From NCBI RefSeq assembly GCF_026151205.1, contig NC_087078.1, positions 7,580,675 to 7,644,674 on the forward strand: a DNA stretch of 64,000 bases, in the 5' to 3' direction. The translations under genes were made by a program, and so were the position numbers. The notes under the pieces are model-generated. The model saw only the letters and a list, made by a program, of their open reading frames with translations, searched no databases and was not told the origin of the DNA. Shown in pieces: positions 1 to 64,000 of the stretch. This DNA is from Bolinopsis microptera (lineage: Eukaryota > Ctenophora > Tentaculata > Lobata > Bolinopsidae). Numbering within the stretch: the first letter of the stretch is position 1; the number at the start of each line of letters is the position of its first letter.

Positions 1-1
1 A

Positions 2-926
2 GAGCTACTGGAAGTTCAGGGGCTGTTCAACTCAACCCAGGAAGAACTAGTTGGGGTAAAGAGAGACCTAGAGGTGATGGGAGGAGAGCTGAATGATACC
101 CTAGTGGAACTTAAGGGAGTCAAGAGGGAGCTCGGAGGAGAGTTGAATGAGACAAAAAGTCAGCTTGAGGACACAAAGTTGGAGTTGGAGGATACCAAGT
201 TGGAGTTAAAGAACGTTACTGAGTCTAAATGTGCGCTTCAGAAAGGCAACCTGACGAAGTGGGACTTGTTTTATTCGCCCGCTTATTATAATAAAACATT
301 TACTCGCCGACTATATCAACAACTCACCACAACTTGGGACTCTATTAGCAGTAAGATATTAGCAGTATACTATACTGTATAGTTAACATTATATTATATT
401 TTATATGACAATTTATATTTTAAATATTGATTACTTTTTAAATTAACTGATTTGAGCTTCAAAAATCACTGGTAACAAAATCGTATCTTCTAATAAAAGC
501 CAATTTATGTTATCTACATATTATTTAATATTTATATATGTTAACGAGTTCTCACTTCTCTTTTTATTCTCACTTCTCTTTTTATTCAGGCAGACTGGTT
601 GGAATGACGATAACTGACAACTTTATTGAACTGATGAAAGAAATGGATGACGATCAGATCGATCATTGCGGGGACCTATCATAAAGCCTTTCTACAGAGA
701 TGATCTTACTAAGGTACTTTTCTGAGTTAAACTAATACCATAATTTTCGTTACATGGTTATTTATATAAATTAACGTAGTAATCTGTAACTGTAAATATT
801 AAATAATAATGCAACTTTCGTAATATATCTTCAAATCAGGTGCTACCGAAGAAGAGACTGCGAGCTAAACTTATGGGAATCACGGTGTTCTTCTACTACA
901 ATAATAGACATTATCAATTATTGTAA
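2..926 (+). CDS. 3' part of a coiled-coil protein gene, three exons
   Basis: Unrecognised protein, partial at the left edge. The frame is open from base 2. Inferred exons are 2-350, 590-713 and 840-926. Exon 1 encodes a charged heptad-rich coiled coil with near-repeats such as KLELEDTKLELK, then a region around KWDLFYSPAYYNKTF. A gtaaga donor follows base 350, a TTTATTCAG acceptor precedes 590, a gtactt donor follows 713 and an ATCAG acceptor precedes 840. Exon 1 leaves one base, so exon 2 opens as SRLVGMTITDNF. Within exon 2 the frame shifts at the GGGG run near 670-673. After it a second open frame (GPIIKPFYRDDLTK) runs into exon 3, which ends FFYYNNRHYQLL-stop. One extra G in the run would make the gene continuous, so this is either an assembly error or a real lesion. 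Function unknown. Confidence 0.45.
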
Positions 927-2336
927 TCTTTAATTAAGTTCCTGACTCGTATTTTTGAAAACTATAGTATACTGAAATTGTACCACACCTAGTTTACATG
1001 TTACTACTATTACTAGTAAGTTGACAATATTATGAACTAAGTATTATTTATGTATGTAATTGATAATAAATTAAAAAATTTAAATTTTAAACTCAAATTA
1101 CAAATTATGATTCATATGCTGAGTGGAACAAAATATTGTATTAACCAATGGATGAATTAGAAGGTCATTGAACTGAAATGATAAACACGTGTATTTCAAT
1201 ATTCTAGGTTAATTTGGAGAGTTTGCGCATTGACTGATAGACCTGCATCTGTTGATGCATTTAAATTTGAAACCTTTACAGTAAGTTATTTTAAAATGAT
1301 TATGTATGTCTAACTTACTAGTAACTGTATGAAACATAGACAGTGTATTTATTACCAGTTGCAGTTATGGACTATGATAATCATGCAATACAATTTTCTC
1401 TAATTTGATGTTTCATTTCTAACTTCCTAATTCTCTAATAAAAATCACAAAATATTAACTTTTTATAAATGAGTTTAAGTTTATCTCAAATAAACATCCA
1501 GCAGCTCAGTTTTTGAAATACACATAACATCTATCTATATTATATTTTAAACTTGACGAAATTTCCCCGGCAACGGGGACATAGAAGAAAAAACACCGAA
1601 AATCGACCTCAAAATGACCCTCTGGTGAAGCCAAACCCAGCTCGCAAATGGAGTTGAAACCTCGCCATTTTTAGCAGGGTTGTAGAAAAAGGATAGGAAT
1701 AGGCTATAGCATTCTTAGAATTTTGATTTAGGCTTTAGATTTTTTATAATTAACGTCGGAAGTGAGGTTAAATAATCGTTAGAATAATGGCGTTATTTTA
1801 GCAAAGGTTTACTGCGCTGTTGCGTAGCAACGATAAAAATGCACGTGCGCGAGCAAGAACATCTTAACTACGCGCGTTGTTATGCTGTATGCTACGTCAT
1901 AACTTCAAAACTAGCTCACATTTACGCTCACGCTATGACTTATATTCATAACTTTGGTTGTGATTGGTATTTTTGATGCGGTAAAAAGTATCGTTTTGGG
2001 AATCCGAATTCCGAATACTAACAACGCTGTCGCCATTGTTAAATAAATTCCATTATGTCTACTGTATAACAGAGCTGTATGATGAAGAGAAATTAAAACA
2101 TAACTGATTTTTAAAATTTCCTCGAACAAAGCTTTCGACTAGCGGGTTTCTAGTATTCTATAACGTTTTGTGTCTGACTCACTTAATCTTGATTAGAAAT
2201 ATCTAAACAGGTGAACAAATGCTGACATGTATCAGACTTATTAGGATGGAAACGACAAACACTATTAATTATCTCCAACAAGACATAATACACCAGCTTA
2301 AAAAACACTCGCTTCGCCTCACCCCAAAAAGTTCAC
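927..2336. other. non-coding stretch between the coiled-coil gene and the CLC gene
   Basis: AT-rich DNA with no supportable gene. The downstream exons expected for the minus-strand CLC channel (the helix after FSIE and the CBS domains) were looked for and not seen. A palindromic GTTGCGTAGCAAC near 1817-1830 resembles an RFX X-box but has no convincing target gene beside it. Confidence 0.5.
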
Positions 2337-2409
2337 CTTACCTCGATACTGAAGAGGACACCCCCGATAAGTTAGCCTCACCTCGATACTGAAGAGGACA
2401 CCCCCGATA
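2337..2409. repeat. 40-bp tandem duplication across a CLC splice donor
   Basis: A 29-bp block beginning cctcgatactgaagagg occurs at 2341-2369 and again at 2381-2409, a period of 40 bp. On the minus strand this gives two candidate donors for the same exon: ATCGAG|gtgagg (exon end 2382) and ATCGAG|gtaagg (exon end 2342). Use of the second adds 40 nt and shifts the frame. Confidence 0.9.
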
Positions 2410-4762
2410 GGAGCTGCGAAGGTGCAGCTAACACCCACTGCGCAGGCTGCTGCTAACATCTCTACGTTACGGGTCTCATTAGAGAATATTCTCTTGAATC
2501 CCTGCAACCAGTTTCCTTTTTATTGAAGAATTCTCATTATGGTTATCGGGGTCTTTTCAAGATTTCTTAGCTGAATCTTTAAATTTCATAGCGGGGAAGT
2601 TGTTAGCACAAATTTTAAAGACCACCAAACTTAATATGAAAACTCGTTAAATCTTACCTTGACGTTTTGGCCCAATAAGTTGGACATGATACAGGCGATG
2701 TGAACGAAGGGACCCTCTTTACCTATAGGAAGCCCGCTTCCCATAGAGAAACAGAGCCCAATAACTTTACTGATAAGAGTCTGCCAGGTTAGGTAATTGT
2801 GGATCACAATTCCACGGAGGATTGTCTTCATTTCTGGAATTCCTGACCCCACTGCGTTCAGAGATATCACCTGGTGAGGGGAACCGGAACGTTAAATATT
2901 TAATAAGTCAATATCACAAACTAGTCCAGAAGTTAAGAAACATACGTTGACTTGCACGTGTAATAAAAAGTTCTTCATTACAATTACCTGCACGACAGAA
3001 ACGCTGAAAATAATACAGAGTAGAGGGTAGACGGTCCATAGCAGGAAACGTAGTATCGGGTTAGTTGTCAGATCGTTGTAAAAGAACACGTGTGTCTCCT
3101 TGTAAAGTGGGATGATTTTAAACAATTTGATTTTAACGAATATTCTCAACACTTCAACTCACTTTTAACAAGCTTTTATAAACTTAATACAGAATCGTTA
3201 TTAAATATAAGTTTGGATTAACTTAAACTTGAAAAATTTAATTTATATTTTAAAAACCTGAAGTTTGAGTATACAGAAGTCCATGGCGAATGAGATAAGA
3301 GCCATGCTGATACCGAGCAACAAACAGAAGAGCCAGTCGTCCCCAAACGTGTCCAACACGTAGTACTTCCAACAGGAGTAGCAGGATCTGGAGCAGCTGT
3401 TACCTCCTTCTATCAGGTCACATTCCTCTAGGTCATCCTGAAATTCGGTTAAAACTGTCACATTACGTTATCCTGAAAGTGTTTAGATTTTGGTGCCGTT
3501 GTTATTTAAGAATACGTCGTGAAAATTAACTAGACTATTTGGCGTTCAGCCCATTTAAAAAAAAGAAAAAAAGAGTAAAAGCGAGTTTTTACAGTGCTTG
3601 ATTGTAACCAGAGGACTAGACTAACCTGTATGTCAAGTCTAGCACGCAGCTGGCTATGCTGGTGATGTTGGAAACCGTCACTGTGTTGTCGGTTTAGTCG
3701 GGGCGGTGCTCCGTCCTCCATCACCAGTATCTCCTCTTGATCGTCTGTCTGAAGATAACAACATTTCAAATAATGTAAAAGATAGTAAAAAGTGAAGATA
3801 GCACTTGACAAAATTAAACGCGTATTTTAATTAGCTCTCACCTATTTACTGCCATACGATGCACCTTCTTTATGTAGAATATAAAATAAAATTATCACAT
3901 TATACCTTCTTAAAACAGAAATCTACAGACTTACATTCAGAATGGCAACATTTGTGAAGATCACATTATGTTTGGATTTCCCTTTCATCTTTATACCAAA
4001 ACACAACTTCACAGTACACTACCAGAAACAGTAAGATCTAAAAACACCGCTCACAACAACAAATTACCACAAATACGTGTCTGATTGATAGAGCAGAATT
4101 GAAAACCAGTCAGAACGATAGTAACGATAAAACTAAATATTCGTAACAATCAGCTCCAACATTAGATGAGACGCATATCACTCGGACAAGTACGCCACCA
4201 ACAGCCAACTAGTTAAGATTAGAGCAATAAGATTAACATTACACGGTAATCGGATCCTGTGAAATACGATCTTATGTCATGATCTACAGAAACCACTAGA
4301 GAGACGTGATACAGAGTTCTTAATAAAGGAGAGCTGAGACAGTGCTCAGTGCTGATCATGTGAACAGTGAACAGTGAGACAAAGGGACGAGAGAATTAAC
4401 TTTAATTCCGTAACATTAAGAGGACTGCGTTTGTTAACATCTGGCTGCTGGAAATTGGTGATACCTTATCTTACTTTTTAAATTTATATTGAACGTTGTA
4501 AATTACCTGGGTACAACTTACAATTACCCGTGTATACCTTAATTATATGTAACTTACCCGTGTATAATTTAATTATAAATAACTTACCCGGGCCGTGTAT
4601 AACTTAATCGGACATATAATTTACCTAAATGTAACTTAATCGGATATAACCTACCCGGTTTTTGAAGTGTGGCATGACATTGTAGTCCTCTCTATCCTGC
4701 TTGTCTAGCAGTTCCTCCCTATCCTCTGCTTCACTGTCCCCCGAGTTAGATCTTATCAAGCT
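2382..4762 (-). CDS. CLC-family chloride channel (CLC-1/2 branch), partial
   Basis: Membrane chloride channel or transporter. Six exons can be joined on the minus strand: 4655-4762, 3626-3748, 3258-3437, 2988-3098, 2658-2870 and 2382-2501. All are phase 0 with GT-AG borders. The first two encode an acidic cytosolic N-terminus. The third holds the first helices ([18 protein letters not shown]). The fifth carries the selectivity motif [13 protein letters not shown] and [14 protein letters not shown], including the gating glutamate of GKEGP. The last ends with [12 protein letters not shown]. These motifs match the animal CLC-1/2/K branch better than CLC-3 to 7. The second half (later helices, CBS domains) is not visible downstream, and no start codon was assigned. 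The rest may lie beyond the left edge, or the gene may be broken. The exon ending at 2382 has a duplicated splice donor. Confidence 0.85.
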
Positions 4763-4765
4763 CTG

Positions 4766-4993
4766 TATAAACATTCACCATGTCAACCTTATAACTTAAT
4801 TAAGTGTAAGAACTAAACATTCACCATGTCAACCTTATAACTTAATAAACTGTAAGAACTAAACATTCACCATGTCAACCTTATAACTTAATAAACTGTA
4901 AGAACTAAACATTCACCATGTCAACCTTATAACTTAATAAACTGTAAGAACTAAACATTCACCATGTCAACCTTATAACTTAATAAACTGTAA
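4766..4993. repeat. 46-bp tandem repeat, left half
   Basis: About five copies of a 46-bp unit containing acattcaccatgtcaacctt and ending near aataaactgtaagaact. Copies start near 4771, 4817 and every 46 bp after that. The same unit resumes at 7633 after the GGA-rich element, so the array was probably continuous before that element inserted. There are no variable spacers between units. Confidence 0.9.
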
Positions 4994-7631
4994 GGGGGGG
5001 GGGGTGACATGTCTCCAATGTCTCCAATGTCTTTTGTCTTTTTTGAAAAGATAGGGTGCAGAGACATGTCCTGGAGACATTGGAGACATTGGAGACACAG
5101 CTTTTGGAGACATTGGAGACATTGGAGACATTGGGGACATTGGAGACATTGGAGACAAAGCTTTTGGAGACATTGGAGACATTGGAGACACTGGAGACGT
5201 AGATGTATGATTGGAGAAGGAGGAGGATCTAGGAGGAGGATGACCCAGGAGGAGGACTCAGGAGGAGAAGGAGGAGGATGAGGACTCAGGAAGAGGACTG
5301 AGGAGGACTGAGAAGGAGGAGGACTGAGGAGTACTGAGGAAGATGGCTGAGGAGGATGGCTGAGGAGGATGACTGAGAGGGAGGAGGAGGAGGAGGAAGA
5401 GGACTGAGGAGGAGGAGTAGGACTGAGGAGGAGAAGGAGGAGGACCTAGGAGGAGGACCCAGAAGGAGGACTCAGGAGGAGGAGGAGGAGAACTCAGGAA
5501 AAGGACTGAGAAGGAGGAGGACTCAGGAGTACTGAAGAGGATGACTGAGGAGGAGGAGGAGGAGGAGAAGGACTGAGGAGGAGAAGGAGAAGGTGGAGGA
5601 ACTAGGAGGAGGATGAACCAGGAGGAGGACTCAGGAGGAAGAGGAGGAGGACTCAGGAGGAGGACTTAGGAGGAATGAGAAGGAGGAGGACTGAGGAGAA
5701 CTGAGGAGGAGGAGGAGGACTGAATAGGAGGAGGAGGGGGACTGGGGATGACTGAGGAGGAGGAAGACTGACGAGAGGGATGAGGAGGAGGACTGAGGAC
5801 TGAGGAGGAAGAGGAGGATGAAGAGGAGGAAGAGGACCCAGGAGGAGGAGGACTGAAGAGGACGATGAGGATGAGGACTGAGGAGGAGGAGGACTGAGGA
5901 GGATGGCTGAGGAGGATGACTGAGAGGGAGGAGGAGGAGGACTGAGGAGGAGGAGGAGAAGGACTGAGGAGGAGAAGGAGGAGGACCTAGGAGGAGGAGG
6001 ACCCAGGAGGAGGACTCAGGAGGAGGACTCAGGAGAAGGACTCAGGAAAACTGAGGAGTGAATAGGAGGAGGAGGGGAGGACCTAGGAGGAGGACGACCC
6101 AGAAGGAGGACTGAGGAGGAGGAGGAGGAGGAGAACTCAGGAAGAGGACTGAGGAGGACTGAGAAGGAGGAGGACTGAGAAGGATGAGGACTGAGGAGTA
6201 CTGAAGAGGATGACTGAGGAGGAGGAGGAGGAGAATGACTGAGGAGGAGAAGGAGAAGGTGGAGGAACTAGGAGGAGGATGAACCAGGAGGAGGACTCAG
6301 GAGGAAGAGGGGGAGGACTCAGGAGGAGGACTTAGGAGGAATGAGAAGGAGGAGGACTGAGGAGAACTGAGGAGGAGGAGGAGGAGGACTGAATAGGAGG
6401 AGGACTGACGAGAAGGATGAGGAGGAGGACTGAGGACTGAGGAGGAAGAGGAGGAGGATGAAGAGGAGGAAGAGGACCCAGGAGGAGAAGGACTGAAGAG
6501 GAGGATGAGGATGAGGACTGAGGAGGAGGAGGAGGACTGAGGAGGACTGAGGAGGATGGCTGAGGAGGATGACTGAGAGGGAGGAGGAGGACTGAGGAGG
6601 AGGAGAAGGACTGAGGAGGAGAAGGAGGAGGACCTAGGAGGAGGAGGACCCAGGAGGAGGACTCAGGAGGAGGACTCAGGAGGAGGAGGAGGACTCAGGA
6701 GGAAGACTCAGGAGGAAGACTCAGGAAAACTGAGGAGGAGGAGGAGGAGTGAATGGGAGGAGGAGGGGGACTGGGGAGGACTGAGGAAGAGGAGGACTAA
6801 GGAGAAGGATGAGGAGGAGGACTGAGGATGAGGACTGAGGAGGAGGACTGAGGAGTACTGATGAGGATGGCTGAGGAGGACGGCTGAGGAGGATGGCTGA
6901 GGAGGATGACTGAGGAGGATGACTGAGAGGGAGGAGGAGGAGGAGGAGGAGAAGGACTGAGGAGGAGGAGGAGGAGGAGAAGGAGGAGGACCTAGGAGGA
7001 GGAGGACTCAGGAAGAGGAGGACTCAGGAGGAGGACTCAGGAAGAGGACTCAGGAGGAGGACTGAGAAGGAGGAGGACTGAGGAGAACTGAGGAGGAGGA
7101 GGATGAGGACTGAATAGGAGGAGGGGGACTGGGGGAGGACTGAGGAGGAGGGGGACTTGGGGAGGACTGAGGAGGAGGAGGAAGACTGACGAGAAAGATG
7201 AGGAGGAGGACTGAGGAGGAGGACTGATGATTGAGGAGGAAGAGGAGGAGGATGAAGAGGAGTAGGAGGACTCAGGAGGAGGAGGACTCAGGAGGAGGAG
7301 GAGAACGACTGAGGAGGACTGAGGAGGAAGAGGAGGAGGAGGAGGAGGAGGAGGAGGAGGCTGTGTCTCCAATGTCTCCAAAAGCTGTGTCTCTAATGTC
7401 CCCAATGTCCCAAATGTCCCCAATGTCTCCAATGTCTCCAAAAGCTGTGTCTCCAATGTCTCCAAAAGCTGTGTCTCTAATGTCCCCAATGTCCCAAATG
7501 TCCCAAATGTCTCCAATGTCTCCAAAAGCTGTGTCTCCAATGTCTCCAATGTCTCCAATGTCTCCAATGTCTTTGTCTTTTTCGAAAAGATAAGGTGCGG
7601 GAGACATTGGAGACATGTCACCCCCCCCCCC
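4994..7631. mobile_element. 2.6-kb purine-rich element with inverted termini
   Basis: The left end begins with 11 G then tgacatgtctccaatgtctc; the right end is the mirror complement and finishes with a C run. Inside each end is a near-palindromic tcttttcgaaaaga-type segment, then repeats of ggagacatt with acagcttttggagacatt. These terminal inverted parts are about 200 bp or more. The core from about 5215 to 7360 is an almost pure purine strand of GGA/GAGGAAGGA minisatellite, with CTCAGG and CTGAGG interruptions. Six bases (ctgtaa) flank both sides at 4988-4993 and 7632-7637, consistent with a target duplication. Long open frames here (Met-Ser-Pro, Glu-rich or Pro/Ser-rich) are repeat translations. 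No transposase is seen, so it would be non-autonomous, or a structured satellite. Confidence 0.6.
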
Positions 7632-7632
7632 C

Positions 7633-7785
7633 TGTAAGAACTTAACATTCACCATGTCAACCTTATAACTTAATAAACTGTAAGAACTTAACATTCACCA
7701 TGTCAACCTTATAACTTAATAAACTGTAAGAACTTAACATTCACCATGTCAACCTTATAACTTAATAAACTGTAAGAACTAAGAA
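7633..7785. repeat. 46-bp tandem repeat, right half
   Basis: About three more copies of the 46-bp unit, differing slightly (aacttaacattcacc instead of aactaaacattcacc). They restart at ctgtaa, the exact point where the left half stopped. Confidence 0.9.
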
Positions 7786-8673
7786 ATCATGGCGACGTTT
7801 GATTTACTTAACATGTAACATAATATAATTAATACAGGACTTAATTTTCATGAACATGTATTATGTAGACTGTAGAGGATCAGGATGTTCCTTAGGTGAA
7901 ATAACGTAAAATTTTAAAAACTTACATGTGACCGGAGATGCTGTACAATACGTTATCAAACTAGACCACGAGCAAAGAGAAAAATACGAGTGCGGAAATA
8001 TGACAGGCTTGGAGATAATCAATACAACGTAAAATTGAGTTTCGTGTTACAATATATCAATATATCGTGTTATTTTACAAACGTAGGCCAAGTTTAGGAA
8101 TGTGTACAATGCACTGACACGATATACCACCTACATACCAGCTAAACTACTAGATACATTTGCTTGGACTATTAAACCTTTTACAAGGACAGAAATTTAA
8201 TTACCAGTCACTATTGTATTATGGTTACACGTTGTTAATAGCACTACAAAGGTTCAGGAGCTCGAGATGGCAGTTTTATTGAGAGCAAGTTAGAATCACC
8301 TAAAATGAAGAAGAAATAGTTTGTATGATAAATGATCCTGTTACAAACGACACATTGACACAGTAAACTAAAATTTAAAAGAACATTTTTTTAATATTTG
8401 CCAGACACGAGTTAGACAATCTCAAACACAAGTATAAATCGTAATAAACGAAGAATTAATAAGTTATCCAGACATAAACTTTTAAATCCATTCAATGAAT
8501 TCATGAAAATAAATATTGTATTGATATATTGAATAAGATACAAAATAGAACAGTTCATGTAAAATTGACAATACCAGCATCTAGAACAACTGAATTATGC
8601 TAAAAACGGATAATATATTCAAGATGTCATCATCTTTTCCTGGAAAACAAAACATAAATAGAAAAAATATACG
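7786..8673. other. intergenic
   Basis: AT-rich DNA with no open frame that looks coding. On the minus strand a short segment ending in a good gtaagt donor near 7924-7927 could be a 5' exon of the CLC gene, but nothing confirms it. The right end should contain the 3' UTR of the HEAT-repeat gene. Confidence 0.4.
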
Positions 8674-10680
8674 TTACATGCCAATAGTCTCAGGGAAAGC
8701 GTCTTGAACATAGAGCATCATATTATAATCCGTCATTTCAATACGACCCTTCAAAATGTTTGGGCCTAAAAGTAAGGACAAAGATTGAAGACATTCTACA
8801 GAGGCAGCCTTTAAAAGATTATTGTCTGACTTCAGCCCGTAAAATAATCCATCAAAGAAGTCATTTATAAATGGCTTTATCTTAATTTTAGTTAATCGTC
8901 TAAAAATCATCGGGATGCATTTATAAATTGTTTCCAGGAGATGCTTGTGATGTTCAAAGTTCCGTTTTCTAGTGGCACTTGAAATTTTCCGAACCATGGG
9001 AAGTAGGTCAGATTTAGTATCGTTAACGTCGCTCAACTCCATGAACAGCCTGACAGCACCATCAGTACGCTCCCAAGGTTGGGATGGTCTTTTGAAGTGA
9101 TGAGAAGCAGAGCAACCCCCAGCACCAAGAGCCTTGCCCCCTCGCCCCATCTTGGGGGCCAGAGACCCACAGGAGTACATAACCTGGTTTGTATGAGCAG
9201 GATCGTCTGCCATCGCCACCCCAAATACAGCGGGCTTCTTGCTGAGATCAGAGTAAAGCGTGCTGTCATCTTCCTGTCCATCAACAGCATCAAGAAGTTC
9301 AGACAACTTAGCTACCACATCATTGGACAGGGGTGATAAGTACGCCCGGACAATGTTGGAAATAGCAATAGCTGCACCCTGTCTTACTGAAGGTATGTTA
9401 TCTTCAAGGTTCATATAGAACAGCGGCATTAATCTGTCAATGTAAGCTCGGCATTCTTCAGCAAAAACAGACACAAAATTACCACACGCAGTACAAGCAG
9501 CATCCCTAACCGGCCAACTATCATCCTCAAAACAAACAAGCAGTCCCTGGATCAGGGTTGGAACATGAACCCTCACTGGATCACTTCCAACTTTAGTGGC
9601 CAGCTCAGCAATACAAGCGCAAGCCGCTTCTCTTACAGCGTGGTTATCAGCTTCAGACTGTTTGATGTAGAAGGGCACTATAGAGTTGAGGTGTAACTCA
9701 ACAGCCTTCACTCCTGTCACACTGAACAACATTCTCCAAGTTGTCTGGCAGTGGATCCTTACCCCTTCAGCTATGTAGTACCTGTTGAGACAGAGAGGTG
9801 GGAGGATCTGGGGATAGAACTCGTCCCTACCAGCAACAGGGATACCCAGCAAGAAAGCACGGGTCGCACAGCATGCTGCCATTCTTACCTGTGACCAATT
9901 ATCTGATAGACCCCTCTCTAGGACGTCTGCAAACCGCTTTCCTTCACTCCAAATGTGGCCCTTGTTTTCTGATTGTTCGTTGAGAGGGTGTATGGAGACG
10001 AGAGCACAGCACACCATATACCCAGTCTCCCGGACAAACCTGTTTGTGTGACTTAAAGAACCAAACACCAGATCCAACAGAGCACTGTCAATACAGTCAT
10101 CAAACTCGGCTCCAGTGTTGGTTATGATGCATTCCAGTGCTTTCATGTTGGTTTCTAAGTTCCCCCACCCAGCTGTATCGTGGAACACCGACTCAGAAGT
10201 GTCCCCATTCAACTTCTCTTTTATCTTGTTGTCAGCCTCTTCGTGTCTCTCCAAACACACTATAATACCAGATAATAACTCCGACTTGCAGGACAAGTAA
10301 ACGCTAGTCCCTCGGAACTTAGCAAGAGCACCAAGGAGTTGCCCGGCAGCAGTACGAACCCTTGTCTCGTGGTGTGTAAGATACTGCTGTCCTGCGTTGG
10401 TGGCGGTGGTGAAGAACTCTGGTGAGCAAGTTTCACTGCAACAGTCGATGTAGAGAGACAGAGCTTGTAGAGCACCGTGCAGTTGCTCCCATGGTATTGA
10501 CTCTTCTGGGTTTATGGAGTATTCTGAGTCATTGAATTCTACTTTTCCTTTGATTAGGATGAGAAGAGGTGATTCGTTTTCTGTTCCAGAATTCGCTTTT
10601 AGGTGTCGAGAAAGGGCTCCGATCCCACGATCTCGGTCAAGCTTCTTGTGTGATGATAGCGATTGTATAATTGAATCCAT
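8674..10680 (-). CDS. HEAT-repeat protein, 668 residues, single exon
   Basis: An uninterrupted 668-codon frame from ATG at 10680 to a stop at 8674. Repeated helix starts of HEAT/ARM type are visible: VRTAAGQLL, VRETGYMVC, VRMAACCAT, VREAACACI, VRDAACTAC and VRQGAAIAI. They are spaced through about residues 105-430 and predict an alpha-solenoid scaffold that binds partner proteins. A Gly/Ser-rich segment (about 490-520) separates this from a second helical region with LFYGLKSDNNLLKAASVECL near the C-terminus. There is no signal peptide or membrane helix. The lack of introns contrasts with its neighbours and could reflect retroposition or intron loss. I do not recognise the orthologue. The product is very likely real; the function is unknown. 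Confidence 0.85.
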   Translation of the reverse strand: MDSIIQSLSSHKKLDRDRGIGALSRHLKANSGTENESPLLILIKGKVEFNDSEYSINPEESIPWEQLHGALQALSLYIDCCSETCSPEFFTTATNAGQQYLTHHETRVRTAAGQLLGALAKFRGTSVYLSCKSELLSGIIVCLERHEEADNKIKEKLNGDTSESVFHDTAGWGNLETNMKALECIITNTGAEFDDCIDSALLDLVFGSLSHTNRFVRETGYMVCCALVSIHPLNEQSENKGHIWSEGKRFADVLERGLSDNWSQVRMAACCATRAFLLGIPVAGRDEFYPQILPPLCLNRYYIAEGVRIHCQTTWRMLFSVTGVKAVELHLNSIVPFYIKQSEADNHAVREAACACIAELATKVGSDPVRVHVPTLIQGLLVCFEDDSWPVRDAACTACGNFVSVFAEECRAYIDRLMPLFYMNLEDNIPSVRQGAAIAISNIVRAYLSPLSNDVVAKLSELLDAVDGQEDDSTLYSDLSKKPAVFGVAMADDPAHTNQVMYSCGSLAPKMGRGGKALGAGGCSASHHFKRPSQPWERTDGAVRLFMELSDVNDTKSDLLPMVRKISSATRKRNFEHHKHLLETIYKCIPMIFRRLTKIKIKPFINDFFDGLFYGLKSDNNLLKAASVECLQSLSLLLGPNILKGRIEMTDYNMMLYVQDAFPETIGM

Positions 10681-11122
10681 GTTAATTTAGAACATTTCAG
10701 GGCTTCCTGTCGTGATTTTAGTATTAAAATCAAGATAACAATTCAAGCTTACAAATTCAAGCAGTTTTTAACTATTTTACGCTATATTTTTGAAGTAAGA
10801 ACAAATTGTACAAATACATAATATTATCATTATCTAAAAAGGTGTTCAAATAAGATGAATGGAAAAATGTACAATCAAAAATGCAATATGATACTAAAAA
10901 TCTTCCACGGCATTTTTGAAACATTTAACCCTCTATATCTAGACAACAACAAGAGAAAGTTGCAGTCAAACTTGAGTTATTGATAATCAAACCTAGACAA
11001 GGAATAAAAGTGAAAATAAATAATTTACGACAGCCAAATTTCAAAATAAACTGTTACCCTCCTACTGAATAAAGAAATAACTTCGTCAAACTAAATTATG
11101 GCCAAGCCAACAGAAAAAATCC
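10681..11122. other. intergenic between the HEAT gene and FARSA
   Basis: About 440 bp of AT-rich sequence. It should hold the promoter of the HEAT gene and the 3' UTR of FARSA, both on the minus strand. No further element recognised. Confidence 0.5.
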
Positions 11123-13350
11123 CTAAATTTTATTAAGCCGACAAATGGGATTTTCTTGCACCATATTAAGATTAACTTTAGGACCTATCAGTTCTCTTAT
11201 ATTGTTTATTCCATATTTGATCATCGTGGGACGTTCTAAAGATAAACCCCAAGCTATGACATTGACATCTTTAGGTATGCCCATCGGTAGCAACATTTCT
11301 GGTCTAAACATACCGGAATTACCGATTTCCACCCATTTCTTCAGTCCAGGATGGTATGAAAATATTTCCATGCTTGGTTCTGTGTAGGGATTGTAAGCAG
11401 GCTTGAACTTTAGCTTTTCTAGTCCAAGCTTTTTAAAGAATGCATAAAGTGTTCCGATAAGATGTCCCAGGGTTAAATTCCTGTCAGCCACTAAACCCTC
11501 TATCTGATGGAATTCTGCCAAGTGAGTTGCGTCCAGGGTCTCATTACGGAAAACTCTATCAATACTGAAGAGGATGTATGATTAATGAATTTGATAATCA
11601 GGCAAAAAATAATTTTTAACTGAGGAGGTAGGTTCATATTACATTTCTAAGGATAGGGTGAAAACCACTTAAGATATTATCATGATCTATGATTTGACAA
11701 TTCCAACCATACATTCAAACAATATCAACAATACATTCTAATGATGAACAGTTAATTTTACTATTATTAAATACCTGAACATTTTGACTGGTTTGAACTC
11801 CTTTTGTTGAGCCAAAGCATACAGCATTCTTGCACTGACTGCAGTTGTGTGAGTTCTCAGGATGTTTTTCTGTGCTTCAGCAATTTTCCAGTCGTAGTTG
11901 TAGCCAGTTGAGCCATAACCCCCAGACTCATGTATCGTCTTGACTCGTTCCAGGTAGTCAGAGGGAAGCTTGGATTCCTTTGTCATTTCTGGATCAGAGA
12001 TGAAGAATGTGTCATGGGCATCCCTGGCCGGATGTTGTTGTGGCTGGAAAAGGGCATCAAAATTCCAGAAACCATTTTCAACAAACCTGTTGGTTGGCAT
12101 CTCACTGAAACCCATATCAAGGAATATCCTTCTAAACTCAGTTCTTACTTTCAACAGTGGATGTAAATATCCACTTGTTACTGGGGCACCTTTTGCTTCG
12201 AAGTTGTAGTCTTTGAAGGATTTCTTCTTCCAAGAAGCATCCTGTAGCATATCAGCGGTAAGATCTGCTTCAGGACGCTCGATGATGGTTTTAAATTCAC
12301 TACCTTTTGTAAGAGAGTAAAATTTTGTCACAATGGGAGTAATAAGCTTCCTTTTCTTAAGATCTTGAATTTTCTTTTCTTCGACATTTTGCCTATTTTC
12401 GATGTCCACTAAAACAGCCTTAACCACGTCAATTGCACCGTCAACTTTACGGAAAACAGTAGGTCCATTTGCATGCTTTTTATCCATGGCCAGCCATCCA
12501 AGAGTCATAGCTTTGCTAAAACCGATTTTTGCATTTGGCATTTTCATCAGATCCTTTTGGAGTATACCATCTTTGGTAACAGCTGAATACAACAGAAACT
12601 CATAACTTCCATTAGCAACGAAACTTTTTCCTTCATTTGTCAGTTCCCACTTAGATATTTGCTTCTGTTCTGCCTGAAATGATACAAATTTAACTTGGAA
12701 AGTGGAGAAGCACACAATACGTCTTATTGTACCACTGAAATATCCCATTGCGAAAAAGTTTTAAAGTTAATACATTCCTGATTTTGAGAAATAAAGCATT
12801 TGAACAAAACTGCAGACCTAGTCTTATATATATATGATTTGGTTGAGGGGACAAATTAAAGACAATCTCACCATATTTAATTTAGCCATTATAACTGATA
12901 AGATGACAAAATTTGTCTCAGTGTTGGGGACCGGCCCGAAGTACCAGCCAATTATGTTTACTCAAAAATATGTATAATAATTATTATCTATTAAAAGTCA
13001 AAAACTCACACAATATTAAATATTGTTGTTATTAAAAATGGATTTTATTTAACAAGCATAGCTGAGCACAGTTAAAGTTGCCTTTAGGATTTGTAAAGTT
13101 GAAACTATCCTATTAATACACTTTCTGAATTGTAAGAGTAGACCTCTGCTGTTAAAGTAGTATTTATCAGCAAATTCTTCATAGTTGTACAAAATAAGCT
13201 CACCTTGATGTACTCTGTAGGAAGAGCTAGCAAACTTTTAATTGCTCCAACAAGCTTTTGATGGTCCAAACCATTCTCAGAGGCAAAACTCAGTGAACTT
13301 ATTTCTTTCTGCTCCGAAAGTGTGTCTAGAATAACCTGATCCAGTGACAT
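11123..13350 (-). CDS. FARSA: phenylalanyl-tRNA synthetase alpha subunit (cytosolic)
   Basis: Catalytic alpha subunit of the cytosolic alpha2-beta2 phenylalanyl-tRNA synthetase, which charges tRNA-Phe. Three exons join in phase: 13204-13350, 11775-12673 and 11123-11564, giving 495 residues against about 508 in human. The N-terminal exon is the winged-helix start ([16 protein letters not shown]). The second holds the linker and the start of the class II core, with [36 protein letters not shown] and [15 protein letters not shown]. The third begins with motif 2 ([11 protein letters not shown]) and carries [16 protein letters not shown], then motif 3 ([20 protein letters not shown]). All catalytic motifs look intact. 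The start at 13350 matches the family. A further upstream exon (16827-17091) could join it in phase. The beta subunit is not in the window. Confidence 0.97.
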
Positions 13351-13781
13351 ATCTGAATTGTCAAATTTTAGAATACTGCAGGTAATTCACTGGTTAAATA
13401 CAAATGATCATCATGATAATAATATGATTAACTCGAAAATGACAATCAAACAAAAAATATGCTACCACATCAAATCAAGAGTAAGTGAACGGAATGTGAT
13501 GCTGTAAGACAATAGGGAAGTATTTTTAAGGGTCTTGATTCTCAGAAAGGTAATTGAATCGAATGTCTGCCATTGTCTGTTATAAGATTTTACAGAGCAA
13601 GGTAGAATTGTTCGATCAATGTGGACCATAACTATATTTAAGCTTTATTGTTATCTAATAATTCCAATAAATGAAAAGTTCATATATATTTTATGGTAAT
13701 ATATATATCATAATGCCTCCTTTGAATATCAAAGAACTGAATTTGCCTAGGTGAGAATTCTCATACTTAGCTAAAACAAAC

Positions 13782-14066
13782 CAGTGGCGTAATGAAGGGC
13801 CCATCCGACCCCATTGTGCGGGGGGCGCCATCTTAGGGGGGTACCAAATCGTTGTTTGAATGTGTGACAATTTGGAAAAACTTAACCGCGGTACTAGCAA
13901 AACTGCGCGTTTTGCTCTAGAAACGCACTTTTTAAAAGATTTTACCGGTGTATCCTCTTAAATCATCTAATTTGTTAAATTTTAGGGAGGGACACCAAGT
14001 GGGGAGGGGGCGCCAACATGGGGGCACTTTTTCAGCGGGGCGCCAACAGGAAACGTTACGCCACTG
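13782..14066. mobile_element. hAT-type MITE, 285 bp
   Basis: The ends are inverted copies of CAGTGGCGTAA, a terminus typical of hAT elements. The 8-bp sequence aaacaaac is repeated immediately outside both ends (13774-13781 and 14067-14074), the expected hAT target duplication. The interior is G-rich (ggggcgcca blocks) and carries no transposase, so the copy is non-autonomous. Confidence 0.9.
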
Positions 14067-14252
14067 AAACAAACAAATAAATGTAATCTTACTATATATA
14101 AAGCGAGTCGATATTATATATATAAATAATATATATATATCCGTACCATTTTACTGACACCACGGCATCAACTTTAACACGACTTTCCGCAAAAACCGTA
14201 AAAGATATACTTTTGAAACTTTTTTGGCTGGGTCGAATGCTTTTATGGCCTT

Positions 14253-15638
14253 TTGGTCAGTATAAAGAAATACAAAATTGGCCAAGGAATAAATAATTTA
14301 GGTCCCGAAAAATTGACCCCCAGTGGTGGGGGCTACTGTAACGAATGGGGTCTGATTATTGGGGACTACTGTAACGAATGGGGTCTGGAAATCAATATCT
14401 CCAAAACCAAATTCATGGTCTTCAATGGCAAAGGACCAGACATTCCAAATTGGCGTCCTTCCATTCACGAAAGAGATATCGAGATGGTCTCCAGCTACTG
14501 CTATCTTGGAATTATTATAAGCAGCACAGGGAAATTTCGGCAAGCAACTGACTCTCTATACCGTAAAGGACTTGGAGCTTACTTCAGCTTGAGAAGCACT
14601 ATAGACCGGAGATTCGTTGATGCATCCTGCCTTAACAAATTATTTAACACCCTTGTTAAGCCAATTCTACTTTACGGCTGTCAAGTTTGGGCCCCGGTTC
14701 TACCCACCGTCAATAAGGTCCTCTCTAGTTTCAGCAAGTTTCACAATCTTGATCATGCGGTCTCTCACATCGCTAAACAGCAACTTGAGCAAGTGCATCT
14801 ACGACACCTAAAATACCTTCTTGGTATAAACAGAAGGGCAGTCAATGCTACAGCCTGGGGAGAAACTGGCTCATACCCAATCATTATTGAAATGTTGAAA
14901 CTGAGTACTAAATATTTCAAAAGAGTTATGAGCCTCCCCTCTACACAACTAGTCAAAGCTGCAATGACTGAGCAGATTAACCTCAAATTGTCATGGTTTG
15001 TAGGCATCGAATCAATCATCAAATCATTCAACAACATCGACCTTCTTGAAAGGAATTCATCGTCGCTGTTGAACGCAACCTCACTCGCAGACTCCTGCAG
15101 CCCTGATTTAATCACAGAGAACCTGAAAAAACAGTTCCGCGATTCCTGGGGTTCTCTTGTGAAAGATTCTAGAAAGCTATCATTCTACAGTGAAGTCAAA
15201 ACAGAATTTGCATGGGAGCCATATCTAACCTATGCTAGGTCTTTTCAGGACAGAAGGGCAACCACACAGATTCGGTCCAGTTCGCATCACCTTAGAATTG
15301 AAAGGGGGAGATATGACCAAACTCCAATTGATGAAAGGACCTGCAACTATTGCGAGCTTAACAACAACCAGCTATTCATCGAGGACGAGAATCATATGCT
15401 CCATTTCTGCCCCCTAGGGAAGGGTCCTAGGGACAAATTTCAAAATCTCAGTGGAAACCTACTCAACAATGTTGGTAATGGTAGCTTCAATCTTGCCTCC
15501 ACGTTCATGTCGCAGTCTGATTGCAAGGATACTCCCAGTGATGAGGACGTAAGTTTGATCAAACTCTCAACCAGCACCATTAACAAGATCTACAGACTAA
15601 CCCTCAACTTCAAAGACAGTCTGAAAGCAGATAATTAG
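14253..15638 (+). pseudogene. 5'-truncated non-LTR retrotransposon ORF2, C-terminal RT half
   Basis: The frame starts within an RT domain: ISKTKFMVFNGKG and YLGIIISSTGKF are RT thumb motifs. It continues through LLYGCQVWAPVLPTV to a cysteine/histidine cluster of the form C-x2-C, then H-x4-C (CNYC ... HMLHFC), common at the end of LINE ORF2. The catalytic DD box and the endonuclease are absent, as in a 5'-truncated insertion. A short tandem duplication (ctgtaacgaatggggtctg twice) lies at 14334-14390. The first ATG is not a true start. The copy lies in the gap between FARSA and the GST-C-like exon. Confidence 0.8.
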
Positions 15639-16500
15639 TTTCCTTTCTCAGTTTTCTTTTTTTGTATTCTTTTTTCTTTTTTCCTCTCCTCCCTTTTTTC
15701 CTCCCAGCTTTGAATCTGTGATGGATGTGATGGAAGGCTTGCGTTCACTTTTATCCCTACATGGGCTCCCGGCCGTGCGTCCATGTAGGAGCTGTGGGGC
15801 CTTCCGAGTGATAGGGTTACAGTGACTGCTAGTAGAGAAAATATGAAGGTTCCACCAGTAGACATAAGTATCGAAAGCAGGGCATTGGCTCGACCTCCGA
15901 GGCGGGGTATCCGCGAGGACCCTGGTCGTAATCAGCTCTGCACTGTTTCAGTGTATCCTGATGCCTGAAATCTCGGACACTGCCTACGTACGGGGTAGAC
16001 AGCCACGGATGATTTTGTCTGTGAGCTTTTCATCACTTCCTGACATGAGCCAGACCTCAGCTGGATCCTTCCTTTTCCTTTTTCTTCACTTCCCGTTCAG
16101 TCTACCTCTTCATCATCAGTTTGAGTTGCTTCGCCTTGCATTCGAACTTAGCCTCGACAGTTCACCACGGCACCTCTTTTGGATGCCTCCTGCCGGGCAA
16201 CACTAGCTCTCAGACACTGGCTAACTTACCGCGCACGGTTTAGCTTCTGTGTCTTTTCTGTGGCCGTGTATTCCGTTTTATGCCACCCTCTCTGCCGTTC
16301 TCGCGCTTGCGCTCACCCACTCCTCAGTGGGCTGTTCATTTGACAGAGTTACTGGCTGGCACTCTCATCATCTTCTCACTCACCATCACTGCCCAATCAA
16401 ATTTATGCAATCAAAATCACTTTACACCCATAATCATATGATCAAAACACAAAGCTTTGAAATATACTTTTTTCTGTTTGAGATTTGAATAACGTTACTG
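15639..16500 (+). mobile_element. probable 3' UTR of the truncated LINE
   Basis: Sequence directly after the LINE stop, more GC-rich than its surroundings (for example ccgaggcggggtatccgcg) and without a supportable gene. It returns to AT-rich DNA near 16,450-16,500. The exact end is not fixed because no clear tail or target duplication was found. Confidence 0.4.
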
Positions 16501-16672
16501 TAATGTTCCAAATTATATTTTAAATGTTCAAAATGTTCAAATCACAAATTAAACAAATGAGATTGTCTAATTTCTTAACGTCTCTTGACTTCTTGACACC
16601 ACTTAAGACTTTTAGTGAATCACGGGTTCCTGCTAGTGTATATAATGTGTAAGATTTAAATAGCTTTTTGAC

Positions 16673-16752
16673 ATGAGTGAAAAGAATTTAAAGCCAAGTC
16701 AAAGAATAGAAGAATCACTGAAACATGTGCTTGAAAAGACGTTAGGAAAGAG
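16673..16752 (+). CDS. possible orphan first coding exon
   Basis: ATG followed by 26 codons (starting MSEKNLKPSQRIEESLKHVL) and a perfect gtaaga donor after AAGAG. The residues look like a soluble helical N-terminus. No following exon was found, so this may be a gene start whose remainder was displaced by the retroelement nest, or chance. No homologue recognised. Confidence 0.2.
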
Positions 16753-16826
16753 GTAAGACACTGACATTATTCAACTGAAATTATTCAATCGACATACAAA
16801 AATTCATTATTTATAATTTCATTTAC

Positions 16827-17091
16827 CTTTCGTGATGACATATTGAGATGTCTTTTCAGCCGGAGGTAAATCGCCTTTAATGCTAGCACCCTGACGGGAA
16901 CTTAAGGATTTCGCATGATTTAGCCATCTCATTACGTGCAAGTATTTTTCATACTTGTCAACACATTCACACACTTTTTTGCATAAAGCCAAATCACCGT
17001 AACTGTATGAAAATCCGTTGACATAACTTCGAGAGGCCAGATAATTGTTCAACTCATAAGGATCCATTATATCAATGATTCTTTCTTCCAT
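16827..17091 (-). CDS. exon encoding a GST-C-like (eEF1B/AIMP3-type) domain
   Basis: About 88 residues. Motifs NNYLASRSYVNGFSYSYGDLA and YLHVMRWLNHAKSL resemble the helical GST-C-like N-terminal domain of eEF1B-beta, AIMP3 and several aminoacyl-tRNA synthetases; it is a protein-docking module in translation complexes. A gtaaat donor ends the exon after one base of a codon. A TTTTATAG acceptor stands 12 bases before the ATG, so the exon could also be internal. The next gene in the same direction is FARSA. Its first exon has a CAG just before ATATGTCACTGG, and joining there keeps the frame. This could therefore be an N-terminal domain of FARSA across a 3.5-kb TE-filled intron, or an orphan exon of another gene such as eEF1B or CARS. 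Confidence 0.4.
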
Positions 17092-17484
17092 GTGACACCT
17101 GACCTATAAAAATAAAAATGGGTACTGTCAAACCAAATTTACTGGGATTAATGTGAATATTAGCCACTTGTCGAGTCTTTTTAGGTTGTTGAAATCTTAG
17201 TAAATCGTGGTTTTGATTAACACTACAATGAGTAAGCAGTTATTTTTAAGCGCTTATAAAACTTAACTGCCAGTGAATTTGAGTGAAATCTTATATGGAA
17301 TGGAGAAAACATTAACATTTATAAAATATTGTGTAGATAATATCGCAATGACCCTATATAAAAGTAAAAATCTGAGTAAAAAAACCTTTAAAATCTGAGG
17401 AACATTTTTAAAAAACTTTTACAGTAAAAGTAGCCAAATGACAATCAATATACTGGCTCTAAATGTATATCTAAATCTGCTATT

Positions 17485-17724
17485 TTAACTGTACAACCAC
17501 TGCACTTTCATCCCTCTTTCTCCTCTAAGAGCAATAATTGTTGTTTCCAATAAGTCAAATCTGGCGAAGTGATAAATATCCACTCCTTTTGCATAACAAT
17601 GAGTGGTTAATCGAGTTGCCCTTTTACATTTTAACATACTATACAGTGGGAGTCGCATATATTGGTCATTACTTATCGTAACTTTACAAATTACAAACAG
17701 TGTAAAAACATTAATTTTCATCAT
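17485..17724 (-). CDS. possible terminal exon, unidentified
   Basis: An open frame of about 80 codons ending in a stop at 17485. The last 45 residues (around HCYAKGVDIYHFARFDLLET and ALRGERGMKVQWLYS) look like globular protein. A Tyr/Asn-rich start suggests the real 5' border is an acceptor inside the frame. No other exon is recognisable, and the retroelement nest begins just upstream on this strand. Function unknown. Confidence 0.25.
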   Translation of the reverse strand: MMKINVFTLFVICKVTISNDQYMRLPLYSMLKCKRATRLTTHCYAKGVDIYHFARFDLLETTIIALRGERGMKVQWLYS

Positions 17725-18142
17725 CTAATATACACGGGAATTTTTCTAGCCTGGTTTTAAAAGTTTCCGCTATTTATTACATTTGTTATTTACAAAATTA
17801 AAATTGGGTGATTAGAGCAAAGAAAACGATGTACCGAACATCTCGGTCGGAACGAATTATATTGATTTGCGCTTCATCTTAAACATGATTACGATTATAT
17901 TTATAAAGAAGTATATTTCTATGAAACACAGAATTTTAAACTAATTACAAAATTACAAATCTATTACATTTATTGAGTTATGTAAAAATAAATTGTAACG
18001 TCTCGTCTATCATGACAAAGGTGTTTGACTATTTGTTTAAAAAACTGAGTGGAAAGTGAAGATCATACTTTCAACTTGTCCTTGTAGCGCCGACAATTAC
18101 TTAACGGGTGAAACTCGTAGAATATTTGTTCCATAGAGCAAG

Positions 18143-20187
18143 CATGCTCAGCTACACGGACAAGTCCCATCTATTGAGACAATAGATCCTAACAAACTGA
18201 GCCACGCAGTCATCAACCTATCGACCAAGATCCAAGAGATAACACCACACCAACTCTTCCTCTTCTATCTAGGGAAATCGTTTGCACCAACACCTGCATT
18301 ACCAGATTATTCCAAGTTCAGACTGAACATTCTTCAGTTTGCCTACAAGCTTAGATGGGCATGGTTTTGGCACACACAACCCCAGCCAAAAGCAACACCT
18401 CCGACCATTGCAGCGATAAAAAGTATGGAAAGAACCCTCATTAAGTCGGATGAAACTAAGCCTTTAAAAGTATGCAATAACCACTGTTTAGAGCTTTACA
18501 TAGAGAGAGTAACAAAAGACCTGTTACAAACAAACAGCTCTACCAGATCTAAGCTTCCTGACAATATCCCAGTAGAATCCAGAAAAGCCTTATCAGATAT
18601 GGCAAAGTGGAAAGATGTTGTCATCAGACCAGCTGACAAAGGTTCACAATACTTCTTTTTAGACCGAGAAGACTACATCAAGAGGGTTAAAGAACACCTA
18701 GATGCAGAAACCTTTGACACTGTTCAGAAAGAAGAAGCCGAGCATGCTACAAAGCTAGCAATATCAGATTGGACAGCAAAGTATCATGAAGAACCTGGTT
18801 TAACGGAAAAGGTCTACCAATGGGTTACACCTGATGACTTTTGTAAGCCCGGGAACAACTATGTCAACCCCAAAGCACACAAGCCAGAGAAGAACTACCC
18901 TGGTCTTATGATTAGCACAGGATGCGCATCAGCAATCAAGAATCTCTCTGCACTTACAGCATATGAGCTTACTAAGGTTGATCTAAAATATGCCATCCAG
19001 GACAATAATCATATACTAAGAAAACTCGATGACTTAAATAACTCTAAATCCCTTGAGGGCAAGACAGTTATTCACGCATCCTTTGACATAGAGGCTATGT
19101 TCCCGAGTATCCAAAAGGAGGTAGGATTGGAACAATGTAGGCTCCATTTAGACAAGAGAGAGGACCCAATACTCTCTACAGATTGTATAATAGATGCCTT
19201 AGAGACAACTCTAGACAACAACATAACAGAGTTTGAAGGTGTCATATACAAGCAGAAAAAAGGAACTGCAATGGGACCAAAGAACGCTTGTGCTTATGCA
19301 GATACAGCCATCGACAAGATAGACAGAGATGTTATGGAAGGGACTTGCATTGGAGCCACCCTCCTCTCCTATGGGCCAGATACCGCGATGATGTGTATGT
19401 CCCTTGGACCCATGGACGGGAAATGCTCGAGGAATTCCACTTATGGCTCAATTCTAGAATGCCAGGCATAAAATTCACGTTGAAGGCTTCATTAGAGGGC
19501 ACTGAATCCTTAGACACTTTTATATACATGAAAGCAGGCCAAATACATACCAAACCTTACAGTAAGCCATGTGATGACCATGCCTTCCTAGTTCCCACCT
19601 CTTGCCATCCTACACATACCATAAAAAACATACCTTATAGCACTGCACTTAGAATCTTTAAACTTACTTCTGAGCATGATGAATACATACAAGCACGAGC
19701 AAAATACACAAGCTATCTTGTGGCAAGAGGCTATAGCAATAGCTTAATTAACCAGGCCTTTGATAAAGTGGAAACCAAGAGCAGGCTCTCCTACTATCAA
19801 CAACAGAGACATAAGGAGGATGACAGTAGCAAAGAGAGACTCATTCCCCTTGTAACAGATTTCAACCCAGGTCTCCCCAACATAGGACGGATACTTAACT
19901 CCCACAAGCACATCCTACGTCTAGATCTCGAGCTTTGCAAGGTGATTGACCCTGATGGTATTTTCACCTCTTTTAGAGGGACAAAAACACTTCATGAAAT
20001 TCTTATTCATAGCAAACTCCCTCCTGTCGAAGAGCCAGCTGTAGAAGATCCAAGCCACGCCTCTCCAGACACAGCTGAGGATTCTGATTCTGGAGGTTGC
20101 TTCCCTTGTGCTAAGAAATGTGATCTCTGCAAAAACTTCCTGAAACCATCAACCACAATCGGCAGTTTCCACACCAACCAAGTATTC
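18143..20187 (+). pseudogene. Penelope RT ORF, 5' part
   Basis: Encodes the RT fingers, palm and thumb and the Cys-rich linker of the Penelope-like element. The first frame is open from 18143 past the ATG at 18425. It loses the RT homology near 19360, where the second frame picks it up just before the YRDD catalytic box. That gives one frameshift inside the palm. The upstream TAG at 18134 means the true start is lost or lies upstream across a lesion. The product would reverse-transcribe RNA at a nicked target if intact. Confidence 0.8.
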
Positions 20188-21060
20188 TCATCCTCAGTCA
20201 TTGTATCCACAAGAGATCACTTCTACAAAACAAGGTTACAAGATAGTGCAGGTGATGCTAAAAAGACTTATTCCATCGTTAATAAGTTGCTCAATAAAGA
20301 AAAAGTTAGTACTACTACACCTTCTTGCTCTTCAAATCTTGAGAGTGCTAACAACTTTGCACAGTTCTTTAAATCAAAGGTCGACAACATATACAACAAC
20401 ATTTATTTAGAACAACAATCCCTTGAAGATTCTCCTAACTCAGATGAATCTGTTCCTCTTTCTAATAGCCCAAAGATAGTACAATTCCGTCATGTGTCTG
20501 ATGAGGAACTAGTAAGCATCATAAAGAATATGTCTAACAAATTCTGTGATCTTGACCCCATACCTACAAAGATTCTCATCAAGTGTCTCCCAGAACTCCT
20601 TCCTCTGATCTCATTTATAGTCAATGAATCATTAGTTAAAGGTGAGTTTCCTATAAAACTTAAGGAGGCTCTCATTCGTCCAAGTTTGAAGAAACGTGGC
20701 CTTGACGGTGAATTACTATCTAACTATAGGCCTATTAGCAATCTCTCATTCTTGTCAAAAATCATTGAGAAGTGTGTATCTATACAGCTCACCAGTTATC
20801 TTGAGGATAACAACTTGCTTTCTAAAGTTCAGTCCGGCTATAGGAAGTTTCATAGCTGTGAAACTGCAACAACCAAAATCCATAACGACATCTTGATAAC
20901 TATTGACAAGAAAACTAAAGTTGTTCTTTTACTTCTAGATTTGAGTGCTGCCTTTGATACTGTCAATCACCCAAGATTAATCAAGAAGCTAAGATCTGCT
21001 TATGGCATTACAGGCATTGCTCTTACATGGATCAGGTCCTACTTGGCTAACCGTTCATTT
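20188..21060 (+). pseudogene. LINE A reverse transcriptase, N-terminal half
   Basis: In frame with the upstream Penelope ORF by chance, giving a chimeric open frame. RT motifs: NYRPISNLSFLSKIIEKCV, QSGYRKFHSCETA, LLLDLSAAFDTVNH. It stops at SYLANRSF where LINE B begins. Joining 21060 to 29099 yields RSF followed by WVKVKDSSS in frame, which supports a clean insertion. Confidence 0.85.
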
Positions 21061-21229
21061 TGATACTTTCAACACTACTATATAACAAATAATTTGAGGG
21101 ATAGCATGTATTAAGGCCCCCCAAGGGGAGACGTAAGTTTTCGTTGTTTTGTTGGCTGTGAAAGCTCTTACTGCATTACCGCTGCACACTTGTGTTTATT
21201 TTAGATCATAGATATAGCTGATTTCTACT

Positions 21230-21742
21230 ATGTCTGGTATTGCTAAGAGGCAAGGGAGAAACAAAGCCCTCTCCGCCAGTTCCAGTTCCAGTTCTACACC
21301 AACTCAACATAAAACAAAAACTGCTAAGAAGCACACATCATCATCCCTATCAGAGTTAGATGCTTCTTCAATAGCGCCCCAGCTGAACCTTACACCACAC
21401 ATTGCAATGCCAGCCATCCAGCACTCCCACAGAGATAAGAGGAAATGTCCCTGCGACCAGTCACTGGAATCGTCGTGGAAACTAGACTGTGCCAAGTGTG
21501 GACAGTATTGGCATGCGAACTGCGTAGGCCTTAATGGACTAAATAGTAAGATGCTCAATGATCTCACACAATGGCCCTGTCCCTTTTGTTTTGTATCACC
21601 TATTGCTACTATATCCACCCAAGTTGACGTCTGTCACGTCTGCAGAAACACTTTATCACTACAGCAGTCAAACCTGGAAGCAGAAACTGTTACAAGAGAA
21701 ACTCGCTGGGTTGGTAATAGAAACAGAACCTGTAATAAATAG
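21230..21742 (+). CDS. LINE B ORF1a: PHD-finger protein
   Basis: 170 residues. A Ser-rich basic N-terminus (KALSASSSSSSTP) is followed by a PHD finger at about residues 75-125: C-P-C, then CAKCGQYWHANC, then CPFC, i.e. the Cys4-His-Cys3 pattern. A further C-x2-C (CHVCRNT) follows. PHD fingers in CR1-group LINE ORF1 proteins are established. The frame ends soon after, and a 200-bp AT-rich gap with a tandem 20-bp repeat (tcttctttctacaaactt) precedes the next ORF. The two may once have been one ORF1. Confidence 0.75.
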   Translation: MSGIAKRQGRNKALSASSSSSSTPTQHKTKTAKKHTSSSLSELDASSIAPQLNLTPHIAMPAIQHSHRDKRKCPCDQSLESSWKLDCAKCGQYWHANCVGLNGLNSKMLNDLTQWPCPFCFVSPIATISTQVDVCHVCRNTLSLQQSNLEAETVTRETRWVGNRNRTCNK

Positions 21743-21949
21743 GATTTATTACATTAATAATATAAACTCAAATAGTTATATAAAGTTCCAATTATCCATT
21801 GTAAATATATAGTAGTATATAGATCATTGTAAATATATAGTTTAAAGGAATACGTACCGGTTGATACTCTACAATAACATAAATCTTCTTTCTACAAACT
21901 TAATCTTCTTTCTACAAACTTCAACCGGTTCTCATACTATGAATATATA

Positions 21950-23752
21950 ATGATTAGTATTCTGCTAAGTCTAACAGAAACAGCACTCATTTCATCACAA
22001 CTAGAACCCTTAGCCAATTGTTGCAAGCTCATTAAGGATATTGACTTTGTTCAATTCAGTAACAGAATTGACACACTTGGCCAATTTGACCAACGCCTTC
22101 AGCACCTCCTCCTAAAAGACCAGCCCTGGAAATCCTTAGACTCAGATATAAAGCTCCTTTCAGACCAGTTGGCCACTACCCTAGATAAATCACCCACACC
22201 ACCACTCAACACCACAATTGAAAACCTCACAACTTCCTTACAAACTCATGACAAGACTTTCCACTCACTCACCAACCAACTAAATGAACTCAAACAGCAA
22301 GTCACATCCCTATCATCAGACATGACCACCTCACCAACATCAGATCAATCTGAAAAGCTCCTTGAACGGGTGTCACAAGAGCTCAGAGAGGTATGCAAGC
22401 AGGAGCTGAAGCAATCAACAGCAAATCTGCAGCATTCCTCAGAGCATCCACTGACCCTCCCTGGATTACAAGAGCTCAACACCCAGGTTGTAACCCAGCT
22501 GCCCCCACACAGTCGCCCGCCTGTCTCTAAACACACTCTCGATTTTATTGATGAAGAGACAGAGAAGGATCTCATAGAAATGCTTGATTCTCGCACATCT
22601 GAGTTCAAGAATGAGAATGGACGATCTGTTCTGGCTTTTGGAGAAAGATATCACTACACTGGCACAAAATCATCACCCTCATCCGACCAACTCCCAGACC
22701 AACTCCAATCACTCATAACACAACTGAACAATGATCATCCAAACTCTCCACCTGTCAACAGCATTCTCATCAATCGGTATGATGGTCACTCAAGCTTCCT
22801 TCCACAACACTCAGACAACGAACCCCTCATTCACCCTGACTCATCAGTACACACACTTTCACTAGGTCACCATTGCACAGTCACTTTCAGCAAGACTGGC
22901 ACCACAGAACCCTATCACAACCAGTCTTGTCCACCACGATCACTATACACTATGACCAGGGCAAGTCAGGATTTGTACGAACACAGAATTGAATCAGGAT
23001 CTGTCGACTCCGGTGTTCGATACTCTGTGACCCTCAGATCTGTTAGTGCTCTAAACCGTGCTTCTACATGCATCATGGGAGATTCGAACACTGGTGGACT
23101 TAAATTTGGACTTGATCCTAAGAGATCCTTTGGAAAGTTCCTTCCTGGAAAACAAGTCTTCGCACCTACTGTAGAGCACATTGACCCATACGAATCCTGC
23201 GGCTACAAAAACACTGTCATTCTCTGCGGACTCAATGATATTAGGCAGGATAATGTCAAAACTCCATCTGACATCAAACAAGTGTTCAATAAATTTACTA
23301 GTAAAATTGCTGAAATTCAAGCTGTCAATAAAAAAACTAATGTTTATATATGTCCGCTGCTGCCAACTAAATGTATTGATTTAAATAGAAGAGTCAATTT
23401 CTTTAACTATCTGATTCAAACCCAGCTTCTCCCTTTCAACTTTGGTGTGAGACTGGTAGAAGGGTTTCCAAGCTTTGCTGATGAGAACGGGCTATTAAGC
23501 CAACACTTGTCAAAAAGGTTGACGAAGTTCCAGAAACCTGATTACTTACACCTCAATTGGAGGGGGGTTGCAAAATTAGCAGCAATCATTAAAAATACTA
23601 TTCTTCTTAGAGTTAATGGTGGTCGAGACAGACGCAGAGCTGGACGAGGGGGGAATCAGGTGGACTCCACATCATTTCGTGACATAACTGCACGCTCTCT
23701 TCCTGCTGATAAACGAGTATCTGGTGCTCCTGACGGCTACCAACCGTCATGA
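21950..23752 (+). CDS. LINE B ORF1b: coiled coil, AlkB-like dioxygenase and SGNH hydrolase
   Basis: 600 residues. Residues about 1-175 are helical, coiled-coil-like. Residues about 195-365 resemble the AlkB 2-oxoglutarate/Fe(II) dioxygenase fold: LINRYDGHSSFLPQHSDNE gives the HxD iron ligands (H287, D289). LYEHRI supplies the distal histidine (H345), and GVRYSVTLR the RxSxTxR 2OG-binding arginines (R357, R363). Residues about 370-580 form an SGNH/GDSL hydrolase: GDSN (block I, S379), CGLND (block III, N429) and DYLHLNWRG (block V, D531 and H534). The C-terminus is basic (RDRRRAGRGG). All key catalytic positions of both enzymes are present. An esterase domain in CR1-group ORF1 is known; an AlkB domain beside it is, to my knowledge, unusual. 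It overlaps the next ORF by 4 bases (ATGA). Confidence 0.82.
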   Translation: MISILLSLTETALISSQLEPLANCCKLIKDIDFVQFSNRIDTLGQFDQRLQHLLLKDQPWKSLDSDIKLLSDQLATTLDKSPTPPLNTTIENLTTSLQTHDKTFHSLTNQLNELKQQVTSLSSDMTTSPTSDQSEKLLERVSQELREVCKQELKQSTANLQHSSEHPLTLPGLQELNTQVVTQLPPHSRPPVSKHTLDFIDEETEKDLIEMLDSRTSEFKNENGRSVLAFGERYHYTGTKSSPSSDQLPDQLQSLITQLNNDHPNSPPVNSILINRYDGHSSFLPQHSDNEPLIHPDSSVHTLSLGHHCTVTFSKTGTTEPYHNQSCPPRSLYTMTRASQDLYEHRIESGSVDSGVRYSVTLRSVSALNRASTCIMGDSNTGGLKFGLDPKRSFGKFLPGKQVFAPTVEHIDPYESCGYKNTVILCGLNDIRQDNVKTPSDIKQVFNKFTSKIAEIQAVNKKTNVYICPLLPTKCIDLNRRVNFFNYLIQTQLLPFNFGVRLVEGFPSFADENGLLSQHLSKRLTKFQKPDYLHLNWRGVAKLAAIIKNTILLRVNGGRDRRRAGRGGNQVDSTSFRDITARSLPADKRVSGAPDGYQPS

Positions 23753-24894
23753 CTACTCTAACTAAAGAGGTATGTAAACACTGCTGCAAGGGTATCTATG
23801 TGGGCCAAGCCATAGTCGAGTGTTCCGAATGTAACCATGCAACTCATCATAAATGCTACAATATTGTCAATACCGATTTATGCGGTAACTTTCTCTGCAA
23901 TACATGTGTAAATCTTGCTGTAAAACGATACAACCCGTTCAAATATGATATTTCCGACGAAGAAATCGATCTAGACGATACGATAACTAAGCTCTCGCAA
24001 ATTTTAAACAGTTGTTCTCAGCTTAACAGAAGTCAAATTAATCAAACTCTAGAAACTTTAACCGAAGGTCAAATGTCAATGATGTTTCAAAACATAGACG
24101 GTAACAAAAGTAACTTTGATACTATGTGTATAGATCTTCGCCGATATAACAAAAAGTTTTCCATAATTGCACTTGCTGAAACAAATGTAGGACCTGAATT
24201 AAGTAGTTTGTATCAATTAACCGAATACAATAGTTTTTACCAAGCAACCTTTCGAGAGAAAAAGAAGGGCACCGGAGTTGCAATTTATATCCACCAGTCA
24301 CTAAATGCAACAATCGATAATACCCTCTCCTATGTGAGTGAAAACCTAGAAATCCTATTTTTAAGATTCAACAGTGGTAACTCAAGCACCTTTGTTGGAG
24401 TTTTATACCGCCCTCCGAGTGGCAATTTTGACTTAGCGCTAAGTGAACTAGCCGACACTCTGGACAAAGTCCCCAGACACTCGTATATAGCTGGTGACTT
24501 TAACATCAATCTTCACGGCGACAGCAACAAGGTTGCTAAATATGAACACGTTCTTTACAGTCGAGGCTTCTATCCTCTCATATCTGTAATGACCCATGAA
24601 AAACCCGGCTGTATTCCTTCATGCATCGATAACATCATTACCAATGATTTAGACAACATTATAACATCTGGCACATTCAAAGACAAAATCACACATCATC
24701 ACCCCATATTCTTAGCACTCAACACACACCTTGACCAGAACGATTGCAAGATTAAGTATGAACAGTTTTATGACTACTGTAACTCTAACGTAGATAAGTT
24801 CACCGACAAACTATCCAATAGTCTTGATAACACTGTAATAAATTGTTTTGATACCTTTGCTGACACATTTAACGTTGCTTTTGACGAATGTTAA
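23749..24894 (+). CDS. LINE B ORF2 N-terminal part: zinc finger and APE-type endonuclease
   Basis: Overlaps the previous ORF at ATGA, suggesting re-initiation. Residues about 5-55 are a PHD-like zinc finger (CKHCC ... CSECNHATHHKC ... CNTC). From about residue 105 an apurinic-endonuclease-like domain follows: FQNIDGNKSNFD, LAETNVG, GVLYRPPSGN, AGDFNINL, CIDNIITND and THHHPIF. The final box usually reads SDH; here the Asp position is His, which may matter for activity or may be a clade feature. The frame ends at an inserted (TAAA)n sequence just after FNVAFDEC, before the linker to the RT. Confidence 0.8.
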   Translation: MTTLTKEVCKHCCKGIYVGQAIVECSECNHATHHKCYNIVNTDLCGNFLCNTCVNLAVKRYNPFKYDISDEEIDLDDTITKLSQILNSCSQLNRSQINQTLETLTEGQMSMMFQNIDGNKSNFDTMCIDLRRYNKKFSIIALAETNVGPELSSLYQLTEYNSFYQATFREKKKGTGVAIYIHQSLNATIDNTLSYVSENLEILFLRFNSGNSSTFVGVLYRPPSGNFDLALSELADTLDKVPRHSYIAGDFNINLHGDSNKVAKYEHVLYSRGFYPLISVMTHEKPGCIPSCIDNIITNDLDNIITSGTFKDKITHHHPIFLALNTHLDQNDCKIKYEQFYDYCNSNVDKFTDKLSNSLDNTVINCFDTFADTFNVAFDEC

Positions 24895-25369
24895 ATAAAT
24901 AAATAAATAAATAAAGTCAATTTTTACAGCACAGCAATATATATCTAAATATCAGATCCTCTGTAATCATAATGTATAAAAAAAGGAGCTTTTCTCTGTG
25001 CTGAAGGATGAATCAAGGCAGATCATGGTTCTGTTAGCAGGCCACCCTAGTTATGGACAATACATATATATAAAATAATTAAATTATAATTTTAAAATTG
25101 TGTCAAGATTGAACTAAAACATAACTCAGGGTAAAATAGACGTATTCCCTTCGTCAAATTAACTATTTACAATACTAAACTTAAACGAACTCCGGGTAAA
25201 ATAAACGTAATCCCTTTGTCAAACTTGCTATTTACAATAAGTTAATAAATTAATACGGTTGAAAATTATGTCATATTCAATAACAATGTAGCATCAATAT
25301 AATTGATACAAATGAGGAGCATACAGTGAGAATTGCACATAACAGGAGGACTGGAGGTATGGAGCAATA
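24895..25369 (-). mobile_element. small insertion between endonuclease and RT of LINE B
   Basis: About 470 bp that breaks ORF2. It begins with (TAAA)n, so on the minus strand it would end in a (TTTA)n tail like a short LINE or SINE. Inside is an imperfect direct repeat (cgggtaaaatagacgta / cgggtaaaataaacgta) about 67 bp apart at 25130-25245. No coding potential. The exact right border lies between about 25340 and 25385. Confidence 0.5.
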
Positions 25370-27604
25370 ATGATTGACAGTGCACCTTTCCACTGTTTCA
25401 AGTTAGAAACCCCGAAATGTACAAAACGCACTATGCAAAACAATCCATGGATTACACCAGCAATTATAACATCAATAAATCACTGTCACGAACTATACGA
25501 AAACTGGGTCAAAGCTCGCAAAGTCAAGTGCAATCTAGGAGATACTGACACAAAAGGTGGCTTCTGTCACTGCGCAGTATGTAACAAAAAGCGCAGTGAG
25601 TACTTAACTTATAAATATTATAGAAAAGAACTCAAAGTTATACGTGAAAAGGCTCAAACTTCGTACAATATGGGTAAATTTAATGAAGTTCAAGGTGACA
25701 GTAAGAAAACATGGCAACTAATCAATAAGATACGCGGCAAAGGGAAACGAGAAATTAAACCCCCGTTTGTTATTAATAATGAGAAAATAATGAACCGTAG
25801 AATTATAGCTAACGAATTTAATAATTACTTTGTATCTCTTGCCCCTAAGTTGAATGAATCATACAGTACAACCGGTCAAATTAGACTAAGTCCAATTCAA
25901 TGCTTTACGGACTACTTACCAAGGCCAAATACCTCAAGTATATTTCTCAGCGATTGTACACCAGAAGAAATAGAGAAAATCATTAGCGAACTCAAGAATG
26001 GAAAAGCTAGTGACATCCCTATTCACGTCATCAAACGAACGTCTAAGATTATAAGCCCACTCCTGTCAGTATTATTTAATGAACACATGAGAAATGGAAC
26101 TTTTCCAGACCGACTGAAAATTGGTAAAATTAGCCCTATATACAAAAAAGACGGTACAGAATATCTCGAAAACTATAGGCCAGTATCTACCCTAGCTGTG
26201 TTCGGAAAGTTATTTGAGAAAGTAATCTACTCCCGTTTGTACAGTTTTCTTGTGTCGCAGAACGTTTTGTTTGAGAACCAGTTTGGTTTTAGGAAGAGTC
26301 ACTCAACTAACCACGCCCTTAATTACTCAGTTGACTATGTAAACTCCCATATAAAGGAAAAGCAACATGTATTAGGTATCTTTATTGACTTATCAAAGGC
26401 ATTTGACACTATCAGTCACGATAAACTTCTCATAAAACTTGACAAATATGGTATAAGAGGTAACGCAAACGAGCTTATTGGAAGTTACCTATCTAACAGA
26501 CAGCAGTACGTTTCAGTTTTAGGTGAGGAATCTGATAAACTCCCTCTTATTTGTGGAGTACCACAAGGTAGTGTTTTAGGACCGCTACTGTTTATAATTT
26601 ACATAAACGATATCTATAACTCATCAGACCTAGGAAAATTTATACTTTTCGCTGATGACACCAATATATTTGTAGTCGACAAATCTGTCCAGAATCTCTA
26701 CCAAAAAGCTAATACTATAATGAATTCTGTTTACAATTATATGAAATGCAATCTTCTCCACATTAACATCAAGAAATGCTGTTACATTCACTTTACACCA
26801 GGAAAGAAGGATGTAACTAGTAGTAGTAGTAATAGTAATGATCTTATTTTAACGTTGAATAACACAGTCATTAAACGTGTTGATGAAACTAAATTCCTCG
26901 GTGTTATTATAGATAAAAACCTTAACTGGAAACCTCATACTGCATATCTTAGTTCTAAATTAAAGTGTGAAGTCGGTAAACTCTGCCGTATGAGAAGATT
27001 TATACCTAAAGAGCTGTATAATGACCTCTACCACACCCTCTTCGAATCTCATCTAGGATATGGGATCTCAGTGTGGGGAGGCATATCGAACAATAGGCTT
27101 GAACCAATATTTAAAATTCAAAAAAAGTGCACTCGTATTCTATTTGGTGATCAAGAGGCATACAGTAATAAGTTCAAAACATGTGCTAGAACCCGCCCAA
27201 TTGGATCCCAAAAACTTGGAGCCGACTTCTATAAACGAGAATCAAGTAAACCCCTTCTCAGCAGAAACAAAATACTCTGCGTGCATAATTTGTATAAGTA
27301 CCACTGTCTACTTGAAATGTTTAAAATAATCAAACTTCACACTCCAATACCGATGTACAATTTATTTCAAAAGTCACCCCGACGTGATAACTACTTTATT
27401 AACCCCGCTGCAACCAATTTGTTTGTATATAAAACCTCGAATATGTGGAATAAATTCCTTAAACCTTCTAGTAAGATTGACTTCTCGTCCCCAATTGCAC
27501 TTGTTAAAGGTCGCATTAAAACTATGCTACTCAATGCTCAAAAAGCTGGAAACACTGATGAATGGTCAGAACTCAACTTTGATGGAAATGACATGTGCCT
27601 ATAA
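25370..27604 (+). CDS. LINE B ORF2 C-terminal part: reverse transcriptase
   Basis: 744 residues beginning inside the endonuclease-RT linker (NNPWITPAIITSINHCHELY). RT motifs in order: NYRPVSTLAVFGKLFEKVIY, FGFRKSHSTNHAL, FIDLSKAFDTISH, GVPQGSVLGPLLF, and the catalytic box FADDTNIFV. Then KFLGVIIDKNLNWKPH and a C-terminal domain around LGYGISVWGG. Motif order and wording place it in the CR1/L2/jockey group. There are no internal stops. It would carry out target-primed reverse transcription if joined to the endonuclease. Confidence 0.9.
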   Translation: MIDSAPFHCFKLETPKCTKRTMQNNPWITPAIITSINHCHELYENWVKARKVKCNLGDTDTKGGFCHCAVCNKKRSEYLTYKYYRKELKVIREKAQTSYNMGKFNEVQGDSKKTWQLINKIRGKGKREIKPPFVINNEKIMNRRIIANEFNNYFVSLAPKLNESYSTTGQIRLSPIQCFTDYLPRPNTSSIFLSDCTPEEIEKIISELKNGKASDIPIHVIKRTSKIISPLLSVLFNEHMRNGTFPDRLKIGKISPIYKKDGTEYLENYRPVSTLAVFGKLFEKVIYSRLYSFLVSQNVLFENQFGFRKSHSTNHALNYSVDYVNSHIKEKQHVLGIFIDLSKAFDTISHDKLLIKLDKYGIRGNANELIGSYLSNRQQYVSVLGEESDKLPLICGVPQGSVLGPLLFIIYINDIYNSSDLGKFILFADDTNIFVVDKSVQNLYQKANTIMNSVYNYMKCNLLHINIKKCCYIHFTPGKKDVTSSSSNSNDLILTLNNTVIKRVDETKFLGVIIDKNLNWKPHTAYLSSKLKCEVGKLCRMRRFIPKELYNDLYHTLFESHLGYGISVWGGISNNRLEPIFKIQKKCTRILFGDQEAYSNKFKTCARTRPIGSQKLGADFYKRESSKPLLSRNKILCVHNLYKYHCLLEMFKIIKLHTPIPMYNLFQKSPRRDNYFINPAATNLFVYKTSNMWNKFLKPSSKIDFSSPIALVKGRIKTMLLNAQKAGNTDEWSELNFDGNDMCL

Positions 27605-29098
27605 TAAGAACATACAAACTAGTCCATATAGATTTCATACTACACACACAAAATAACACACACAATACACACCACAGTCAAACATAGAAACTATATATTC
27701 ACACATATAACACAGAACACTGATCAGCTCACCCGCTTTACACTAGTGTCTGGACTTGTCTGGAGTGTACGTCTGGAACGTGGGACGGACTCACAAATAT
27801 ATTGTGTAAACGTACGGCGCGAAACTTAAATATTGTATAACTCTATCATTTCATTACCCAGCGTGATTTACCGCGCCAGATTAATGAAATGACGCCGCGC
27901 TATATCCGTGAACCTACCGTCACTTATATCTTATATTTTATATTTCGTATCTCTTACTACGTAACGCGAAATTAAGTTGTATCACACTCCCGGTTTTGGA
28001 CCCCAATGTTAACCTTGCAGCAACTGTGTCAGCCCAATATACTCTAGAAGTATGATCACACTTATTTTAATGAACAAAAGACCCATAATTAATATAATCA
28101 GATACTCGTCAACAGCAGCAGTTTCCGTCCGTGTGATGTGTTGTCCTCCTCCTTTCTGTGTCCCCGTCGTTTTGTTTTGTGAAATGTATTGTAGTAGTGT
28201 TTTAATATTTAAATCGAACGCAACTCAATAGTTAATAATAACAAACACAAATACTATTTCAAATAATTGATTAATATCGATTTATACGAACCAAACATTA
28301 ATTATTTTTTAATAACCTTTTATATATGTGTTAAACGATCCAGGGCATATCTAAAATTCGATAATGAACTTCATATATTATTAGTGCCGCGTGCTGATAA
28401 ATATTCTGGGAATCAATCCACCCAATCGTGGCGATAACATATTTTTGTGCTTGGCCGGTTTTAGGTTTGAGTTTGTGCTCCAAAAGTGGTAAATCGGGTG
28501 CTAGTAAAGCTCTTGCAGGCAACTGGCTCCTTTTGCCAACTGCTTTTGGTTTAAGCGCGGACTCACATTTGGAACTGGCACTGGTATAATTGTAATATCC
28601 TACGAAGTCAGCATACTATATTATTTTGCAAAACTCGTTTAATATCTTGACAATATTTAAAGTTTATGGATTTAGGTTTAGGCGCGGCGCGCTGCTTATA
28701 TGTTATAGCTCATTCAGCTTCTGTTTTCAGCGATGTGTTGCTACACACTGTATAGAATGTGGAACAAGCGCGGTGCCGCGCCTAAGCAGCAAAAGAGTTA
28801 TTCATTTTAAAATTTATTTTTGTATCTCAAAAATGATGTAAAGTTTTTAATATGACGTAGAATTAAAGCTATTTCCGTACAGCCTAAGTGCTAAGCATGC
28901 TCGTTAGATAAACTATGAACAATGAACATAACATGCTAGCTTTCTTTATTTTTGTAAGTCGTGTCGGCTGACATCTTGGGTTGTACTGGATGTAACAAGT
29001 TTATTATCGGATGTCTACTTATATTTATTATGATATCATTATTCATTGTAATGGCAATAAAATTTAAATTTTGTTTTACTTAAAATTTTGTTTTACTT
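27605..29098 (+). mobile_element. LINE B 3' UTR and tail
   Basis: About 1.5 kb without a gene. The last 110 bp (from about 28985) match another copy at 33800-33895. The end is a duplicated 16-bp aaattttgttttactt unit, typical of the short tail repeats of CR1-group LINEs. The middle part may include other repeat fragments that I could not separate. Confidence 0.5.
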
Positions 29099-30100
29099 TG
29101 GGTCAAAGTCAAGGATTCGTCTTCCTCATCAACTGTTCTTGAGATAGGTGTGCCACAAGGTTCAATCCTTGGCCCCCTGCTATTCATAATGTACACCAAA
29201 GATCTTGAGAACATTGCAAGTATGCATGGGTGCTGTATTCATTTGTATGCTGATGACACCCAGCTGTATTTCACTCTTGATTCTGATGACCCATCACAGC
29301 TAGAGCACAATATGGAACACTGTATGTCTCATATCAAGAAATGGATGACAAACAATTTCCTTCAACTGAATTCTTCTAAGACTGAAGTCATCGTTATATC
29401 CTCTAAATTTGACTCAAAAAATATTCCAGCCTCTCTACAGATTGTTAAGGATCAAGAGCCACATGTTGTTAGTGGAACTGTGAAGAGTCTTGGGCTGTAT
29501 TTGGACAGTTATCTTTCAATGAGTGATCAGATTACGTCAGTGGTTCAAGCATGTAATATTCAGATCAGAAATTTGTGGTTTATTGCATCAAAACTGTCTT
29601 TTAACCTTAAGATTCAGCTTGTTCATGCTCTAGTACTCTCTAGAATTGATTATTGCAATAGCGTATATTTTGGACTGAGCTCTTATGATTTAAGTCGTTT
29701 ACAGAAGGTGCAAAATTCTGCTGTAAGATTTATTTTCGGGAGAGGAAGAAAGGCACACACTACTCCACTACTTAAGAAAGTTCATTTTCTACCAGTTAGA
29801 TTTAGAATAGATTTTAAGATTGCCCTACTTGCCTACAAGTGTTTAAATAATATAGCTCCTCCTTACTTAAAAGAGTTGATATCTCCTAGGCAGCAAAGTT
29901 TTAAAAATGTACGTCTTGATAATGATTATTTTTACCTTAGTTTTCCGCCCTCTCCTAACTATGTAAACACAGAGAAAGCTTTTAGTCACTGTGCAGTTAA
30001 AGTATTTAATTCCCTGCCATACGACATAAGATCAGCTGAGTCAGTTGCATCTTTCAAGACCAAACTTAAAACATACTTCTTTTCTCTAGCATTTGATTGA
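29099..30100 (+). pseudogene. LINE A reverse transcriptase, C-terminal half
   Basis: Starts WVKVKDSSSSS, then GVPQGSILGPLLF and the catalytic LYADDTQLYF. It continues with LQLNSSKTEV and the C-terminal RT block ending FSLAFD-stop. All RT motifs are intact, so apart from 5' truncation and the LINE B insertion this copy shows little decay. Confidence 0.88.
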
Positions 30101-30284
30101 TTTTGCATTTACATAGGTAAAATGAACTTGTCATGTCTAATTTTCAATTAAACTAAGCTCAGTTAATGTAAGAGCCGCTTTAGAAAGCACTGGAGTTTAT
30201 CTCCAGGATTAAATTATATCGAGTTATATGATTTAGCTATAAGGCGGTTTATAAAAGTTGTATTTATTATTATTATTATTATTC

Positions 30285-30690
30285 AGTATCAAAGGACGAT
30301 TGGACTGTGATACAAAAAATGTTGTGTACATAGTTAAAGATAATATTTGTAAGTTAAGTTATATAGGATGTACTTCAGACTCTTTAAAGGTTAGATTTAG
30401 GAACCATAAATCCCACATTAAAACCCAAAGAAGGACTTGTGAACTTTCCTGCCATTTTATAGATAATGAGATTTTGCACAATCTTGACCGTACCACCACT
30501 AAGTTGTTTACCAGTACTTTAAGTAAGGACATTAATGTTTCGATTATAGAGCAAGTTGACGTTGGGAATTTAGAGCAATGTGCCCAGGATCGGATAGACT
30601 AAGCATATGTAAACAAAGGGAGAACTTTTGGCAAAACCAGCTTAAAACTTTAAAGCACCACCCACCATAACTTGAATTGCTGAGTTACAT
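30285..30690 (+). pseudogene. Penelope GIY-YIG endonuclease, 3' part
   Basis: Continuation of the Penelope ORF after the nested LINE. It shows the GIY-YIG core (VVYIV ... LSYIGCTSDSLKVRFRNHKS), then a linker to a stop at 30600. The usual C-terminal WQNQLKTLKHHPP block follows in the next frame, so a frameshift separates them. GIY-YIG is the nuclease that nicks the target in canonical Penelope elements. Confidence 0.85.
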
Positions 30691-30869
30691 AAATTTCTAA
30701 ATTTTAAATTTCTTTTATTTGATTGATTGATGGATTGATATTTTGAATAAATTTACTAACATGTCTTTATATCAGGATGACTGTAAAGGTACATTTTACC
30801 GACATTTGAAGTCAAGGCGTTGTTTTGCTGATAGTTGTGGCTGACTTATAATATATATATATATATTTC

Positions 30870-30976
30870 GTTGCTGTACTCCTACACATTAAAAGTCGGT
30901 GTTGATTAGATCTTCAAAATAGTTCTTTGCATCATTTTATTAAACATCGTTATCTGAGATAAAATTGTTCTAAAAG

Positions 30977-31011
<35 letters not shown>

Positions 31012-32480
31012 TCACTATTTTAATATTTTTACTGCTTGATTCAGAGAAATCTAGCTTTTTCTTTATCATTAGTTTATGGTTAACTTTCTGTGATTGGACT
31101 CGGTATTTTCGTCCCGGCCGAGTGGGACGATGCTTGCTCGCTAGTTAAGCTTACTGCAGTAGATAACACTAATTTCTACAAACTGTAGAATATTAAATAT
31201 AAAATGTGTCCAGTATGGCGCAAATGCATAATTTGATTATTTTTCGACGCTGTCGTCGGGGTGAGAGTTATCCGAAATAACTGCATGCCCCTACGATTGC
31301 GTCACCACTGGTGAGCAAGCATTTGTTTGTTGTTTAGTTGTGTTGAAAGGGAACATTACTTGATTAATTCATCCATTCGGATTTTAATAACGATGAGCTA
31401 TGATATATATACTGTTCATCTAAGATTATTGGATCAATTTTATTATATGATAAGATTTTATAAACGAACCTGGCACACAAAAGATTATAATGCGGAGGTT
31501 GGCTGGCTCTTTTATAATAAATACTCCAATTTACAGAATGCTTGTTATAGAATAAAACAAATAAATATTATCAGACTATACATGCAGCATGAGTAACTGG
31601 TGGATAAGCCCTCGGTAAAAACGGATCCGGAAAAGTCATTGTGGCACTCGGGTCCTTGGTATTGTCGTCGGTATATTGTCCATTACCTACGTTCTGCTTT
31701 CATAGTTTAAACAATAGTGAGTTCTAAACATAAATATAACAGCTTCAAACCGACTAAGTATGAATGAATGAAATACCTGACAATCTACACTCCTATAAAA
31801 ATTAAAAAAGCAAGCATGAGTTACTCGTAGTGATGTATGATTTCTAAAAACTTTAAATTAAATTTGGCGCTCACAGGTCCTCATGATCATGTGATCGCCG
31901 CATTAGGTTCTGTAAATGCGCAGGGCACCTTCGAGCTTATATTATTCACCTTACTGAGGCAGTCAACCAACGCGCGGCTTTATTTTTATGATATGATATG
32001 TTTTGATTGTTATTAATAAATACCAAAATTTAAATTTGTTTTCCTTTCCGAGAAACTAATTTTAAATAGATTAAATAAAATGTACTCAGCCATTCTTTTT
32101 GTTTGATTATTACTCAGTATTTTTTTGTATCACGTGGTGACCCCCACGGTCGTTTCACTATAGCGTCTTCGCTACAGACTATAGCGTCTTCACTGTAGCG
32201 TCTTCGCTACAGGGGAGCCGCGCACTTCGTGCGCGGCGGGTCATACAACGTATGACAAGTATTTTTTGGTTTTGTACCGTTTTGAGTCACATAGTTTTGT
32301 ACGTCTTCCTAAGACTTGTTTTCCTTTCCTAGTTTGTAAGTTATTTTAAAGATTTGTGTATATTCCAGTTGCTTTTAGAACAATTTTATCTCAGATAACG
32401 ATGTTTAATAAAAATGATGCAAAGAACTATTTCGAAGATGTAATCAACACCGAATTTTAATGTGTAGGAGTTACAGCAAC
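30870..32480. mobile_element. 1.6-kb structure bounded by 111/113-bp inverted repeats
   Basis: The sequence from 30870 (gttgctgtactcctacacat) to 30980 (ctaaaagcaac) reappears as its reverse complement at 32368-32480, about 95 percent identical by eye. Both start with gttgctgta and end with aaaagcaac when read inward. The interior has no open frame for a transposase. This fits a fold-back or long-TIR MITE, or two opposed copies of one short repeat. (AT)n runs border the left arm on both sides. Confidence 0.7.
32160..32213. repeat. short tandem repeat of tagcgtcttcgctaca
   Basis: Three imperfect copies of a partly palindromic unit (tatagcgtcttcgctacag), followed by a G/C hairpin (gccgcgcacttcgtgcgcggc) at about 32217-32238. 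It looks like the hairpin end of a mobile element, but its family is not identified. Confidence 0.5.
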
Positions 32481-33556
32481 AAAATATTTATATACAGGAC
32501 CGTAGACGAGTCCAATTCGGCGCGCGTTCTGGTAGGTTGTAAACCTACAAACAATTGCGTGCTATTGAAAAATTATCACCCCTAGTAACACGGCCAGTTT
32601 TCAAATTTTGGTGAGCTTGCTACGCGCTGCTTGAAAATTTGACAATGGAATGCGCCACGCGAGCAAATTACATAATATTGCGCGCGAGCTCAAGCCGTCT
32701 GTTTAAATTAAATCACCTTTAGTAACACGGCCAGCCAGTAGGATTTGCTGGGTACCAAATAAAGTAGTTTTAAGATTTAATTTGATGTTTTACGGTAATT
32801 ACTGATTGCGGGGCTTTAAAACAAGTTTTATTAATTAAATTTCTGTTGGTTGTTGTCAATTTAAAAACCCTAGTACAATCGACAATCGTACGATGCACGG
32901 AACACTTGACAGAGCTTTGCCTAATAAAGGTAATTATCAATATTTTGAGAAAAAGGTACGCGCTACTTTTAAAAATTATTTATTTGTAGTGCAATGCGTT
33001 ACTGGGCCACGCCGCGCACTCAATTATGCTTCTCGTCAGATCGGTAAAATGCGCTATTATTAACTGGGCCTCGCCGAGCTGCGAAGAATTGACATTATTA
33101 ATTAATTTGTTACCTGTATCATCCGTATGATATTTTTTACATTGGTTCCAATAATTATTGAATTTGAAGAGTATAATATGTAATACCATCGATTGATATT
33201 CAAATATTTGGATTTAACCTCATTCGACGATTTCAGAGTCAAAATTTGAAAATATCATCGCAGAAGATCACACACCTATCAAATTTGTTTCACTAACTGT
33301 TATTGTAATTATAAGTTGACTCAATTCAAATATTCAATTATGACTTAACAATGCAAGAAATGGACCTTCGTTTTAAAAATGAACACTGTTATTATTTGAT
33401 TCGATATATTTGATTAAATACATTTGATTAGATATATTGCTTAATGAGTGGTAATAGTAAATATTGAATAGCTAGTCACATCAGAAATAATTATCATCAG
33501 GCAGTCATGAAACGTTATCAACTGAGAAATAAGCCAAAATGTTTGTGTGCTAACTT

Positions 33557-33900
33557 ATAAGTAAAACAAAATTTTAAGTAAAACAAAATTATTATTATTA
33601 TTATATGCCACCCATAAGAGAAGAAATGTCAGGCTACAAGTGTTTTATTGCTCAGTCCTTTCATGTAGCAAATAAATCTAAGCATAAAGCTATGCTAGAG
33701 ATTTATAATCGAGTAAGGATTTGTATGATTTGTAGTGGGAAAATTTATGATAGAGATTAATTTTCGAGTAAAAAACGTATTTTACAAAGCATATCTAATT
33801 TCCACGAGTTTATTATCGGATGTATAAGTTTAACTATTTTATATGATATTATTATTCATTGTAATTATATGGCAATAACATTTAAATTTTGTTTTACTTT
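33557..33900. mobile_element. LINE B-family 3' end fragments in inverted arrangement
   Basis: The sequence gtttattatcggatgta ... catttaaattttgttttact at about 33806-33900 matches the 3' end of LINE B. At 33557-33590 the tail unit appears in reverse complement (agtaaaacaaaattttaagtaaaac). The fragments are 5'-truncated copies or remnants in opposite orientation. Confidence 0.6.
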
Positions 33901-34314
33901 TCAGTCGTTCTGAAATTTTTACTATTCAAACTAATCTCCACGATTCGCAGCCTTAATGCCCTCTTCCCTCATCACTGTCAACCGTTCTGTCATGCTCAAT
34001 GATTATACAGTTAAAATCACATTTACCACTCCCTGAAATATTTTTATTAACAGAGAGTTATTGTACATGGTGTCCGTATATTCTTTTCATGCAAGTGTTT
34101 TGATGTGATATCAGTATAAATTTAAGAAACCGTTTAGAACTTTACTATTACATGTACTTTCATCTGTGTTCAAAAATTGCCTACTTATAGTTCCTTCATT
34201 CTTGGTTGATTCTTTGATTAATTCCTCCACAACTTCGAGTGTTTATTCATTGTACATGACAGTTTTAAATTATATTTCATAAAAGTAACACTTAAATAAG
34301 ATTATTATCCAAGC

Positions 34315-37300
34315 ATGCCAATAACAAAAGCAGCGCGAGGGAGGGAGCCAAATTGGAAAGAGTGGGACTCAAAGGCGCAGAAAGCTGGGCTAAGGCACAC
34401 TGTCTTTTGTGGTGGTGGTGACACTTACGTTGGGCATTGGGAAAATAACCTAAAACAAGGAAAAGGTTGGTTTTTTGCTTAAATGTTATATTATGGTCTG
34501 AATATGTCGTCAGTCCTTCCTTACTTCCGTTAGTAACCATGCAACGAAAAAGTTGCGCGCGCGAGGATTGCTTGCGGAGATTTGATGTATAGATAGCCTG
34601 TGATCTATGAATGCGCGGCGCAACTGTGTTTTAATATATACGATGTAATGTATAATATTAGGTTATAAGCCCAATTTGTACGTGGCACGCGTAGTGTATT
34701 GATGTGTACACGAGTATAGTTACCTTTGCTTACAATTTAAGTTCTTTGCTTTACAAGTTAAGTTCTTTGGCAATTGAACTGAATTTCAAGTGTTTCCTGT
34801 ACTTAATGCTTAATTTATCAATATTATTATCATGGAGACTGAAGTGAGCTGATTGGAGCTTGTACTTAAATTTATAGTAAATGTGAAATGGAAATCTAGC
34901 GTTCGCCAAAACGAAACAACGGGCGCAATTCTTGTTTGTATACAAATCAATTCAGTTAAAACATGACATAACATGTTTAATATCTAGTGATGTTCATTAT
35001 TGCCAGGGTATAAAAATTCAAGGTAACATTATCTCATCAGATCTGACTGGGAATTTCAACAATAATCCTATAGTCAAGAAATTAAGTTACAAATTATCAG
35101 TAACAATCAATAACAACCAAAATCATAGTAGAAATAATGAATGATAAGAAGGAATATTGACCTGAAGATTGTTCATTGTCCTTAATTGTGCTCATTACTG
35201 AGGATTCTTCTAACCATTTCGAGCGACATTTCAGGTGCGTCAATTGGTACCATATGTCCACTCATAAGTACCCAGTAGTATTCAAAGTTCTTGTAAGCTT
35301 TGTGGAAAGCTCCTGTTCTCTGCTCCTTTGCCAATGATGGTGGATATAGCGGAATTCTTTCTTGTTGGTAATAATCCTCCAAGCTTGGCCAAGTCAGCTT
35401 ATTTATCCACTTGTCCTGTCCAGCAGAGTTGATGATTAAATCTAGCATTCTATTGTAGACTATGACTCTAACACCATTTGCTAAACAGTCGTCAACTGAG
35501 TCGATTACATCAATTATCATTTCATCTGCCAAGTAACTGTGACATGCAACTCCTTGAGCCCCCCACTTTATCTCTTTTGGAATGATGCCAAACTTTTCTC
35601 TCATCTTCTCATTCATCAGTTTCTTTACATTTTCTCCATTGTAATCTATGGTCAGCCTTTTCATTGGGTAACTACTGCTCTTGAACGATTTGACGAAATT
35701 CTTTTTCTCTGATTTGGTCATCATTTCGTAATTTTGTAAGTGCTTCAAATTTTGTATGGCTTCCCAGTTCGGTCCGACAACTCTCTTCAGTGATGGGGCT
35801 GGTTGGTGGTGGTAAATAATGTTATAGAAGAACACGTCATCTGTAACATTTTGAATCATTTCCATGATAACTCCTAGGTAGTTACTTGAACTGTTATAGT
35901 CTCCTGACATGTATGCTAGCTCCATGTCCATAGCCATCATTTTCATCGTTTTGTACTGTCGGTAGTCTAGTTGACTCATCTGGAAGAGATAATCAGGGTA
36001 CATGGCTGCTGAATCCACCAGAGAGACTGCACCATCCCCTATAGCTACACCACCGAGTTCAACATCACTCAGGAAGCCTTTACTTTGAGCCTCGACAATC
36101 TTACTGCCAAATACTGGTGCTACTTTACCTCCATATGACTCAGAGAATATGAAGATGGGTGGTAGGCTAGATCCGTTGTAGTGCTTTGCACGAAGCATGG
36201 TGCTGATTTCACCTAGAGCTGTCACCAGGTCATCTGCAACTTCGTAAACTGTGGTTGTGAAGGCATCCTCCTCGTCCACGTAGCTGAAGCCTGCTCCAAC
36301 TGGGGAGTCTATGAAGAGCAGACTAGCTTCTTTTAACCAGGTGTAGTTTCTGGGTTGAAGGTTGTTGTCTAGTGGTCCTGAGAAATTGGTTTGCTTATTT
36401 CGTGTAATTGTATAATCTAATTCCTATTCAAGCTTATGACTTATGAGTATTGGAGTTTTATCAGTTTTAATGTGAAATCCTAACTTACCAACTTCCATGA
36501 AGTTTCCATATCCAGTGCCAGATCCTCCAGGACCACCCTGCAGCCAAATAACAATAGGACGATTATCAACATCACCACAAGGGGTTTTCATAAACCACCA
36601 AAACATGTGAGCTTTTGGGCGCACATCAACATAGCCCCAAGCTTCTTGTAATTCTGCTGGAATCACACAATCTGAGTACACCAAACCCAGCAAAACAAGA
36701 CCAAGTAATCCCCTCCGAATCATGGTACTGCAGTTTATTAAAATACACTACCGAAGAAAGATGCAACAAAATGTAGTATCTGGAACCAGCTTATACTTAA
36801 AAGGAAACAATTTTATCACGACGTACTTGTAATAGGAGATAAACTTATCTTGACAAAGAAAAGGGGGCCGGGCTGAGATTAGGTTCCAGAAAAAAACATG
36901 ACCGACTCAAAGTCAAATTTTAAATAGAGTAGGGCCAGAAACATGACATCACATGGTTTAATGCCACTCCGCTGTTTTCCCAAGAATATCTGTTATCTTA
37001 TATCGGGGCTATCAAAGAGATACTAACGCAGTTAGTACTCTTGTACTAAGTGGTGGGTCTGCTGCTCATTTCCCAGAAAACCAGTTAGTACATGGTACTA
37101 AAGGGTTCATTTTTTGGGTGTCCAACCCCAGAAAAACGGGCATTTTACCTCAAATTTCAATTTTGGGAATGGGTTTTGAGGGTTTTTGATTTTTTTTTGG
37201 GTTTTTATGAATTTTGTTCCTGTTTTTGTAACTTTTTATCTAATTCGACTACATTGAAAACAAAACCCCTACTAAATAGTGGGTATAATAAATCTAGCAA

Positions 37301-40300
37301 TGTGAAATGATAAATCCAGGAAGATTTTGTTGTGCCAATTTAATTAAGGGTCAAAGGAAAAGTCCTGCAGCAAATTTTGAAAAATATTCTTACAGTAATA
37401 GGTCTCACTCACAGGTCCTCTCACTTACAGTAATAGGTCTCACAACATGCAAGGAGGGAGAAACTGGAACAATTTTTGGAAAAATTTTTTAAAGGAATGA
37501 ATTCTAGCAATGAGGTAATGTAAATTTGGACTACAAGGGGCAAACTGTGTCCTACTAATTTACTCCCACGGCATAAAAGAGTGATCAGTAATGTTATCTG
37601 AATTTTATAATCGCTAGGCTTCTGAACTTCTGATGAATCCTGACATGTAATATGTTTTGTTTTAAAGACCTTTAATTCACACACCAAAACTTTAAATTTT
37701 ATCAAATCACAAATTTCCTAATATATACGTCTCTTATTAAGTTAAAAAGTCAAGGGTGCTGCCGTTATACTTCAATTAAAATAATTGATCACGCCGGATC
37801 ACGATGTTACTTTATCAAAATCAGCTACTATACCCGTTTAATATTAGAATATTTAATATATAAATTAACAGAATTCTGGTTCATTGAATAATTCTGGTAT
37901 TGGAAATACTGAACACGGCATAGAAGAGTAACCAGCATGTTATCTGAATTTTATAATCGCCTCCCCTACCCCCCTCTTCCTACACCTGTGACTAAGAACC
38001 GTTTAAACTAAATGATTTGGTGGTTCAGATGGGGATCACCGGATCATGCTTCATTTCTTCTACTATACCTTGTACTATTACAGGTTTTATGATGTAAAAC
38101 GAATCTAAGAATTATTATAATGTTAGAGAACGCTCGTATATCTTATTCATTATTGAGAATTCTTCGGACAATTTCTAGCAGCATTTCAGGTGCGTCAATT
38201 GGTACCATATGTCCACTCATGAGTACCCAGTAGTATTCAAAGTTCTTGTAAGCTTTGTGGAAAGCTCCTGTTTTCTGCTCTTTTACCAACGATGGTGGGT
38301 AGAGTGGAATCCTTTCTTGTTGGTAATAATCCTCCAAGCTTGGCCAAGTCAGCTTATTTATCCACTTTTCTTGTCCTGCAGAATTAATGATCAAATCTAG
38401 CATTCCATTATAAACGATGACTCTAACACCATTTGCTAAACAGTCGTCAACTGATTTTATGACATCCATTATTAGTTCATCACCCAGGCTGATATAACAT
38501 TGAATTGACTGCACTCCCCACGTGATATTCCTTGGAATAATGCCAAACTTTTTCCTCATTTTTTTGTCCATCAGCTTCTCCAAATTTTTCCCGTTATAGT
38601 CAACGGTTAGCCGCCTCGACGGTTCCGTGTTCTTTTTAAGCGATCTAAAATACGCCTTCTTTTCCGATCTTGTCATCTTGTCATAGTTTTTCAGATGCTT
38701 CATACTTTCTACATTCCTCCAGTGAGCCTCCACATCTGTTTTAAGGGATGGGCTAGGCTGGTGGTGGTAGGCTATATTGTATAAGGACACGTCATCGGTA
38801 ACATTTTCAATAGTCGTCATAAGATCTGCAATAAGGAAGAAGGAGGCATTGTAATCTGCTCTTAAGTAAGCCTCCTCCATGTTTTGAACCATGACTTTCA
38901 TAGTACTGTATTGCTGATAGTCTACCTGACTTGTCTGAAACAAATATTCTGGCCACATTGAAGCTGAATCCACGAGAGAGACCGCACCATCTCCTATAAC
39001 TACACCTTCCAGTTTAACATCACTCAGGAAGCCTTTACTTTGAGCCTCAATAATCTTACTGCCAAGTACTGGTGCTACTTTACCTCCATATGACTCAGAG
39101 AATATGAAGATGGGTGGTAGGCTAGATCCGTTGTAGTGCTTTGCACGAAGCATGGTGCTGATTTCACCTAGAGCTGTCACCAGGTCATCTGCAACTTCGT
39201 AAACTGTGGTTGTGAAGGCATCCTCCTCGTCCACGTAGCTGAAGCCTGCTCCAACTGGGGAGTCTATGAAGAGCAGACTAGCTTCTTTTAACCAGGTGTA
39301 GTTTCTTGGTTGAAGGTTGTTGTCTTGTGGTCCTGAAGCAATTTTTATTCGATTGACATCAAGCCTAAGTTATATTATACGATAAGATTAAAGTTCGCAA
39401 TGGATGACCCTTTAACCATTTTAAGACTTTAAAATCTGATATCAAATTATCAATCTGCTTGCTCACCAATCTCCATGAAGTTTCCATATCCTGTGCCAGA
39501 TCCTCCAGGACCACCCTGCAGCCAAATAACAATAGGACGATTATCAACATCACCACAAGGGGTTTTCATAAACCACCAAAACATGTGAGCTTTTGGGCGC
39601 ACATCAACATAGCCCCAAGCTTCTTGTAATTCTGCTGGAATCACACAATCTGAGTACACCAAACTCGATAGAGCTATAAGCACCAGACCTCTGAATGCGG
39701 TCATGGCGAAGAGGAAACGGCAATGCAAGACTGAGAGCCAAATAAGTGATCTAAACAGATTTGATAGTCTTAGTTTCAAATTTGATCGTGAAAGATGGTA
39801 AACGAATTTTCACTGAACAAGTGGTCAATCTGAACGGTTTAAAATACAATTAAAGTTGCAACTCATAGCTGAATGTTAGACTTGAACATATAACTAAACG
39901 GATTGGGGCAAAAAAGCTGACCTCCCTTAAATTGCATTAACCTTTACCGTGTGTAATATTGTAATACATTTTATGATATTAGAAATTGGTTTTAATACCT
40001 GGAGATTTGTTTCCTAAGCCAGCAGATGGCTTTTAACGTGTTGAACTGTGTGTTAATTCGATTAGGTCATGCTTTTTAATTTGTGGTAAAATTCAAGCAA
40101 TATTTAGATCATTTATCTGAGTTTTAGTGTGAAAAAAGAGTATTAAATATTTCCCTCTCCGAGGAAAGATTCGGGACGCTGGCCACCATTTGCTGTGGTC
40201 AGCGGGTGTGATTTTAATGGTAAATTAAATCAGTTCAAAAGATTGAATAGGTTTTAACTTTTAACACCTGGCCTCTATCCCTTTGTGATAGATCGGTCAA

Positions 40301-43300
40301 CTGTCTCCGGGTAACTCTCGTAACTACTGAACTGTGAATTGAGGGAGCTGGGTGCCGTGCCTAATCAAATACACACAATAAAGTAAAGAGATTGTAACAT
40401 ATTCTAAGCTTAAAGAACAAGAACCAGTGAACGCTTCGACACGACCTTTGTCATTCTACTTAACCGGTTCAGACTTTATTATTAAGACGGCAAAGAATTT
40501 ATTTCACACCTTGTCGGGAACGATCTCTGTTCAAGACGGCGACCCCATTTGTTGTACGACGACTATAAAAAGATCTGATCAAAACGCAAACCTCATTCTA
40601 CAAAGTCACCACTTCAAAGACGGACAAAGAAAGAAAAAGGATGATTTGGACGTTAATGTTCCTATTCATAGCAGTGGCGGCTGAAGACAACAAGGTCAAC
40701 CCGGACATCGTCTACAAGTACAGTGACGACTTTGAGCTGATCTGGCATGACGGAGGATCTGGTGCTAAGTACAGTGGATCAATATGGCGTGCTCTGAACT
40801 ACCAGCAAAATTTCTGTTCTATAGGAGATGTCGCCACTGATGGCCGGGGTCAACCCACAGATTTAGCAGTGTTCGTCTCAGAAAGGAAGACAGGAGCTCT
40901 GGTAAACCCAACCAGCTTCACGGCCGTGTGGACAGATCAAGGCAGTGGTTCAGATGCTGACGTCTACATCTACAAGATGAACGCTCCTGCTGGCTACACT
41001 TGTCTTGGAGGAGTTGCCTTGAACAGTTACCACGTAAAGCCTGATCCGAAGAAGTACTGTTGTGTAAAGAAAGAGTATGTAGTGCAGGCAGATACGATGT
41101 ACACATGGAGTGACAGAGGCTCTGGGGCTTCTCTAGACGGCAGTTTGTGGACAGTGATCAGGGCTAGCGGAGAGGCATTCGGACTTGATGCAGGAACCTT
41201 CATTCCTGTCCTTGGATACTCCAGGCCAGATGCTTCTACAGTTTATCTCCTGAAAGCGGATGAAAGCAAAGTCAGAGACGTGTGGCAACTACCAACTGGC
41301 GAAGACAAACTCCTGAACTTACACGAAGTAAAGGAACTGGAGATGAAGCAGATATGGAATGATCAGGGTTCGGGAGCAAGTCAAGATGTATCAATCTGGA
41401 GGGCTGAGCCTAAAAAAGGATACTATCCTCCGGGAGACATTGTTGTAAGATCATACGCAAAGCCTACAATAGGGTTCCTGCTTAGACCTACTGATAAAAA
41501 CGGAGACATAGTTCTACCTCCGATTTCCTACAAGTTGGTCTGGCATGATGGTGGGTCGGGTGCTTCCCTAAACTGCGGAATTTGGAGTGTTATCTGTCCT
41601 GGTGGATATGTCGCTCTGGGAAATGTAGCAACTAACGGCCCGAAGCCTGAATTGGGATCCGTGTACTGCGTGAACAGCACTTTTACCACATACGGGACAG
41701 ACAAAAATTGGAAACCAGTCTGGGTAGACAACGGTGCTGATGCGGACCATGATGTCAAGATCTATGAGACTGATGCAACAACATCCAAAGACCTGCAGTC
41801 AGTGAGAGGGTTCGGGGCTGTATCTAACTACCACTCCAAGCCCAGACCTCCTTACCTCCTGAAGTCAGAGTCCGTGCAATACTGGGCTGAGAAACCTATT
41901 GCAAAGATCGAGATGTACAACGTAGAGTACAATCTTGATGTAGAAAAGCAGCAGTCTTCCCCGATTACGCTCTATCCTACGATTTTGGAAAACGAATCTG
42001 ACATGGACCAGACAGGCAAGAGAACTGTAGAGTTTACCTACGCTAATACCCAATCCTACACCTTTAGTCAGGCTGTCCAACTGGGAATTGAAATGGAGAT
42101 ATCAGCAGGGTCCCCTATAATTGGCGTAGAATCGAAGACAACGCTCAGTGCTAAGTTCACTTCAAATTGGATTTCTGGTGTCACCAACACCACCATGGTT
42201 ACAGACAGAATGGATGCGTGGATTAAAACAAAACCAAAATCCAAAATAGAAGTTTATGTCACAGCTTCCAAGACGAAAGCTGACATTCCCTATACAGCTA
42301 CCATGAAGAAGATTTACTTTGACGGTACTTATGCAACCGCAAGGGTAACTGGAGTTTACAAGGGCGTTGCTACAACTCAGTTTACTATCACGTACGGCGA
42401 AAATGAGTACTTCCCAGAAGATACTAGATCATGAGTTAATTTTGTTTGATTGAATTTTAAATATCCAACTTCTGTTTTACTGCTAAGACTTAAATATTTT
42501 CGATCTGACTTTGATCTTCAAACTTTCAAGTATTCATTAGTGTTGTAATATATAATGGTATTCGGTATAAACTGGTCACAGAATTGAGGTGTTAAATCAA
42601 TTAAATGTCGGGTCAGCGATCCAACTTCCACAAAATGTGGTAACAAGCCCTTAGCTACATGCAGCAAGAACTAAAGCGTAATGCCGTAATGGGGAGATGT
42701 GAAAAAGGTTGTCAGTAAGAACAGTAAATTATCTATCTCGAAAACTTGATCTCGTCAAATTTACTAAAAACTTGACATATACTCGATACTGTTCCACCCG
42801 GTAACCGCAGTCCGCACTATATTACGACAATGCTGTCGTGACTCGTGATATAGTGCTGTCGTGATATAGTGCGGGAACCGTTCATCTTCATTGTAAATTT
42901 AATCTTGTAAAAATCACCGGCTGAGATGTGCCCAACTAGAGGGTGTTCCAAAAATAAAAGGCAACCAAGTGATTTTTGTTCATAACTCTAGAACGGTTTG
43001 GGAACGTTATTTAAAACGTTAATCGGGAAAGAAAGCTTCCACATTTGTTTTAAGAGTTTAAGGGATGGGTTAGGCTGGCGTTTGTAGATTATATTGTATA
43101 ATGTACAAGCCACAAGGACACAATATGATCAGTTATATTTTCAATAGTCGTCAAGATCACTAAGAAGGAAGAAGGAGGCATTGCAATCTGCCCTTGACAC
43201 TTCACGTTTTGTGGCTAATATTAACATTTTTTGGGTCATGCTTATATTTCTGATTTCTGACTCGATTACAAATCCTTGCTTCTTCTTGCAATTTATACTA

Positions 43301-46300
43301 ACGATCACAATCAACGTGTTTTGAAAGAGAAATAGAAAAGATAGTAGATACAATATTTAATTTAGACGATTGTTGATCGAAGAAACGCGTGTTTCTAAGA
43401 GTTTACTAGTTTCTTTGTACATTGTTTGTTGCAAAAACTATCTGAATCGTTCCAGATAAACAAGCATCATCGAAACACATCCCACTGGATTAATAGTTTT
43501 TAAACGGTTTTTCGTCTCACCAATGAGATTCTTGCAGATTGTTTTATCTTTTACATATTATTATAAATTTAATTTTTACCATGTCCATTGTCCACCTGTT
43601 TTTCCACTATGAGGGGAGCCTGCAGAAGGACGTTGTGTTGAATACTTTCTGAAATATGATTTGAAATGTAAACCACGAAATCGACCATTATTAACTTCAG
43701 GCCCCGCGCCACCAGCTCAGACGTTTCCCTCAGAAATCTTAACTGAGATCCCAGGGATTTAAGATGGTGAATCTGAAGATGGAAGCATGATGACTGAGTC
43801 GGATGAGGAAGACAGTATCATTTTACAGTTAAAAACCCTGATTCCTCGTTTGGAAGAAAATGACCGCGGTAAATCGGGGTTTTACCGTATTCAATGAGGA
43901 ATCGAATGCTCGTTATAATGTGATGGGTAGAAATGTGCAAATTGTTCCTCGATGTTTATTAACTGCAATTTCATCGACGATTTGATCAAGTAGAATAGGT
44001 CAATTTTGACCGGGAGTAAGCCGGGATTCCGGTCATTCCTTAAATCAGAGTTTCATCTTTAACTCTTTAAGGAAACGTTTTTTTTTAAGTGTGGTGAAAA
44101 TGACACTTTTGACAGTAAAAGTGAAATGACTAGTAAGTGTTGCACAGAAATGCCTTCAATCTTAACTGCCCCTGTAAGGAAAATCCATTAGTTATGTCAT
44201 AATGTAGTACCAAGGCAGTGCCAGTTTTCAGCATTTTGGACTATAATGTTTAAAACGCCCTATAATGTTAAAAAACTAATTTTGCGACTTTTCTGTTCAA
44301 AATTCAGATTATGTCTCAGAATTATTCAAAGAATTTTTGGATTTTGGTAGGAATACTTAAACTGTGCTCAAAATAAGCAAAAAGTCATTTGTTTGGTAAA
44401 ATTTCTAGTTTGGTTGAAGGGGTTGTACAAGGCCCATACTTTTGATCAGCTTGTGAATGAACTGTAACAAATTTCAAGAAACGTTGGTCTGTAATAATGT
44501 AACCTAGGAAAAATCTATTGTGTGCCTGTATTCAGTAAAAATTCTCTTACAAAATTACAATTGAGTTTTTTTACATTGCAGTAGCTAGACAGCAAAAAAT
44601 TAGAACGTTTTTCATTCATACTATCGAGATTAAGTCTGCTCAACAGCATTCTGTTCGAAAATCAAATTAAAAGTGTGTCAGTTTTCAGTAAAAAGTCATT
44701 TTTAGGTCAAATTCATCACGATTAAAAATTCAAAAGAAATGACTCTTTGCTGAATATTGGCACTATACAATTGATGTCTGACAGCATAAGCAGGTTCATC
44801 AAGATGATTCTTTACAAAATCTAACGATATTGTGTGTTCTAATTCAGCAAAAAGTCATTTTATAAATAATATTTTTAGCTTAAAATCTTCATAGAAATGA
44901 CTTTTTGCTGATTATTGGCACGATAAAGTAGATTTCTGACAACAATATCATGTTCATCATGGAAATTTGGTACATTCTATTGATGTTTGAAGTTCATTGT
45001 GCCAGTTTTAAGTCGGTTATAGCAGGTTATCACAACACTGCTTACAAAGCACAAATTTTATGTGATTTACCATTGGTAATGGTATATGCCTAGAAAAAGA
45101 AGTCATTTTAAGCTGAATAATGGCATACAGTGCAACAAAATTGTGCCACATTAAACAAAAAAAGCATACCGCTCCCTCAAACAATATTCTGAACTAAAAA
45201 GAGTGCCATTTAGCAGTAAGAATGACTATTTCTGTCAAATAAGTCACTTTTTACTGATTTTCAGGACACATATGCTGTTTAAATTTTCAGGATATAACTA
45301 AACTTAGATTCGTATCTGCAACATAAGCAATTCGGTGGTTTGAGATGATTGATGATGCTGATATTGACTTACAATAGTTGGTAATTCCCACGTTGGCTGC
45401 AGCAGTCACTACAGCTGATTAGTGGCACTCAAATATTATTATATGTTTTTGATCCCTTTATGAACACATTACTTTTCGAAATAGATGCTTAAACTAACAC
45501 TAGTACTTTAAATACTTATTTCATCAATTAAAAAAAATTAAATTTCAAGCTGATACATGTGTGACTTTTTGCTGATGGCTGGCACATAGACATGTAGGAA
45601 TTAGTTTAAAGGCACAACCAAACATTATCTTATCCAGAAAAAAACACAGTTACGCCTTGATCTTTTTAATATTTTGACAAGAACCATCAATAGAGCAGTC
45701 GTATTCAGATAAACAAATGACTTTTTGCTGAATTCTGTGACTTACTGGAATTGCTAATAATGACTAAAATGCTGAAAACAGTTACTCACTCCAATCTACT
45801 AATGTAATGTGAACAATATTTGAGCAAAATATGGCGAAGTCAATGGAATTAGTCAATTGGAGGTTAAAATGGTTTGCTGATTTTTGGCACTCAGTTTAAT
45901 TGCTCATAAGTCATATTCTGCTTGAGCCTGGCACTTCGTTTTTTCAAATCACAACTGCTGAATATTTTCACTTCATCCTATGTACAAATTTATGGTTGCA
46001 CTCTAAAAAGCATTGCGACTTTTTCCTCATTTTGTGCACTCTACTTTGAAAAAAGTGAAATCAGCAACACACCGCACTTTAAAAAAAACGTGTCCTTAAA
46101 CAAAATATTAAAAATTTCGCCCTTCCAAAATAGTATTTATGACGCTCGACGCCATTTTCTCTAGTCAGCGGCGCGGGTGTGACTAAATTGTTCCAAAGAT
46201 TGAATAGGTTTTAACTTTTAACACCTGGCCTCTATCCCTTTGTGATAGATCGGTCAACTGTCTCCGGGTAACTCTCGTAAGTACTGAACTGTGAATTGAG

Positions 46301-49300
46301 GGAGCTGGGTGCCGTGCCTAATCAAATACACACAATAAAGTAAAGGAGATTGTAACATATTCTAAGCTTAAAAGCTTAAAGAACAAGAACCAGTGAACGC
46401 TTCGACACGACCTTTGTCATTCTACTTAACCGGTCCAGACTTTATTATTCACACGGCAAAGAATTTATTTCACACCTTGCCGGGAACGATCTCTGTTCAA
46501 GACGGCGACCCCATTTGTTGTACGACGACTATAAAAAGGTCTGATCAAACGCAAACCTCATTCGACAAATTCACCACTTCAAAGACGGACAAAGAAAGAA
46601 AAAGGATGATTTGGACGTTAATGTTCCTATTCATAGCAGTGGCGGCTGAAGACAACAAAGTAAACCCGGACATCGTCTACAAGTACAGTGACGACTTTGA
46701 GCTGATCTGGAAAGACCAAGGTTCTGGGGCCACCCGTAATGGAGCACTGTGGCGTGCTCTGAACTACCAGCAAACTTTCTGTTCTCTAGGAGACATCGCC
46801 ACTGGAGACTGGGACCTACCCACAGATAAAGCAGTGTTCGTCTCGGAAAGGAAGGCAGGGGCTCTGGTAAACCCAACCAGCTTCACCATCATATGGAAAG
46901 ACCAAGGCAGTGGTTCAGATGCTGACGTTACCATCTACAAGATGAACGCTCCTGATGGCTACACCTGTCTTGGAGGAGTTGCCTTGAACAGTTACCACGT
47001 AAAGCCTGATCCGAAGAAGTACTGTTGTGTAAAGAACGAGTATCTAGTGGAAGCAGATGCGATGTTCATTTGGAATGACAGCGGCTCTGACTCTTCCATG
47101 GACGTCAGTTTGTGGAGAGGAATCAGAACTGGAGGAGAGGCATTTGGACTTCACACAGGAACCTTCATTCCTGCACGTGGATACTACAGGCCAGATGCTT
47201 CTTCAATTTATCTCCTGAAAGCGGATGAAAGCAAAGTCAGAGACCTATGGACCTTACCTACTGACGAAAGCAAGTCTCTGAACTTACACGAAGTGGAGGA
47301 GATGAAGTTGATCTGGAACGACATGGGAACGCATGCGAGATTTGACGTTTCAATCTGGAGGGCTGAGTCTAAAAAAGGATACTTTCCTCCAGCAGACATC
47401 GCTGTTGGATCCTACACCAAGCCTGGAATAGGGTTCCTGCTGAGACCTACAGATAAAAACGGAGACGAAGTTCGACCACCCATTTCCTACAATAAGATCT
47501 GGAATGATGCTGGGTCAGGTGCTACCAGAAATGTGCAAATTTGGAGTGTCAACTGTCCTGGAGGGTATGTCCCTCTGGGAAATGTAGCAACTAGCGGTGC
47601 GGAACCTGAATTAGGATCGGTGTACTGCGTGAAGATCACTTTCACAACCTACGGATCGGTCAACAACTGGGAAAAGGTTTGGTCAAACCAAGGCCCGGGC
47701 GGGTGGGGTAATGGTGTCACGATCTATGAGGCTAAATCCGACGACCAGCAGTCAGTTAGAGGGTTCGGGGTTGCGCATGGTTACGAAAACAAGCCCAGAC
47801 CTCCGTACTTTCTGAACACAGAGTTCGTGAATTACTTAGCTGAGAAACCTATTGAAAGAATCGAAATGTACAACGTAGATTACGATATTAATGGAGAACA
47901 ACAGCAGACATCTCCGGTTTCAATCGCCACTACAGTTTTGACGAACCCCAATGACAATGTACAGGAAGCGAGCAGAACCATAATGGTTTCCTATACCAAT
48001 TCTGACACCTTCACATTTACACAGGCCATCCAAGTGGGAATTGAAGTGGAAATGACAGCCGGAATACCACTTATAAATCATAAGACAACGATTGGTGTTC
48101 AATATACTTCCACCTGGATTTCTGGTAGTACGAACACCACCATAAAGAGAGACCAAGCTACCGCAACGGTAATGGTACCACCACATTCAAGGCAAACGGC
48201 TTATATCATCGGTAAAGAGTACAAAGCTGACATTCCCTACACGGCCACCATCAAGAAGATTTACTTCGACGGTACTTATGGAATCGCTAAGGTAACTGGA
48301 GTTTACAAGGGCGTGGCTATAAATACTATTGAAGTTACGTATGGTACGACTGAACCCCTTCCAGAGGACGAGCCAGAAGAATGATTACCTTCCAGAAGAA
48401 TAATTGTTTTTGTTTGAATTAGAGAAATATACCCTTTGTTTTACTGCTAAAAGCTCGCCGTTTTATCTTATTCCGAAAAATTATTAAGATCATTAACATG
48501 ATTAAGTAGCACTACTATTTACCATAGGTAGTATACTGTGGTAAATGTATAAATTATATAATGTAGAGATATGACAAATATACCAATAATCACACTGTCC
48601 ATATCGGTCAGTCGGTAAGAGTGTCAGTTTAAAAACTACAGCATTTTAGGTAGGAACTTGTATGGTCATAGGTTCCCGACCTATAAATAATGTCTCCTCA
48701 CACCAGAGTGAAACTCTTGCACTGATTGCTCCACTCAAGGACTACCAATTTATACTGACAATATCATAGAACTACAACAGAGCTTGGGAAAACAGCTTGG
48801 GAAAAATGGCAGGATGTTATAATTACGTTCCAACTGATAACTGATTTTCACCCCAAAATCGGGATGGAAAAAATTGTATCCGGGAAAAGTTTTCCAAAGT
48901 TTCTGGGGGAGTAAAAGCGATGTGGAAGTTTCGGTTCCGGAATGTGAAGGTTCTAGTTTTGCACTCATGATATACCGCGCCCCGGTCTTGTTATATATAA
49001 TGCTGGTTAACTGCCATAATTTCCTCGTCCGCAAAAAAGTTAAGAATTCTTGTTACAGCGTCGGACGCGTAGGATTTCTGTCAGGAACCCATGCTAACTG
49101 TAACTTTGTTAGGTACCTACCATTGGGCTAAAGCAAATGCAGTGTATGATGGTGATTGGAAGGAAGACAAGAGACACGGATACGGAACGTACAGTATTAT
49201 AATCGAGGAACTACCCTTCAAACAGTACGGTGGAGGGTGGAAGAATGATAAGCGTCATGGGTTAGTTACATTAATTATTCTTCATTATTATATTATATAT

Positions 49301-51279
49301 ATTTTATACATTTTGTAATATATATATACATTTTATAATACTATATAATATGGTATACATTGTATACATTGAATAGATATTAGGTCACTAGTACTACGTA
49401 ACAAAGATGTATTTTCATGAGCGTTGTGACATTACATTACATTACAGGTATGGTACATTTTATTACGCTGAAACAGAGTACTACGAGGGAGAGTGGTATG
49501 AGAATAAGAGGAATGGTTGGGGTAGAATGTACTATAAGGATGGATCGGTTTACGAGGGCAGGTTTGTTTGTTTGTTTGTTTGTTTGTTTGTTTGTTTGTT
49601 TGTTTGTTTGTTTGTTTGTTTGTTTGTTTGTTTGTTTGTTTGTTTGTTTGTTTGTTTGTTGTTTGTTTGTTTGTTTGTTTGTTGTTTGTTGTTTGTTTGT
49701 TTGTTTGTTTGTTTGTTTGTTTGTTTGTTTGTTTGTTTGTTTGTTTGTTTGTTTGTTTGTTTGTTTGTTTGTTTGTTTGTTTGTTTGTTTGTTTGTTTGT
49801 TTGTTTGTTTGTTTGTTTGTTTGTTTAGTCAGTGTATTAGGGCAGGATTGTGGCTGTTTCCCTTTCTTCAACCTTTCATTTCATTTGATAAATAGCTATA
49901 TGTAAAAACAATGTGTACTTGAAAACAATGGTTTGTACATTGTAGCAGATTGTAGCTGCTTTGGGTACTCGTGCTTGAGTTTTGGGACTTACGATCAGTA
50001 CATTACAATATTGTAATACATACAGTTTATACATACAATATACGGTACATTACAATATTACATGATACAGTGTTTTACACATTAATACATACTACTGATG
50101 AGTGTATTCGAGCATGTATTGTTCCTGCAGGGGACCTATTTCTACAAAATGTGATGCCTGATGATAATAGCTAATACAAGAACAATCAACGATTGTAAAT
50201 AAACTTCTAAAATCATACGCTTTGCATAAGTCGTAATCAGCAAACCACAAAATTGGTAAGTAGTGTTTAACAGTCTCTCTGGTAGGTGGGACAATGATAT
50301 GAGGGACGGAGAGGGGACTCTCAGATTACCAAATAACAACAGATTCGAGGGACTGTGGTCACGTGACAAGAAGAACGGTGCCGGGTGCCATTACTACCTT
50401 GACAGAGGACAAGTTAGTTATTTAACTATTTTTAAATAGACTAGCTAGTTTAATATTAAAGTTATACCTGCGTCCAAAGTTCTTATAATTGTACATATTT
50501 AGACCTCTGGCAGGCGTTGGACTGTTTTTGCGAGAATGTAAATTGTACAATGTACATAGAAACAAGATGTTCATGTTGTTTGCATCAGCTTCTTAGTGGC
50601 ATGGAGGACTAGTTTTATTTGAACACGTGGCAACGCAACGAATCAATAGCTTATTATTATCATGCGGGTCAAATCAATGAAATGAAATGCAAAAAATGAG
50701 AGCACTCCACAATCATGCATGCAAAACTTAAAAAGTCCGATTCTTCATTCGAAAGACCATTTGCCGCATGAAAGTTTTTCGTCAGCTTGATCAATTACAA
50801 AATATTAGAGATAAAATTGTTAGAGATTGTCACGTACTCTTTTGTGTAAGATAATTTCATATGATAATCTCCGTATTATTGTATTGCTGTCATCTGTAAT
50901 CCTGTTCCTAGTTACAGTTTATTTTATTGATTTAATGATGTGCGTGGCATTTCTACAATGGTCTTCTTTGTGATCAAACACACAAGATTGATTTGTCCGT
51001 TTTTTATTGTCTTTTTGCTTCGTTACCTGCCGTTTGTATACTACAGAAATATACGTTACTCCCGTGCCATGTTACGACAGTTACACCATTAGATTACCGC
51101 TCGTTCCCCAGGCATACGAGGGAGTATGGGTTGAAAACATCCCAAAATGCGGTGAAATGAGGGATGTACAGCGGGACTCAGCACCACGACCTACCGAGTA
51201 CCCCATACCCAGCCTGGAACTTGCTGCACCCACAAGTGTGGTCAGAGAAGCCAGGGACAGTTTCATGCCTGAAGATTGA
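34315..51279 (+). CDS. MORN3: MORN repeat-containing protein 3, five coding exons, very long first intron
   Basis: MORN3 is a small sperm/cilium protein built of MORN repeats. Coding exons: 34315-34465, 49113-49260, 49448-49561, 50286-50412 and 51112-51279. All borders are GT-AG and phases agree, giving 235 residues (human about 240). Exon 1 encodes MPITKAARGREPNWKEWDSK and YVGHWENNLKQGKG, matching the MORN3 N-terminus. The next exons give VYDGDWKEDKRHGYGTY, YYEGEWYENKRNGWGRMYY and RFEGLWSRDKKNGAG. The last gives YEGVWVENIPKCGEMRDV, then the family's P-x-P-T-x-Y-P-I-P tail. Intron 1 is about 14.6 kb and contains four complete or broken gene units. Intron 3 holds a (TTTG)n microsatellite starting at the splice donor. 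A weak X-box-like GTAACCATGCAAC lies at 34533-34545. ROPN1L follows 478 bp downstream on the same strand. Confidence 0.9.
35182..36723 (-). CDS. serine carboxypeptidase, SCPEP1-like, copy 1
   Basis: Secreted or lysosomal S10 serine carboxypeptidase of the retinoid-inducible (SCPEP1) type. Two exons, 36489-36723 and 35182-36377, join in phase to 476 residues. The start gives a signal peptide (MIRRGLLGLVLLGLVYSDC). Exon 1 carries WGYVDVRPKAHMFWW and the oxyanion motif WLQGGPGGSGTGYGNF. Exon 2 starts GPLDNNLQPRNYTWL and has the Ser nucleophile in FSESYGGK, the Asp in YNRMLDLI and the His in SGHMVP. The residue two after Asn in the Asp motif is Arg where copy 2 has Gly (human SCPEP1 also has Gly). 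It lies antisense inside MORN3 intron 1. Copy 2 lies about 1.4 kb upstream on the same strand, sharing long near-identical blocks. Confidence 0.93.
36724..38142. other. spacer between the two carboxypeptidase genes
   Basis: No gene seen. A direct repeat of about 45 bp (cggcata...gagt...gttatctgaattttataatcgc) occurs near 37569 and 37916. A T/G-rich low-complexity stretch lies at 37090-37240. Confidence 0.5.
38143..39704 (-). CDS. serine carboxypeptidase, SCPEP1-like, copy 2
   Basis: Tandem paralogue of copy 1. Exons 39467-39704 and 38143-39332 join in phase to 475 residues. The chosen start (MTAFRGLVLIALSSLVYSDC) matches the signal peptide of copy 1; an in-frame ATG 75 bases upstream is less likely. 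Oxyanion motif WLQGGPGGSGTG, nucleophile FSESYGGK, Asp in YNGMLDLI and His in SGHMVP are all present. The 5' part of exon 2 (39070-39300) is almost base-identical to copy 1, whereas the middle (about residues 180-350) differs strongly, a patchwork typical of gene conversion or selection. It is head-to-head with the VPS62/aerolysin-like gene at 40641, sharing a 936-bp upstream region. Confidence 0.93.
40200..40640 (+). promoter_or_regulatory. duplicated promoter/5' UTR of the VPS62-like gene, copy 1
   Basis: This region is nearly identical to about 46163-46605 in front of the second copy (for example gattgaataggttttaac, then gatagatcggtcaactgtctc). High conservation of non-coding sequence marks the unit of tandem duplication and probably includes the promoter and 5' UTR. 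A conserved upstream ATG at 40427 opens an 85-codon frame that overlaps the main start. Confidence 0.6.
40641..42434 (+). CDS. secreted protein with VPS62-type repeats and aerolysin-like C-terminus, copy 1
   Basis: 597 residues in one exon. The start gives a clear signal peptide (MIWTLMFLFIAVAA). Residues about 30-375 contain six repeats of the VPS62 pattern W-x-D-x-GSGA-x(3-4)-D-x-SIWR, near residues 35, 98, 155, 238, 298 and 362, each followed by a P-x-GY ... LG-x-VA segment. Residues about 390-590 are rich in Ser/Thr with alternating beta-strand patterns (RTVEFTYANTQSYTFSQAV and TLSAKFTSNWISG), and end with KADIPYTATMKKIYFDGTY. That tail resembles the membrane-inserting domain of aerolysin-type pore-formers. 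A secreted carbohydrate- or lipid-binding pore-forming defence protein is an inference. The gene sits in MORN3 intron 1, same strand, divergent from carboxypeptidase copy 2. The frame is intact. Confidence 0.8.
   Translation: MIWTLMFLFIAVAAEDNKVNPDIVYKYSDDFELIWHDGGSGAKYSGSIWRALNYQQNFCSIGDVATDGRGQPTDLAVFVSERKTGALVNPTSFTAVWTDQGSGSDADVYIYKMNAPAGYTCLGGVALNSYHVKPDPKKYCCVKKEYVVQADTMYTWSDRGSGASLDGSLWTVIRASGEAFGLDAGTFIPVLGYSRPDASTVYLLKADESKVRDVWQLPTGEDKLLNLHEVKELEMKQIWNDQGSGASQDVSIWRAEPKKGYYPPGDIVVRSYAKPTIGFLLRPTDKNGDIVLPPISYKLVWHDGGSGASLNCGIWSVICPGGYVALGNVATNGPKPELGSVYCVNSTFTTYGTDKNWKPVWVDNGADADHDVKIYETDATTSKDLQSVRGFGAVSNYHSKPRPPYLLKSESVQYWAEKPIAKIEMYNVEYNLDVEKQQSSPITLYPTILENESDMDQTGKRTVEFTYANTQSYTFSQAVQLGIEMEISAGSPIIGVESKTTLSAKFTSNWISGVTNTTMVTDRMDAWIKTKPKSKIEVYVTASKTKADIPYTATMKKIYFDGTYATARVTGVYKGVATTQFTITYGENEYFPEDTRS
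43036..43205 (-). pseudogene. relic of a third serine carboxypeptidase gene
   Basis: Similar to the middle of copy 2 (38730-38880): shared blocks include gttttaag, gggatggg, taggctgg, attatattgtataa, attttcaatagtcgtc and aagaaggaagaaggaggcatt. Small insertions and deletions destroy the frame, and the rest of the gene is missing. It sits upstream of the second VPS62-like gene in the same orientation as the functional pair, so it marks a duplicated carboxypeptidase/VPS62 unit. Confidence 0.75.
44080..45900. repeat. dispersed degenerate motif around tgactttttgctga / tcagcaaaaagtca
   Basis: Versions of aaatgactttttgctgaatattggcac occur about ten times in both orientations, for example near 44385, 44690, 44737, 44850, 44897, 45105, 45240, 45560, 45717 and 45868. 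Spacing is irregular (40-320 bp). The sequence between them is not obviously repeated. Possibly a decayed satellite or clustered protein-binding sites. No gene is present in this stretch. Confidence 0.55.
46163..46605 (+). promoter_or_regulatory. duplicated promoter/5' UTR of the VPS62-like gene, copy 2
   Basis: Nearly identical to 40200-40640. Here the conserved upstream ATG (46393) is in frame with the main ORF, so a 71-residue N-terminal extension is formally open. It would hide the signal peptide, and it is not in frame in copy 1. Confidence 0.6.
46606..48384 (+). CDS. secreted protein with VPS62-type repeats and aerolysin-like C-terminus, copy 2
   Basis: 592 residues from the ATG at 46606, chosen because it gives the same signal peptide as copy 1 (MIWTLMFLFIAVAA). 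VPS62-type repeats are visible as WKDQGSGATRNGALWR, WKDQGSGSDADVTIYK, WNDSGSDSSMDVSLWR, WNDMGTHARFDVSIWR and WNDAGSGATRNVQIW. A sixth, more diverged one reads VWSNQGPGGWGNGVTIYE. The Thr/Ser-rich beta C-terminus follows (SYTNSDTFTFTQAIQVGIEV, TSTWISGSTNTT) with the shared KADIPYTATIKKIYFDGTYG end and an acidic tail. It differs from copy 1 throughout, especially in the repeats, suggesting functional divergence. Same strand as MORN3, inside its intron 1. Confidence 0.8.
   Translation: MIWTLMFLFIAVAAEDNKVNPDIVYKYSDDFELIWKDQGSGATRNGALWRALNYQQTFCSLGDIATGDWDLPTDKAVFVSERKAGALVNPTSFTIIWKDQGSGSDADVTIYKMNAPDGYTCLGGVALNSYHVKPDPKKYCCVKNEYLVEADAMFIWNDSGSDSSMDVSLWRGIRTGGEAFGLHTGTFIPARGYYRPDASSIYLLKADESKVRDLWTLPTDESKSLNLHEVEEMKLIWNDMGTHARFDVSIWRAESKKGYFPPADIAVGSYTKPGIGFLLRPTDKNGDEVRPPISYNKIWNDAGSGATRNVQIWSVNCPGGYVPLGNVATSGAEPELGSVYCVKITFTTYGSVNNWEKVWSNQGPGGWGNGVTIYEAKSDDQQSVRGFGVAHGYENKPRPPYFLNTEFVNYLAEKPIERIEMYNVDYDINGEQQQTSPVSIATTVLTNPNDNVQEASRTIMVSYTNSDTFTFTQAIQVGIEVEMTAGIPLINHKTTIGVQYTSTWISGSTNTTIKRDQATATVMVPPHSRQTAYIIGKEYKADIPYTATIKKIYFDGTYGIAKVTGVYKGVAINTIEVTYGTTEPLPEDEPEE
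49562..49826 (+). repeat. (TTTG)n microsatellite in MORN3 intron 3
   Basis: About 265 bp of almost pure GTTT units with three short interruptions (gttgtttg). It starts directly at the splice donor (GGCAG|gtttgtttg). The Phe-Val-Cys-Leu open frames across it are repeat artefacts. Confidence 0.97.
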
Positions 51280-51748
51280 AGGTGTCAAAGGGAGTTTTAT
51301 TGGGGGATTTTATTATTGTGTACTAGAGAGACGCGATTGCTTGATAAAAAGCTAGAGTTGATTTTGAGCATTGAGCTTATAACATGCTAAGAATGAAACG
51401 TTATGTATTTCCAAAAAATCTGCTAACTAACTTGATCTACAGCCAATGCTGGTCAAGAGAATTTAGGACGGAGCTTTCTTGCTCAAGATTTTACATGTGA
51501 AAGTTGTAAATATATTGTACAGCGAATTTAATGATTTTCCGTTCACCGTTGCAATTTCAGATTCATTTATTCCCATCTTTATTTTGTTTAAATCTCGATT
51601 GTCTATGTATTGCAAGATTTAAGAATTCTTTATTTTGATCCATTCATAATTTGCCCCGAATGCTACCAGAAGGGTAGAATTGTTTTTGCTTCATTTAAAT
51701 ATAAAATATTTAATAATCTAATAAACCGCAATCTCAGTTGCACACTGA

Positions 51749-53463
<1,715 letters not shown>

Positions 53464-56400
53464 ACAAGTGTTTTCTTGCTCGTGCTTGTTTGCACTGTAG
53501 CAACAGTTTGAGATTGTGTTTTCCCGTTTTTGTTCTTGCAGATAAGCTTCTCAAGAGAGCTCATTTAATAATAACTTGCAGCTGTCAATCATGTTCGAGT
53601 TAACTTTTCCTTTTTTGGGTAAATTGCTATTAAAACGTATTTATATTAAGGACTGCCATTGTTATGTGACTTCCAATCGAAGAATGTTGTATATATTTTC
53701 GAGTGTATAGATATATGTTGTTACACCCAACTATCTTTTGAACAATTCCGAAATGAAGTAATGCGATTTGATTCTACCCCTCTGTGGCTCTAGCAATTGG
53801 TATAAAATGGAACGCGCGATTAAACGTTTTTCAGTTATTGTTAGCCGCGCACGTTGCTTAGAAACGAAGCACGTACGCGACGTTAATTTTCTGTAACTGT
53901 TATCAATTAAACCTGCTATTATGTTGCTTGAGTATAATAGCAGATAAAGCTAGTTTACAAAATACCGCTTTGGTCGATACGAGGCTGTAGAAACTCTATG
54001 CTCACCTAAATTCATACATGTATCACCAAACTGTTACTCTAACGTATGTGTAATGACTTTTGCCTTGTCTACGTAGTACAAGACATGTTAAAGCTTATGA
54101 AAAGTTGTCCTACCCATTTACCCATCATCTTAGCTTATCGGGTCAGTGGAGGGGGTGCATGCGAAGCCGCACAAATTTAAGCTGGTCACGTGACTGCGAA
54201 TATAGATTGTTTAGCCGTCATCAAATTAAATTTTAAGTCGCTCGCCCATATCACATATTTATTTCAACCGTCAGACCAATTATTGCTACTTTCAGAGATC
54301 TATTTTTATTTTGGTCAAGTATTTTTCCAATTTCAATACACGTTCAATTGAACAAGCCCGTTCCCTACGAAATACCATCAAACTTCAAAGCAGCTTAATC
54401 GATTTCCAAGTATGAAGTAAACTGAAGATACACGATGTCTAGTCTAATGTCTATTGTCTATCCTGTATCCGTCCTACCAAGTAAAGTGGAATGGTACATA
54501 TTTTAATTAACGACGCGACACAAAATGTAATATGTGGGCAGTCGAGGTCTCAACTCTCAGGCCTAGCCCGGCCGAGTCCGACATTATAGTCCAACATTTT
54601 TGCGATACATGATAATTGATAATATGTACAATGTAGTACTCTTTTTGATTAATTAGCGGGCGCCAGTATTGTAAGGTACACACAAGGCCGTATTATAAAC
54701 TATTATATTAGGATGCAGTGAAAACTGAAACTATCGATTGGACCATGAATTCTATAATGCATGAATGGGGACTTGCCACCCCATCATGACATGGACATGG
54801 TTAGAAAACACATTAATTAATCGAACAGTTTTCTTTGACGTTCATATACAATTTAGAGAGCCCATCAAGAGTAAAGAGGTGCTGACACAACACTAAACAG
54901 TGGCCAGCTTGTTTGATAAATTTTCAGACTTTTGCCTCTGCCCTCTAATCATGTTTTCTGCTTTTATTATGAAAGTTATATAACCTGGATATGCAATGTC
55001 GCACGTGCTTTTATAATTAAAAGCGGGTTAGGTCCGGTCCGGAGATTTCATGTCACCAATTAAATTGGCAATTGCATAAATAATTTGTGGTAAAAGATTA
55101 GTCAATTCGGCAACACTTGCATCATTCATCTTTCATGGTAGTCATTTATACAGGACCAGTAGCACACCCAAAAAGGTGCACGTCCCCAGTCCCGAAATCC
55201 GTAATTTGTAATTATTGCCCAATTAGCTCACATGATCACGTGATGCTGATTCAGGCGGTTTAGAAAAATACATGATCCATTTCAATTCAACGTGCTAATA
55301 CGTGCGCGCGAAAATAAGGGTACTTGTTTTTATCAATCAAACGTTCGGAGTCGCGCGTTCCATGCAGTCAGCGCTGCTCTCAATAGCCATAAATTCATTC
55401 GCTATGCAGCCCGGAGAAGCTGCCTGTAGTCGAATTACCGAGGTTATTTGTGTCGAATGCAAACGGTAAAATTCAATAAAATTGAGCTTAAGCCTTTTGT
55501 TGTATCGATGTACACAGGAAAACTACACATTTTACAAAAATTAAGCTCAATTTACAAAATCTGTATCTCATAATTATAATATTGCTCTTTTATGTACGCA
55601 TTTTTGAGAAATTAGAATAAAAATAAGTTGAGTTAATTCATACCCCAGTTGTTCAAGTAAGAGTTAATACTTAATTTCCGAATATTTACAATCTTTATAG
55701 AGCGTAGAACGCATTGGTATGCAACATTGCTACACGGTACAATAAATCATAAACTCACAAATTCCACCTTACATACAATGTTCGTACATCACTTCCAAAA
55801 ATCATTTAAACTAACAAAAAAAAGTTTTCCAATCCAGGACTACAAACTACGCTAAAGAGAATATATTGTCACGCGGATACATGCAAAACCCAATATTCTC
55901 AAAACTTCCGCCTTTAACTTACGTAAAACTGTTCTAGATTAAAAGACATAATTGCTAAACCTTGAATCCTATTTTAATTATTGTACAATCCATTAATTAG
56001 TACTGAACTAGGGGTTAAAACGTCTTAAAATTAAAAGATCAAACATAAGTGAAGTTAAAAACTGAATGAGTCGAATAGGTGCTTTAACGATTTTTCGTTG
56101 AGTATCCAATCTACTACAATACCAGAAAAAATAAAGTTCAATTTTCACGGAATTACAAGCAATAATGATAAATAATGTTCAATGAGTGTGTTCATTTCTC
56201 AAACAACAGAGCTACATCTCGCACAATGTATGGCTACACATTACGTTATATTGATTGTCTTCAGTGTTAAATTAACAGCCACTCTGACGCCACTCTGACG
56301 TCAATAACTACTCTTCCACTTGGCTTTTAATGTGCAGTAACGAATCTCTCTCGTATTATACACAGGTGTGGGAATTCCTTAGATGGGGCCGAACAATGTT

Positions 56401-56496
56401 GCTGCTTCTTCAGCGCATTCCATCGTTAAACTATCCCAAAAATGTTTAAAATTTACAATTTCACATTATATAATATCGTCTAAACGCTATAATTTC
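53464..56496. other. 3-kb intergenic region without genes
   Basis: The plus-strand end should contain the ROPN1L 3' UTR and the minus-strand end the PINCH 3' UTR. No open frame, RNA gene or clear repeat was recognised. Base composition is AT-rich throughout. Confidence 0.5.
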
Positions 56497-59400
56497 CTAT
56501 GAGGCAGTCTCGGTGGCATTCGTGATTTCCCGGTTATCTGCCTTCTTCTCCTTCTTTGGTTTCTTCATGCTGCCTTTCTTGTCTTTTTTCATCGTCTGCT
56601 TCTTGCTCTTGGCGGTCATGTTAGCGCTATCGAGAAGCTTGCGTCGCATATCAGAGGGGAATTTGTCGTAACAATGCCGACAGTACGGCTTCATATCCAT
56701 CTCTATGACCTTTGACCTGTGGAGGAGAGAAAACATGTTATTTGACATTTCGGAATATTATGCGAAAATTATATGTGATGTAGGATATTATGCAATGTCC
56801 ACATAAGTACATAAAGAATTGAGTGTAATGATGTTGATTCGTCCAAGTGGATTTTAAATTCAAATGTATTATTATTATTATTGTTCAGTAAACAGATGAA
56901 AAATGATGAAAATTGTTTGAATTCTTTTAAAAATCCACTCACTTCTTTTCCTCGAGAAGAGTATCGCATCCGGTACAGAAGAAATGGTTCTCGCAGTAGT
57001 TTTTGTTCAGCACCTTGATAACTGAAAATACCCGGTATATTAGCTTATTAGATAATCTGATGAGTTTTTATCACGGAGAATTTAAATACAAATGCATGAT
57101 ATTATGGTTCACTTATAATGCGGAGTAAGTATTTGGCGTGCACATTTGGCATTATGATAGAGGACACAACTTGCAATATCAGTATTCAAGTTATTTTGAC
57201 AATGGGTTCGACTATTCTTAGAAAAAGAAATTATACGCTACATTTCGATCACTTATCAATTATCATAGCTTAATATCATTACTGACTTTATATCAAGATT
57301 TATGTTTTGATCAATAAAGGAGTGGTTTGTATTCTACACAATCGCCTAATGAAACGTCTGTGTGTCCGACCAAAATAACATAACTGACTTCCTACCGCTG
57401 TTTTATTAAGACACATCAAACATCCCCAGGTTAAAGAATTACAGCAATTGTGGTGGAGACTGCCCGTGTTAATTAGATTACAATGTTTCGACCACAACCG
57501 GTAACCCACTTACCACCAGTTCTAAATGTTACGAAAACTTATGAAAAATAACCTGGCATGCGTTAAAAATATTAGTGGTACACGGAAAATTTTAGCTACT
57601 GCTAAAAAACCCCAGAAATAGCTTCCAACTATGTACCGATAAAATAAATGGAAAATTCCGTTCTGTCAAAACAATCTATAATAAGCATATTGTCTAATTA
57701 GTAATTACGTAATTGTCTAATTACCTTGCATACTGGAACGGTTGTCACAGTAGAAGCACCTTACTCCGAACATCTTCATGTAATGGTACTGACAGTAGGG
57801 TTTACCCTCGTTCAACATGAACTTGTCCCCAGATAAGGGTCGCTCGCACTGGTAACACAGGAAGTGCTGTGGAGGAATGAGTTAGGGGGAGAAGGAGATT
57901 GGTTAAAATAGGTGGAAGAGCTGAAAACCAGAGGTTTTCAGCTCTTGTCATGGTTGTCATGGTCCTTTTCGTCATGGCGAAAACTCGAAACTTTTTGAAT
58001 AAATGGCAAAAACACCCCAAACGTTCTCATCAACTTGTGATTAAACCAACAATGTCTCACCTCAGGGCACCAAGCCTTGCTGGCTGCCTTGATGGCACGT
58101 CCATCTATAGCCTTCTTACACGCAGCACACACATCCTGTATAACCGTGTCGAAACACAGCTGGCAGTAGAACTGGTTGTCTTTCTCTTTGTACTTGTTAT
58201 CCAGTGGTTTACTGAGGGGGGTTGTCATGGTTACTAGGGGTCGTTGTCATGGTAACGGGTGCAAATGTAATCTATGATGAGTAGGAATTCGCATATTATA
58301 TGTTGTAAAGTATAGGATTAGGAACATGACAGAAATTACAATATTTCCGCCTGGAATTCGAAGAGACAAATCCGGAATAGAACTTACTAGCAATTCTGGC
58401 ATGAGAAATGATAAGGATGATAAGATTCCTTGAGGTACCACAAGACGAACTCTTCTATCGGCGTGAAACACTTGTTACAGATATACTTCTTCTTCTTCTT
58501 CAGCAGATCGTGACAGTCAATACAGATCGGTCTGTAATAATAAAATTTAATATCATTTATTTAACGAGATAAAATACTTATTCAATAAGTTACTTACTGC
58601 CATAATAATAAATGATATCTATAACTTTGTTTCCCTGATCTTAACGGCCGAGGCCATTATGATAATTGTACACGTTAGTTTTACCTGTCACACAGCTGGA
58701 CTATGTGTTAATTTGGTACTTTTAATAATTGTGATATCATATCAGAACGGGCGGTTACAAGTGTGGGAAATGTGTTAAAAACACACGTCTCGGCAGATTG
58801 CTGTAACTCTTGTTGTAGATATACAGCGAGTTTTAAAAGTTCCCAAACTTATGAGAGAGCTTGACGGACATGTTTAAACGTGTCATTAAATTTGAAATCT
58901 AGCGGATGGTAAAATAGACGAGAAGCTCTACTACATTACATACGATTTGAATCGTAAGAGTCTAAATACCGAGCTGGTCCGCCCAAATAGTCATTTAAAA
59001 TTGGAATCCTCATAATTGTGATTTTCTATTTTTTGAATTTATTTTTAATCCTGTGTGCCAGGGACATGAAAGAATTTAACCTTACAAAATTGACCTGTCA
59101 ACGGTTCGAAAATATCCTAAAATAAAACAGTTGCAGAAGATGAGCATGCCCGAAATAAAAGATTCTTGTAGTAGGAATTTGTTTAGATTCCAATGATGGT
59201 AACTTTTCTAAGATAGTTCTTAAGAACTAACTTACAATTTAAATCTAAGAACATTTAAATCTAAGTAATCGGCAATTTTAACATTTAAACATCTTAAGTA
59301 GAAATGAGAGGGATATAAAGGGCACGTACCTGCCATTATGTTTAAAGAAACCGTTTTCACAGAGCTCCGCACCACACATGTAACACCCGAAACACTCCGG

Positions 59401-62400
59401 ATGCCACTTCACATCCAGAGCTTCTATTACACGTCCTATTACCCAGCCACCTGGTGAAGAGTGTTTATTTAATAACTCAGTCAAATATAACAATTATAAT
59501 TAGTACATGCTGCTTGGACTGCAGAAACCAACACATAGTCATAAAATTAGTTACGGAAGTTTGGTTGGAATTGATTCTAGAGTTCTAGTATAGATGTCCA
59601 GATTGCTTTAGGGTAAGAGTCATATAATATTTTAATTCATGTGTAAGATAATACCTTGTAATTAACATGTGTAAGATTTTCAGAGCACAACACAAATATT
59701 TTAAAACCTTGCAGCCTGCACTTAATCTTGTAGAAAATGTAACCGGAATGTTCTAGAAATTATCGCTGGAGAGATAATTCCACCTATTATATATTCTGTG
59801 ACGCACGTGCATTTTCATCCAATTATCATGACTTGGAATGAATTGCGTTGAAACATTGCATTAACTCATTAAGTATAATGCGTATTTAATAGACTTGGAG
59901 CACGATTTACTAACTACATACCTCGTTTAACAGATTATATTTGAGTACAAAAGTATTTACCACCTACAATCTACATACCGCTAGGCTCTAAAAAGCACAT
60001 TTTTTATAACCTGCATACCGCTTCAGTACATTACTACTGTTACTCTCAAAATCCGCTCACCATAAATTATGCAAACGCCTTAAATTTCAACTATGAAACC
60101 TTAACGGGAACAGCAGTAGAACTTAGAAGCCGCAACTATATTCAAAAAAGCAACTTAAACAGCATTGTAACTAAATCACAATTATTATATTTCTAACTAA
60201 ACAAACTAAAGCACTAAAGTAACTAAAGCACCAAGATGTGAACGTACCACAAGTGAAGCACATGGGAGCGAAGTTGACAGTGTAACAGTTGTGACAGTAG
60301 GGTCTGTCCTCGTGCTCGTAGAACACGCTTTCCTGGGACGGGTCGTTGGGGTCCTTGAACGGTTGGAAACACTGCACGCACCTGTAAAAATATATTATTA
60401 GGGATTTAAATAGGGATATAATTATCAATTAGGGATGTAATTGTGAATACTAGTAGGGATATTATAATGTTCAGATCTTACAATACATCGTTATCTGATG
60501 TGTATGAAGTATGAACTGATGCAATGAGTGTCATGATTGGAGTGCGCATCTTTGAGTTACAGTCAAGTCAGTCAATGCATTGTGGTATTGATACGAAATT
60601 CCGTCATCAGGTGATCCGTATATTAAAATTGATATGTTAATCAATGAATTGAGTTTAAATATTTGGAATGTCGAGTATAAATATTTTGATCGAATTAAGC
60701 GTATTATTTATACTAAGAATAGAGTTGCCCAACACTTACAAAAAGCAGGCGGAATGCCAGAACAGACCACCGCTGCACACAATAAAAGCACTCTTCTTAA
60801 ACCCCTCCCTACAAACATAACAAGCCTTCTCCAGCTGGAATATCCTCTTATCACCAGGCTGGGAGACCCACACTTCGTTCTGGAGATCCACATCGTATAT
60901 GAACATGGCTGGGATGTCCATCTGCGCCACCTCCATAGCATCCTTGATCTCTGACATGACTTTGGCGTGCTGCTTGTGGATGTAACGGGGAGTCTGGATG
61001 TCTTTGGTTGTGTCCTCGTTGTACTCTATCTCTGGAGGAGGTGTTGGGGGTTGGGGAGGTTCTGGTGTTGGTGCTAGTGTTGGTGCCTTCGCTGATGGTT
61101 TGATGGAGACTCGCCGTTTGAAATCATCAAATAAGGACGATTTTCTCTTCATGGAAGTTGCTTTTTTGTTTTCAATCTTTCGAAGTTCAGATAGTTGTGG
61201 TACTTCGTCTAGGATATCACCAGCGGAGTTAGATCTGAAGAGTTTCTTTGTCTTGCCTTTCTTCTTCCTCTTCAGCTCAGGACTGTACTGAGTTTCAGTG
61301 TTCTTGTATCGAGGCACCTCCACATTCATAGAATTATTTCGATCCAAGTCGAGTTCCAAATTAATGGAAGATTTACGGGCAGGATCAAGTGGATCCTGAT
61401 TAGCATTGTTGGGGACCGGGGTTGTTTCTCTGGAGGTGTACTCAGAAGTTCTTCTAGGAAGGATCGGGCTATCAAAAGCAGATACACGTCTTGTTCTATC
61501 TGAAAACGGACTAGACGGCCCTGTACCACTATCAGTCTTCTCGATCAGCTTCTCTTGTATCCTATTAGCTATCCCATCACACAAATCATCCAGATCCTCG
61601 AAGAGATCAGAGAGAGTGGACTGGGCTGAGACCCTGTTCTTCACATTAGTCCGGATCACCTCCTGGAGATGCTTGTTTCGCACTTTCTTGCTCAGCTGCA
61701 CCGTGGCCTGTGTAGGACTGATCCTCTCAATGTCCAGAGCGTGCTTGTCAAAGTAGTCCACCTCTTCTGGGACCAGCTCGCTGTAGTCACTCTGGTAGGA
61801 ATCACTGTGGTTATATATCTGGCCTGGTTGAGAAGAGGTAGTTGAAGCCAGGGAACTTCGAGACGATCTATTATGTTGTGGCGTGTTTTGAATAGCTGGC
61901 AGGGAACTTCGAGACGACCTGCTATGTTGCGGCGTATTTTGAATACATGGCAGGGAACTACGATATCCTCTGCTATGTGGCGTGTTTTGAGACGCACAAG
62001 TGCTTTGGGATGCACAAGTGCTTTGAGATGTGCAGGTGCTTGTGGAAGTTAAGCTGCTCTGAGAGGAGAAGTGCGCTTTCTGGTTCTCCAGGACGTGCTC
62101 AAGTGGGTCAGGTCGCGTAAGGTGAGAAAACCTACCAAGATCAATCAGATCGATTATGTTTTGGTCCAGCACTAAATCGCTTGTGTCAATTGGCGGCTGA
62201 AACTGAATCTGGCTGATAGGCGTCCTATCCATACTGACTTTATTCTGACTAGTTCGCTCTAGGCTATTCCAATCCGAGAAACCAGAATCTTTGCTGTACC
62301 GGTTGCGATTCTCCTCGATAAGGGCCTTCTTACGGCGAATAGTGCCAGTAGCATGGTGAAGCTGCAATACGTCGTGGAAGAAATTATCAGGAGTCTGGCA

Positions 62401-62565
62401 GTTCTGGTCCACTGAGCATTTCCGGGTATCGAAAGCGAACCTCACATCAGCTCGCTGTTTGGCCTTTTCCCTCTCGAGGTAGCGGAGCGTATCCTCGTAG
62501 TTTCCTCGCACTACAAACTTAAAACAGTTGCCTTCACCAGCGTGTTCAGCCACAGGTTCAGCCAT
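56497..62565 (-). CDS. LIMS1: PINCH/LIMS-family five-LIM protein with long N-terminal extension
   Basis: PINCH is the adaptor of the ILK-PINCH-parvin complex at integrin adhesions. Eight exons join in phase: 60740-62565, 60248-60381, 59330-59450, 58388-58531, 58061-58211, 57725-57866, 56943-57021 and 56497-56716, giving 938 residues. LIM1 starts near residue 581 (CYVCREGFKKSAFIVCSG); four more follow. Diagnostic PINCH blocks are GRVIEALDVKWHPECFGCYM, AACKKAIDGRAIKAASKAWC and MDMKPYCRHCYDKFPSDMRR. The C-terminal tail is Lys-rich (MKKDKKGSMKKPKKEKK), longer than in vertebrates. Vertebrate PINCH has only a short lead before LIM1. Here about 575 polar residues precede it, with a 60-bp repeat (IQNTPQHSRSSRSSL three times). 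A tttgtag acceptor abuts the ATG, so upstream exons may exist. Confidence 0.9.
61840..62040 (-). repeat. in-frame tandem repeats within the PINCH extension
   Basis: Three imperfect copies of a unit of about 60 bp (plus strand ggcagggaacttcgagacga...) encode QNTPQHSRSSRSSLPA-like blocks. Next to them three short units encode CASQST. They preserve frame, so length variation would be tolerated. Confidence 0.8.
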
Positions 62566-64000
62566 CTACAAACACAAATGTTTATAATCAGTGATGTAAA
62601 GTTATAAAGGAATATGTTATTGAAATGTAACAACGTAGAGTATCGAAATAAGTAATGGTTATTATTATTATCAGGTCTACGATTTTTAGATTATATTTTA
62701 AATAACGACTTCGTATAACAACTTCAAATTACAACTTCATGCCACAAACCTATATCACAACATCAGGAGCTAAATTACATTTCATGTACGACTTCCAGTG
62801 ATAGCCAAGGGTGCACCATGGCATTGAAACAATTACTGGTGATATGAACTCTGAAGACCTACTGACTGGCAAAATAACAAAGTAAATGGAATCGCGTGTA
62901 CAGAACCGAGGATGAAGCTGAGTTTTAAACCTTAAACAAAGCCTCTAAATCAAGTTAAAAGCAATTTTAACTTTTAACACGTCCTGTTCAGTGTTCATCA
63001 TCTACAACAAACAATAACTGCGCGAGTGGAGAAGCCCATTAAGTTACTCAGCAATACAACAGAAATCAGTTTATATAACGATTCGATTGGCTCGATAATG
63101 TATCTAGCAACATTGACTTGCTAGTTGGTCTAATAAAGGGTGATCAATGTTGAAAATTAGTAAGACCTAAAATATAGAATTAGAAGCTGAATCTGAACAA
63201 CAAATAAGCCTAAAAATAAAACTAAAGCTGCTCACGATCATATTTATACAAACTGCGACCTCTAAAGCGTATTGCCTGCTAAGATAATGATTGCCACCAC
63301 AAAACATAATACCCTTTATCACGACACAAAGCTGTAAAGATAACAACATGGACTCCACATACGGTGGAGTAACGGTGGAGTTTACTGACAGGCAGTGATA
63401 ACAAAAGTAGTGATAACAACGTGGAGGACAATAGGTGGGGTAAAGGTGGGGTAAAGGTGGAGTAGAGCAAACTGACTGATAACAATTTGCAGGACACAAA
63501 CTGGAGTAAAGCTTGCTAACTGATAACAAAGTGTACGACAAAAGAGTGCGACAAAACAGCACAGAGCATTGATCTGTGAACGTATGTGATGTACAGGAAG
63601 GAATATACTAGTGCTGGAATGTTGCTGGATCTAACACCACTAGGAGTGGCTTGATGACTGACCTACGGCTTCTCATTTCCTGATATGATACAGGTTTCCT
63701 CTCTTCCTCCACTAAAATTGTACTCTAAAGTTTCGTGCCATGGACCCTGATTTAAAGCTATTATGTCTGAAATGTTTCATGACGTAGAGCACAAAATTGA
63801 GTAAAGCTGATGAAATGATGAACTCCAAATGTGTTGTCAAAATGTGCAGCGCCTCCAGAGCTTTGAGGGCTCAAGATAACCGATATGCAAGACAGCATGT
63901 CATTAACCCTATTGACACTTGCTGATAAGGAGATTCCAGGGCGATCAACAATATAGGTGACACAAGATAAAGGGAATTATAAGGACTCTGGAAGCATTTG
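62566..64000. other. upstream region of the PINCH gene
   Basis: No gene recognised. A short G-rich repeat cluster (gtggagtaacggtggag, gtaaaggtggggtaaaggtgg) with gataacaa units lies at 63360-63500. The long open frames on the minus strand over it are repeat translations. Confidence 0.5.

Follow-up and report, generated by a model that had tools for sequence, protein, structure and literature searches.

In this study, we describe a LINE retrotransposon, from the ctenophore Bolinopsis microptera, with an ORF1 that joins an AlkB-type oxygenase to an SGNH hydrolase. The protein belongs to a large and divergent family, in which the fusion often stands behind a PHD finger. The fused gene lies within a LINE of the window, that is, the whole stretch of 64,000 nucleotides that was analysed, and the Fe-binding, 2-oxoglutarate-binding and Ser-Asn-His residues are conserved almost absolutely among the relatives. 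The function proposed for the AlkB domain, demethylation of the element's template, is in our judgement an even call. Feature coordinates are collected in Table 1.

Table 1. Features of the AlkB LINE in the window
Feature	Position	Strand	Basis or remark
Whole LINE insertion, 8,034 bp including later insertions	21063..29096	+	Inserted within the reverse transcriptase of another LINE
Left TTTG, target-site duplication or microhomology	21059..21062	+	Empty-site join
Right TTTG, target-site duplication or microhomology	29097..29100	+	Empty-site join
ORF1 N-terminal part, up to inserted DNA	21230..21687	+	Listed ORF 21230-21742
PHD-type zinc finger, ORF1 N-terminus	21446..21592	+	Pfam PHD 0.0051, PHD_4 0.0026, both below cutoffs
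Insertion splitting ORF1, 287 bp	21688..21974	.	CAGAAAC copies at 21681-21687 and 21975-21981
ORF1 C-terminal part as first listed	21950..23752	+	600 codons; codons 1-8 from insertion
AlkB-type 2OG-Fe(II) oxygenase domain, residues 193-366	22526..23047	+	Pfam, structure profiles
HSDNE: Fe ligands His287, Asp289; Glu291 at base-contacting acid position	22808..22822	+	Alignment
Distal Fe ligand His345	22982..22984	+	Alignment
R357-x-S-x-T-x-R363, 2-oxoglutarate-binding arginines	23018..23038	+	Alignment
SGNH (GDSL) hydrolase domain, about residues 370-560	23057..23629	+	Conserved triad, family profile
ORF2 N-terminal part: zinc finger, then endonuclease	23749..24894	+	Exo_endo_phos 2.5e-7
ORF2 interruption, approximate ends	24890..25375	.	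Gap between two ORF2 frames
ORF2 C-terminal part: reverse transcriptase with FADD	25370..27604	+	RVT_1 1.3e-36
3' tail, two TTAAAATTTTGTTTTAC-like units	29063..29096	+	Repeat units

The original prediction treated the 600-codon ORF as a separate 'ORF1b'. This reading is refuted by the relatives and by the inserted DNA, and the ORF is the C-terminal part of one ORF1. A 7-bp target-site duplication, CAGAAAC, brackets the 287-bp insertion, and codons 1-8 of the listed ORF, with its ATG at 21950, lie inside it. The product of the upstream part runs to CRNTLSLQQ.NLE.ET, the same as in the relatives, and the cut falls between LEAET and ALISSQLEPL. In the PHD-bearing relatives, of which seven sequences were read, the whole is a single protein of 682-860 aa with the domains in the order PHD finger, linker, AlkB and SGNH. 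The ORFs at 21230-21742 and 21950-23752 are therefore halves of one ORF1, because the insertion supplies the ATG and eight codons and the relatives are unsplit. Since ORF2 is interrupted as well, the window copy of the AlkB LINE is disrupted in both reading frames.

The AlkB residues predicted for the 600-codon ORF, namely HxD at 287/289, His345 and R357-S359-T361-R363, were all located at the positions claimed. The window protein matched Pfam 2OG-FeII_Oxy_2 at 5.3e-14 over residues 231-363 (53.3 bits against a cutoff of 31.2), and an AlkB domain of this type was found at E<=0.01 in 42/42 family members tested. The window sequence alone placed an ALKBH8 chain first among solved structures (2.2e-6, residues 183-363), and the 42-row family profile matched ALKBH2 at 4e-12. 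A PHROG match to 'alkylated DNA repair' was also obtained (2.3e-8). The central claim of an AlkB domain fused to SGNH within a LINE ORF1 is thus borne out by the Pfam match, the catalytic motifs and the ORF2 downstream.

Conservation was analysed in an alignment of 138 proteins, with a mean column identity of 16%, comprising P0001 (the window protein), P0002-P0042 and P0060-P0156 minus P0155; P0155, an alternative model of the gene behind P0154, and the 17 proteins of an AlkB-only search were left out. His287, Asp289, Glu291 and S298 are identical in 138/138 proteins, window included. His345, Arg357, Thr361 and Arg363 are identical in the 137/137 rows with letters, P0035 ending before His345, and Tyr234 is identical in 131/131 such rows. 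The Asn-x-Tyr contact to 2-oxoglutarate, N275-R-Y277 in the window, varies: column 275 holds N in 95 and T in 43 of the 138 proteins, and column 277 holds Y in 117, F in 20 and C in 1. Among the 397 columns filled in >=80% of rows, 14 have zero entropy, with 12 in AlkB and 2 in SGNH. In line with the view that the intact catalytic residues argue for selection, these residues are strongly constrained across the 138-protein alignment.

The SGNH motifs GDSN (377-380), GLND (427-430) and D531-x-x-H534 likewise occupy the positions predicted. The Pfam match of the window sequence alone stayed under the Pfam cutoff (E 0.05), and Lipase_GDSL_2 was matched at E<=0.01 by 13/42 family members, the best at 2.7e-6. 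The SGNH part of the 42-row family profile matched a DUF459 protein (6.5e-5) and PatB (7.3e-5). Counted over rows with letters, Ser379 is present in 136/137, the sole exception being P0154, whose gene model runs into another gene. N429 (133/133) and G427 (129/133) in block III and D531 (123/127) and H534 (127/128) in block V are similarly retained. Block I reads SDSK in the very divergent subgroup P0150-P0154 and P0156, where the domain is present.

A PHD finger was detected at E<=0.01 in 13/42 family members, and a C4HC3-like finger pattern occurs in 46/138 aligned proteins, some of the others being shortened at the N-terminus. The window copy scored as lacking the pattern because its finger sits on the other half of the ORF. 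Gain and loss of the PHD finger amount to 8 changes on the tree, a number inflated by shortened gene models. As a pointer to the CR1/L2 clade, the PHD fingers are only suggestive. The ORF1 linker is probably helical, as the family profile weakly matches coiled-coil chains (E 0.006-0.01).

The AlkB element is inserted in the reverse transcriptase of a second, different LINE (19288-21058 and 29101-30100), whose reverse transcriptase is 29-33% identical to its own. The reverse transcriptase of this second LINE breaks off at 21058 and continues from about 29100 onward (RVT_1 positions 2-106 and 119-194), and its frame is restored when 8,038 bp are left out, with five equivalent joins corresponding to TTTG at both ends. 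The stop of ORF1 overlaps the ATG of ORF2 in ATGA at 23749-23752. The N-terminal zinc finger of ORF2 weakly matches a PHF23 PHD chain (E 0.006), and the closest solved chains to the reverse transcriptase of the AlkB element are R2 and L1 ORF2p (4e-15 to 4e-14). The window copy therefore carries the LINE features of an ORF2 with endonuclease and reverse transcriptase, TTTG at the ends and a 3' tail, and it is free of LTRs, the longest direct repeat in 20900-29400 being 52 nt and internal. An RNA fold of the 3' end was unremarkable (z 0.39). Two pieces of this end recur nearby, 28995-29081 at 33804-33899 (83%) and 29067-29098 at 33559-33590 on the other strand (100%); these are truncated copies of the AlkB LINE or a SINE using its tail.

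Other features of the window were also recorded. A degraded ORF at 18425-19471 resembles a reverse transcriptase of another type (RVT_1 E 0.027), which we take to be possibly Penelope-like. A GGA-rich repeat of about 2.1 kb lies in 4768-7780, with a strong purine skew on one strand and, on its flanks, direct 46-bp repeats and TGGAGACA / TGTCTCCA minisatellites in opposite orientation. The minus strand encodes ordinary eukaryotic genes, a HEAT-repeat protein and a phenylalanyl-tRNA synthetase alpha-type fragment (8674-10680 and 11738-12748), and neighbouring serine carboxypeptidase (S10) ORFs (35182-36279 and 38143-39234). The related proteins of 40641-42434 and 46393-48384 have Vps62-like repeats (Pfam Vps62 4.4e-19 and 6.4e-21) and a C-terminal aerolysin-like domain (Aerolysin 7.2e-6 and 1.1e-4, the second below cutoff). 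A run of GTTT x67 occupies 49562-49826 within an ORF whose start resembles MORN repeats by eye. Rfam and tRNA scans of the window found none.

Relatives of the window protein were collected in two protein searches. The first returned 41 relatives, 28-74% identical to the window protein, and the AlkB Pfam domain was present in 41/41. The second, with a diverse alignment as query, returned 109 relatives, 12 of them already in the first set; the domain was called in 107, and the sequences of the remaining two, P0090 and P0109, contain the HxD motif. Each search scored the roughly 8,000 candidates with the largest number of words in common with the query, so conserved motifs were favoured and SGNH-only or AlkB-less relatives could be missed. 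A one-off capture, against which the original prediction had set its proposal, is rejected by the 41 and 109 relatives, the AlkB-SGNH fusion with intact residues extending across a large divergent family. The LINE context of the fusion was observed in the window copy.

Pairwise distances in AlkB and in SGNH are correlated (r 0.813; 0/999 permutations as high; 120/138 rows used), and both modules therefore travelled together. The AlkB-only protein search had 17 matches: three distant AlkB proteins that stand alone (P0052, P0058 and P0059), and pieces of proteins from this family. A tree of 80 AlkB rows separated the 75 family rows from 5 outgroup rows at a support of 72/86, where the outgroup branches are long, the bootstrap is unsettled and the outgroup includes an ALKBH2 fragment and no ALKBH3; it is compatible with a single AlkB capture by the LINE family. 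No relative was found in two scans of viral contigs with family profiles, in a scan of viral contigs with stand-alone P0052 or in a scan of genome contigs; tblastn against phages and plasmids gave no match, and 0/4 proteins matched NCBIfam.

The ctenophore Mnemiopsis leidyi is named for 4/109 second-search relatives, including P0154 of the divergent subgroup. The public Mnemiopsis leidyi gene model ACHWQZ_G019092 (P0154/P0155) joins a piece of AlkB-family ORF1 to another protein. P0155 carries Pfam PF04388, which we take to be hamartin/TSC1. The model is likely an annotation chimera, or possibly an exonisation.

An AlkB domain profile of 12 sequences was used to rank the solved structures. ALKBH2 (9.5e-12), ALKBH3 (4.4e-11) and ALKBH8 (2.2e-9) ranked highest, followed by a 'DNA N6-methyl adenine demethylase' chain (1.8e-4), presumably C. 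elegans NMAD-1, and ALKBH6 (7.6e-4), with E. coli AlkB (0.003) and ALKBH5 (0.021) lowest. P0022 and P0037, compared singly, also placed ALKBH2 first (1.9e-4 and 5.8e-5). By sequence, no solved structure is nearer than ALKBH2 and ALKBH3, and ALKBH5 trails far behind. Tyr234 presumably corresponds to Tyr122 of ALKBH2, and Glu291 is matched in alignment by Glu175 of ALKBH2 (within HRDDE) and by Asp135 of E. coli AlkB. Glu175 of ALKBH2 touches the methylated base, and its alanine mutant was reported inactive (PMC12295762). Asp135 of E. coli AlkB is positioned at N6 of m1A, and the D135I mutant acquires activity on m6A; AlkB is also employed to strip tRNA modifications, letting reverse transcription proceed (PMC7968990). 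An acid also lies close to the active site of the m6A demethylases FTO (Glu234) and ALKBH5 (Glu153) (PMC3985658), and Glu291 would therefore be compatible with m6A too. Taken together, Glu291 and the profile ranking lean toward m1A/m3C as the predicted substrates.

We propose that the ORF1 protein would assemble on the element's own RNA, where its AlkB domain would remove Watson-Crick-face methyls (m1A, m3C) in the manner of ALKBH2/ALKBH3. Such marks would disturb reverse transcription, and clearing them would permit full-length copying of the RNA at the target. The SGNH domain might tether the particle to membranes or release it from them, as proposed for ZfL2-1, and the PHD finger may guide the ORF1 protein to chromatin. 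Because ALKBH2 and ALKBH3 rank nearest, removal of m1A/m3C that hinder reverse transcription from the element's own RNA would be favoured. The earlier suggestion that the element repairs or demethylates its own RNA or cDNA would likewise fit this ranking. The variable 2-oxoglutarate contacts Asn275 and Tyr277 may count against template demethylation. The fuller picture, an old animal LINE lineage with its own ALKBH2/3-like template-repair enzyme in an RNA-packaging ORF1 that clears m1A/m3C, is put forward tentatively, at somewhat below even chances.

Several alternatives were weighed against template demethylation. The AlkB domain might instead erase host-written m6A (or m1A) on LINE RNA and so keep readers off. 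The orchid Ty3/gypsy elements lend this a precedent, their ALKBH5-like domain removing m6A from ssRNA in vitro with a proposed role against host control (PMC9289625), and the acid near the active site of FTO and ALKBH5 agrees with it (PMC3985658). The family profile, however, matches ALKBH5 at 0.021 versus ALKBH2 at 9.5e-12, and in mouse ES cells m6A is described as favouring young L1 instead of impeding it (PMC9289625), so we consider evasion of this kind unlikely. Action on DNA, either repair of single-stranded cDNA or of opened target DNA during target-primed reverse transcription or erasure of DNA 6mA, also appears improbable. ALKBH2, the top match, does repair alkyl lesions in DNA (PMC12295762). 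The 'DNA N6-methyl adenine demethylase' chain was matched too (1.8e-4). Nevertheless, the sequence gives no pointer to DNA over RNA, and LINE ORF1 proteins are in general the RNA-packaging partner.

A protein substrate, whether a host factor or the ORF1 protein, would be consistent with the description of ALKBH enzymes as acting on DNA, RNA and proteins (PMC12494543); the residues might also be kept for the stability of a binding module. We regard either as very improbable, given that the Fe and 2-oxoglutarate ligands and Glu291 are strictly conserved, that Tyr234 is retained throughout and that the best-scoring relatives act on nucleic acids. The window copy is split by insertions and lies within a nest of elements, which could raise the suspicion of a chance neighbourhood, in which a LINE merely adjoins an AlkB gene of the host or the assembly was mis-joined. 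This explanation is scarcely credible and already contradicted: relatives up to 74% identical carry the same fused protein on other contigs, and a host AlkB gene beside a LINE is rejected by the ATGA overlap of ORF1 and ORF2 and by the clean empty site of the whole unit, with TTTG at both ends.

The proposed template demethylation by a LINE can be set beside several known systems. In RNA viruses, the AlkB domain lies in the replicase. The Alphaflexi-, Betaflexi- and Closteroviridae are, like the AlkB LINE, selfish RNA replicons with an AlkB, for which RNA repair or demethylation is proposed (PMC9289625); unlike it, they are viruses, and the viral contig scans returned no family relative. ALKBH2 and ALKBH3 are the best sequence relatives of solved structure and share HxDxE, but are cellular 1meA/3meC repair demethylases. 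These two enzymes are not known to have a PHD, SGNH or retroelement context. The Ty3/gypsy elements of the orchid Phalaenopsis are retrotransposons that also encode an AlkB-family domain with the Fe/2OG residues kept, but they are plant LTR elements in which an ALKBH5-like domain occupies an additional ORF and is described as a recent acquisition (PMC9289625). In the AlkB LINE, by contrast, the domain is fused within ORF1 to SGNH, belongs to a divergent family and is ALKBH2/3-like by profile.

Esterase-type (type IV) ORF1 proteins of L2/CR1/RTEX LINEs, such as zebrafish ZfL2-1, share the C-terminal SGNH triad, and ORF1s of CR1/L2 elements also include PHD fingers (PMC3905857, PMC4120745, PMC5408684). 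In ZfL2-1, the N-terminal part ahead of SGNH is a coiled coil, and the esterase binds phospholipids and liposomes (PMC3905857). AlkB goes without mention in the ZfL2-1 study (PMC3905857), as do AlkB and words beginning with 'oxygenase' in a survey of 448 Jockey-superfamily elements (PMC4120745) and both AlkB and oxygenase in a study of bdelloid ORF3 (PMC5408684). The AlkB named in a retrotransposon review is host ALKBH1 (PMC4982230). Capture of an enzyme by a LINE ORF1 has precedents, as has AlkB in LTR retroelements; a report of AlkB in a LINE was not found in the open-access PMC literature among the matches listed, which speaks only weakly for its absence.

No component of LINEs is less well understood than their ORF1 proteins. 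With the AlkB LINE family, AlkB capture, known from RNA viruses and from LTR elements of orchids, would reach LINEs as well, where it occurs in a diverse, not recent, family. A strictly conserved ORF1 domain of demethylase type suggests that AlkB LINEs face a real hindrance, or a host defence, in the chemical modification of RNA (or cDNA). If template demethylation is true, methylation or alkylation of RNA bases would limit the copying of LINEs enough to warrant a dedicated and strictly conserved enzyme.
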